From: Nitrospiraceae bacterium | GTDB lineage: Bacteria; Nitrospirota; Thermodesulfovibrionia; UBA6902 | Assembly: GCA_020356065.1 (NCBI GenBank) | Contig: CP070632.1 | Coordinates: 1,444,209-1,487,843, forward strand | DNA: 43,635 bases | Reading direction: 5' to 3' | In this document: one piece after another, positions 1 to 43,635 of the stretch | Layout: every line of letters begins with the position of its first letter | Numbering within the stretch: the first letter of the stretch is position 1 | The notes under the pieces: generated by a model | What the model was told of the DNA's origin: nothing | What the model saw: the letters and a program-made list of their open reading frames with translations, nothing else | Database searches by the model: none | Made by a program: the position numbers and the translations under genes

Positions 1-1868
1 GGATTCCAGCTGCCTCCGTTGTCCGTGGATACCTGGACTTCATCTATCGGGTCTGTGCCCTCTGTCCCGGTGCCATCTATTACATAGAATGCCCCGCTTA
101 GCGTCCCCCCTGATGGATTCGTTATCATTGTGTCAGGATACGAATAGACCTCGGGTAAATAATCAATATGGAGTAACGGTGCCCCGAGTGGATCCCCATT
201 GAATGACTCTGCAGTTCGAGTGCCTGTCCCCGTGACAATAATTACCATTGAATTACCACTTGACCACCCCGGACGGTTTACGATCTCTTGAATAATAGGA
301 CGGATAGATGGCGTGCTCTGAATTTCTCCCTGCATGGTCCATGACACAGGATTCCATGATACAAAGCTCGATGTCGTGCTCCTCGATGAGATATTCCCAC
401 TGATGTCAATAAACGTCGCTGCGTTGTCAGTCGCCTCTCCCTCTATCGTAAGCGATGTGGCCGCTAAGCTGATCTCGTCAACCTGAAACTGAACATGGGC
501 ATGAAAGATACTTGCCTGAGGCGGGATCGTCAATGCGATAAAACGCATTCCCACCGTTTGTGCACCTCTGGATCCATCAACAACCAATTCCAAATCTCTG
601 CTGGTCAAGGACAGACTTCCTGTGTCCCGCTCCTCAGCATCATCACTCCCTGAGGCTACTTGTACTTCTATCGAAACAGCTCCTTCAGGATACACCATCA
701 CCATGATCATGTCCGAACCAGATTGTCCCCCGCTGTCATTCACCGAGGCTGTGATAATGTGTGTGCCCAGCGACAGCGTGCTCGTTAAAAACAACCCACC
801 CGATCCGATGGGTCCGTCCAGACTCGAGGTCCACACCATACTTCCCGTTAAGTCTCCATCTTCGGCATCCAATGCCGTGCCGGTGAACGTGACAGTGTCG
901 CCCAGGTTAATCATCGACCCATTACTTGGCATTGTGATCGTCACCACCGGTAGCGCATTCCCATTGAAGGGCGGTAATGAGAACTCATAGACCTTGCCGT
1001 CGTTCTCATTGGGGTCCGAGTCGTTATCCGTGCCTCGATCCACAATATACAGGCTCATCTCACCCGGATTCACACTGCTCGGTGCGTAGGCCAATCCGGA
1101 AAGCTTCCTTGCATTAGCCTCAGACATATCTATCGTGCGCACCAGCTCCCCATCGGTCGTCGCATGCACCACGGACGTATCTGATGCAGCAATATAGAGA
1201 TGTCCAAAGTCTGAGTCATATGCGATGCCTTCGGGATCCGAAGTCCCCAGAACAGTCGTGTCAAAACTTGTCACCTGGTCATCACCCATTGGGGGTACAC
1301 CGTCAAAGATTCCGTTGACACCCGGATTGACCGTATAAACTTCCTCGTTTACACCGTCTATAATATGCAGAACACCTTGCGCGGTATTGTAGGTCACACC
1401 TTCGGGATCATCACTTCCAAATGCAGAAGTACTAAAGGAGGTAACTATATCATCCGTGGTTCCGTAGAACCCATCTGCTCCCGGATCCAGTTCATATACG
1501 CTCTTTGTGCCGGTGTCGTCGGAGAAAAAAAGGTGATTGTTATAAGGATTATAGGCAACCCCGGTCGGTTCATCTGAAAAATGGAAGGTAGTCAGCGTAT
1601 CGAGCAAGGTGCCGTTCAGATCGATTTTAAAAAGATTATCACCGGTAAAAAGTGCTGGGATCTCATTGACTTCAGAATCGCAAACAAGCAGCGTATCAAA
1701 CGCATCGATATAAACTATTCCTGCTGAGTCGGGACTGGGCGGTGACCACATCGAGGCATCGGTAGTCCGTACCAGGGTTGCTACCTGCGCCAAAGCTGGA
1801 AGGCTCAGCGCAAAACACAGGCTCAGCGCACATATTATAAAAACAACAGTGATACGATGCAGTATCAT
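1..1868 (-). CDS. Secreted beta-propeller / Ig-like / jelly-roll protein (3' end missing)
   Basis: Open frame from an ATG at 1868 to the left window edge, so the C-terminus is missing (at least 622 residues). It begins with a signal peptide (MILHRIT, then a hydrophobic core ending SLPALAQ). Residues about 30-300 contain repeats of the kind PxGVAYN, DPEGVTYN and DPEGIAYD and end in LSLYIVDRG-like text, typical of NHL or SdiA-regulated beta-propellers. An Ig/PKD-like domain (PVVTITMPSNGSMINLGDTV) follows. Then comes a jelly-roll domain of about 175 residues (DDAEERDTGSLSLTSRDLEL through TGTGTRTAESFNGDP), the type annotated DNRLRE or CBM96-like. The same domain occurs twice in the 4772-7717 protein. 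Likely extracellular, and perhaps polysaccharide-binding given the EPS genes upstream in the same orientation; the ligand is inference. The 43-bp gap to the next gene suggests one transcript. Confidence 0.8.
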   Translation of the reverse strand, partial: MILHRITVVFIICALSLCFALSLPALAQVATLVRTTDASMWSPPSPDSAGIVYIDAFDTLLVCDSEVNEIPALFTGDNLFKIDLNGTLLDTLTTFHFSDEPTGVAYNPYNNHLFFSDDTGTKSVYELDPGADGFYGTTDDIVTSFSTSAFGSDDPEGVTYNTAQGVLHIIDGVNEEVYTVNPGVNGIFDGVPPMGDDQVTSFDTTVLGTSDPEGIAYDSDFGHLYIAASDTSVVHATTDGELVRTIDMSEANARKLSGLAYAPSSVNPGEMSLYIVDRGTDNDSDPNENDGKVYEFSLPPFNGNALPVVTITMPSNGSMINLGDTVTFTGTALDAEDGDLTGSMVWTSSLDGPIGSGGLFLTSTLSLGTHIITASVNDSGGQSGSDMIMVMVYPEGAVSIEVQVASGSDDAEERDTGSLSLTSRDLELVVDGSRGAQTVGMRFIALTIPPQASIFHAHVQFQVDEISLAATSLTIEGEATDNAATFIDISGNISSRSTTSSFVSWNPVSWTMQGEIQSTPSIRPIIQEIVNRPGWSSGNSMVIIVTGTGTRTAESFNGDPLGAPLLHIDYLPEVYSYPDTMITNPSGGTLSGAFYVIDGTGTEGTDPIDEVQVSTDNGGSWN

Positions 1869-1911
1869 TTGCGGTTACTCACTCCCCCTAGCTGTATTGT
1901 TGTCGTTATTT

Positions 1912-2802
1912 TTACTGTGCTCTACCCTGAACACAGGGAGTAAGTGACCACTCGGTTACCTGGCCGCTCGGACCTCCATCAGACGCGATGTATAAATGCA
2001 TTTGTCCTGCGTCATCTGTTTGGTCCATGCTCGGCGCAAACAAGAAACCATTGGGCTCATTCCGGTCAATTCCCGAGAGAACACCAACACTTGCAAGATC
2101 ACTTTCCTCAGTGATTCTATATAACTCCCGCCTGGTCGGACTAAATACATAGAGACAGCCATCGGTTTGATTGAACCCGAGCCCCCGAAGACGTGCCTTG
2201 CTTTGTTTCAGAAAGAACTTAGATATACGCCCCTCCTCCAGAGCCTCCGTAATCTCATAATTCTCCCGTTTTGGTCCAGGATTGACTTGAACTATCTTTG
2301 GACCAAAGCGGTCGAGGATAAAAAGAGTTCCAGTTTTTTGGTCCACAGCTATCCCGCTCGGATCCCTGACACCGATTTCTTCGGTCTTGAACCGTTGAAT
2401 AACGTTTGGGCTTTGAAGGTTACTTCTCAGCTTTATCACAACCAACTCGCTTGAATCAGGCTCTAATAAAAACAGCCGCTTGGCTCGATCATCAAAGGTG
2501 ATATTGATGGGATCAGAAATCTCCTGAGATAAGGTGCCAGGATCCCCAGGTTGCCCATCATTCTGAAGCAGGAAAATCGTGCCTGCACCCTGTTTCGGCT
2601 GGTCTAATACAAGAATGCTGTTTGTCCGAGGCGGGAAGACTACACCATCGAGGTTTACTCCGCTAAAATAATCATCCATCTCGAGAAATCGGATGAGACG
2701 AATATTATTAGCCTCATTCTGCGCCCAAGCGTTTGCAAAATAAACCAATGAATAAAGAACAACTGAACATATAACAGCGCCTTCTTTAAACAGCTTAAAC
2801 AT
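1912..2802 (-). CDS. Secreted NHL/SdiA-regulated-like beta-propeller protein
   Basis: A 296-residue protein with a signal peptide (MFKLFKEGAVICSVVLYSLV, cleavage likely near ANAWAQ). The rest consists of short beta-propeller-like blocks such as DPINITFDDRAKRLFLLEPD, DPSGIAVDQKTGTLFILDRF and LRGLGFNQTDGCLYVFSPT, ending LYIASDGGPSGQVTEWSL. This matches the propeller of the proteins encoded at 1-1868 and 4772-7717, but without the added Ig and jelly-roll domains. The start is supported by AGAGAGGA about 9 nt upstream. No catalytic motif is visible. It probably acts outside the inner membrane as a binding or structural partner of the neighbouring secreted proteins; that role is inference. Confidence 0.8.
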   Translation of the reverse strand: MFKLFKEGAVICSVVLYSLVYFANAWAQNEANNIRLIRFLEMDDYFSGVNLDGVVFPPRTNSILVLDQPKQGAGTIFLLQNDGQPGDPGTLSQEISDPINITFDDRAKRLFLLEPDSSELVVIKLRSNLQSPNVIQRFKTEEIGVRDPSGIAVDQKTGTLFILDRFGPKIVQVNPGPKRENYEITEALEEGRISKFFLKQSKARLRGLGFNQTDGCLYVFSPTRRELYRITEESDLASVGVLSGIDRNEPNGFLFAPSMDQTDDAGQMHLYIASDGGPSGQVTEWSLTPCVQGRAQ

Positions 2803-2865
2803 GGGAGAAATCCTCTCTCTTATTTTTTAATACATTTAACTTCAGGATGGATTGCAGCATCACTC

Positions 2866-4728
2866 TCATTGTTTGTCCACTACATAAGGCTGAGCCCCTC
2901 GAAAACCACCATCATGAGTTCCGGGCCATCCATTTGAAGAAAGATCAATCGCTCCTGATCCAGCAGGGCTTCCAGCAAGCGGACGGTACTGGTTATCCAA
3001 TTGAGGATCAGCTTCAACACCCGAGTTTTCCCATCCAGGTGGATAATGTGATTGCGTTACAGCAAAAAAGTTATCGGATCTGAATTGAGAAAGGGTATGA
3101 AAGTCGCTTTCTCTTGTACCATCATCCCAATCTCTGAATAACGGGTTTGAACCCGGCACTTTTTTATAATATAAATTCCCATCCAGAATATGAGCACCAT
3201 CAGAAACATCTATGCCCGTTTCCATTATATAATCCCGTGTCTGAATGAAAATATTATTGTAGACTTCCTGAGGAACACCGTTAAACACCCCTTTATACGC
3301 ATAGCCCACACCCTTATCATGATAATTGGCATTCCTCATTTCACCTGCAATGATTGTATTGTTATATATTTTCCATGGGTCTATGTATCCTTTATCATCA
3401 CTATGAGAACCGAACGCTACATGCCAACTCATCCCATCACCTGACTCAGTATAGTGAGGGTCACCGGCCCTGAAATATAAATATTTTTCTTTCAGATCAA
3501 TAATATTGTGGTGAATATATTTTGTGCCAGGATGTACACTATGACCTGACCCGTTCCGGCCCGGCCCCTTGGACACATGTATCATTTTATTGAATCCTAT
3601 GTCCACATTATAGGAAGCTGTTCCAAGTTGTATCACATCGTCCCGTATCCCATGAAATTCATTATTTTGGATGTAAACATTATAGACCTTTGATGCCGCT
3701 CCAATGCCGTCAAATATATTCTTGAACAGTGAGTTTCTGATTTCTACGTCATGAACGCCATTTTTGAGACCAATAGCCACCTGCTGAAGACTGTGCGCAG
3801 GTTTTGTTCCTCTTTTCACATCAGACCATGCTACCCATGGAGGAAAAGAATCATTAATAGTGACGCTATCGAAGATGAGATGATGAACATTGTTCGTAAC
3901 TTTGATATGGGATCTTCCTCCTAAAATATGTGCATTCCTGACACTGATGTGATGGGAACCTGTTTCGAATAGAAGCGCATTATCTCTGTATCTTATATCA
4001 ATGCCTTCAATATCTATGTAAGCGGCGTTGCTTTTGAAGTGCAGACCTGCTCCATCCGGAACAATGCATATCTCATGCTGTCCCGGATTGACATTTGAAG
4101 GGATGGTGTATCCCATAATACGTCCCTGCCTGCTTGGCTGTAGACGGATGTATATTCTCTGATCAGAACTGTTCCAGAATACACCAGGACCAACATATAC
4201 AGATCCGGTTTCTGTGTAATTTTCGTTATGCGAACTTAAGTGTTCATAATTTTCATAAGGTACCAGATGTGACATATTACCCCCAGGGTCAAGGTAGCCA
4301 TGCACAAGACCTGCATTTGCATACGTTTTTACAGACCGATAAATATTTCTCGCTGCTTCAAACAGTTCCCAGTCAGAATTCGGTACACTTCTGAATTCCT
4401 TATAACCGCCATCAATAACAGGTGACTCGTTTTCATAGTTCTTAATTGCTATATGATGAAAATCAGTACCCCTGACATTAATATTAATGTTATCTTCAAG
4501 GTAAATACCTTCGCGTAAAAAGAGAGTATCTCCGGCTTGCAGTTTCGGAATACTGCTCGATACTGTTCTCCATGGATCAGACAAGCTCCCCGTATGTGAA
4601 TCACTTCCAGTGCGCGGGTCAACATAATACATGGTACCCATCGCAGATGCAGAAATACTCATCTGTCCTGTGATGAAGAGGAGCATACTGACCAAGTTTA
4701 ATAAAATACTCTTACATGTATGATTCAT
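2866..4728 (-). CDS. Secreted right-handed parallel beta-helix protein (chondroitinase-B/DUF1565-like)
   Basis: A 620-residue protein with a signal peptide (MNHTCKSILL, a hydrophobic stretch, cleavage near SISASAMG). It then has the hallmark opening of parallel beta-helix proteins: YYVDPRTGSDSHTGS, DPWRTVSSSIPKLQAGDTL, LREGIYLEDNI. The middle (about residues 230-400) has serial PbH1-like rungs such as AAYIDIEGIDIRYRDNALLF, HHISVRNAHILGG and VHDVEIRNSLFKNIFDGIG. Family members include polysaccharide lyases and epimerases, but catalytic residues cannot be assigned from sequence alone. Its position after the EPS genes suggests a role in trimming or binding the polymer (inference). A diverged, internally deleted copy lies at 15855-16449. 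Confidence 0.82.
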   Translation of the reverse strand: MNHTCKSILLNLVSMLLFITGQMSISASAMGTMYYVDPRTGSDSHTGSLSDPWRTVSSSIPKLQAGDTLFLREGIYLEDNININVRGTDFHHIAIKNYENESPVIDGGYKEFRSVPNSDWELFEAARNIYRSVKTYANAGLVHGYLDPGGNMSHLVPYENYEHLSSHNENYTETGSVYVGPGVFWNSSDQRIYIRLQPSRQGRIMGYTIPSNVNPGQHEICIVPDGAGLHFKSNAAYIDIEGIDIRYRDNALLFETGSHHISVRNAHILGGRSHIKVTNNVHHLIFDSVTINDSFPPWVAWSDVKRGTKPAHSLQQVAIGLKNGVHDVEIRNSLFKNIFDGIGAASKVYNVYIQNNEFHGIRDDVIQLGTASYNVDIGFNKMIHVSKGPGRNGSGHSVHPGTKYIHHNIIDLKEKYLYFRAGDPHYTESGDGMSWHVAFGSHSDDKGYIDPWKIYNNTIIAGEMRNANYHDKGVGYAYKGVFNGVPQEVYNNIFIQTRDYIMETGIDVSDGAHILDGNLYYKKVPGSNPLFRDWDDGTRESDFHTLSQFRSDNFFAVTQSHYPPGWENSGVEADPQLDNQYRPLAGSPAGSGAIDLSSNGWPGTHDGGFRGAQPYVVDKQ

Positions 4729-4771
4729 CGATCTTCTGAAATAATCATGTTATAAAAAATGGCTTGCCTGT

Positions 4772-7717
4772 CTAATTCACATCGAACTCAATGTGCAGTA
4801 CAGGAGCTCTGGGTGGGGATCCGTTATATGATTCAGCTACACGTTCTCCTGTACCGGTTATTATGATTACAAGAGAATTACCGCTTGTCCATCCACTGCC
4901 ATTGGACACTATCTCTTCGATTATTGAAGCTATGTTCGGCGTCTGCTGGGCAGTCCCGGCTTCCCCTACGGTAAGCCATGGATCGGGAGTCCAACCTTCA
5001 GAATCAATTGTCAGGGTTCTTTCTGAGATATCTCCCTGGATTGCGGTAAAAGTAGATGCGTCAGGAGAGGCTTCACCGTATATTGTCAGATTTGCTGCAC
5101 CTGAGGATATCTCGTCAACCGTAAACTGAATGTAGGCATAGGTAATGTCAGCGCCAGCTGGAATATTCACATTGCTGAATCGCATACCGACTTTCTGATT
5201 TCCATTCTTATCATATGCCAGCTCAAGGTCACTGCTGCTAAGAGACATGCTGCCATCGGCACGTTCCTCGGCATCATCGGTGCCGGTTAAGATTTGAACT
5301 TCCAAAATGTTAATTGTGTCTGCAACATCAACGGATGCCGATCCGCTGATGCTGCCATCTGCAGCAGTTACTGTAAATGGCCCTCCTACCGTTGTTGCGG
5401 TATACAATCCGTCAGAATCGATGGTACCACCACCACTTGTTGACCATTCCGGATTTATTCCCGTAACATTGCCATACTGGTCATATCCTGTGGCTGTGAA
5501 TTTCTGTACGTCTCCAACAGACAGCCTTGACTGTTCAGGCATAACAACGATGTTTGTCAATACAGGCAGGCCCGCACTATATTCAATATGAAGCACAGGT
5601 GCACTTTCAGGTGTACCGTTATAGGACTCAGCTACCCGTTCTCCTGTCCCGGTTATTATGATTACAAGAGAATTGCCCCCTGCCCAGCCACTGCCATCGG
5701 ACACAATTTCTTCGATGATTGAAGCAATATTCGGCGTCTGCTGGGCAGCGCCGGCAGCTCCTACGGTAAGCCATGGACCGGGTGTCCATCCTGCGGAAGC
5801 CACAGTCAGGGGCCTGTCTGAAATGTTTTTATCGATAGAGGTAAAAGTGGCTGCATCAGAAGAGGATTCACCATATATTGTAAGATTTGCTGTACCTGAG
5901 GATGTCTCGTCAACTGTGAACTGAATGTAGGCATGGGTAATATCAGCATCAGGGGGAATATTCACACTATTGAATCGCAAACCAATTTTCTGGTTTCCCT
6001 TCTTATCGTAGGTCATCTCAAGGTCACTGCTGCCAAGTGACATTCTGCCAGTGACAAGCTCCTCAGCATCGTCTGAACTTGTGGTAATCTGAACTGATAT
6101 CGTTGTAGCTCCTCCTGAACAATCAGCATCTGCACTATCGAGGAATCCATCACAATCATTGTCAAGGTCGTCGTTACAGGTGGCTTCAGGGACCTCTGTA
6201 GGCACGCCCGGGATTGCATCACACTCTTCCGCTGACTGATCTGCCTTGCAAATATAGGTTCCTGTAGTCTCACATACTCCTGTCCCTGCTGTGCAGTTAT
6301 TGCCAAGGTTAACAAAATCCTCATCAACATCATTATCACAGTCATTGTCAAGTCCGTCACAGAGCTCTGCTGTCGGACCTACTTCACCTGTACAGATGCC
6401 GTTCCACATGCCGCCAATACAGGACTCGGTGCCTGCCACACATTCGCCGGTATCGCTACCGCATGAACGGGTATCACCGTCGTTACAATCACACCCTTCA
6501 TCCACTGTGCCGTCACAGTCTTCATCCAGACTGCCGTCACAGACTTCAGGCACTGCTCCTGCAAAAGGATCACAGGTGTTTACTTCACTTCCTCCCTGAC
6601 ACGCCCACTGACCTGTATTGCCTGAACATTCTCCCACGCCACACGTTGTTGGCAACGGATCATATTCATCGTCAGGCATTCCGTCACAATCGTCATCTAT
6701 TCCGTCACAATTATCGTCTTGATGACCCGTTGGACTGCAGTCACAACTGGGAGAACACAGTTTTAATTCATATGCGTCTCCGTCAGGTTTTCTAAGGCTC
6801 CTCCTGTCTACAATATAGAGAGAAAGATCATCAGGATTAATACTAGGATCGGATGGGGGAGCAAATACGCCACCGTATGGTTTCGACGCGGCTGGAGATA
6901 AGCCTTGAAGAGAATAATCATCAATATACGTCCCGTCAGTGTCATATTCAAATATCATTTCAGGTCCTGTTTGTACCGATGATATGAATAAGTGACGGCT
7001 TACCGGATCAAATGCTATCCCATTTGGGTCTTCTACGCTTGCATCAATATAAAACCTGTATAGAAACTGCAACTCTGCGTTATAAACAATAACCTGTCGT
7101 ACTCCGCCTACACTTTCCAATACATAAAGATCCCCTGTCACAGGATCACTTGTAATACCCTCCGCGTCGTTCGCCTCGGGGACATCATCATTAATATGGA
7201 CATAATCGATGTAATCCCCAAATGGGATAGCATAGCGATATATATCCTGTCTGTTGTCATTTACAATGTAAAAATATCCATCATATACACTGTAGGTGAT
7301 CCCAGACGGTTCGCGATAACCATTACCAGTACCTCTCTGACGGGCATCATATGAATTATGGAGTACTTCACCTGACAGTGACGTCTCAAAAATATTAACG
7401 CCGTTCCATAGAGGAACTTCATCTATTTCCGCATCGGAAATGAAAAGATGTCCTGATGGCCAATGATACGAGATGCCGGAAGGGTCAATACTCGGAATAT
7501 TTCCGTTCCACAGTTTAAAATAATTGCGCTGCTGCACTTCCCCTGCTGCTGCATACGGAACATGTATCCCAAAAAGCAAAAAAATTATAAGTGCTGAAAA
7601 AATCCACTTTACACCGCTGCATCTTAAGCCCCTTATTTTCTTTAAAGCAATCAGCATATATGTTAGCCAGATGACTACTTTCTTCTTATCTGCAATGGTA
7701 TCGCTGGAATGAATCAT
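4772..7717 (-). CDS. Large secreted protein: beta-propeller, MopE-like DxDCDG repeats, two jelly-roll domains
   Basis: A 981-residue protein. AAGGAGA sits about 4 nt before ATG 7717, fixing the start. A hydrophobic signal segment lies about residues 37-55, after an unusually long positively charged lead, and ends YAAAGE. An NHL/SdiA-regulated-like propeller follows, to about residue 320. Next is a Cys/Asp-rich block of about 220 residues with recurrent DNCDGIDDDCDG, DEDCDGTVDEGC and DNDCDGFLDSADADC motifs, the putative metal-binding type of MopE-like proteins. Two copies of the DNRLRE/CBM96-like domain end the protein, separated by a BIG2-like domain (VVMPEQSRLSVGD...). Most likely a calcium-rich extracellular matrix or surface protein. 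No PEP-CTERM or other sorting tail is visible; it ends IEFDVN. Confidence 0.82.
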   Translation of the reverse strand: MIHSSDTIADKKKVVIWLTYMLIALKKIRGLRCSGVKWIFSALIIFLLFGIHVPYAAAGEVQQRNYFKLWNGNIPSIDPSGISYHWPSGHLFISDAEIDEVPLWNGVNIFETSLSGEVLHNSYDARQRGTGNGYREPSGITYSVYDGYFYIVNDNRQDIYRYAIPFGDYIDYVHINDDVPEANDAEGITSDPVTGDLYVLESVGGVRQVIVYNAELQFLYRFYIDASVEDPNGIAFDPVSRHLFISSVQTGPEMIFEYDTDGTYIDDYSLQGLSPAASKPYGGVFAPPSDPSINPDDLSLYIVDRRSLRKPDGDAYELKLCSPSCDCSPTGHQDDNCDGIDDDCDGMPDDEYDPLPTTCGVGECSGNTGQWACQGGSEVNTCDPFAGAVPEVCDGSLDEDCDGTVDEGCDCNDGDTRSCGSDTGECVAGTESCIGGMWNGICTGEVGPTAELCDGLDNDCDNDVDEDFVNLGNNCTAGTGVCETTGTYICKADQSAEECDAIPGVPTEVPEATCNDDLDNDCDGFLDSADADCSGGATTISVQITTSSDDAEELVTGRMSLGSSDLEMTYDKKGNQKIGLRFNSVNIPPDADITHAYIQFTVDETSSGTANLTIYGESSSDAATFTSIDKNISDRPLTVASAGWTPGPWLTVGAAGAAQQTPNIASIIEEIVSDGSGWAGGNSLVIIITGTGERVAESYNGTPESAPVLHIEYSAGLPVLTNIVVMPEQSRLSVGDVQKFTATGYDQYGNVTGINPEWSTSGGGTIDSDGLYTATTVGGPFTVTAADGSISGSASVDVADTINILEVQILTGTDDAEERADGSMSLSSSDLELAYDKNGNQKVGMRFSNVNIPAGADITYAYIQFTVDEISSGAANLTIYGEASPDASTFTAIQGDISERTLTIDSEGWTPDPWLTVGEAGTAQQTPNIASIIEEIVSNGSGWTSGNSLVIIITGTGERVAESYNGSPPRAPVLHIEFDVN
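4775..5306 (-). repeat. Second copy of the tandem jelly-roll domain repeat
   Basis: This stretch encodes the C-terminal jelly-roll domain (ILEVQILTGTDDAEERADGS to LHIEFDVN). At DNA level it is closely similar to 5578-6100 over its whole length, including long shared runs such as ggttattatgattacaagag. It looks like an intragenic duplication. Confidence 0.75.
5578..6100 (-). repeat. First copy of the tandem jelly-roll domain repeat
   Basis: This stretch encodes the first jelly-roll domain (ISVQITTSSDDAEELVTGRM to LHIEYSAG). It pairs with 4775-5306. The two are separated by one BIG2-like domain of about 90 residues. Confidence 0.75.
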
Positions 7718-7740
7718 AAATCTCCTTTACTTTCTAATTG

Positions 7741-9222
7741 TTATAATAATGCCCATGCCTTCCTCCTTAATTCTCTGAGAAGAGTCTGCAGGTCCTGTGA
7801 AGCATCTATAGTTTCAAAGTATCTGGCCTCATAAAGAAGTCCTGAGTTATCAATGTAGCGTTTATGTAACTGGGCATCTGTTTCCTTACCATATTTTACC
7901 CTTGACCGGTTACGCTGAAGGGCAACATCAAAGGGTATCGAGAGATTGAATATTGCATCAGGAACGGGCATTGCATTGTAGAGCATGGCCTCAATGCGTC
8001 CCATCATACCAATCAGATTTCCTGTTTCATGCATGTCACCAATACGCGGGCTATCCATTTTCCCTTCATTCAGAGAGGGATATCTATCACAAACAACGAT
8101 ATATCCTCTGGCTCTCAGGCGATTGGCATATTTCAGGAGTTGATATCTTTCATATCCCGCGATCAGCCAACGTATGGCATAAGCAAGTCCGTATTCATTT
8201 ATATCCATGGAGCATGGTTCTATGCTGTCCTCATGTGAAGTGGTAGTGATCGTCTGAAGCTTCACTTTGAATAATTTTCTCATCATCAACAGGGGTCTGA
8301 CCCATACTGTCTCAAGTCTGGGCCTCGGGCGACCAACATGCAGGTAGCGTGTCATAAAATCTTTACGCAGCCATTGATGCAGCTCACCTGTTATGGTGGA
8401 TTTACCTGTTGCATCAAGACCGGTAATCGCAATAATAGCACCGCCGGAGACAAGACACTTCTTTTCTCCGGTAACGAACTTGCCTATAAACCGGTGTACG
8501 ATATGAGCATAGCGGCTGATAAAGGAGCGAGTAATGCCGTTACGACTAAACGAAGACAGTAACTGTCGCTCCTGTATCCCCAGGTACACCTTGCGGGAAA
8601 GACGCGTAGAACTGACGTATCCATCCAGCATCTCATTAAAAAAACCGATTGGAATGGATTTTATATACGTTTTCAGCAGAGAATTTACTTTATCAGGATC
8701 AATCGTGCTGTTAATATGGCTGAATTCAATGTTAAAGGAACTGCGCTTCTTCCAGATTAGCAGTGCACCTGGCAGACAGGATATCTTTATGTAATATCTG
8801 ACAATAAAGATGATAAGTTCAACTTCAGGACAGGGAATCCTGCAGCCAGATGAATGAAATACACTGTTCTCCAGGATCATTTTTTCCATAGGCAGATGAT
8901 AATTTTTAGTATGGCTTTCACCGGTAATGATGTTTAAATGCACATGCAGGTGAAGAAACGTACCTGTTTCTCTGTCAAGACCATAAAAGTGAAAAATAAA
9001 CGGAAAACGGTATTTCCTGTGATACGCTTCCTTAAATCCCAAAGAAAGAATAATCTCTAAAAATCGGTCATAGTCTTGCCTGCTTACAAGCAGGTCAAGG
9101 TCTTCTTCTCCGGAAAGGCTTTTCTCAAGTTCATTATTTTCCTTCCAGTGACAATACTCAATTCCATGAGAATTCAGTGTGTCGACAAATATTCTGGAGA
9201 GTTCAAGCATCGGATGCCTCAT
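7741..9222 (-). CDS. EPS-locus protein: nucleotidyltransferase-like N-terminus fused to thymidylate-kinase-like domain
   Basis: A 493-residue protein. The N-terminal part (about 1-150) has SGEEDLDLLVSRQDYDRF, with an acidic D-x-D-x-hydrophobic pattern like minimal nucleotidyltransferase folds. The C-terminal part begins with a clear P-loop, AITGLDATGKST (residues 265-276), and has a later CDRYPSLNEGKMDSPRI stretch, as in thymidylate kinases (DRY/DRF motif). Such fusions occur in polysaccharide loci. True dTMP kinase activity is not implied and the substrate is unknown. The start (ATG 9222) lies 2 nt after the stop of the upstream P-loop gene, so the two are very likely co-expressed and may be partners. 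No strong ribosome site is visible, consistent with translational coupling. Confidence 0.72.
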   Translation of the reverse strand: MRHPMLELSRIFVDTLNSHGIEYCHWKENNELEKSLSGEEDLDLLVSRQDYDRFLEIILSLGFKEAYHRKYRFPFIFHFYGLDRETGTFLHLHVHLNIITGESHTKNYHLPMEKMILENSVFHSSGCRIPCPEVELIIFIVRYYIKISCLPGALLIWKKRSSFNIEFSHINSTIDPDKVNSLLKTYIKSIPIGFFNEMLDGYVSSTRLSRKVYLGIQERQLLSSFSRNGITRSFISRYAHIVHRFIGKFVTGEKKCLVSGGAIIAITGLDATGKSTITGELHQWLRKDFMTRYLHVGRPRPRLETVWVRPLLMMRKLFKVKLQTITTTSHEDSIEPCSMDINEYGLAYAIRWLIAGYERYQLLKYANRLRARGYIVVCDRYPSLNEGKMDSPRIGDMHETGNLIGMMGRIEAMLYNAMPVPDAIFNLSIPFDVALQRNRSRVKYGKETDAQLHKRYIDNSGLLYEARYFETIDASQDLQTLLRELRRKAWALL

Positions 9223-9224
9223 TT

Positions 9225-9926
9225 CTACGAATTAATAATTTGCAGAAACTTTTCTGCATCATTTCCGGTCCCCACTTTCAGGAACGTTTTTTTCAGGAAT
9301 CTCATGTCCTGTATGGATTTATATGTTTCAATTATCCTGTTATTAAGGAGCACAAACTGGTTTAGGAATTTCGCAGTTTTTCTCTTCTTGAAACGTTTGT
9401 GTCCTCTTATGTTAAGGCGATGTCTTACATCAATTGATTCATGATCAAGGATAATAACCCTGACCCTTGAAACCTGAGCGGACAATAGCCTGAGTAATTC
9501 TTCTATATCAATTTCGCTTTTCCCGTTGTAGTCAGTGAGGCTGAATGGAATATGAGAGATGCCCTCATCAACGAGAACGACTTCTTTACTAAAGTTTTTC
9601 TCGATAAAATGAAATCTGCCAAGTTTAAGAATAATATTCCTGAGGACGTTAATTCTCACAAAAAATCTTTCTCTGTTATTCATCAGCAATGATATGACAT
9701 ACTTTATAAAAGTTCTATAGTTACTGAAATGCCGTAAAAATATCATAATCAGTGGTATATCACTCACAATTCTTCGTAAGAGTTTAGATCTGATAAAATC
9801 CAGTTTAAAATGCCTTAAAACAAGATCATCAGAGAAGAGCACGATGTTGCTATCATTTTTTTTTGTCACTTTGCGCAATAAAGTGGTTTTTCCTGCTCCA
9901 GGCACTCCTGTTACCTCACAAATCAT
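9225..9926 (-). CDS. P-loop NTPase of EPS locus, function unknown
   Basis: A 233-residue protein that opens with a textbook Walker A motif, EVTGVPGAGKTTLLRKV (residues 4-20). A hydrophobic strand ending in acids (VVLVDEGISHIPFS, about residue 135) may be Walker B. The rest is basic and helix-rich, with a lysine/arginine-rich patch (RGHKRFKKRKTAKF) near residue 180. It resembles small AAA or kinase-like NTPases that accompany capsule/EPS genes; no specific family is recognised. It is coupled to the downstream kinase-like gene (2-nt gap) and follows the flippase gene by 52 bp. Confidence 0.7.
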   Translation of the reverse strand: MICEVTGVPGAGKTTLLRKVTKKNDSNIVLFSDDLVLRHFKLDFIRSKLLRRIVSDIPLIMIFLRHFSNYRTFIKYVISLLMNNRERFFVRINVLRNIILKLGRFHFIEKNFSKEVVLVDEGISHIPFSLTDYNGKSEIDIEELLRLLSAQVSRVRVIILDHESIDVRHRLNIRGHKRFKKRKTAKFLNQFVLLNNRIIETYKSIQDMRFLKKTFLKVGTGNDAEKFLQIINS

Positions 9927-9978
9927 ATGTCAAATATTACTTGAACTTAAGATGAGTAATAGTGTACTGAAATGAACA

Positions 9979-11514
9979 TCACTTGTTTTTGAACTTTATT
10001 ATTTTGGGTGAATAATATCTCGTTGGAATAAAATCGAACAAGCTCTGCAATACAGGAATATTGTCTTTTCCTAAAATAAGATGAGGAGCCAGATACAGAA
10101 AGAGGAATACTAGCAGGCCGATGCTTATAATCGGGGTAAAAAGAACGATTATTAAGGGCATTGCCAAATCCCTCAAAACCAATGCTAAATAGGAAATACC
10201 TACCCATACCAGGATGGTTAACTGTACGGCCGGTAAATGAGCGGCCAGGAATACTCTCCACGTCATTGACACAAGTTTCATGCTAAGATGGGCCATCAGT
10301 ATAAAGTTGACGGTAACAGCACCGAGAACCCCACATGCCACACCGTTGAGCCCCCAGAATTGTCCTATCCAGGCTCCTCCCAGCATACACCCGGCATAAA
10401 GCCCCTGACGCCAGGCTCTGCGATACACTGCTCCTGTTGCTCTGGCCAGAGAGTCGCTTAATTTGTAGCTGGTTCGAAATAACATTCCCACCGATAATAT
10501 CTTGAAGGGAATGACAGCCTCAAGCCATGCCGGACCAAAGAGAAACTCTATTATCTCAGGCGATAAAACAAACATAGCTGCGCTGGTTGGTAAAACAACT
10601 AGTGCAGTGAGTGAAAGACCTCTTCGATATGCTGTCTGCAAACGGTCCTGCTGATGCTGAACCTTTGCCATCGCAGGAAAAATAACTTTATCCAGAGCCA
10701 TGCCGATAAGCTGAGCAGGCATGACCATCAGCTGAAAGGCCCTTCCATACAGTCCCAGGGCCTCTGCTCCGAGCCATCGGCCCACAATGAAGTTGCTGCC
10801 CTGACCGGCAGTCGTATTCGCAAGACGGGCAAGCGTAAGTCCTCCACCAAAAAACATCAACTCTTTAACTGCTCGACGTTCCAATAACGGCAGCTTAGGG
10901 TGCGGCTGGACTATCAGGAGGGATAGACATTTAAATGCCATTTGAGAAACATGACCTGCAACTAAAGCCCACATGCCGAAATGTGCAGAAGCCAGCGTAA
11001 TCCCGATAATACCATATCCCAATGTGTACGAAAGTGCATTAATGCCGGCAATCCAGCTAAATTTAATTTCTCGCTGCAGAAGAGACTCAGCAACCAGAGA
11101 GACCCCCTGGATAGGGAATACTACAGACAGTACACAAAGGACAGGAATGAGTTTCTGCATTTTAAAAAAGCCGGCAATTGATGGTGCCATGAATATAAAG
11201 AGTCCTGCCAGCAGTATGCTAAAAAAACACGATAAGGTAAAGCCGGTCCGTATATGTCTTGTTTCAAGTTTCGGACGCTGGACAATTGCAGGTGAAATCC
11301 CGAGTGTGGAGAAAATTGAGGAAAATTTTATGATAACAAGCCCTGCGGTCACAACTCCAAAATTTTCCGGAGTCAGCAGTCGAGCAAGTACAGCGATAAC
11401 CAGTACTTCTGCTATCGCATGAATCCCATTACCCGAAAACATCCAGATGAATCCTCCTATTGTGCGGTGGGTCAATGACTGATTACTTCGTTGTTTTATT
11501 TTCTCTGCTCCCAT
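9979..11514 (-). CDS. Wzx-like oligosaccharide flippase (MOP/PST family)
   Basis: A multi-pass membrane protein of about 511 residues with the N-terminal signature of the polysaccharide transporter family (GGFIWMFSGNGIHAIAEVLV, LARLLTPENFGVVTAGLVII) and some 12-14 hydrophobic segments across its length. It should flip undecaprenyl-linked repeat units from the cytoplasmic to the periplasmic face of the inner membrane for Wzy-type polymerisation. The ATG at 11514 (MGAEKIKQRSNQS) is preferred; a TTG nine codons upstream at 11541 is possible, and neither has a strong ribosome site. It lies between the sugar transferase and the P-loop NTPase. Confidence 0.9.
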   Translation of the reverse strand: MGAEKIKQRSNQSLTHRTIGGFIWMFSGNGIHAIAEVLVIAVLARLLTPENFGVVTAGLVIIKFSSIFSTLGISPAIVQRPKLETRHIRTGFTLSCFFSILLAGLFIFMAPSIAGFFKMQKLIPVLCVLSVVFPIQGVSLVAESLLQREIKFSWIAGINALSYTLGYGIIGITLASAHFGMWALVAGHVSQMAFKCLSLLIVQPHPKLPLLERRAVKELMFFGGGLTLARLANTTAGQGSNFIVGRWLGAEALGLYGRAFQLMVMPAQLIGMALDKVIFPAMAKVQHQQDRLQTAYRRGLSLTALVVLPTSAAMFVLSPEIIEFLFGPAWLEAVIPFKILSVGMLFRTSYKLSDSLARATGAVYRRAWRQGLYAGCMLGGAWIGQFWGLNGVACGVLGAVTVNFILMAHLSMKLVSMTWRVFLAAHLPAVQLTILVWVGISYLALVLRDLAMPLIIVLFTPIISIGLLVFLFLYLAPHLILGKDNIPVLQSLFDFIPTRYYSPKIIKFKNK

Positions 11515-11672
11515 GTGATGTCTGTCTTTGCTATTTTGCAAAGCCTGTTTTCAATTTATTTTTTAAAGTCGTGAAGGGGAGGGTAATGTTCATGGGTAAT
11601 AACGTATGTCGTTTGTTTCCATTACAATCGAAAAGGAAGTGAATTATATTCAAATTCTTCGAACTGATTATC

Positions 11673-13082
11673 TTATCGGCTATGATAATAGCGATTTTGC
11701 CCCTTACCGAACAGGACCGTCTGAATTGTTTTCACTATTATGAATAAATCAAAGAAAACAGACTGGTTCTGAATGTAGTAAAAATCATATTCCCATTTTT
11801 TCGCCTGTTCTTTATTTGTATAGGCATAATGCGCATTTACCTGTCCCCAGCCCGAAAGCCCTGGTTTAACAGTAAACCGGAATTTATAATAAGGCACCTC
11901 CTTTGCCAGCATGTCCGCGTGAACTCTTCGTATAGGACGTGGACCGACAAAACTCATATCTCCCTTCAGCACATTAAAGATCTGGGGCAGCTCATCGAGA
12001 TGGGTCTTACGCAGAAATAAGCCAATTTTTGTAGTTCTTGGATCATTTGGAGAGGACCATACATCTCCTGTTTCCTTTTCTGCGTTATCTACCATACTGC
12101 GAAATTTAAAAAGCGTAAATGGCTTTTCATTTCGTCCGAGTCGGACCTGTTTAAAAAAAACCGGACCTCTTGATGATACTTTGATGGCAAGTGCTATTAA
12201 CAGCATCAAAGGAAAAGCAATAATTAATGCAAAGAGGGACAGAACTTTATCGAGTAACTTTTTAATCCGTCTGTTTAACACCGGATTAAACGTCATACCC
12301 TGATGGCGAAATAAAAACCAGGAATCATTGATATAATGTATTGGAACTTTACCATTTAGTTCCTCATAAAAATAGGGGGCATCGTAGATCTTTATGCCTT
12401 CGACTCTTAGTGCTAAAAGCTGTTTTTTTAACACGGGAAAATTCGAAAAGCTGTCTGAGACAACAACGGTGCGATATTGATCGTCCATGACCAGTTTCAA
12501 CAGACTGATTCCGGTTTTTGACCCATTAATATAGACCTTGCCCGGATTCTCGGAATAATTTCTTATAACTAAATAATTATCGGAAGGGATTTCATTGGTC
12601 TGCCTTATGGTAGATATAATGTCATTCATAATAGGGCTATTTCCTATAAAGAGAATCTTGCCCCTCAACTTTTCTATCCTTGAAGATATTTTTTTAAAGA
12701 TGTTTCTCCAGATAAATATAAATATCATTGTAAATATTGAATAGGGGATAAGAACTGTTCTATTGATAACAACAGGAGATACAAAAAAATATGAGAGAAT
12801 GCCAACAATTGCAGAAGCAATAACAGACGCTGCACAGATATATGAGAAAAGCCTTATGCTATAATTCCATCGCTCGTGATTATACAATTCAAATATATAG
12901 AATATTACCGGGGATATAAACAGAGATATAGCTGTAGGATATGCAGCTAACTGGAAAAGTTCGTTTTGGAATAATTGAGATGTAAGAACTGCTAATACAA
13001 AGGCTATAGATACCAGTATTACGTCTCCTGTTACGAGAAGCATATTTGTTTCTTTAAGTTGTGATTTAATATAAGATTTCAT
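11673..13082 (-). CDS. Polyprenyl-phosphate sugar phosphotransferase (EPS priming enzyme)
   Basis: A 469-residue protein with N-terminal transmembrane helices (about 15-110), a central CoA-binding/Rossmann-like region (GKILFIGNSPIMNDII), a membrane segment (LSLFALIIAFPLMLLIALAI) and a C-terminal bacterial sugar transferase domain. Catalytic-domain motifs include GPVFFKQVRLGRNEKPF, LFKFRSMV, THLDELPQIFNVLKGDMSFV, GPRPI and VKPGLSGWGQV. This is the WbaP/WcaJ/EpsZ type, transferring a sugar-1-phosphate from a nucleotide sugar to undecaprenyl phosphate and so starting the repeat unit. CAGGGGG sits about 5 nt before ATG 13082, supporting the start. It is the only priming enzyme in the window. Confidence 0.93.
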   Translation of the reverse strand: MKSYIKSQLKETNMLLVTGDVILVSIAFVLAVLTSQLFQNELFQLAAYPTAISLFISPVIFYIFELYNHERWNYSIRLFSYICAASVIASAIVGILSYFFVSPVVINRTVLIPYSIFTMIFIFIWRNIFKKISSRIEKLRGKILFIGNSPIMNDIISTIRQTNEIPSDNYLVIRNYSENPGKVYINGSKTGISLLKLVMDDQYRTVVVSDSFSNFPVLKKQLLALRVEGIKIYDAPYFYEELNGKVPIHYINDSWFLFRHQGMTFNPVLNRRIKKLLDKVLSLFALIIAFPLMLLIALAIKVSSRGPVFFKQVRLGRNEKPFTLFKFRSMVDNAEKETGDVWSSPNDPRTTKIGLFLRKTHLDELPQIFNVLKGDMSFVGPRPIRRVHADMLAKEVPYYKFRFTVKPGLSGWGQVNAHYAYTNKEQAKKWEYDFYYIQNQSVFFDLFIIVKTIQTVLFGKGQNRYYHSR

Positions 13083-13124
13083 TTTTACCCCCTGATGATA
13101 GGTCTATCCCTAATCTCTCTTTGT

Positions 13125-13184
13125 CCGTCATTCCGGCAGTTATGAAGCCGGGCGAATCGACCCAGCAGACTGCCGGAATGGCGG
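13125..13184. repeat. REP/MITE-like imperfect palindrome
   Basis: The arms ccgtcattccggcagt (13125-13140) and actgccggaatggcgg (13169-13184) are complementary over 16 bp with one mismatch, around a 28-nt centre that itself holds gccggg...cccagc. It sits in the 188-bp gap between the sugar transferase and GT4 genes. It is more GC-rich than its surroundings and has no T-tract, so a dispersed REP-type element is more likely than a terminator. Confidence 0.6.
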
Positions 13185-13270
13185 CACAATACATATCGTA
13201 TTCAAATTGATACTGTTTACAGACAACGCTGTTTACAAAAAATATATGGTGGATAGTATGGAGTGTTCTT

Positions 13271-14419
13271 CTATGCTGCCCCGGCTTTTTTGTATACTTG
13301 GGCCGTTTTATCTAAAAACTTTTCTTCATCAAAGATGTCAACCGCGAGTTTGCGACTTTTCTCCCCCATGTCATCTATTAACTCGGGGTTATGTATGAAC
13401 CTTTGCATGGTTTCTGCCAGAATTTCTGCATTTTTTGGTGGAACTAAAAATCCGTTACTCCCGTCCAAAACTATATCTCTGCAACCGGGCATATCAGTGG
13501 TAATAATTGGTTTTCCCTTTGCTGCCGCCTCTACCAGAGAACGTGGTACTCCTTCCCGATAGTATGATGGCAAGACAACGATGTCCGACTGATCCAACTC
13601 AGTCATAAGACGGTCTTTATCAAGAGGGCCAAGCCATTTTACAGTTCCCCTTTTATTGACATCTTCAAGCCACTGCAAAGGGACTGCCTGAGGATGAATG
13701 TGTGTTTTACCGCCTCCACTTGATATACCGCCTGCCATAATAAACTCAGCCTGTGGACACTGTTTCTTTACTATTTCAGCAGCGTTTACAAATTCTTTAA
13801 CCCCCTTGGTCCAGAGCATTCGTGAAAAGAATATAAAACCTAAGCGGCCATTCCTGTTTCGGGGTCCATTCGGCCGAATAACGGCCGTATTAACTCCTGA
13901 TCCGGGAACAAGATGAGTGTTCTCCTTCCGGACAAGACCGTGAGAACAGAAGAAATTCATATCTTCCTTATTTTGAAATATGACCTCTGGCCTTCCTGAA
14001 AGCGCAATACGGAACAATCTCTTAGAGATGAATGTCATGAAACCACCTTTTCCCAAGGCATAGCTCAAGCCGGCCATGGTATTGATTATTGACGGTATTC
14101 TGGTCAATCGCGCCGCCATTGAACCATAGATAACCGGTTTGCTGGCAAAATGGTGCACCATATCTGGTGACTCTCTTTTATAAATACTTATTAACTTTAT
14201 AAGAAGCATCATATCAGCAACAGGGTTTTTCCCTTTGTCATTGAAATTAATTTTTATGAATTTAATGTTTTCCCGCATGAATTTATCTTCAAAATTCGCT
14301 TCATCATTGGCCACGCCAATAACCGACCACCCCTGGCGAGACAGAAACTTCATCCCATTGAGCCTGTGATTAAATAAGTTAAAGCCGGTATTGGCCAAAA
14401 ATATGACTTTTTTTCTCAT
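13271..14419 (-). CDS. GT4-type glycosyltransferase
   Basis: A 382-residue two-domain GT-B enzyme. The N-terminal Rossmann half runs from VIFLANTGFNLFNHRLNGMK, with HHFASKPVIYGSMAARL. The C-terminal half has the GT4 retaining signature: GFIFFSRMLWTKGVKEFV, then DIVVLPSYYREGVPRSLVEA with the E-x7-E pair (EGVPRSLVE), and GSNGFLVPP. It should add a sugar from a nucleotide donor to the lipid-linked EPS intermediate on the cytoplasmic side. AGGAG about 9 nt before ATG 14419 supports the start. It is the only clear glycosyltransferase besides the priming enzyme, so further sugars must be added by enzymes encoded elsewhere or the repeat is very short (inference). Confidence 0.92.
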   Translation of the reverse strand: MRKKVIFLANTGFNLFNHRLNGMKFLSRQGWSVIGVANDEANFEDKFMRENIKFIKINFNDKGKNPVADMMLLIKLISIYKRESPDMVHHFASKPVIYGSMAARLTRIPSIINTMAGLSYALGKGGFMTFISKRLFRIALSGRPEVIFQNKEDMNFFCSHGLVRKENTHLVPGSGVNTAVIRPNGPRNRNGRLGFIFFSRMLWTKGVKEFVNAAEIVKKQCPQAEFIMAGGISSGGGKTHIHPQAVPLQWLEDVNKRGTVKWLGPLDKDRLMTELDQSDIVVLPSYYREGVPRSLVEAAAKGKPIITTDMPGCRDIVLDGSNGFLVPPKNAEILAETMQRFIHNPELIDDMGEKSRKLAVDIFDEEKFLDKTAQVYKKAGAA

Positions 14420-14498
14420 ACTGGATACTCCTGTTATTTCATTTTCAGTTTATGGACAGTACGATCTCCGGTTATTGATATGCATCAATGTATTGGAT

Positions 14499-15761
14499 CT
14501 AAGATTCAGGTGAAAATATTGATCTCTTTCCATGTGCTATTTCGATTGAAGGGTGGTATAAGTTATTTCGCGTCAAATTGATGCTAAATACCAGGGCAAG
14601 AAAAATCCATAGTATTCTGAACCTTATGAGGTTATGCGTCATAGCGAGTGGAAGAATTGAAAACATCAGGGCTATATAATATGGCGTTCTAATACAGGTT
14701 TTTAGATATATATAGAGATAAAGGGCAAATACACACCCTCCGATAAGACCGTATGAGTATATGATATCAAGGAATGTATTATGTATTTCTTTTGTATGAT
14801 GCAATTCTTTCATTCCCAGGGATTTGTTTTTCTTCCCTGCTCCAAAAAGCAACTGCAACCCTTCTGAGTTTAATCTTCCTGTTGTTCTCTTTTCCAGGTC
14901 AGCAGTAATACTGCCCTTTTGAATAAATTTCTTGTATATCGCAGTTGTGCGTAATTCATCAACAGAAAAAAGACCAGTAAATAGAATCGCTGTTAAAATT
15001 ACGGGAACTACTGTACATAACAGCACTTTATTGCATCTGTAAAGCATGATGATATCGACTATGACCATACTTGCGATTCCAGCCCTAGATGCTGCTATGA
15101 AGATATAGTAATGCGCTAATACAAGTACCAACGACAACCCGAATGCCTTGAGAAACTTTTCTCTTCTCGTCATACATCGTAATTGATCAGATAATATGAG
15201 AGTTATCGCAATTATGCTTATGGTGTAGCTGGCCAATTGATTGGGATTACTGAAAGTGAGTACTTGTCTTGATTCAAATGCAGCCTCCGGACTCCCCTGT
15301 ACAGCCAAGGGAACTATCAACGAGAGGAGTATTCCGTAATACAGGTAGAGGATGATTCTTTTATTGTACGTTGCTATCCTTAAAAATAATACAGAAAAAA
15401 CGATGAAAATGATAGAGGTATATATGGTCTGCAGAGAAGCTTTTATATAGACCGTCTCAAAAGAAGAAGCATAATACCACATATTTATACATACTGCCCA
15501 TAAGGCAAAAGCAGACAGAGGCAAGGAGACGAGACTTAATAATTGAAGCTCGTATTTATAAAGAGTACAGATTACATAGATCATGAGAAGCGCAATTGGT
15601 ATATCAACTATTTGGAATCCCCCTGTACTGAAAAAATACAGCGGCACGAGAAAGAAAACGAGCAGTACTGAAGAAATTAGGAGTTTGCTCTTTCCCTGGA
15701 AAGAGGGCTGCAGCATATCAGTAGTGCCACTCAATATTAAATTATTCTGCATTTTAAACAT
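14499..15761 (-). CDS. Wzy/O-antigen-ligase-like EPS polymerase
   Basis: A 420-residue, very hydrophobic protein with about 10-12 membrane segments and a larger periplasmic loop (about residues 255-310). The SRAGIASM motif after a hydrophobic helix and the HNTFLDIIYSYGLIGG block match the Wzy_C/O-antigen ligase superfamily (typical S-R-[AG] and H-N-x-[FY]-L). It should polymerise flipped repeat units in the periplasm. It precedes the GT4 gene by 79 bp. ATG 15761 (MFKMQNN) is used; the ATG three codons later is equally possible. Confidence 0.85.
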   Translation of the reverse strand: MFKMQNNLILSGTTDMLQPSFQGKSKLLISSVLLVFFLVPLYFFSTGGFQIVDIPIALLMIYVICTLYKYELQLLSLVSLPLSAFALWAVCINMWYYASSFETVYIKASLQTIYTSIIFIVFSVLFLRIATYNKRIILYLYYGILLSLIVPLAVQGSPEAAFESRQVLTFSNPNQLASYTISIIAITLILSDQLRCMTRREKFLKAFGLSLVLVLAHYYIFIAASRAGIASMVIVDIIMLYRCNKVLLCTVVPVILTAILFTGLFSVDELRTTAIYKKFIQKGSITADLEKRTTGRLNSEGLQLLFGAGKKNKSLGMKELHHTKEIHNTFLDIIYSYGLIGGCVFALYLYIYLKTCIRTPYYIALMFSILPLAMTHNLIRFRILWIFLALVFSINLTRNNLYHPSIEIAHGKRSIFSPES

Positions 15762-15854
15762 CTACCACTCATAATTCAGGCAGGGATTATGCTGAAGTTG
15801 GGACTTAATAATTCTTCTCTTATTATGATTAGGTAAGGCTGGATAGGATTCCGA

Positions 15855-16449
15855 CTAATTTTGAGTCTTTTTACACAGGTTACGCGGCGGTTTAGGAACA
15901 ATTTTATCGGCAGATAAACTTGGTGGGACAGCACCTCTATAATTTGCTCCTTCACTGGACGGCCATCCCTTACGAGATAAATCAACAGCACCGTCTGCCG
16001 TGAGAATAACCGCTCCCGGTCTTCACGTATCCATGAACAATGCCGGAATCCGAATACTTTCTTACTGACCTGTATATTTTCCTGGCTTCATCATGAATTT
16101 CCCAGTCAGCATTAGGCACAGTTCTGAATTCCTTATACCCACCATCAATAACAGGTGCTTCATTTTGAAAGTTCTTAATAACGATATGATGGGAATCAGT
16201 TCCGATGATATTGATCTCAATGTCGCTTTCATAATACGTACCATCTCGTACATATAACATGTCACCGGGTTGTAATTCGGGAATACTTTTTGATAATGTT
16301 GCCCATGGATTTGTTATGTCCCCGACGTTTATATCAATGCCCCGATCAGCGTCGACATAATAAATATTTCCGGATGCCGATGCACGAAAACTCCATACAT
16401 CGCCCATTAAGAACAAAAAAGTACTTATAAAAAAGATATATGCTGTATT
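15855..16449 (-). pseudogene. Internally deleted, decayed paralogue of the beta-helix protein gene
   Basis: Frame 1 encodes a relic of the start of a secreted beta-helix protein (IYYVDADRGIDINVGD, SIPELQPGDMLYVRDGTY, PVIDGGYKEFRTVPNADWE, VHGYVKTGS). It matches residues about 33-155 of the 2866-4728 protein at well over half of positions. The frame then shifts, and a second frame carries the matching C-terminal end (DGAVDLSRKGWPSSEGANYR versus GAIDLSSNGWPGTHDGGFRG) up to a TAG at 15855-15857. Some 420 central codons are missing. At the 5' end the hydrophobic signal core (YIFFISTFLFLMG) runs straight into an upstream TAA at 16450-16452 with no ATG, so the start is lost too. An intact shorter product is unlikely. 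Confidence 0.85.
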
Positions 16450-16593
16450 TTAAAACAGGATTTACTCAACAGGGTACCATGTTATTTGGAATTGACTTCA
16501 ACATACGTATCTTTCGGCCCTTTATTAGGGTATAAGAGGATGTGAGCATATTATGTGATTTCTATTACATATGTGAATTTAAGATTTGCTTAG

Positions 16594-16639
16594 AAAAAAA
16601 AGCCCGACAAATATAAACCGGTTATATTTGTCGGGCTTT
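16594..16639 (-). terminator. Strong intrinsic terminator
   Basis: Perfect 18-bp arms aaagcccgacaaatataa (16599-16616) and ttatatttgtcgggcttt (16622-16639) enclose a 5-nt loop. On the minus strand the hairpin runs into eight T residues (complement of 16594-16601). It lies 37 nt after the stop of the small gene at 16676 and should end transcription coming from the BY-kinase side. Confidence 0.9.
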
Positions 16640-16675
16640 AAGTGTCCTTTTTCGAGGTGTTAAAGTACTCCGAGC

Positions 16676-16876
16676 TTATTTAAAAACTTTTTTATCTTCT
16701 ACTTCAATGTACAGTATGCCGCCATTATTAAACTTAACGGTCACTTTTGCATGTGAATTCTCCCTGATGATATCATAATGTTCAAATGCCTCTATGATCT
16801 TGGCATATTTACTGACAGATTTTTGGGCCCGATGTCTTTTAATATCAGCTATTGTATGTATTGCATTTTGTTTCAT
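16676..16876 (-). CDS. Small basic protein of unknown function
   Basis: A 66-residue protein (MKQNAIHTIADIKRHRAQKS ... VKFNNGGILYIEVEDKKVFK). A basic helical first half (RHRAQKSVSKYAKIIEAFE) is followed by a beta-rich second half. ATG 16876 is chosen because AAAGTGG lies about 5 nt upstream; a TTG at 16891 would add five residues. It lacks a signal peptide, membrane helix and cysteines. It stands between the BY-kinase gene (103-bp gap) and a strong terminator, so it is the last gene of that transcript or a unit of its own. No family recognised. Confidence 0.6.
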   Translation of the reverse strand: MKQNAIHTIADIKRHRAQKSVSKYAKIIEAFEHYDIIRENSHAKVTVKFNNGGILYIEVEDKKVFK

Positions 16877-16979
16877 TGATACCACTTTCAAGCGATGCGC
16901 ATTTCAGAGTTCTTCAGTCAATGTATAACTATTTCTCTCTCTACAAATATATATATTTTTAAAGGTTTCATCACATGCT

Positions 16980-19322
16980 TTATGTTGTTTTATCTGGTTC
17001 ATAATAAGATGTGTAATAGCGTGAATATGCATGTCGCGAATGATTGTTAATACCATTGAGGAGCACTCCCAATATGTTTGCATTGACTCCTTTTAATAAT
17101 TTTATTGTCCGTAACAGAGCATTACGTGGGGTATTCGAGGCACGTACGACCACTACGACGTAATCTACATATTTTGATAAAATAAGACTATCGGGAATAC
17201 CTACAATGGGCGGTGAATCAATAATAACGAAATCATACTTTCTTGACAGATGGTCAACAAATTTCTTCATACGATATGAATTGAGAAGTGATGATGGATT
17301 TGTCGCAGTAGGGCCGGACGTTACGGTATCAAATTCAGGATTGGGGAATTTTTTTATTATGTCCTTTAAATGGGCTTTACCGGACAGATAGGATGACAGA
17401 CCACTGTCGTTATCCACATTAAGTATCTCATGAAATCCCTGTCTTCTCATGTCGGCATCAACAATAACTCCCTTTCCGGAAAAATGAAGGCAATTTTTTG
17501 CAATATGTGTTGCTAAAAGTGTCTTCCCTTCGCTCGGCAAAGGGCTCGTAATCAGAATTTTTTTTGGCGGCGTTGGTCCATTTGAAAACTGGATAAAGGT
17601 GCTGAATGATCTCAGTGCTTCCGTGAAATGATTATGTTCATATGAATTATTACCGATGAGTTTTCCGGAGTCGATTTTTGTAAATGGAACAGCACCAAGC
17701 ACGGGTACTCTGGTCTCCTGCTCAATGTCATCTACGTCCTTTACTGAATGATCGAAATACTCTAACGTGAAAGCAAGGAAAATCCCTCCAAAGAGACCGA
17801 CAAACACCGAAAGCATTATATTCAATGACTTACTGGGTTTAAAAGGTTCCTGTGGTGTTTTCGCTTTATTAATTATCTGGACATTGCTTTCGGCAAGGGC
17901 AGTGCCTATATCAACTTCCTTAAGTTTTTTTAGAAGCAGATTGTAAAGCTCCTTGTTTGTGTCAACCTCTCCCTTCAACATATGATAATGGACCATTTTT
18001 TGTTGATATGATGTAACATCTTTGCGAAGTGATTCTATTGCTGACGATAGAAATGCTTCTTTTTTAACTGCTATTGCATAATCAGATTCTAATGCTTTTA
18101 GTATCTTCAGCTCCTCTTCCTGAATCTTTCTTTTTAGACTCTCAATTTCTTTATAAATTTGACGCATTTTGGGATAAGCAGGTTTATGAATCTTCAAGAG
18201 ATTAACGTACTCAGCTTCTAGTTCTGCATATTTTAGAGTAAGAGTTTGTATTACCGGATTGTCAAGAACAAGGCCATATTCAACCCCGGTTTTTGTAACT
18301 TCCTGATAAATTGCTTCTTTCGAGATCCTGTCGGCTACTGCCTTATTCATCTCAGATGAGAGTTCTGAAATTTGCAAATTGAACAGACTTCTATTTTCAG
18401 ACTTACCGTCATTAATGAAGATAAACTGATTTTCTTCCAGGTATGTATTCAATGCCTTTTCTGAATCTGAAAGCTTACTTCTCATGGTCTTGGCTTCTTT
18501 CTCAAGACGGTTCTTGCCCTCCAGGACCGGATTCAGTCTGATTTCCATCATATATTTGGCGTATTCATCAGCAATTGTATTAGCGACCATTGCAGAAAGA
18601 ACCGGGTTGGGTGAATGATAACTGATGTCTACAAGCTGGGATGATGTTATCGGCTGAATTTTTAAATTTTCATTAAAATCTTTAATTGCCTGAATTTTCC
18701 GGATGTCTCCTGCAGCCGATACCTTAGTGTCGGAGAGCGCTTTGATCTCATTTTCCAGTAAGGAGGGGCCAAAACGCATTTCAAGGGGTTCTTTCTCCTG
18801 TAATATCTCTTGTATATGGGGTATTCCTTGCTTTGATCCCTCAGAATCTTTTATGAAAAATGCTGAAATGGAGTGTATAAATGATGCCAAAAAATTCTTC
18901 TCAAGAGAAACCTCGCTGTCCAGATTTAACTTTTCTATTACTCTTTCTGCGAGACTGTCACTCATTAAAATATTATACTGAGTCGGATAGTATTCCTTCT
19001 GTAATGTTTCAGCAGAATTATTATCAAATGGCAGTATCTGGTTTTCAACGTTTTGTATTTGAATAGTTGATGTTGATTTGTATGTTGGTTGCATTAAGAA
19101 AGTCACCACAGTACCAATAGTAACAGCACTCATAAAGAACATTGTCACAAGCTTCTTTCTCATAAGCAAAATCTCAATGTAGTCACTAAAATGAGACTGT
19201 TTTCTATCCCCATTATTGAATGACCAAAACATTCTGGAATGCAGGGATTCATGATTTTTAGAATCAATTATTTCTGGCAGATACCTGGCTGGTTTATCCA
19301 CTGCTCTTTCGTCGTTGCTCAT
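16980..19322 (-). CDS. Wzz/BY-kinase fusion: EPS chain-length determinant and tyrosine autokinase
   Basis: A 780-residue polysaccharide co-polymerase fused to its bacterial tyrosine kinase. The Wzz domain spans transmembrane helices at about 57-77 and 500-520, with a long coiled-coil periplasmic region (about 265-480) and a proline-rich PQEPFKPSKS motif just before helix 2. The kinase has Walker A TSPLPSEGKT (592-601), Walker A' VIVDADMRR (619-627) and Walker B DFVIIDSPP (697-705). The C-terminal tyrosine cluster HAYSRYYTSYYEP (765-777) is the expected autophosphorylation site. It controls polymer length with the Wzy/Wzx machinery at the inner membrane. It is the second gene downstream of the sigma-54 promoter at 19759. 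ATG 19322 has only a weak ribosome site. Confidence 0.95.
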   Translation of the reverse strand: MSNDERAVDKPARYLPEIIDSKNHESLHSRMFWSFNNGDRKQSHFSDYIEILLMRKKLVTMFFMSAVTIGTVVTFLMQPTYKSTSTIQIQNVENQILPFDNNSAETLQKEYYPTQYNILMSDSLAERVIEKLNLDSEVSLEKNFLASFIHSISAFFIKDSEGSKQGIPHIQEILQEKEPLEMRFGPSLLENEIKALSDTKVSAAGDIRKIQAIKDFNENLKIQPITSSQLVDISYHSPNPVLSAMVANTIADEYAKYMMEIRLNPVLEGKNRLEKEAKTMRSKLSDSEKALNTYLEENQFIFINDGKSENRSLFNLQISELSSEMNKAVADRISKEAIYQEVTKTGVEYGLVLDNPVIQTLTLKYAELEAEYVNLLKIHKPAYPKMRQIYKEIESLKRKIQEEELKILKALESDYAIAVKKEAFLSSAIESLRKDVTSYQQKMVHYHMLKGEVDTNKELYNLLLKKLKEVDIGTALAESNVQIINKAKTPQEPFKPSKSLNIMLSVFVGLFGGIFLAFTLEYFDHSVKDVDDIEQETRVPVLGAVPFTKIDSGKLIGNNSYEHNHFTEALRSFSTFIQFSNGPTPPKKILITSPLPSEGKTLLATHIAKNCLHFSGKGVIVDADMRRQGFHEILNVDNDSGLSSYLSGKAHLKDIIKKFPNPEFDTVTSGPTATNPSSLLNSYRMKKFVDHLSRKYDFVIIDSPPIVGIPDSLILSKYVDYVVVVVRASNTPRNALLRTIKLLKGVNANILGVLLNGINNHSRHAYSRYYTSYYEPDKTT

Positions 19323-19410
19323 ATTGTATCTCAGATAATTACGTTATCAGGGTTCATTCCAAGTTTAGTATTTTAGGCACTGCTCCGCCTCTTCAGTTAC
19401 AAGGCTATGA

Positions 19411-19436
19411 AAAAGAGATGGACTTTAATCTCTTTT
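19411..19436 (-). other. AT-rich hairpin in the gap before the BY-kinase gene
   Basis: The arms aaaagagat (19411-19419) and atctctttt (19428-19436) form a perfect 9-bp stem. On the minus strand it is followed by TTTTTC, so it could be a weak terminator or attenuator between the winged-helix gene and the BY-kinase gene. Nothing else is seen in this 157-bp gap. Confidence 0.4.
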
Positions 19437-19480
19437 GCAATTCTAAATCATGTATATTAACGAGCAGTTCTATAATGTCT

Positions 19481-19717
19481 TTAATGCTCGCTGCGATTAA
19501 GGCTATATAATATTTGAGAATCATCTTTCGTATGCTTGATTATCAACCCTTGCGATACAAGGTCTGCAAGTGCTTCCTTGACTACGGCAGTCTGGTGAAT
19601 AATCCTGCATTCCAACAACCACCACTGAACAATACCATCCAGTGTGTCACGAGCCTCAGGATGCTCCGTAAGATAAGACATTATTTCGGACCGTATATTG
19701 TCTTTGCTGATCTTCAT
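19481..19717 (-). CDS. Small winged-helix-like protein, first gene of the sigma-54-driven EPS transcript
   Basis: A 78-residue protein (MKISKDNIRSEIMSYLTEHP ... IIKHTKDDSQILYSLNRSEH). The helix-helix-helix-hairpin pattern, with ALADLVSQGLIIKHTKDDSQ as a possible recognition helix plus wing, suggests a small winged-helix fold; this is a pattern judgement only. An ATG at 19753 would give 90 residues, but the predicted sigma-54 start point (about 19748) lies downstream of it. ATG 19717 is therefore preferred, with a leader of about 31 nt. Proteins of this look often precede EPS genes in related bacteria. It may be a local regulator. Confidence 0.62.
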   Translation of the reverse strand: MKISKDNIRSEIMSYLTEHPEARDTLDGIVQWWLLECRIIHQTAVVKEALADLVSQGLIIKHTKDDSQILYSLNRSEH

Positions 19718-19758
19718 ATGTGAGCTATTCTTTAAACGTTTCATCCTCAACATAGGTA

Positions 19759-19774
19759 AGCAACTATTGTGCCA
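19759..19774 (-). promoter_or_regulatory. Sigma-54 (-24/-12) promoter
   Basis: On the minus strand the site reads TGGCAC-AATAG-TTGCT. It matches the sigma-54 consensus TGGCACG-N4-TTGCW at every position except the optional G, with the invariant GG and GC exactly 10 nt apart. The predicted start of transcription is about 19748. It faces the winged-helix and BY-kinase genes and lies about 230 bp from the end of a sigma-54 activator gene. Confidence 0.85.
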
Positions 19775-19964
19775 CTCAATTTCTATAAGATCTCCACCAT
19801 AACTGGAATTCTTTTAAGCATTTGTTTTAATGTGAAGAATCCTGTTTGCAGATTTTAGAAAAAAATAAAGATTACTTGATTTTTTTTTGCAGTTAAACAG
19901 CCAGGCAGGATATTCTTGTCCTCGTAATGAAGATAAAATTAATATCTTCATTTCTTTTAAGGTA

Positions 19965-19994
19965 TTTCACTATGATAAATTTGTCATAGTGAAA
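19965..19994. promoter_or_regulatory. 30-bp perfect palindrome, candidate enhancer (UAS) for the sigma-54 activator
   Basis: The arms tttcactatga (19965-19975) and tcatagtgaaa (19984-19994) pair perfectly around an 8-nt centre. It lies about 190-220 bp upstream of the -24 element at 19774, the normal range for enhancer-binding-protein sites, and 12 nt after the stop of the activator gene. No T-tract follows on the minus strand, so a terminator is less likely. A second inverted repeat (tgaagata 19928-19935, tatcttca 19943-19950) lies next to it. Confidence 0.5.
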
Positions 19995-20006
19995 CAGCTA
20001 ATTATC

Positions 20007-21431
20007 CTAGGTCTCTATTTGAACGTACTTATGGATGTGCTTGAAATCTTGTACGTCTATTTTATATTTTCTTATCAGTTCCCAAAAAGCACGTCGATTC
20101 TTTTGTGCCGCCTCAGCAGCCCTTGTTATGTTTCCCTGATATGCGAGCAGGATTTGCTGTATATATTTCATTTCAAACTGCTCGATCGCCCTGGCTTTTG
20201 CAATTTTTAAAGGTTCAATCGGTTTTTTTTCTTTCATAATTGTCAAGATAATATCAGAAGATTTTATGACTTCGTGCTCAGAAAAAATGACAGCTCTTTC
20301 AATAATATTCTCCAACTCTCTCACATTTCCCGGCCAGTCGTAAGCCAAGAGCTTTCGTAATGCCTTAGATGTAAAACCTGAGATCTCTTTATCAAATTCT
20401 TTAGCATAAATTTCTAAAAAATGTCGTGACAGAATCGGAATATCATCTCTACGTTCACGAAGTGGCGGCAACATGATCGGTACTACATTCAATCGATAAA
20501 AAAGGTCTCTGCGGAATTTTTCTTTCTTTACAGCATCCTCTAAATTACTGTTAGTTGCGGCTATAATACGAATGTCTGCCCGAATCTGCTTGGTAGACCC
20601 GAGCTGACGATATACTTTATCCTGGATCAGGTGTAAAAGTTTAATCTGTGCTGAATAAGTCAGACTGTCAACTTCATCAAGGAATAAAGTACCCTTATCA
20701 GCCTCTTGAATCAGTCCGGATCGTGATATCGAGGCTCCTGTAAATGCTCCCTGAATATGGCCAAACATTTCATTTTCTATCAGTTCGACCGGAATCGCTC
20801 CACAGTTAATAGGAATAAAAGCATTACCTGCTCGAAGGCTGAGGTAATGAATAGCCCTTGCAAATAGCTCTTTTCCTGTTCCTGTCTCACCGATAATCAG
20901 AACATTTGCATTACACCGCCCAATAACAGGGATTTTCTTTTTCTCCTCGATAAAAGTCGAATTCTTTCCAACTAATTGTTTCAGTCCCAGTTTCTCTTTC
21001 AGATTATTTGTAAAAATCTTTCTGTTTTGCTTATGTGTAATTAATCTCGATACTTGAGGAATAATATTATTCGTGCTGAGCGGTGGTATGATGAAATCGG
21101 CTGCTCCCGCGTGAAGCAGTGAAATTATATGATCCGTATCACTCCTTTCAAGCACAACTATGACCGGCAATGATACACTTTCATTGAATAATGAATGAAA
21201 AGACACATTGCTCTGATCCGAGCAATGTGGCGGCAAGACCAGAAGCATTAAGTCAGGATCATAATGATCGATTTTACAATTTAGTTCTTTTCTGAAATCT
21301 GCATTACCATAATCTTCGAATGACCATTTTAAAAATTGGATATGAAAATCCGACTTTGAAAGAACAGTCTTAACTGATTTACCGATGCCGGCATGAGCAT
21401 TAAGATCAAGAATTAAAAGGTTATTAGTCAT
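20007..21431 (-). CDS. Sigma-54-dependent activator with pseudo-receiver domain
   Basis: A 474-residue bacterial enhancer-binding protein. The N-terminal region (1-130) has receiver-like spacing but lacks the catalytic residues: Val65 stands where the phospho-acceptor Asp is expected (PDLMLLVLPP), Glu95 replaces the Ser/Thr, and Pro116 replaces the conserved Lys (GAADFIIPP). The AAA+ domain is intact: Walker A GETGTGKE (181-188), sigma-54-contact loop GAFTGA (228-233), Walker B TLFLDEV (248-254), sensor/finger FRRDLFYRLN (306-315), WPGNVREL (366-373). A Fis-type HTH (GNITRAAEAAQKNRRAFWEL) is at 433-452. It probably activates the promoter at 19759 and so the EPS genes, controlled by something other than aspartate phosphorylation (inference). 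ATG 21431 has a weak ribosome site. Confidence 0.93.
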   Translation of the reverse strand: MTNNLLILDLNAHAGIGKSVKTVLSKSDFHIQFLKWSFEDYGNADFRKELNCKIDHYDPDLMLLVLPPHCSDQSNVSFHSLFNESVSLPVIVVLERSDTDHIISLLHAGAADFIIPPLSTNNIIPQVSRLITHKQNRKIFTNNLKEKLGLKQLVGKNSTFIEEKKKIPVIGRCNANVLIIGETGTGKELFARAIHYLSLRAGNAFIPINCGAIPVELIENEMFGHIQGAFTGASISRSGLIQEADKGTLFLDEVDSLTYSAQIKLLHLIQDKVYRQLGSTKQIRADIRIIAATNSNLEDAVKKEKFRRDLFYRLNVVPIMLPPLRERRDDIPILSRHFLEIYAKEFDKEISGFTSKALRKLLAYDWPGNVRELENIIERAVIFSEHEVIKSSDIILTIMKEKKPIEPLKIAKARAIEQFEMKYIQQILLAYQGNITRAAEAAQKNRRAFWELIRKYKIDVQDFKHIHKYVQIET

Positions 21432-22079
21432 AATTTGTTAACTTTTTCTATAAGTTTAGGATTAATGAATAAACCGACGCCTTCTTTTGAGGGTGGAATA
21501 ATCAATATGTAGATTATACTCCTATATAAACTATATCTGTATTGAAGTTATTAAACTATCAGGTAAATCTGATATTATTGTAAGATAATAAACTATAAAT
21601 TGTAAGGAAAATCTTACAAATAATATCCTGTGCATATGTTGTAATTATTTCGATGAATATGATCTTTTGATCAGGATAACATGGGAATACCTGAGATTCC
21701 TTGAGACTCATCGTCAGTAAATTCATTGTGTGCATGTGCTAGTATACTTGATAGCCAGGGTCTCGTCTATTACCTATAAGTATATATTCAAAAAATATTC
21801 TTGGCTAAAACTAAAGTTTCAGTTGTCAGAACACAAACCGAAAAGCTGTTTCAAACTTATAGGATGGAATTGAACTATAAGTTTGGACAGTTGCTGACGT
21901 AAACTACAGGAGAACTGAAGTTATTGATAACGTCAATTTGTCAAAGGATCCAGACTGAATAACTTATAATTTTAAACATCATGAAATACGCAGTATTGAA
22001 ACTGTGGGAAGTCACCAATAAAAACTAAAAGATGGTGATTTGAAAAGCTTGACAATCATTGTTCAGTGTGTAGATTCTC
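21432..22079. other. 648-bp AT-rich intergenic region
   Basis: No supported gene. It lies between the start of the sigma-54 activator gene and the end of the PP-loop gene, so it should hold the activator's promoter. The main structure is the inverted repeat at 21571-21627. No sigma-54 site, tRNA or terminator was recognised. Confidence 0.6.
21571..21627. repeat. Long inverted repeat upstream of the sigma-54 activator gene
   Basis: The arms gatattattgtaagat (21571-21586) and atcttacaaataatatc (21611-21627) pair over 16 bp with a single-base bulge. The 24-nt centre holds another copy of ttgtaag. It lies about 140-195 bp upstream of ATG 21431 and may be an operator; no T-tract follows on either side. 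Confidence 0.5.
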
Positions 22080-23108
22080 TTACATCAATACCTGACAATC
22101 CTTATCCTGGACTATTTTATATGTATTTATCAGATCATCATCAGCAGGATGAATCTTCACTATGGATTTCTGACCGTTCATTGAGACAGATACGTCTACT
22201 TTCGAAAGATTCCTGGCTGCCGAGTATCGGGCACATAAAGAAGCAGCTGTTAAGACAGCTTCTTCTGATGGAGTACCAGTAATCATGGTAACAGGACTTC
22301 CATAGCCTGGAACATGCATTGTACAATCATCATTCCCGGCGATTGATAAAATGATTTCATTTTCCTCCCTGTTTCTGCCGACAATTATTTTGCAGTCAGA
22401 AGAACACCTGAAGTGTCTCCCGACTCTTAAAAGATTAATATCTTTATAAGCCGGATCCGGATTATGGTCAAAAAGCTCCTTTAACCTGCAAGAATAATTA
22501 GGTTCTGTCAGCAGGCATCCACCGGCAGGGGCCGGGTACTCGTTCAGACCAAATTCTTTTGCCAGGGCAATCTGCGGTTTTCTTGAACGGCCAGAAAAGT
22601 CATACAGAAGATCTCGGTCAACGAGTCCCTGTTCTTCGGGAATGGTCGGTTTCATGAGTTTTGCAGAAAGTGGTCTGAGAACATATCCTTTTGCATCAGC
22701 TTCCCTGTCGATAACAGGAAACGTGTCCCTTCTCTGACTCATCGGTCTCTGACCAAGGACTTCTCCTGTGATAAGAAAATCAGCACCTGATATCTCCATC
22801 AAATTCTTTGCCTCTTTTAACATCAAGATACGGCAGTCGACACACGGATTCATATTTTTTCCATGGCCATGTTTGGGGTTCTTGACAATGTCTATAAATT
22901 TGTCGGAAAGATGGGCCATCTTCACCCTGAATCCAAACTTAACCGAAGCGGCAAAAGGATCTTTGGAGCATGAGGACCTGTCACCAATTTCACATCCAAA
23001 GTGATTAAGAAACGTTATGGCAGTGACATCAATCCCCTGCTTCAGCATGATCAGCACTGCAAGCGTGCTGTCTAGTCCTCCTGAAAATAATGCAATAGCC
23101 TTAGACAT
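22080..23108 (-). CDS. PP-loop ATPase, MnmA/ThiI-like, with C-terminal DUF814-like domain
   Basis: A 342-residue protein. It begins MSKAIALFSGGLDSTLAVLI, with the PP-loop SGGLDS that adenylates a tRNA or sulphur-transfer substrate. CVDCR (with an upstream Cys pair) and LITGEVLGQRPMSQR are shared with tRNA thiolases of the MnmA/ThiI group. The last 120 residues (LLRVGRHFRCSSDCKIIVGR) resemble the DUF814/NFACT-R module found fused to such PP-loop proteins. A role in tRNA thio-modification is likely but unproven. ATG 23108 is chosen over 23144 because GGAAAGG lies 5 nt upstream and the PP-loop follows at once. It is transcribed away from kdsB. Confidence 0.82.
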   Translation of the reverse strand: MSKAIALFSGGLDSTLAVLIMLKQGIDVTAITFLNHFGCEIGDRSSCSKDPFAASVKFGFRVKMAHLSDKFIDIVKNPKHGHGKNMNPCVDCRILMLKEAKNLMEISGADFLITGEVLGQRPMSQRRDTFPVIDREADAKGYVLRPLSAKLMKPTIPEEQGLVDRDLLYDFSGRSRKPQIALAKEFGLNEYPAPAGGCLLTEPNYSCRLKELFDHNPDPAYKDINLLRVGRHFRCSSDCKIIVGRNREENEIILSIAGNDDCTMHVPGYGSPVTMITGTPSEEAVLTAASLCARYSAARNLSKVDVSVSMNGQKSIVKIHPADDDLINTYKIVQDKDCQVLM

Positions 23109-23147
23109 GGTAACCTTTCCAATTAACGAGGTTATAACTCTCATATT

Positions 23148-23176
23148 ATCTTACAAATTATTGAGTTTAAGTTCAA
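23148..23176 (-). promoter_or_regulatory. Sigma-70-like promoter for the PP-loop gene
   Basis: On the minus strand: -35 TTGAAC (complement of 23171-23176), 17-nt spacer, -10 TAAGAT (complement of 23148-23153). The start would be near 23141, giving a leader of about 33 nt. The -35 box lies in the left arm of a palindrome shared with the divergent promoter at 23186. Confidence 0.5.
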
Positions 23177-23185
23177 TTTTGCCTC

Positions 23186-23214
23186 TTGAACTTAAAAGGC
23201 AAATATTGTAAAGT
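23186..23214 (+). promoter_or_regulatory. Sigma-70-like promoter for the kdsB operon
   Basis: -35 TTGAAC (23186-23191), 17-nt spacer, -10 TAAAGT (23209-23214). The predicted start falls at or next to the GTG codon of kdsB (23220), implying a leaderless or near-leaderless message. The arms tttaagttcaa (23166-23176) and ttgaacttaaa (23186-23196) form a perfect 11-bp palindrome. Confidence 0.4.
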
Positions 23215-23219
23215 AGATC

Positions 23220-26906
<3,687 letters not shown>

Positions 26907-26933
26907 TGCAGCGGATCTCCGGGATTAATTGAT

Positions 26934-27254
26934 ATGAGAAATATAAGAAGACAGCAGGTGGACCAGAATAGAAAGAGAAGAAAGGTTGTGTTTCTGACTT
27001 TTGGAATACTGTTTTCAATTTATCTGACATTCACACTGGTTTTTGGAGATAACGGTCTGATCAGTTATTTAAAATTGAAGTCGACTAAAAACAGCCTGCA
27101 GGCCGAGACAATAGTGGTGAAAGATCGTAACAATGATATCAGGAATCAGATTGAAGCCATAGAAAAAGAACCGGAAGTCGTTGAAGAGCTTGCAAGAGAA
27201 TACGGGCTGACCAAGAAGGGCGAACTTATTTTCAAGTTCGACAGTCAGGAGTAA
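26934..27254 (+). CDS. ftsB: FtsB/DivIC-family septum formation protein
   Basis: A 106-residue bitopic inner-membrane protein. It has a short basic cytoplasmic tail (MRNIRRQQVDQNRKRRK), one transmembrane helix (about 18-37, VVFLTFGILFSIYLTFTLVF) and a periplasmic coiled coil (about 48-80). A DivIC-type end follows (VEELAREYGLTKKGELIFKF). It is expected to link FtsQ and FtsL in the divisome. It lies 27 bp after eno, the arrangement also known in gamma-proteobacteria, which supports the call. Confidence 0.88.
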   Translation: MRNIRRQQVDQNRKRRKVVFLTFGILFSIYLTFTLVFGDNGLISYLKLKSTKNSLQAETIVVKDRNNDIRNQIEAIEKEPEVVEELAREYGLTKKGELIFKFDSQE

Positions 27255-27297
27255 AGAAGAGCTTAGAGCAATAACCAGATTGCCGCGGAGGAGAAAA

Positions 27298-27666
27298 GTG
27301 TACGATTTAATGATAGAAACGCAGTTTTCATCTGCGCATCAGCTGAGAGGATATAAGGGAAAGTGTGAAGCGCTGCATGGGCATAACTGGCGGGTGCAGG
27401 TAACGGTATCCTCTGAAAAGCTGGATGATACAGGCATGGTGATAGACTTTCATGATCTGAAGAAAATGGCAGCAGAAATAATATCATCCCTGGACCATTC
27501 TTTTTTAAATGACGTCTTCCCGTTTACCGAGATCAATCCGTCATCTGAAAATATTGCAAAGTGGATTTTTGATTCCTTTAAAAAGAAGCTGGACAACGAC
27601 CAGTGTAATATTTCCTCCGTAACTGTGTGGGAAAACGAGACAGCCTCAGCAACATATTATGAGTAG
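27298..27666 (+). CDS. queD: 6-carboxytetrahydropterin synthase (QueD/PTPS family)
   Basis: A 122-residue protein that makes 6-carboxy-5,6,7,8-tetrahydropterin from dihydroneopterin triphosphate for queuosine synthesis. Zinc ligands and the catalytic Cys are in FSSAHQL and KCEALHGHNW. GMVIDFHDLK, LDHSFLND and VTVWENETASATYYE complete the family pattern. GTG 27298 is chosen because GGAGGA lies 5 nt upstream; the in-frame TTG at 27280 would place that ribosome site inside the gene. It is the last gene of the plus-strand operon. Confidence 0.94.
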   Translation: MYDLMIETQFSSAHQLRGYKGKCEALHGHNWRVQVTVSSEKLDDTGMVIDFHDLKKMAAEIISSLDHSFLNDVFPFTEINPSSENIAKWIFDSFKKKLDNDQCNISSVTVWENETASATYYE

Positions 27667-27694
27667 TGACGTACAGTGTCTGCTCAGGTTACAA

Positions 27695-27708
27695 CTGCCT
27701 GTAGGCAG
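27695..27708. terminator. Weak bidirectional terminator candidate
   Basis: The stem ctgcc/ggcag with a tgta loop lies in the 47-bp gap between two converging genes. It has only a loose AT-rich flank (aattatta) and no real T-tract, so it is a weak call resting on position. Confidence 0.3.
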
Positions 27709-27713
27709 AATTA

Positions 27714-28598
27714 TTACTGAAAACCGATAACAGCAGTAAAGGGAAAGAGTATTTCTCCGCCGTGATTATCATTTACTGCTATCTCAACATCATGATAGCC
27801 TTTATCCTCAGTAGAAAATTCCCAGCTGATGGCCCCACTTACCGGATCTATGTTCATCCCATCAGGTCCCTTCCTCAGTTGAAAGCTGAGTGTGTCTCCG
27901 TCAGGATCAGTAACATCGGGCCTGTATGTGTATGTCTGTCCACTGAGGATCGGATCGCTGTCCGCAACACGGGGAAGGGCATTGAGGACTTTCCTGTTAA
28001 GCGTTACGCTCTTTCCGGTATCTTCCCCGTCGCTGGGAAAGACTTCAACTGACACCATGTCCCCTCTTTTAAGGTCAGTGTCAAGAAAACTGTCGTCACT
28101 TTCATAATTTCCATTCAGGAACCACTTGTATTGAAAGAAAACAGAATCATTATCAAGGTCACGTGCGTTTGCCTGAACCTGAAATGTAGATTCAGAAGTT
28201 GCAAATTCAGGTATAAGCTTTGCCCTGTCTATGACAGGAGGGCTGTTCCTGATCGTTAATTCATTGGATAGGTACTCATTTTTTCCGCTTATGACCAGTG
28301 CCTGTACTAAATCTCCCTTGCTCAGATCCTTTGGTACGAATCTGAGTCCTTCAGCAGATTCTTCTCTTATACCATTTACCATCCACTGGATTGTCACTGT
28401 ACCTGTTAAGATGTCATTTTTTTCCAGAGATATTATTGATGCCTTTGTAGCGTTCTCCGGACCTATGGAGACATGTGTCGTTTTACTTTCTGTCCCTGCA
28501 CCAGTGGCAGGCTTATGAACATTGCCGGAGTTACTGCTGCAGCTGATAATAAATACTAATATCAGGAGCAGCAGTGCTGTATGTTTCAATTTCATCAT
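27714..28598 (-). CDS. Lipoprotein with putative Ig (He_PIG-like) domains, end of pilus module A
   Basis: A 294-residue lipoprotein with signal MMKLKHTALLLLILVFIISC and lipidation at Cys20. A spacer rich in Ser, Gly and Thr follows, then two or three Ig-like repeats. The last has PRVADSDPILSGQTYTYRPD, then DPVSGAISWEFSTEDKGYHD and VNDNHGG, the putative-Ig pattern. It is clearly homologous to the C-terminal half of the 36178-37197 protein. Its ATG overlaps the pilY1 stop by 4 bp (ATGA), so it is translationally coupled to the pilus tip gene. Probably anchored in the outer membrane facing the periplasm; its role in pilus assembly is inference. Confidence 0.85.
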   Translation of the reverse strand: MMKLKHTALLLLILVFIISCSSNSGNVHKPATGAGTESKTTHVSIGPENATKASIISLEKNDILTGTVTIQWMVNGIREESAEGLRFVPKDLSKGDLVQALVISGKNEYLSNELTIRNSPPVIDRAKLIPEFATSESTFQVQANARDLDNDSVFFQYKWFLNGNYESDDSFLDTDLKRGDMVSVEVFPSDGEDTGKSVTLNRKVLNALPRVADSDPILSGQTYTYRPDVTDPDGDTLSFQLRKGPDGMNIDPVSGAISWEFSTEDKGYHDVEIAVNDNHGGEILFPFTAVIGFQ

Positions 28599-31500
28599 GG
28601 AATCGGCTTGCGTGACCAGCCCATCACCTTGCTTCTGCGCGGAACAGGTGTAACATTCTCGATCTCAATAATTGTTCCGTTCGACTGTTTAATGATCCCT
28701 TTGGTTTTGCCGTCTTTTGTTTCCTGCCCACTTACGGTTGAGGCCATTCCCGCTCCTATGTTCTTGACCCTTGCGACGGGGTCTGTTGTGCCCTGGTCAC
28801 TGAATACATACTGTTTGTATGCAGTGCCTGTCTCGTAGTAGACCGCATAGACATTGCTCTCTCCGTCTTTGGTGCATTCATCGGTTCCCGGAATAAAGGT
28901 GGTCCATGTGACAAGACCGCCAAGAATAAATGGCTTTGTAAACATTTTTTCACCTTTATATTTAAGCGCCGTGCCTGTATAATCGCTGCTCTCACCGCCT
29001 GTGCCGCGTTCACCAAAGAACAGTGCCCATCCATCACAGTTATCCGACCCACTCAGGAGATTGGACCAGTTGGAAATCACTCCGCCGCATGCACCGGATA
29101 CACCTGTTACGGTGCCGTCTGTTTTTACCTTTGCTTTGGAAATGTCAAGCAGGTTTGTGAAAGCTACCGGATTGTCTCCTTTCCAGCCTTTGTCCTTGAT
29201 TCCATAAAATGCTCCGGTATCATCAGGGTTTCTGTCATCCAGGCCTTGGAACTTTCCTGATCCGAAATACACCCACAGATTTGCACTGCTGTCCATTGCA
29301 GCGGCCGGTGCTGCAGTTATCCTTCGGGCAGCATCTTTTGCACCCCCGATTGAGCTGATACCTGCAAGGGTTGAGAGCTCCCACTGAGAGGGGTCATTCT
29401 GTACTCCCCTGAGAGTGGTGAGCCGGCGTAAAAAGGCAGTATCATTCAGCGGATCGTTTTCCCCTATATACATGACATCCACATCGTAATTCAGATCTAC
29501 ATCAATGGAGATGGAATCAGCAAGATATGTGTTTATTCCGCCTGTTGAGATTTTCCAAAAGTTCGAGTTTTCAGTCCATGTGTTAATAACACCATCAGTG
29601 CCGCCGGAGATCTTCAGTACGAATATATTACCGTTCTGATACTGTGTCAAATTTGATTCCTCATCAAATTCCGTAGCGCCTGAGCCGAATATTACATACC
29701 AGGATGATCCTATCCTGGCCACAGATGGATACGACATGGTTAAGCCCAGATCAGGGTTTGAGAATGTCCAGAGAAGCCTTGGTTTTATTGGATCTGTTAT
29801 ATCGAGAGCGAAATATTCAGGGGAACTGCTGTAATCGGTAGTTCCATGCGTCCAGTCCATGGTATCTCCGCCCAGACGCATTCCACCGATGAGTATGGTA
29901 CCCCATCCGCCTACATTTGTTGCTCCATCGTCATCGAAGATCTTGACGTCACTTACCTTTGGTTTCAGATCAACATAATAGACATGCGTGTACTCAGGGT
30001 CTGTCAGCCATTGAAGGTGAGGCAGTAGTCCTCTTGGTATAAACGCCCAGAGCTCCTCACCCAGAGTATGCGTCCCGTTGAAGCACTCTCCGCTGCCGTT
30101 TACGTCAGAGTAAAACCTTCTATTCAGAGCGTCGTAGCAGCCTGCGTTAAAGGCGTGAAGCATCCCGTCATTTGCTCCCACATATGAAACCTGGAGTCTT
30201 TTTTTATGGGCGAGCCAGAACTTTGCATACGAAGCGTCACCATAAAGCAGGTCAAAATTTTCCGAGGGAGGTCCGATAAGCGTAGGAGCTGAATGCACGA
30301 TGTCTCCCAGTTTCCAGATATTGGAACTTGCACCAATGGTAATGTCTCTTTTTCGATACCCGTTTGGATGGGTCGCATCAATGTCGTCTACCGGGTGCGT
30401 GAAGTCTTTGCCGCGTACCCAGTTTATGACCTTTGCGGCAACGGCGTCATCATCTTCCCTGAGATACGGTTTTAAAGCGACGTTATTGGTTGCCACGAAT
30501 TCTTCTCTGCTGTATCCATCTATCGAAGTAAATATTTCTCTTGTATCAGGGTCTCTCTGCCAGAGCAGCTTGCCGCCTGCCCATACGGGATTTATCTCCT
30601 CATATGTATATATCTGGTTTGAGCAGGAATAATTTCCTTCCGTATCCGTATAACTGCATTTAAAAATCTTTGTCCCGTCCTCGATGGTATACTCCATCTT
30701 AAGTATGGAATCCGACGTGTCAAGTGTATCGTCATTGTCCGAGTCTTCTCTTAAATTGCCGTATGAATCAATGAAAAGCGATTGCATGTACCCCAACCAG
30801 CTTCTTGTTTCAAGATTTTCCCATTTCTTGGGGTAGTACTGTGCATGGTACACTGCTCCTTCACCTGTGGTTGAAGATGAAAGCACGCTTGCAGCTGAAC
30901 CGGATGCGACATCAGCGCTTATTTCAAGCAAAGCACTTCTCAGTGTTTTACCTAATTCTTCGGGATCTTTTGGATTATAGAGGGTTGTTCCGCCGTTCCT
31001 GGCGGTGTTGTCCATTAATGTTATCCCGTCGCACTCATCCGGCGTAACCGTGTCTTCTCCGATATATACCACATACGAGGTGATATGCTGCGCAACCTCG
31101 TCGTCAGAAAGGTCTATGTCTGAAGGGTTGAATATATTCCTGTTATTGGCATAGTAACTCAGGTCATCAAGGTAGGTGCTCCCTGAATAATCTCCGCATG
31201 TACCAGTGTCACCGGCATCATTGTCATCAAACAGATGGGAGCTCTGCGTGACCTTGCCTGTAATTTTTGGATTAATATCAGCTGTTGATGCTCCATCAGA
31301 TATGATGAGTATATTGTTTTTCTGGCATCTGAATTGAATGGGATTTTTATTTCCTGCAAAGTCATCGGAATTTAGCGGATCCTGAATGGCATCGGCTGTG
31401 GGGGTAAACTGAACAGGGTCTAAATCCGGGTTGTTGTTTGCGTCTGATACATAATATGCGATTATATTGTAAAATGCCTCAGAAAATGGTGTCCATGTCG

Positions 31501-33019
31501 CAGTTTTGATGTTATTGATGGCCTGGGCGGTATCAGCATCTCCAATATAGCTCACTACTTTACTGCCGTCCTTGTCCGTCGCTGATGGGTTATCAGGATC
31601 CTGACAGTCATTAACAATATTGGTGTTGGTCAAATTTTCTGTACCTGCTCCGCAGTAATTGAACCTCATAACACCAAAGCGTATGCTGTTTTGAAACGCA
31701 TCGATCAATCCGGTTGGTGCCGATGAAATTTCAATCTTTACCGGGAACTGACCAACAGGGTAACCGGCCTGTGCAAAAAGGCCGGAGTCCATGAGAAATG
31801 CCGGTAAATACAATTGATCTGTTGTATCAGCTGTTGATAGTGTAGGATCAATTATTTGGGGGATTTTCAGAGTATCACAGAATGCATTCATCTGGTCTTC
31901 TTCGCAGGAATTGTTTTTTGAAAATTCGTTTACCTTAGGATTTGCTTCCAACCAACACTCCCCGAAAAAACCGGAAAGGCCCGTTGCCTCACATGTTTCG
32001 CCCATCGGACAGTCTGCATCCTCATCACAGATATACGCAGGATTTGTATTTGTACATGCCTTGCGCCGGTCAGAACAGATATATGATGGTTCGTACGACT
32101 GTACATCACCTGGCGAACTTGTTTCATACACCTTTTCACAGGAATTCATCGTCGCGTTTATTGTACCTGAAGATATGGCATCGCCTTTTGCCTTTTTATA
32201 GCATCCATGAATGGTATGGTTAAACGTCGAACGCTCTCCCTTTATTTTTTCTTTAGTGCTATCATCCAACTTTCCCATGGCAAGGCAGTCATCAACTGCA
32301 CCTTTGAATTGTCCCTGACTGTCATCAATCAACGTAGCTGCCAACTGACAGGGGGTGGGATCAAAACTGCCGTCAAAGATCTCGATCACTGTATTTCCTC
32401 CGGATGAGACCTGGAGCAGGTCGTTCGGATCATTGGCATAGCCCCGGACTCCAAACGTGATATTCAGGCCGGGCACTGCCTTTATATGTCTCCTGCCGGT
32501 ACACCCTCTGGATTCTGCCTCTATATAACCGTTTACTGCATCGTATTTTCCGCCTGTCAGGATCTTCTTCAGTACATCCAGTCGTGAGGCTGAGAGCCAG
32601 TTGAGAAACCTTCCGCTTGCTTCAAATGTCGTGACCAGGCCTGCCCCGATATCAACACAGAGATACGCTGTGGTGTGAACACATGTGGAAGAAATCGCTG
32701 CACCCTTTTTGCCGAATGTGCCGGTTCCGTTCTTCCACTCATAGACCACATCCTCTTCAAAATATCCCGTATACGTAGCCGTGTTGTCATAGCTGCTGTC
32801 ATAACAGTGCGGATCAGTTGCAGGATTGTATAAATACTGAAGATCAACCATACTTCCCGAATTGTCGATCATGAGCATGAGATTGGCAGGGGAATCAGTC
32901 AGAACAGACGGCGGATAGGCGGTATAATCAGACATGATCTGGGCTTCGGACAGCGCAGATACACTTATTAATAATGCCGTCAGACAGATAATATGTTTAT
33001 ATAATTTTACTGTTCTCAT
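28595..33019 (-). CDS. pilY1: PilY1-like type IV pilus tip/adhesin protein (module A)
   Basis: A 1474-residue secreted protein. ATG 33019 (MRTVKLYKH) is used because AGGGAG lies 6 nt upstream; longer starts lack a site. After the signal peptide there is a vWA-like region with a MIDAS pattern (LMLMIDNSGSMVDL, and later ILIISDGASTADIN), interrupted by a Cys-rich insert (CDEDADCPMGETC). The C-terminal half is the PilY1 beta-propeller: VSYVGANDGMLHAFNAGC, WAFIPRGLLPHLQWL, and the calcium loop DVDLNYDVD (about 29476-29505). PilY1 sits at the pilus tip with minor pilins and controls pilus extension and surface sensing. It follows pilX and overlaps the Ig lipoprotein gene by 4 bp. Confidence 0.93.
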   Translation of the reverse strand: MRTVKLYKHIICLTALLISVSALSEAQIMSDYTAYPPSVLTDSPANLMLMIDNSGSMVDLQYLYNPATDPHCYDSSYDNTATYTGYFEEDVVYEWKNGTGTFGKKGAAISSTCVHTTAYLCVDIGAGLVTTFEASGRFLNWLSASRLDVLKKILTGGKYDAVNGYIEAESRGCTGRRHIKAVPGLNITFGVRGYANDPNDLLQVSSGGNTVIEIFDGSFDPTPCQLAATLIDDSQGQFKGAVDDCLAMGKLDDSTKEKIKGERSTFNHTIHGCYKKAKGDAISSGTINATMNSCEKVYETSSPGDVQSYEPSYICSDRRKACTNTNPAYICDEDADCPMGETCEATGLSGFFGECWLEANPKVNEFSKNNSCEEDQMNAFCDTLKIPQIIDPTLSTADTTDQLYLPAFLMDSGLFAQAGYPVGQFPVKIEISSAPTGLIDAFQNSIRFGVMRFNYCGAGTENLTNTNIVNDCQDPDNPSATDKDGSKVVSYIGDADTAQAINNIKTATWTPFSEAFYNIIAYYVSDANNNPDLDPVQFTPTADAIQDPLNSDDFAGNKNPIQFRCQKNNILIISDGASTADINPKITGKVTQSSHLFDDNDAGDTGTCGDYSGSTYLDDLSYYANNRNIFNPSDIDLSDDEVAQHITSYVVYIGEDTVTPDECDGITLMDNTARNGGTTLYNPKDPEELGKTLRSALLEISADVASGSAASVLSSSTTGEGAVYHAQYYPKKWENLETRSWLGYMQSLFIDSYGNLREDSDNDDTLDTSDSILKMEYTIEDGTKIFKCSYTDTEGNYSCSNQIYTYEEINPVWAGGKLLWQRDPDTREIFTSIDGYSREEFVATNNVALKPYLREDDDAVAAKVINWVRGKDFTHPVDDIDATHPNGYRKRDITIGASSNIWKLGDIVHSAPTLIGPPSENFDLLYGDASYAKFWLAHKKRLQVSYVGANDGMLHAFNAGCYDALNRRFYSDVNGSGECFNGTHTLGEELWAFIPRGLLPHLQWLTDPEYTHVYYVDLKPKVSDVKIFDDDGATNVGGWGTILIGGMRLGGDTMDWTHGTTDYSSSPEYFALDITDPIKPRLLWTFSNPDLGLTMSYPSVARIGSSWYVIFGSGATEFDEESNLTQYQNGNIFVLKISGGTDGVINTWTENSNFWKISTGGINTYLADSISIDVDLNYDVDVMYIGENDPLNDTAFLRRLTTLRGVQNDPSQWELSTLAGISSIGGAKDAARRITAAPAAAMDSSANLWVYFGSGKFQGLDDRNPDDTGAFYGIKDKGWKGDNPVAFTNLLDISKAKVKTDGTVTGVSGACGGVISNWSNLLSGSDNCDGWALFFGERGTGGESSDYTGTALKYKGEKMFTKPFILGGLVTWTTFIPGTDECTKDGESNVYAVYYETGTAYKQYVFSDQGTTDPVARVKNIGAGMASTVSGQETKDGKTKGIIKQSNGTIIEIENVTPVPRRSKVMGWSRKPIP

Positions 33020-33111
33020 AATTGACTCCCTTTGTTTAATTTTCAGGAACCTGTTGCATTTCTTATGGCTGTGATCTATATCTTTACAAATGTTTGTCAT
33101 TTCCTGTTAAC

Positions 33112-33648
33112 TTATTTCGGTATATACTGATAAATTGATCCGACCTCAGCTGAAGAACTGACCATTCCTGAGCTGGATGCATTTATCCTGTAGAAGACCT
33201 TGAATCCGCTTGCCCCGCCTTTTCCAAGCCCCTCATATCCTGAGGCAAACTCGATTGAATCATTTCCCCATGTGTTGTACATCTTGTCAATATCCACATT
33301 TACGTTGTTTGCTGCATCATCCACGGCATACGATACATCCGGATTAGCATCTTCATTGCTGTCACAGTCAAAGAATACTGTCCTGAGCTCAGTTTCAAGA
33401 TTATTATCACCGATGATATCGGTAAATCCTGTCTGGTCGCCCTCCCGTACAAGATGTTCAATTATTTTTGTACTGATCTCAAGTCCTGCGTCAGCCTTGA
33501 TGACATTTTGTTCTCTCAGTCGCATATTTCCCGAGAGCTTATTCTCGATCGTGCTGGTATTGACCGCTGAAAGACCGATGACCGTGAGAACAAGCAGTAA
33601 CAGCAGAGACGTAATAAGAATGTACCCGTTTTCATTGTGCTTTAACAT
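33112..33648 (-). CDS. pilX: PilX-like minor pilin (module A)
   Basis: A 178-residue protein. A short leader (MLKHNENG) is followed by a hydrophobic N-terminal helix YILITSLLLLLVLTVIGLSA, then the PilX signature VNTSTIENKLSGNMRLREQN and ADAGLE. It lacks the usual Glu at mature position 5 (Thr instead), as in tip pseudopilins of the GspK/PilX type. AGGAAAG about 6 nt before ATG 33648 supports the start. A 92-bp gap separates it from the pilY1 start. Confidence 0.9.
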   Translation of the reverse strand: MLKHNENGYILITSLLLLLVLTVIGLSAVNTSTIENKLSGNMRLREQNVIKADAGLEISTKIIEHLVREGDQTGFTDIIGDNNLETELRTVFFDCDSNEDANPDVSYAVDDAANNVNVDIDKMYNTWGNDSIEFASGYEGLGKGGASGFKVFYRINASSSGMVSSSAEVGSIYQYIPK

Positions 33649-33658
33649 GTATCTTTCC

Positions 33659-34720
33659 TCACTGGTTCCTCATGGTGGTCACCGTCCGCCACCATCTCCG
33701 TCTGAAATTGTCGTTCGTATCGCTGAGATTGCGGTTTTCTATCTGGTCCGGCGGATTACCCATTCCCTTGTAATTAAGGTCCGGCCTGTCGGACCGTGCA
33801 AGGACATTGATACGGAATGCCATGATCGTTGCCGGGTCTGCGACATCCACACCGTTGAGAAAATCATTGTCATCGAAGTTTCCGTCAGCATTCTGGTCAT
33901 CCATTACCCCGTCTTCATTGACATCCACAGCATATGCAAACTGGAGATCTTCGATATTTTCTGCAATGGCTTCATCATCAGACGTGGCTGCCGGTACACA
34001 TGCAGCAGCATTTGCATTTCTGCGAATCCTGTGAAGGATGGCATCACTGTCGACACAGAACGTGGTGTCCTCAACCAGGTACACAGGCCTGCCCGCAGTA
34101 CAGTTACCGCCTCCGGCAGCTGTACATGAACCGCCTCCGGTCGCGTTTTGCAGGGGGAAATTCTGCGATAATGGCCTGTCAAGGGTAATATTGTCAGGAT
34201 CGCAGATTCCACTTGCCCCGATAGTACAGTTAGATACCTGGACCGTTTCGACTCCGTCTATGCTCAGGTATCTTTTATCGGTCAGGTTAGGACCGTCGGT
34301 GCCGGTATATTTTATCCTGACATTTGTGGTACCTGCCTCGACTGAAGCCGGGCACATTACTGCTCCGGAACCTGTGGGCCAGAGGGTACCGATCATCCGA
34401 AACCCTCCGACAACGGTAATCGCATCAGGTCCGAGAGTATCGTCCACAGGTGTGATTATCGAGGTGAAGGTATTTACAGGCTCCTCATTTAATTCAACTG
34501 AAAGGCCAAAGCCTGCGCTTCTGACCTCACCGGCCAGCAGGTCATGAGCTATTTTTGACTGGGTGTTTACCTCGGATACGCTTTCCTGAACAACATGGGA
34601 GCGTTTCTGCACTATGTATGTACCTGTTGCAGCGATGATCAGCAGGAGCCCGATTACAATGGCAATCATTAATTCAACAATCGAATATCCTTGTTCAGTA
34701 TTATGGTGTAACATTTTCAT
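33659..34720 (-). CDS. pilW: PilW-like minor pilin (module A)
   Basis: A 353-residue protein with a class III prepilin leader and helix: QG|YSIVELMIAIVIGLLLI (Glu at +5), then the PilW block SKIAHDLLAGEVRSAGFGL. The globular part has a Cys/Gly-rich loop (GGGSCTAAGGGNCTAGR) and an EF-hand-like acidic loop (DVNEDGVMDDQNADGN), suggesting calcium binding. It starts inside the end of pilV (20-bp overlap); ATG 34720 and the ATG two codons later are both possible. It should be part of the priming complex at the pilus tip. Confidence 0.9.
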   Translation of the reverse strand: MKMLHHNTEQGYSIVELMIAIVIGLLLIIAATGTYIVQKRSHVVQESVSEVNTQSKIAHDLLAGEVRSAGFGLSVELNEEPVNTFTSIITPVDDTLGPDAITVVGGFRMIGTLWPTGSGAVMCPASVEAGTTNVRIKYTGTDGPNLTDKRYLSIDGVETVQVSNCTIGASGICDPDNITLDRPLSQNFPLQNATGGGSCTAAGGGNCTAGRPVYLVEDTTFCVDSDAILHRIRRNANAAACVPAATSDDEAIAENIEDLQFAYAVDVNEDGVMDDQNADGNFDDNDFLNGVDVADPATIMAFRINVLARSDRPDLNYKGMGNPPDQIENRNLSDTNDNFRRRWWRTVTTMRNQ

Positions 34721-35291
34721 CCCACCTTAACGTATTAAGTGTTACAGATCGATTTGTATTGTTTTTATCGGTCCAGCAGGTCCTTACCCTGATCGCAGAA
34801 GAGGCGGTGGCCAATGCTGCATCAGGATCGGTTAAACACGATGCTGCAAGGGCTGGATTACAGGTTCCATCATCTCCATCCAACTGTAAGGCAATACAGT
34901 TCGGGTGCACCCAATACGTTCTCGTGTAAATTATGCCACCAGAAAGGGACGTTTCAACTGCCGGTACCGGCTCGACATCCGAACCAGAGGCCAGGCTTGC
35001 GTAGGGAACTGCATTAAACTGTTCTATTAACTGCTGGCTTATGTTTGTGGCGACCCTCATATCTTTGCTCGATACATTTCCGCCGACCGCATAATATTGC
35101 ATCCCGAGGACTCCGAGCATTCCGGTCATCAAAACGATCAGTGCTATCATGATCTCGATCAATGTGAATCCCTTTTCCCGGGAACATGCAGATAATGATA
35201 ATGCGTAATTATTCCTTGCATAATGGATGAGGCATTCTTTTGCATTTATAAAATGCATCCCTGTCTGTTTCATTTTTTTTCTGATACTCAT
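34701..35291 (-). CDS. pilV: PilV-like minor pilin (module A)
   Basis: A 196-residue protein with prepilin motif KG|FTLIEIMIALIVLMTGMLG (Glu +5), followed by GMQYYAVGGNVSSKDMRVAT and ISQQLIEQFNAV, the PilV pattern. ATG 35291 overlaps the fimT stop in an ATGA junction, giving a leader of about 41 residues, which is long; a later internal start is possible but no better site is visible. The C-terminal region has four cysteines that could form disulphides. Confidence 0.87.
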   Translation of the reverse strand: MSIRKKMKQTGMHFINAKECLIHYARNNYALSLSACSREKGFTLIEIMIALIVLMTGMLGVLGMQYYAVGGNVSSKDMRVATNISQQLIEQFNAVPYASLASGSDVEPVPAVETSLSGGIIYTRTYWVHPNCIALQLDGDDGTCNPALAASCLTDPDAALATASSAIRVRTCWTDKNNTNRSVTLNTLRWDENVTP

Positions 35292-35977
35292 CTTAGTTCT
35301 GTCCATCCACAGCATTTTTTCGGAGTACCCGTACAGTCGTTGACCACATCCGGGGCAGGATTATCTTTATCGCCATCCCATTTCCAGAGGTCAACTTTTC
35401 CTGTCTGATAACTGATCCTGAGCATATAGGTAATCCCTCGATTAGTGTGTTTAATAAATGCTGAACCGGTAAATTCCACTGAGCCGTCAGGATTGAAAAC
35501 CTGCCTGACCGGGCCGGCCGTACTGCCGAATTCCACGGTTTTTCCGGTTATGTCTATGCATGCTGGGCAGTCTTTGGGCTCATCAGGTCCTGTACCGGTT
35601 TCCGTACCGAAAACAAGCTCATTTCCATAGTCTTTCAACCGGACTGTCCGAACGTTACCACTTTCAAACCCGTCAACAGCATCAGTAAGTTTATTGTTAC
35701 CATCACCGTCAAACCCGATGCTAAAGCTGTCGTCACCTGCTTCATTAAATGTGATAAAATAGGCCCTGTTTTCCTTAATTGCCATGGTTCTTGCAAGCCT
35801 CATCGTCTGCAGAAGATCATCAGCCGCACTTCTGACTCTGCTTTCACCGACAAACTTGCCATACTGGGGGATACCCATGGAGGCCAGAATGCTGATGATA
35901 ACAATCGTAATAAGCAGTTCAATCAGTGATACACCATTTTCATTCTTTATCATCTTCATGGTTGTCATTTTCTGCAT
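35288..35977 (-). CDS. fimT: FimT/GspH-like minor pilin (module A)
   Basis: About 229 residues. Prepilin motif NG|VSLIELLITIVIISILASM with Glu +5, then YGKFVGESRVRSAADDLLQT and ARTMAIKENRAYFITF, the FimT/GspH signature. FDGDGNNKLTDAVDG is an EF-hand-like loop. Several Met codons (35977, 35968, 35959, 35953) precede the motif and no clear ribosome site separates them; 35977 is the first ATG. It is the first gene of module A, after a 200-bp gap that may hold a promoter. Confidence 0.88.
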   Translation of the reverse strand: MQKMTTMKMIKNENGVSLIELLITIVIISILASMGIPQYGKFVGESRVRSAADDLLQTMRLARTMAIKENRAYFITFNEAGDDSFSIGFDGDGNNKLTDAVDGFESGNVRTVRLKDYGNELVFGTETGTGPDEPKDCPACIDITGKTVEFGSTAGPVRQVFNPDGSVEFTGSAFIKHTNRGITYMLRISYQTGKVDLWKWDGDKDNPAPDVVNDCTGTPKKCCGWTELR

Positions 35978-36177
35978 TTTAATATGCAAATTCTATGCTT
36001 AAGTCTAAGTAATGAAATATCAATGCGTTAGGGAATTATTTGTACGAGAAGAGTGAAATTTTACACAAATAGTATGTAATGAATTTCATAGTGGATTAAT
36101 CTGCAATCAGCCTATTTCCTGTCAATAATGTAGATGAAGAGGAAGCAGAAAACTTTTGAAATGAAAAAGAAAGCTTC

Positions 36178-37197
36178 TTATGGCGTCTCTGACGGTGACT
36201 CTGCATCCTTAATGGAGAGCGTAAGTTGCTGCCTTGCCTTTCCCCCATGTCCATCGTCAATATCTATCGTGATCTCAGCCGCACCTTTATATTTCGGGGG
36301 TACGGTCCAGGTGATCTGACCGGCAGAGTCAATACTCATTCCCTCTGGAGCAGAGGTAAGAGCATATGTAAGGGTATCGTTATCATTGTCGGATGCTTCA
36401 AGCTGATACGTATAAAGACTTCCGTCCAATGAAGATATTCCCCCGGTGATCCGGGGAGGCGTGTTATGAATTTCTTTTGTTAACACCAAAGGAAATCCAT
36501 AATCGAGATCATCATATGGTGATATTTTTACACTTATCGAATCTCCTCTTTTAAGAGGTTGGGTCATTTTTGGCTCTTCGCCTGCGTACTTCCCGTTTAC
36601 TGACCATTCGTAATCAAAATAAATGTTATCTTCTTCAAGATCTGCAGCACTTGCCTTCACCTCCATAGCATTCCCTGATTCAAGAATAACCGCAACAATA
36701 TCCGCGCTATTGATTCTCGGCGGAGAATTTATATTTCTCAGTTTCTTTTTTGAATCCGAACGTACAATGTTTGATGAATCTTTGTGGGCAACGTCGCTCT
36801 TACTGCTGGCAATTTCAGATTTTATATTTTTCGAGGTATGGTTGCCTTTTCCGGATTCCTTATCGTTTGCCAAGAAAAATGAAAATACAATAATGACTGA
36901 AATTAATAATGCACTTAGGGTAATCTTATGCGGGATCTGCAGCTGTCCTCCGGTATTTTTATTATCTGCGTATGTACCCGAACCATGATCTGCAGAAGAA
37001 TGATCAAGATCATGTAATATCTGGTCAAGCCGGTGTTTCAACGAATGACTTATAGATGCTTTGCTTTGAGACGTTCGCTCATCTAAATCGACAAGACCAC
37101 CGAAAATATCATCGATGTCTTCGTGAGCAGCGATTTTCGATTCATTCTTTATGTCATTATGAGATGTATACCCGTCTGAATGGCTGTGATTACTCAT
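36178..37197 (-). CDS. Bitopic inner-membrane protein with putative Ig domains, end of pilus module B
   Basis: A 339-residue protein. A cytoplasmic acidic/polar tail of about 92 residues (including EDIDDIFGGLVDLDERTSQS) is followed by one transmembrane helix (about 93-109, LSALLISVIIVFSFFLA) and a periplasmic region. That region has a Ser/Lys-rich linker and two or three Ig-like repeats (LDGSLYTYQLEASDNDNDTL, DSAGQITWTVPPKYKGAAE, DDGHGGKARQQL). It is homologous to the 27714-28598 lipoprotein, but with a membrane anchor in place of the lipid. ATG 37197 has AGGA 8 nt upstream; a TTG at 37215 is possible. It follows pilX of module B closely and could couple the pilus tip set to the inner membrane (inference). 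Confidence 0.82.
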   Translation of the reverse strand: MSNHSHSDGYTSHNDIKNESKIAAHEDIDDIFGGLVDLDERTSQSKASISHSLKHRLDQILHDLDHSSADHGSGTYADNKNTGGQLQIPHKITLSALLISVIIVFSFFLANDKESGKGNHTSKNIKSEIASSKSDVAHKDSSNIVRSDSKKKLRNINSPPRINSADIVAVILESGNAMEVKASAADLEEDNIYFDYEWSVNGKYAGEEPKMTQPLKRGDSISVKISPYDDLDYGFPLVLTKEIHNTPPRITGGISSLDGSLYTYQLEASDNDNDTLTYALTSAPEGMSIDSAGQITWTVPPKYKGAAEITIDIDDGHGGKARQQLTLSIKDAESPSETP

Positions 37198-37211
37198 GTC
37201 AGTGTCCTGTT

Positions 37212-37814
37212 TCAATAAAAATACAGTATGGAGGATATCGCTCTTTCATTGAGATTTGGCACACTCGACTGGACCTCTATTGAATAAATGTACGGTAATT
37301 TTTTTACACTTACCTCACCTGAATCGGACTGAACAACCGCATTTTTTAATAACCCTGTGTCAGCCGCAGTATTTCCTGCTACAGTATCAACAACTTTTGA
37401 ATAAACGTTATAGGTTCCCATATCAAATGCCATGTCATACGTGCTGCTGTCCAGTCTGTCGATCGACAATGATGAATTGCACACTGCATTCCAGTCATCA
37501 GTGTTATTAAGGAGCTTATCCGTGATACAGTTGAATCCCCCAACATTAGATGAGGGGGTAGTGAGATTGACAAGGCCGAGGTTTAACGGATAATTAAAAT
37601 TGGTCTGATCCCCTCTGGAACTGACAAGCTGGAACATCACTTCTGAACCTCCGGTTGCAGCCTGGTTGGCAGTTTCATACCTTTTATGAGAACCGGACAT
37701 TCTGGTTGATTCTGTTACAAAGTACAGGATGCCGCTTGACATGGCAAGGCATATCACGGAAAGAATAAGTACCATGATAAGGGCCATACCTTCGTTGTTG
37801 TGTAACATTTTCAT
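37212..37814 (-). CDS. pilX: PilX-like minor pilin (module B)
   Basis: A 200-residue protein. Leader MKMLHNNEG, helix MALIMVLILSVICLAMSSGI with no Glu +5 (Met instead), then ESTRMSGSHKRYETANQAAT, the PilX pattern. It matches the module A pilX gene in position and fold but is diverged in sequence. Four bases separate it from pilW. Confidence 0.87.
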   Translation of the reverse strand: MKMLHNNEGMALIMVLILSVICLAMSSGILYFVTESTRMSGSHKRYETANQAATGGSEVMFQLVSSRGDQTNFNYPLNLGLVNLTTPSSNVGGFNCITDKLLNNTDDWNAVCNSSLSIDRLDSSTYDMAFDMGTYNVYSKVVDTVAGNTAADTGLLKNAVVQSDSGEVSVKKLPYIYSIEVQSSVPNLNERAISSILYFY

Positions 37815-37818
37815 TGTA

Positions 37819-38952
37819 TTATAAATTGTCCAGACTCACCGACATCTGATAACGTTTCCACCTGTAATATTTATATTCAGGACTTCCAATAATGGCAGAA
37901 AGATTGGTTGTAGTCAATGAATCTCTCGTATTATCCATGGAGAAATCATACGTCATGTCTTTCTGACCTTCCTGCATAACTATTGTTACCATCGCCTCTT
38001 TTACCTGGTCTCTGATATCTGTGGCACTCATGAGGGTAATATCATCAGATATAAGATCAATTGTACCGTCATCATTCGTATCCATTGAGTATGTAATCTG
38101 AAAATCAGCAACGCAGTCAAATAGCGGCAGCTCATCGTCAACGCCGTCACCATTGAGGTCATAGTCACCATCAAGGTGATCTACGACTGTCTTTACGAAC
38201 ACCCCGGTATTGGGAGCACAATGCGAAGGGGTATTTAACATCGAAATAAAATAATCGGCCCGGTTAAAGGGCATTCGGGGAGATGTGCTGGGATCCAGTC
38301 CATATGCGAGATATGTGGTTGTCGGCTCTGCTGGTGAAAATGCAGCAGGAACCACTGCATCAGCACCGCTATAGGTAATGAGAGTCGAAAAAACAGTTCC
38401 ATTGACAATTAATGTCCGTTCATTGTCTTCTGTAGTTCCGGGAGAGACTACAATTACCCTGTCATTGGTCACAAAGTTCTCATTTGCCAGATCCCATAAC
38501 TTCAGGATGCCGTCAGATCCCAAATGTGACCATTTATGTGCTGTATCGGTTATGGCAACATTAGTAGACTTGATGATGAGCGCATCTGATCCGTTTGGCC
38601 CAATACCGTTTCCACTCAGAATAGCCCGGGGTGCATTGGCGGGTGCATCATTGTAATCACTGGCAGGTGCAGCGCTTGCCTCTATATAATTGGTCAGGGT
38701 GTTCCAGTTGACAGCCACTCCTACATTATCTGATGCATTCCAGGGAAGTCCCAGTCCAGCATGTTCTATGTCACGTCTTAATATATCGAAACCTATAACA
38801 CCCTCGATCTGGGTCTCTGAAATTTTACCCTGCTGCTTGAACTGGCCAAGAATGTTTACAAAAATATTCGATGCAGCAGTAATGACAAAAAGAACCAGTC
38901 CCATGGCAACTATTAATTCGATGAGACTGTAGCCATTCTCTTTATGAATCAT
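37819..38952 (-). CDS. pilW: PilW-like minor pilin (module B)
   Basis: A 377-residue protein. MIHKENG|YSLIELIVAMGLVLFVI has Glu +5, then FDILRRDIEHAGLGLPW, the PilW block. Acidic EF-hand-like loops occur at DGDYDLNGDGVDDELP and DTNDDGTIDL. GAGGAG lies 3-4 nt before ATG 38952, and the ATG overlaps the pilV stop (ATGA). Confidence 0.9.
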   Translation of the reverse strand: MIHKENGYSLIELIVAMGLVLFVITAASNIFVNILGQFKQQGKISETQIEGVIGFDILRRDIEHAGLGLPWNASDNVGVAVNWNTLTNYIEASAAPASDYNDAPANAPRAILSGNGIGPNGSDALIIKSTNVAITDTAHKWSHLGSDGILKLWDLANENFVTNDRVIVVSPGTTEDNERTLIVNGTVFSTLITYSGADAVVPAAFSPAEPTTTYLAYGLDPSTSPRMPFNRADYFISMLNTPSHCAPNTGVFVKTVVDHLDGDYDLNGDGVDDELPLFDCVADFQITYSMDTNDDGTIDLISDDITLMSATDIRDQVKEAMVTIVMQEGQKDMTYDFSMDNTRDSLTTTNLSAIIGSPEYKYYRWKRYQMSVSLDNL

Positions 38953-39365
38953 AATCTCCTCTGAATGGTAGCGACAGCATGTGTATAATTCTCCCCTTTA
39001 TACATCCATGCTATTGTTACATTGATTTGCCTGGCTAAAGGATTTACCGCGGGTAGATCTTCTACTGCTACCGTTGAAGTGAAATCCACATTGAAATTTC
39101 TGACTGTCCTCTGAAGGTCAGGATTATCCGCACTTGTTTCAACGCCTGCTTCTGCCGGAAGGTTGTCAAATGTGACATTCCTGAGCTCTATTAATTTCAT
39201 ATCTGCCATCTGTATAGCTTCATCTCGAATAATATTCTGCATATTCGTTGTACTTGAAAGTAACGATGTCATTAGTAATGAGAGGAACATGATTAAAATG
39301 ATTGACATGGCAATCATCAGTTCTACGAGAGTAAATCCCTTTTTATTTAATAATGCATTCATCAT
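38949..39365 (-). CDS. pilV: PilV-like minor pilin (module B)
   Basis: A 138-residue protein. MMNALLNKKG|FTLVELMIAMSIILIMF has Glu +5, followed by SSTTNMQNIIRDEAIQMADM. It is shorter than the module A PilV. The start is ATG 39365 or the adjacent ATG 39362, with AGGG 4-7 nt upstream, inside the end of fimT (23-bp overlap). Longer upstream frames are only a shadow of fimT. Confidence 0.86.
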   Translation of the reverse strand: MMNALLNKKGFTLVELMIAMSIILIMFLSLLMTSLLSSTTNMQNIIRDEAIQMADMKLIELRNVTFDNLPAEAGVETSADNPDLQRTVRNFNVDFTSTVAVEDLPAVNPLARQINVTIAWMYKGENYTHAVATIQRRL

Positions 39366-39921
39366 CTGCCCTGTTTGAAGTATCGTTCGTCTCAAGTTTC
39401 CCAAGATTGATTCTTGTTGCTCTGATAGAAATACAGTCATAATCAGGAATAGCGTCCTGCTCACCATCACTGTCCCTGTCGAGATAGGTTGAAATAACCG
39501 CCTGCACTGAAGAGATCCCTCGTGTGTTGAACGAGAAGTCAACCGGCATGGCGATACTGGAATTGTTCCAGTCGAAATCATATTCAACATCTTTGGGAAA
39601 TGACGGGAGTTCGGTGTCTGCTGACGCGCCGCTACCAGTCTGAAGGACGCCATCACCATCAGGAACTTTCACGGCCCCATTACTGTCATCTTCGTAAAAC
39701 GTATACGATGTTGCATCCTGCAGTCTGACAAAGTGTGTTCTTTTATTTTCAATCGCGCTCAGTCTGGCATCCATCAGTTCAACATACAGATCTTTGATCT
39801 GGCTTTCAATTTTATATTTCCCCATCCATCCCCGAAAACTGAATGCAGTAGAGATCGCAATAATATTTATTATGGTGATGACGATCAGCAGTTCAACTAA
39901 TGATATTCCTTTATCTTTCAT
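39343..39921 (-). CDS. fimT: FimT/GspH-like minor pilin (module B)
   Basis: A 192-residue protein. MKDKG|ISLVELLIVITIINIIA has Glu +5, then the GspH/FimT region KDLYVELMDARLSAIENKRT. Acidic loops VPDGDG and LDRDSDGEQDAIPDYD suggest calcium sites. The ATG overlaps the pilY1 stop of module B by 4 bp (ATGA), so pilY1 comes first in this module, unlike module A. Confidence 0.88.
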   Translation of the reverse strand: MKDKGISLVELLIVITIINIIAISTAFSFRGWMGKYKIESQIKDLYVELMDARLSAIENKRTHFVRLQDATSYTFYEDDSNGAVKVPDGDGVLQTGSGASADTELPSFPKDVEYDFDWNNSSIAMPVDFSFNTRGISSVQAVISTYLDRDSDGEQDAIPDYDCISIRATRINLGKLETNDTSNRADDECIIK

Positions 39922-42900
39922 CGTTCTCTCATATGCACGACTTTTTTCCTCGGCGCAGGCATTGTGAGCAGTGTCAATCCCTGATATTTCGGAGGTGCAC
40001 CATCCATTTCACTCGTTCTTCGGTTGTTTTTTTCCGTAAATGCAGAGCCTAGATCCTTTTCTTCAATACTGCCGGTTGAGAGCTGGACATACACCTTGCC
40101 TCTCAATGCATACTGTGCCGATCCTCCTGTGCTGTAATCCACAGCCCAGACATGTGTTTTACCCCCAAACCCGCATATATCTGCATTCGGTTTAAACGTT
40201 GTAAAATACACCGCTCCTGCCGTACTGGATACCGTATCAGTAATTACCCGTTCAGCTTTTTCCGATGCTCCGGACAGGTCAAGCTGAATTTTCCATCCTT
40301 TAAATGAAGGATCATGTGCGTCAGCCGGTATATTTGAGATATCGGTGACGTCAGTCAGAGCGGCTTCCGCAATGGTAGTTGCACAGGCTGGGTCATACCC
40401 GTTTGTTGAGTAACATGGCTCTTTCATCCCATATATAAGCCTTCCCGTATCAGAATCATCTATCCCTGCAATCAGCTGATAAAAGTATCGTCCTGTTCCA
40501 AAATATAACCACATGTTATGCTCAACCTGATTGACAAGCCGGGCGACTCCGGAAGTGACCGGTCCGATATCATCGATTACCTTGCTCCATGTCCAGTTGT
40601 TCGGATTTGCATTTTCCTTTGTTACCAGTCTGAGAACACCTCCTTTTGTCCATGTATTCCCGGACCCGGATGCACTGTATGTGTACCCCATATGAAGAAC
40701 ATCGTCCTGGTAGTCGATGTCAGGATCAAATGTGGAATTCATGATATTGCTGGCAAATGCGTATGCAATGCCCGTATCGATTGTTCTCATGACATTCCCG
40801 GTTTTGAGGTCAAGAATAAAAATACGCAGGTTCTGATCGGAACGGCCCATGAATTGATCTTCCGTAATGTCGATAGGACCTGTCGGGCCTGAAGCAAAAA
40901 CCACGAACCAGTTTCCATTTGTCATTTTATCGGGATCTCCGCTCATATTTGTGGAACTGATTCTCACGACTGCCGGTCCGGTGGTTGCGAATCCCATTTG
41001 ATCATTTGAAAATTCCCATAGTAATGTCGGATTATTCTGATCAGTGATATCCAGGGCAAAATATGATGAATATCCGGATCCTGAAGCAGGTGTCTTCACA
41101 CAGTCAGTGCAGCCGCTTGAAATATCCCTGCACGATCCTCCCTGTCCCATGCCGCCGATAAGTACTGTTCTCCATGAAGATCCATCGGACGGTCTCACAG
41201 TTGTGCTGCCTCCGTTAATGCTTGCATCAAAAATGTATGAAGGCGCATCTATGGTGAATATGTGACAGTAGTCCGGATCGGCAAGATATTTAAGATAGGG
41301 AAGGACATTCTTTGGAATATATGACCACTGTTCCTTACCAAGATCTGCTCCTGATAATACGGCTTTTCTGAACTGTTCATGTTTCATCTCCAGAGATCCA
41401 AGCTTGAATGCATGGAGCATTCCGTCGTTAGATCCCGTAAATACCATTCCTCTGCTCTGATAATTTGCTGACTTCAAATAAGCCTTGTATGACACGTCAC
41501 CATACACATCATAATATTTATTCAGGGGGATGGAAGATGATATCTTTGGGGTTGAACTTATGATGTCCCCAAGCTTCCACACCTTTGCAGCTTCACTCAT
41601 GCCGTTCACTACGTCATTCGTATCGCCGTCATCATTAAGATCTATGGCAACCGTTCGTGAGCGATATCTTATTGTTCCGACACCATCTGTATAATCAGCC
41701 AGGTCATTACCCTTTACATAATTAATGATGTTTGACGCGACCGCATCGTTTTCCGCATCACTTCTTCCTGCATCATCTGTGTTTAACAATGGTCTGAGAG
41801 TTGAAACGTTCAGTGCATCAAAAGCATTTGTCCCGCTTGTGAGAGAGGCCCCGGAGTTCAGTGGTGTATAAATATTTCGAGGTTCTGTCGTGAGGTCCCT
41901 GTTCCAGAGTAAAATTCCTGCTTCCCACAGGTTGTTCAGCTTTTCAAATTCCAGGTCAGGAAGTATCTGTGTCAGGGTGCCGTCACCTGCAGGATCTGTA
42001 AAGCGCGATACCATTGTTTTGTTCTGCGTTGAATCAAAGTAGAATTTAACCACATGGTCGTTACTGAGATTGAGTTCTCTGTCGCCGTCTGTATCTTCTC
42101 TGATTGACGTGCCGCCGAACATGGGATTAATGTAAAACCAGAGGTTCTGCAGCGTGCTGGTCCAGGCTATTTCCGCGTTTCCAAATTTTCGTCTTGGATA
42201 AAATACCACCTGTTCCATCAGGGCTCCGCTTCCTTCTGAAGATGCGATAACCGATGATGCGGTACCGGATGATGCCTGGCCTGAGACTGTCTGAAATACG
42301 TTTTCAAGTGAACTTCTCAGAGATTCCGGATCCTTGGGATCATAGAGTGAAGTACCGCCATTAACGGCAGTATCGTTCATCAATGTCTTTGGATGGCAAT
42401 CACCACTCAGCGTACTGGCATCAGTTCCCGTGTAAACAACATAGGTTGTTACGCTCTGGGCAGGAAAGTTATCACTGGGATCATTGTCCATGGGATCAAA
42501 TATATTTTTGTTTTTACCATAATAACTCAGGTCATCGAGATAGGAGCTTCCATCATAAGAGCCACATACACCGGAATCTGAGGTATCACCGTCATTATAC
42601 AGATCGTCGGCCTGTACGGCTTTACTCATCATGCTGATATGCTGGTCAGCTGTTGAGGCACCGTCTGAAATGATAAGGACACTGTTTGCCTGACATCGGT
42701 ATTCGACCGGATTTTTGTGGTCATCAAAATCATCTGAGTTCAGGGGCTCCTTAATGGCTTCAGACGAGGCCGTAAATTTTGCCGGATCAAGGAAAGGGTT
42801 GTCAGTGGCATCTTTTACAAAATAGGCCAGTGCGTTGTAATATCCTTCTGCAAACGGGGTCCAAGTATCAGCTCGTATACCATCGATGGAGTTGATTAAT

Positions 42901-43635
42901 CCACTACTGTGGTCACCCACGTTAGATTCACACGTCTCTCCAGCAGGACATTGGTCATCCCTGATACATGCAGTAGCCGAGCCGGAACAGGTGCCTTCCC
43001 CAATGTAATGAATTATTCTCCCGGCGTCTTTATCGCCTGATGCTGCCACACATGTTTCGCCTGAAGGGCAATCAATGTCTAATGAACAGACAATGTCTGA
43101 TGTACCGCTGCAGACCTTTGGACACTGCATCCCTCCTGATACGCATTCAGAATATGACCCGTCAAAATTAAAATCCATCGCACCAAAACGTATATAGTCA
43201 CTGTAATCGTTAATCAACCCTGCTGGTGGCGTCGCATTAGAATTATTGGCCTCAAAAGTGCCAATCGATGATCCCAGTTGTGCTTCTATCCCGATATCTG
43301 AGATTATTGCAGGGATATTTGCGGTTTCTGCCGTATCGTCGGGAGTATCCGTAGGATCAACAACGGGCGGGACCTTTATACTGTTGCAGTATTCCAGATA
43401 CTTTGAAAGGAAACAGTCCATGGGATCAGCATATTCTTTTGCCACCCAGTTTGTCGTGGCCCAGTCATCACTGGTTGTGGCACAATATCCTGTAAATTGG
43501 GAATTGCACATTAAAGCAGGATTTCCGGGACTGAGCGCTAAAGGTCCTCCTTCACATACGCCATCAGGACAAGCAGCATCTGACGTACATGTATTACCGT
43601 CGTTATCACCGCCATTGCATACCTTGTGGCCTGCG
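39918..43635 (-). CDS. pilY1: PilY1-like type IV pilus tip/adhesin protein (module B, N-terminus outside window)
   Basis: At least 1238 residues, open to the right window edge; by comparison with module A some 350 residues, including the signal peptide and MIDAS start, are missing. Visible parts: vWA-like segment (VLIISDGASTADQH), Cys-rich inserts (CTSDAACPDGVC near the edge, CSLDIDCPSGETC, CIRDDQCPAGETC), and the PilY1 propeller with MVFTGSNDGMLHAFKLGS and WSYIPKNVLPYLKYL. The equivalent of the PilY1 calcium loop is DPDIDYQDD (about 40700-40727). Sequence is well diverged from module A, so the duplication is old or the modules have separate origins. Confidence 0.92.
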   Translation of the reverse strand, partial: AGHKVCNGGDNDGNTCTSDAACPDGVCEGGPLALSPGNPALMCNSQFTGYCATTSDDWATTNWVAKEYADPMDCFLSKYLEYCNSIKVPPVVDPTDTPDDTAETANIPAIISDIGIEAQLGSSIGTFEANNSNATPPAGLINDYSDYIRFGAMDFNFDGSYSECVSGGMQCPKVCSGTSDIVCSLDIDCPSGETCVAASGDKDAGRIIHYIGEGTCSGSATACIRDDQCPAGETCESNVGDHSSGLINSIDGIRADTWTPFAEGYYNALAYFVKDATDNPFLDPAKFTASSEAIKEPLNSDDFDDHKNPVEYRCQANSVLIISDGASTADQHISMMSKAVQADDLYNDGDTSDSGVCGSYDGSSYLDDLSYYGKNKNIFDPMDNDPSDNFPAQSVTTYVVYTGTDASTLSGDCHPKTLMNDTAVNGGTSLYDPKDPESLRSSLENVFQTVSGQASSGTASSVIASSEGSGALMEQVVFYPRRKFGNAEIAWTSTLQNLWFYINPMFGGTSIREDTDGDRELNLSNDHVVKFYFDSTQNKTMVSRFTDPAGDGTLTQILPDLEFEKLNNLWEAGILLWNRDLTTEPRNIYTPLNSGASLTSGTNAFDALNVSTLRPLLNTDDAGRSDAENDAVASNIINYVKGNDLADYTDGVGTIRYRSRTVAIDLNDDGDTNDVVNGMSEAAKVWKLGDIISSTPKISSSIPLNKYYDVYGDVSYKAYLKSANYQSRGMVFTGSNDGMLHAFKLGSLEMKHEQFRKAVLSGADLGKEQWSYIPKNVLPYLKYLADPDYCHIFTIDAPSYIFDASINGGSTTVRPSDGSSWRTVLIGGMGQGGSCRDISSGCTDCVKTPASGSGYSSYFALDITDQNNPTLLWEFSNDQMGFATTGPAVVRISSTNMSGDPDKMTNGNWFVVFASGPTGPIDITEDQFMGRSDQNLRIFILDLKTGNVMRTIDTGIAYAFASNIMNSTFDPDIDYQDDVLHMGYTYSASGSGNTWTKGGVLRLVTKENANPNNWTWSKVIDDIGPVTSGVARLVNQVEHNMWLYFGTGRYFYQLIAGIDDSDTGRLIYGMKEPCYSTNGYDPACATTIAEAALTDVTDISNIPADAHDPSFKGWKIQLDLSGASEKAERVITDTVSSTAGAVYFTTFKPNADICGFGGKTHVWAVDYSTGGSAQYALRGKVYVQLSTGSIEEKDLGSAFTEKNNRRTSEMDGAPPKYQGLTLLTMPAPRKKVVHMRER

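Follow-up and report, generated by a model that had tools for sequence, protein, structure and literature searches.

Tandem minor-pilin/PilY1 modules of two gene-order lineages at a candidate pilus-tip cassette locus in a Nitrospirota genome

Anatomy of the locus

The window (the whole stretch of DNA that was analysed, 43,635 nucleotides; G000:C1:1444209–1487843) comes from a 3.17 Mb genome, G000, assembled as a single scaffold. Twelve minus-strand genes within it make up two minor-pilin/PilY1 modules, A and B, which lie in the same orientation with B upstream of A and transcribed first. Module A is ordered fimT-pilV-pilW-pilX-pilY1-Ig, and module B pilY1-fimT-pilV-pilW-pilX-Ig. Intergenic spacings inside each module range from −20 to +29 bases and are mostly ATGA-type overlaps or gaps of at most 11 bases, while a non-coding stretch of 200 bases separates the modules; a preceding sequence-only reading had described ATGA overlaps or few-base gaps throughout, which holds for most spacings but not for that full range or for the interval between B and A. 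The genes pyrG, eno, divIC and PTPS (23963–27666, plus strand) form the conserved downstream flank of the locus and are the same neighbours found in relatives. An exopolysaccharide-type locus (7741–21431; sugar transferase, flippase, Wzz/tyrosine kinase and glycosyltransferase) lies near the pilus-tip genes, and a sigma-54 activator is encoded at the upstream end of that locus.

Each module contains four minor pilins (FimT/U, PilV, PilW and PilX), recognised by N_methyl in three of the four and by PilX_N for PilX. In module A these are fimT/fimU (35288–35953, with its start at 35953 or 35962; GspH and N_methyl), pilV (34701–35258, start uncertain; N_methyl, and TIGR02523 PilV at E 2e-9, under its cut-off), pilW (33659–34720; PilW E 5.5e-12) and pilX (33112–33648; PilX_N E 2.7e-11), followed by a pilY1 tip adhesin gene of 1501 codons (28595–33100; PF05567 E 1.9e-13) and a gene for an Ig-domain lipoprotein (27714–28598; He_PIG and a lipobox). 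In module B, the C-terminal part of pilY1 (39918–43635, 1238 codons visible; PF05567 E 3.3e-9) is followed by fimT/fimU (39343–39921; N_methyl), pilV (38949–39362; N_methyl), pilW (37819–38952; N_methyl, with a weak PilW match at E 0.043), pilX (37212–37814; a weak PilX_N match at E 0.015) and a gene for an Ig-domain protein with an internal transmembrane helix (36178–37197; He_PIG E 3.4e-10). The A minor pilins score above Pfam cut-offs; B PilW and PilX, weak in Pfam, were recovered by HMMs built for this analysis (213 bits for PilW and 173 bits for PilX), and all four B pilins are also placed by trees, with the B-architecture proteins of the fimT tree all on one side of one branch. Four listed starts were too early: those of A fimT, A pilV, B pilV (corrected to 39362) and B Ig (37197). 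The listed A fimT start of 35989 is excluded because the promoter box described below occupies that position, and the true start lies at about 35953–35962.

Identification of the modules does not rest on chance matches, because the family scores are backed by conservation of both gene orders in many genomes. As the sequence-only reading had noticed, every family is present twice and the counterparts are strongly diverged: they are homologous yet mostly only 24–36% identical where alignable (PilY1, 32% over 1235 aa; fimT, 28%; pilW, 24–32%, local; Ig protein, 36% over 174 aa).

The calcium-binding loop in the C-terminal domain of P. aeruginosa PilY1 has the consensus DxDxNxDxD. The candidate loop, read by eye in the translations, is DVDLNYDVD in A PilY1 and, as a variant whose acidic positions are conserved in B, DPDIDYQDD in B PilY1. 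Both proteins have the C-terminal propeller, according to PF05567 and to profile matches with a relative of solved structure, 3hx6 (for the B profile, E 3e-35). Their N-terminal halves are 34% identical over 853 residues and so belong to one class, which weakens an earlier suggestion of two adhesive modes. A MIDAS-like DxSxS is conserved in the N-terminal alignment, as DNSGS in A and DNSAS in the B fragment; Pfam gave no vWA match in the N-terminal half and no informative family for the N-terminal fragment, and the structure model of this half is of low confidence (pLDDT 41).

An Ig protein closes both module types in this Thermodesulfovibrionia family and is usually a lipoprotein; in the B modules of G000 and of G011, a genome of another genus, the lipobox has been lost and a transmembrane anchor is present instead. 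The model of the A protein (pLDDT 88) comprises several beta-sandwich domains, and a fold search with it returned only generic Ig and cadherin repeats, with no functional clue. Our guess is that this protein is a periplasmic accessory to PilY1 or to the minor pilins.

Module A of the window is without the small PilY2-like gene found between pilX and pilY1 in most A-type relatives. The product of that gene is a small secreted protein of ∼100–130 aa (L070 13465–13818, L076 3304–3651, L082 5848–6246) for which a Pfam search gave no match to an informative family, and which is possibly a PilY2 analogue. Small unclassified genes of like size precede pilY1 in many B-type modules.

The sequence-only reading spoke of two complete modules; all twelve genes and both orders are indeed present, but B pilY1 is cut by the window edge and a gap of 100 N bases. 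Its frame runs off the window at 43634, the N bases come next in the genome, and past them an unrelated GGDEF-like gene (GGDEF by eye) begins. A search of G000 with a B PilY1 profile recovered a second piece at G000:C1:2522242–2522877, covering profile positions 2–176, the window piece starting at 191. The putative missing 5′ part (417 codons; G000:C1:2522108–2523362, or L130 8108–9362) likewise runs up to a gap of 100 N. Its identity to residues 63–447 of the G011 B PilY1 is 71%; the rest of the G011 protein matches the window part at ∼74%, and the stretch missing between the two pieces corresponds to ∼14 G011 residues. PmbA (identified by Pfam) lies directly before it, and the genes before PmbA are those that precede the locus in relatives. 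From this homology and synteny we infer that the L130 fragment is the 5′ part of B pilY1, and module B thus appears to run into a gap rather than to be broken outside the window. Because the missing part adjoins PmbA, the relatives' flank gene, the scaffold is judged to be misordered at the right edge of the window, and the true order of the locus is most likely PmbA, B, A, PTPS-DivIC-eno-pyrG. The GGDEF gene was rejected as a true neighbour, since PmbA and the missing PilY1 part lie elsewhere. The flanks of the gaps at G000:C1:1487844–1487943 and 2523362–2523461 belong together by PilY1 homology and synteny; with pieces of the scaffold misordered, neighbours across other G000 gaps are to be distrusted. 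Most of the genomes compared below are MAGs or drafts.

Gene-order lineages at the slot

In the regions fetched from relatives, the slot between PmbA and PTPS-DivIC-eno-pyrG is filled by modules of either A or B order. The type changes inside genera: in genus g7 the slot holds A in G009, G025 and G028 and B in G020 and G030, and in genus g14 it holds A in G023 and G027 and B in G016, G029 and G032, the remaining g14 genomes having A or B beside other neighbours. A PilY1 search of 37 genomes of the family found B only in 9, A only in 21, both in 2, and neither or a divergent protein in 5 (Fisher p 0.0006, ignoring relatedness). Farther afield, Geobacteraceae, Myxococcota MAGs and Aquificota have the B order, and Nitrospira, among others, the A order. 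Of the named B modules, the closest is L140, from a Thermodesulfovibrionia MAG.

The trees of fimT, pilV, pilW and pilX each need a single change between A and B (branch support 95, 86, 99 and 99, respectively); for the Ig tree the number is two. In the PilY1 tree, a branch with a support of 91, not starred, unites all true B modules. We therefore regard A and B as two old lineages of the type IVa minor-pilin/PilY1 module, marked by their gene orders. Extra pilY1 genes upstream in G007 and G019 were considered as B modules and rejected, being A-lineage copies in the PilY1 tree. Genera g5 and g2 have such extra A-lineage genes (L070/L071, L078, L065, L069, L073), upstream of the A module in g5; here only the adhesin has expanded. 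G008:C11 (L096, L237) carries, next to PTPS/eno/pyrG, a minor-pilin/PilY1 module that is highly divergent and has a dyad and a sigma-54 box of its own, possibly a third lineage in the same slot.

The sequence-only reading had left it to trees to tell old duplication from transfer: the trees make the A/B split old, and a transfer of B is suggested in addition by sequence identities. The B minor pilins of the window are 76–83% identical to those of G011, although between these two genomes the A pilins are only 50–58% identical and eno and pyrG 82–83%. The A pilins of the window are 57–63% identical to those of G001, another species of its own genus, which is no closer than to some other genera; eno and pyrG of that pair are 90 and 96% identical. 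B thus appears to have been gained by horizontal transfer, or to have been exchanged with another genus, although slow evolution of B in the two genera may instead account for these values.

The two halves of B PilY1 have different affinities. The N-terminal half of the G000 and G011 proteins is 57–64% identical to A-lineage PilY1s of G014, G011 and G009 (for the window protein, 62% to an A-lineage PilY1 over 845 aa), versus ∼32%, in short stretches only, to other B PilY1s. The C-terminal half of the window protein is 74% identical to that of G011 B, ∼51% to other B proteins and about one third to A. The switch in lineage is sharp, at residues 900–920 of the G011 protein, immediately ahead of SSGTASSV, the motif with which the C-terminal domain begins. 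B PilY1 is thus a chimera, with an A-lineage N-terminal half and a B-lineage, pilus-binding C-terminal half, and recombination where the two halves meet would account for it.

Predicted control elements

Upstream of A fimT we identified a sigma-54-like −24/−12 box, AAGCATAGAATTTGCAT (35984–36000, minus strand), and farther upstream a dyad, TATGAAATTCATTACATA (36073–36090, minus strand), with one mismatch to TRTGTAA-N4-TTACAYA. Both elements recur among relatives. A sigma-54 box was found within 450 bases upstream of 22 of 32 modules (23 of 32 within 700 bases), against 0.65 expected from Markov shuffles. In A modules it lies 30–47 bases before fimT; in B modules it lies ahead of pilY1, mostly 315–483 bases upstream and often with a small gene between. 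The dyad, usually 50 or 72 bases before the box, is present in all 23 regions with a box at no more than two mismatches (0.26 expected) and in 20 of them at no more than one (0.03 expected), figures that are optimistic, since one set of upstream regions served both to define the motif and to count it.

The independent test is a count over whole genomes: 37 genomes together contain 23 perfect dyads but a single match to the reversed pattern, and 17 of the 23 are at pilY1/minor-pilin genes. Seven loci were fetched for the other perfect dyads, and a sigma-54-like box is near all seven. In G000 the sole perfect dyad precedes B pilY1, and one of three one-mismatch dyads precedes A fimT; the one-mismatch total in this genome does not exceed the reversed-pattern control, so that position is the argument there. 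The same dyad and a sigma-54 box are also seen before another operon in genera g2 and g5 (L231–L234; G007:C32, G004:C108, G024:C214, G019:C354), which encodes a protein judged FecR-like by eye, a lipoprotein and a metallo-hydrolase-like protein of 486 aa, and which is possibly a second output of the tip regulator.

G000 has one copy of RpoN and, beside pilBTC, a PilR-like response regulator with a sigma-54 activation domain. A scan for sigma-70 promoters and terminators between the modules gave nothing over chance. With its box and upstream dyad, and with RpoN and an NtrC-type activator in the genome, each module is predicted to be a sigma-54-dependent unit. Because both have their own box and the same dyad, one shared activator is predicted rather than opposite control: an NtrC-family protein probably turns on both modules, and the common dyad suggests, short of proof, that A and B are co-activated. 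The opposite expression of A and B that the sequence-only reading had envisaged is thus not what these elements indicate, although an opposite-sense precedent in M. xanthus, where one NtrC-like protein regulates two modules and balances two PilY1s (PMC9109919), leaves room for it.

One pilus machine and two candidate tips

G000 carries one pilB-pilT-pilC-pilS-pilR cluster and one pilMNOPQ cluster (pilB, pilT, pilC, pilR, pilM and pilQ named by Pfam, PilO by search, and pilN, pilP and pilS by position). Given this single type IVa machine, the best reading is that the A and B proteins likely form two alternative priming or tip complexes on one pilus. This agrees with the earlier pairing of two tip gene sets with one machine, and has a precedent in M. 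xanthus, where multiple minor-pilin/PilY1 sets were shown experimentally to work with one T4aP machine and single clusters suffice for piliation (PMC7541494). We propose that the region is a pilus-tip cassette locus, in which most relatives hold A or B in one slot and in which, here, B sits upstream of A in the same orientation; each module would have its own sigma-54 promoter and respond, through the common dyad, to one NtrC-family activator. In each complex PilY1 would be outermost on the pilus, with its C-terminal half seated on its own minor pilins and its N-terminal half exposed, and the two tips might differ in binding. To the whole of this account (tip-cassette locus, two old lineages, transfer of B, chimera, shared control and alternative tips on one pilus, taken jointly) we assign a probability of roughly 0.78.

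The strongest rival holds that the tandem is redundant or transitional, with one module being replaced by the other and neither having a distinct role, and we consider it unlikely, though a serious contender. Carriage of both types in one genome is rare (2 of the 37 by PilY1 search, 3 counting G001), G003, of the same genus, has a PmbA fragment before A fimT without B, and the PilY1 N-terminal halves are of one class. Against replacement, no visible frame is interrupted, both modules have kept a box and dyad of their own, and two species of the genus appear to retain the B–A junction: upstream of A fimT, the G001 contig retains the final 56 codons of a B-type Ig gene (71% identity to the window B Ig over 56 aa) before it ends, although B PilY1 was not found in that genome. 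Co-occurrence of the types in relatives, whose absence would have told against the sequence-only reading, is real in G011 and G116 (in the latter on separate contigs) and probable in G001, but rare. In G090 (L191), a B module is followed in the same orientation by an A-order module of another lineage.

It is considerably less probable that one module serves another machine, either one of three further, T2SS-like GspE/GspF clusters in G000 or some other filament. The genome does have several GspE/PilB-like ATPases and three T2SS-like pseudopilin clusters, and B PilX and PilW match Pfam weakly, but pseudopilins, a GspK-like protein among them, are encoded separately within each of those clusters; moreover, A and B have control elements in common, and there are relatives with B alone at the slot, where, judged from the slot content, B is probably the only tip set.

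Had the modules arisen within this lineage by tandem duplication, with pilY1 then relocated in one of the copies, the shared gene families, orientation and adjacency would be explained; this is the history implied by the earlier description of a rearranged pair in which pilY1 "has moved". The trees reject any recent event of this kind and make the two orders old, separate lineages: the members of every gene family separate according to module architecture, in different genera and families alike; window B resembles the B module of another genus far more than it does window A; and both orders occur separately in other phyla, so we hold this explanation to be very improbable. Equally improbable is an assembly artefact, for although the scaffold has 100-N joins, at least one of them in the wrong order, the window contains no N, so none separates A from B, and the independent G001 contig shows the same B-Ig/A-fimT junction, alignable over 343 bases.

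A broader extension of the two-tip account, to which we would give slightly less than an even chance, is that the PmbA–PTPS slot is a dedicated tip-exchange site in this Nitrospirota class. Whole complexes, as well as the exposed half of PilY1, would be swapped there between species; a private sigma-54 activator would control every incoming cassette through the dyad and promoter that it brings; and tandem carriers would express both cassettes and could present two tips from one machine. The two-tip account itself already indicates that whole pilus tips are replaceable, that lineage can be read directly from gene order, and that recombination within PilY1 falls between its exposed and its pilus-binding half. 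The shared dyad and sigma-54 box amount to a concrete, testable regulon, and tandem carriers offer a way to ask directly whether the PilY1 of one lineage is accepted by the minor pilins of the other.

The closest parallel is provided by clusters 1–3 of M. xanthus, in which several sets of four minor pilins and PilY1 likewise accompany one T4aP machine (PMC7541494, PMC9109919, PMC13190605). There too the sets are strongly divergent (<36% identity) and the PilY1 N-terminus is variable, the NtrC-like HsfA binds two of the promoters, and one PilY1 class was judged to be horizontally acquired. Those clusters are separate, whereas here two gene-order lineages stand in tandem at one slot, each set has an Ig protein, one PilY1 is chimeric, and a dyad and sigma-54 box are common to both; HsfA acts oppositely on its two targets, whereas the shared element here suggests co-activation. 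In the P. aeruginosa operon pilV-pilW-pilX-pilY1-pilY2-pilE (order as given in PMC10374093; PDB 3hx6), the gene order of module A, the PilY1 C-terminal propeller and the minor pilin set are matched, and the B order differs; no Ig-domain protein is named there (PMC10374093), and PilY2 follows pilY1, whereas the small secreted gene of A-type relatives precedes it. The comC/fimU/pilV cassettes of Acinetobacter offer a case of a tip-gene block replaced by recombination between vertically inherited flanks, but with gene order conserved, whereas the cassettes exchanged here differ in order and can be carried together (PMC10374093).

In the literature searched we found essentially nothing on PilY1 in this bacterial group, and no description of such a combination, with gene-order lineages that are exchanged at one slot yet can also stand in tandem, a PilY1 chimera joined at the boundary of its halves, and a control element common to both modules; the words recombination, chimera and tandem are absent from a 2026 survey of myxobacterial PilY1s. 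Multiple tip sets are already known from Myxococcus, and recombination of tip-locus cassettes from Acinetobacter (PMC10374093); the distinct additions of the present locus are exchange of gene-order lineages at one slot, the PilY1 chimera and the shared control element.

Follow-up and report, generated by a model that had tools for sequence, protein, structure and literature searches.

Anchored Ig/cadherin-like proteins close PilY1/minor-pilin modules of type IVa pili across a bacterial phylum

What does an Ig-domain protein do at the end of a type IV pilus gene module, where homologous genes close two neighbouring PilY1/minor-pilin sets, with a lipid anchor in one and a membrane helix in the other? 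We examined this in a stretch of 43,635 nucleotides of a Nitrospiraceae genome (the window), and could confirm the basic layout proposed in a first-pass annotation: both open reading frames, here called IgA and IgB, are present on the minus strand, and each is the last gene of its module (Table 1). At its start IgA shares 4 bp with the end of pilY1, scans for sigma-70 promoters and terminators stayed near shuffled values, and the source genome also encodes PilQ and PilT-family proteins.

Table 1. Positions of the genes, anchors and domains of the two pilus modules in the window.
Feature	Position	Strand	Evidence
IgA: lipoprotein of 294 aa with three Ig/cadherin-like domains, closes module 2	27714..28598	-	ORF; lipobox; He_PIG above cut-off; AF2
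IgA domain 3 (residues 206-292), He_PIG/cadherin-like, DPDGD motif	27723..27983	-	Pfam; structure alignment
IgA domain 2 (residues 118-205), carries KRGD turn	27984..28247	-	AF2 strands; hhalign
IgA domain 1 (residues 42-117), a homologue of domain 2	28248..28475	-	AF2 strands; hhalign d1-d2 probability 97.7%
IgA residues 1-20: signal peptide plus lipobox cysteine	28539..28598	-	lipobox IISC-20
PilY1, module 2	28595..33100	-	PF05567 1.9e-13, above cut-off
PilX, module 2	33112..33648	-	PF14341 2.7e-11
PilW, module 2	33659..34720	-	PF16074 5.5e-12
PilV, module 2	34701..35315	-	N_methyl; TIGR02523 2.2e-9, below its cut-off
FimU/FimT/GspH-like pilin, module 2	35288..35989	-	PF12019 2.8e-6
IgB: membrane protein of 339 aa with one span, closes module 1	36178..37197	-	ORF; He_PIG 3.3e-10; Big_9 2.8e-9; AF2
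IgB Ig/cadherin-like domains, two (about residues 157-331)	36205..36729	-	BLASTP, Pfam, AF2
IgB membrane helix (about residues 93-112)	36862..36921	-	hydropathy maximum 2.66; AF2 helix 94-110
IgB residues 1-92: cytoplasmic tail with a predicted helix at 45-65	36922..37197	-	AF2; conserved in L076
PilX-like protein, module 1	37212..37814	-	PilX_N 0.015, below cut-off; homologues at same place elsewhere
PilW-like protein, module 1	37819..38952	-	N_methyl above cut-off; PilW 0.043, below cut-off; synteny
PilV-like pilin, module 1 (start chosen by analyst)	38949..39359	-	N_methyl 6.1e-8
FimU/FimT-like pilin, module 1	39343..39921	-	N_methyl 1.1e-4; synteny
PilY1, module 1 (runs off window)	39918..43634	-	PF05567 3.3e-9, above cut-off

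Judged by their sequences, IgA and IgB are one family of Ig/cadherin-fold proteins. They align with 36% identity over 174 aa (pairwise BLASTP, E 7e-37) and are the sole two strong matches in a whole-genome search (E 1.3e-34), so that their similarity is not a matter of chance. The earlier description of a same chain of Ig repeats in both proteins holds for two common domains, but IgA has three domains and IgB only the last two. He_PIG scored above its curated Pfam cut-off of 24 bits in IgA (24.8) and IgB (40.7), and Big_9 and Cadherin_5 also passed theirs in IgB, all of them generic domains; over 42 aligned members the last domain matched He_PIG in 39 and Big_9 in 41, and IgA domains 1-2 gave no significant match to He_PIG, Big_9 or Cadherin_5. 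These Pfam families match the end of the chain but do not describe its pilus-linked architecture. In Pfam and NCBIfam, as had been anticipated, neither protein matched any of the standard, named components of type IV pili: we found no N_methyl or prepilin (type III) signal, no cytochrome c domain and, at E<=1, no PilP or GspC profile. A literature search returned no description of a pilus-linked Ig protein family.

The AF2 model of IgA (pLDDT 81.9) contains three beta-sandwich domains, the third of which is predicted to adopt the cadherin-type fold, superposing on cadherin-23 EC1 with Z 9.2 and rmsd 2.5 over 90 residues (VIA-align; model from a 7-row alignment). The C-terminal domains of SraP were a further structural match (Z 9.5, rmsd 4.9 over 146 residues), and whole-chain TM-scores in Foldseek were low (at most 0.43 among the matches listed), with E-values that reflect multi-domain Ig chains in general. 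DxDxD/DxDGD residues are conserved in the homologues, and sequence and model together would be consistent with calcium binding at DxDGD-type sites. The KRGD sequence could be ruled out as an RGD adhesion motif: it is a repeat turn of domain 2, present as KRGD in 26 of 42 aligned homologues, with KRDD, KKGD and KGGD among its other forms and only the D invariant, and related KGD turns occur at the corresponding site of domain 1.

Both anchors read from the window were borne out, that is, a lipobox in IgA and a membrane helix behind a 92-residue cytoplasmic tail in IgB, where no lipobox was found. As a rule that assigns lipid to one module and helix to the other, however, the contrast did not survive, as lipoproteins form the majority of homologues in either module type and each type also includes helix-anchored members. 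By a hydropathy and lipobox rule made for this analysis, with L045, L075, L097 and L101 called lipoproteins by eye and L092 and L114 lacking a usable call, 86 entries divided into 74 lipid, 10 helix and 2 unclear anchors. Anchor type changes 7 times on the Ig tree (drawn for this purpose without L122, whose start is unclear), and L043 and L044 form a near-identical natural pair that differs mainly in its anchor. Because lipid and helix anchors exchange in this way, tethering as such appears to matter more than the kind of anchor. The strangest part of the finding is the conserved cytoplasmic tail of IgB, shared with an orthologue from another genus (L076; 45% identity over 197 aa, tail included). 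Among the 5467 ORFs of the examined loci, 3 carry its IDDIF pattern, which we take to resemble a FliM-type motif, and two of these are IgB and this orthologue; this is too little for a claim, and the FliM-like reading was dropped.

Following a suggestion of the first-pass annotation, we searched for the same Ig gene beside pilX/pilY1 in other genomes and found the linkage conserved across the phylum (probably Nitrospirota), so that the outcome named there as a refutation, a lack of such linkage in other genomes, clearly did not occur. Among 87 Ig genes recovered at E<=1e-15 with Ig proteins, not pilus genes, as queries, 80 directly follow pilY1 (50) or pilX (30), although these counts include close relatives (L127/L128, L043/L044 and many members of one genus) and are not independent; 39 usable distant regions had been hand-picked for family spread before their neighbours were known, and L076, cut by a contig end, was left out of the position table and the tree. 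A random second sample gave the same picture, with 19 of 19 Ig genes directly behind pilX or pilY1 and 20 of 20 linked once G052 was added, the conserved linkage expected of a PilY1-module accessory gene. Two gene orders recur, FimU-PilV-W-X-PilY1-Ig (type 2, as in module 2) and PilY1-FimU-V-W-X-Ig (type 1, as in module 1), and in 15 of the 50 type-2 cases the Ig start and the pilY1 stop overlap by 4 bp. Conversely, all eight control PilY1 loci (8/8), taken from homologue-negative genomes, were without an Ig gene, indicating that the Ig protein is dispensable in some PilY1 modules.

Of the 295 genomes sampled from the phylum, 177 have a homologue, and Ig protein and PilY1 co-occur (both in 132 genomes, Ig only in 45, PilY1 only in 24, neither in 94; Fisher 1e-20 with phylogeny ignored). 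PF05567 under-detects PilY1, so that in several of the 45 "Ig only" genomes its absence is not real; a profile made for this analysis recovered PilY1 in, for example, G064, G073, G125 and G129. Ig proteins are inherited with their own module type, which needs 2 changes on the Ig tree against 24 in shuffles. Mirror-tree correlations between Ig and the module members were 0.62-0.68 for 30 type-1 and 0.74-0.81 for 34 type-2 complete modules, and partial correlations of -0.06 to 0.21 placed Ig alike with all members, singling out no partner. As to reach beyond the phylum, a scan of named genomes yielded at least 46 loci, of which the best five were pilus-linked (three titled Nitrospirae, one "bacterium" and one "Deltaproteobacteria"); for none of the other 41 listed was PilY1 or a pilin found as a neighbour of the Ig match at E<=1e-3, and giant multi-Ig ORFs are frequent among them.

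We favour, at a probability of roughly 0.55, the reading that the IgA/IgB family comprises accessory proteins that are tethered in the envelope, belong to the priming modules of type IVa pili and help the PilY1/minor-pilin priming complex. Each Ig protein would be made together with the PilY1 and minor pilins of its module, lie on the periplasmic side and bind PilY1, the minor pilins or both; binding would stabilise or position them so that the priming complex can form, probably aided by calcium at the putative DxDGD-type sites, and the Ig protein would not leave the envelope with the extruded tip. A lipid or helix anchor holds the protein to the envelope, which makes action on PilY1 and minor pilins before export the likelier course. 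The conserved tail of IgB may add a cytoplasmic contact.

Among lipoproteins of the family, the +2 residue is Ser in 45 of 68 and Asp in none of 68. By the E. coli rule, this pattern predicts a place in the outer membrane rather than at the priming site, which counts against the favoured reading. Together with the cadherin-like domains, this would suit a surface lipoprotein that serves other cells or the retracted pilus tip as a dock, receptor or adhesin, with the helix forms as later departures; we regard this as unlikely, because the helix forms occur in both module types, including one of the near-identical pair, and their domains would lie in the periplasm. The first-pass annotation had seen in these proteins possible undescribed partners of the tip complex, a view that is partly supported, by the conserved linkage to pilX/pilY1. 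That the Ig chain is itself assembled with PilY1 and exported, as a tip subunit or co-adhesin, is quite unlikely: the gene adjoins PilY1 and the minor pilins, and cadherin-like folds are common in adhesins, as in the SraP domains, but lipid or helix anchors in 84 of 86 entries (2 unclear) are hard to fit with pilus export, as is the long IgB tail, and the KRGD turn is no conserved RGD. The Ig protein is thus probably retained by the cell.

Improbable, too, is a periplasmic connector from the priming complex to the secretin, a strict bridge of the PilP/GspC kind. PilP and GspC are, in the available text of PMC4471445, a homologous lipoprotein/bitopic pair with a periplasmic beta-sandwich, lipid-held in one system and single-span in the other, and the beta-sandwich chain with a long linker in the AF2 model of IgB would suit such a role; the Ig genes, however, sit in the minor-pilin module, a different gene neighbourhood, match no PilP family profile and encode several domains rather than one HR domain. 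Very improbable is a transmembrane relay in which the Ig domains of IgB and its orthologue feel the state of PilY1 and the minor pilins and the tail reports to a cytoplasmic partner, since the tail, although conserved and with a predicted helix at residues 45-65, is long in two genomes only, other helix-anchored homologues having shorter N-termini where the start is clear.

An envelope-tethered priming helper would have counterparts in better-known systems. TfcP of Myxococcus xanthus, likewise an extra non-pilin gene product encoded inside a minor pilin/PilY1 cluster, stabilises PilY1.1 and, in the available part of the source, is not found in pili (PMC8833165); it differs as a cytochrome c that has a type I signal peptide, whereas the proteins described here carry Ig/cadherin-like domains and a membrane anchor. 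TfpY of Pseudomonas aeruginosa is a membrane-held accessory protein, proposed to prime assembly with minor pilins and, as far as the available text goes, not detected in the pilus (PMC11841053); it differs in being associated with the major pilin and in having three membrane helices, against one N-terminal hydrophobic stretch in IgA and IgB, and another periplasmic domain. By analogy, the role of the Ig proteins may resemble that of TfcP or TfpY, and their anchoring that of PilP/GspC. A bolder version appears rather unlikely, namely a phylum-wide, undescribed priming factor in which a cadherin-like rod, inherited with each PilY1/minor-pilin set, holds the complex periplasmically through interchangeable anchors, and in which IgB and its orthologue act as a relay whose tail reports the state of the tip to the cytoplasm.

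What is known of type IV pilus priming through PilY1 and the minor pilins comes mainly from Pseudomonadota and Myxococcota. Here, in another phylum (probably Nitrospirota, a group of nitrifiers and sulfate reducers), an Ig gene whose homologues are present in Pfam and NCBIfam only as generic Ig domains completes nearly every module examined, making its product a strong candidate for an assembly factor that has gone unrecognised. Modules without the gene mark the protein as an addition, not a core part, and the natural anchor swaps offer ready-made variants for asking where it acts. Overall, the conserved position and the anchors suggest that the family is a widespread helper in assembling the pilus tip that has so far escaped characterisation.

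We found both Ig-domain proteins, the lipoprotein IgA closing pilus module 2 and the single-span membrane protein IgB closing module 1, on the minus strand at the positions that the first-pass annotation had given them, in the order PilY1, FimU, PilV, PilW, PilX, IgB and then FimU, PilV, PilW, PilX, PilY1, IgA. PilY1 of both modules exceeded the Pfam cut-off, PilX and PilW of module 1 fell below it and were identified by synteny, and the genome yielded one PilQ match and four PilT-family matches over the cut-off. IgB lacks a lipobox. Residues 118-291 of IgA aligned to IgB at 36% identity (BLASTP, E 7e-37), and a search of the whole 3.17-Mb genome returned only IgA and IgB as strong matches to IgA. 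Pfam placed generic domains above cut-off (He_PIG in both, Big_9 and Cadherin_5 in IgB), and NCBIfam gave no match over any cut-off for either. Beside the modules, on the same strand, lies an exopolysaccharide-like cluster.

Features of the window
Feature	Position	Strand	Description
IgA	27714-28598	minus	294 aa; signal peptide, IISC end at position 20
IgB	ATG at 37197	minus	339 aa; hydrophobic stretch near residues 93-112
Exopolysaccharide-like cluster	7741-19322	that of the pilus modules	sugar transferase-, flippase-, polymerase-, glycosyltransferase-like ORFs (named by eye)
Wzz/tyrosine-kinase-like	16980-19322	that of the pilus modules	Pfam
Sigma-54 activator	20007-21431		with exopolysaccharide-like cluster
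ThiI-like domain fused to NFACT-R	22080-23144
620-aa ORF	2866-4728
144-aa ORF	15982-16416		resembles truncated second copy of N-terminal part of 620-aa ORF (by eye)

The linkage to pilX and pilY1, which the first-pass annotation had proposed seeking in other genomes, is conserved there (80/87 and 20/20 in two samples). Relatives of IgA were present in 44/61 genomes, its own counted, and a profile search found the Ig family in 177 of 295 sampled genomes of the phylum, which is probably Nitrospirota, judged by named relatives (Nitrospirae in the titles of three of the best five named loci). We examined 40 regions around IgA matches and 39 usable far regions, hand-picked for family spread. Among the 87 Ig genes (E<=1e-15) from these regions, loci L126-L130 and the window, counts that are phylogenetically dependent, 50 lay directly after pilY1 and 30 directly after pilX; of the other seven, two sat at a contig edge and five had a different upstream member (FimT in two, Ig in one, PilW in one) or none (one). 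In a second sample, 19 places drawn randomly from 94 further listed ones plus the hand-chosen genome G052, the gene followed pilX or pilY1 directly in every case. Across the 295 genomes, Ig and PilY1 occurred together in 132, Ig only in 45, PilY1 only in 24 and neither in 94 (Fisher 1e-20, phylogeny ignored). Because no Ig protein was found at any of eight PilY1 loci, opened as controls in 8 of the 24 PF05567-positive, Ig-profile-negative genomes, the Ig gene is an accessory of PilY1 modules and not a core part. Type-1-order modules (PilY1 first) at L192, L193 and L196 (G058, G059 and G131, one genus) end at pilX without an Ig gene, a natural Ig-less control. Rearranged modules also occur, with Ig flanked by two PilY1 genes (L106, L115) or placed between PilW and PilX (L113).

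When 86 Ig proteins were placed on a tree by their C-terminal 200 residues (a quick method that left many weak branches), module order required 2 changes vs 24 in shuffles, none of 500 shuffles being as low, and the Ig gene has therefore stayed with its own module type through descent. Anchor type required 7 changes; 74 anchors were lipid, 10 were helices and 2 were unclear, and helix-anchored forms are present in both module types. Loci L043 and L044 encode near-identical Ig chains, one with a lipobox and the other with a cysteine-free hydrophobic stretch; loss of the lipobox cysteine would be a simple route from lipid to helix anchor. At L086:8635-10763, tandem Ig genes, one product lipid-anchored and one helix-anchored, follow a single pilus module, and the two proteins fall in different parts of the tree. 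Among 68 lipoproteins called by rule, the +2 residue was Ser in 45 and Asp in none; if the E. coli +2 rule applies here, it would send them to the outer membrane.

AlphaFold2 modeled IgA (7-row alignment; mean pLDDT 81.9, mostly >85 from residue 100) as three beta-sandwich domains (42-117, 118-205, 206-292), the first two being mutual repeats (hhalign probability 97.7%). The third, in which DPDGD and Dx(2)GG residues are conserved, folds like a cadherin (Z 9.2 and rmsd 2.5 over 90 residues against cadherin-23 EC1). The IgB model (mean pLDDT 67.2) has two such domains at about 157-331, a membrane helix at 94-110 and a tail helix at 45-65, the remaining tail and linker being disordered. An IgB orthologue of another genus (L076, at a contig end) retains the tail along with the helix and the linker, at 45% identity over 197 residues and with common blocks around HSHSD, IDDIF.GL and QILH.L. 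The cytoplasmic tail is thus real and conserved, though found in two genomes only. The L076 module has the same order as that of IgB, and a same-genus genome holds a C-terminal fragment (70% identity) at a contig end. P. aeruginosa PilY1 reportedly carries an integrin-binding RGD (PMC3248442); we rejected this reading for KRGD, a turn of the repeat that varies among 42 homologues (at the domain-2 site, KRGD in 26, otherwise KRDD, KKGD, KGGD or others).

Our literature search found no description of such a pilus-linked Ig protein and no paper combining PilY1, Nitrospira and pili; because subscription journals lay largely outside its coverage, novelty is likely but not proven. A word search of the main text of a 2026 myxobacterial PilY1-cluster survey (PMC13190605) returned none of 'lipoprotein', 'Ig-like' or 'immunoglobulin'. 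By the tests run, the protein is not a member of the TfcP, TfpY or PilP/GspC families, and a mirror-tree test singled out no module partner for it. The first-pass annotation had suggested partners of the tip complex: the linkage to the module supports this in part, but the lipid or helix anchors make a place as tip subunit less likely. Most likely, the Ig protein would be a rod that is tethered in the envelope and faces the periplasm, where it would stabilise or position its module's own PilY1 and minor pilins, acting before the tip exits the cell. The nearest published roles are those of TfcP, a stabiliser of PilY1.1 at low calcium that is absent from pili (PMC8833165), and of TfpY, which has been proposed to act together with minor pilins in priming assembly and is undetected in pili (PMC11841053).
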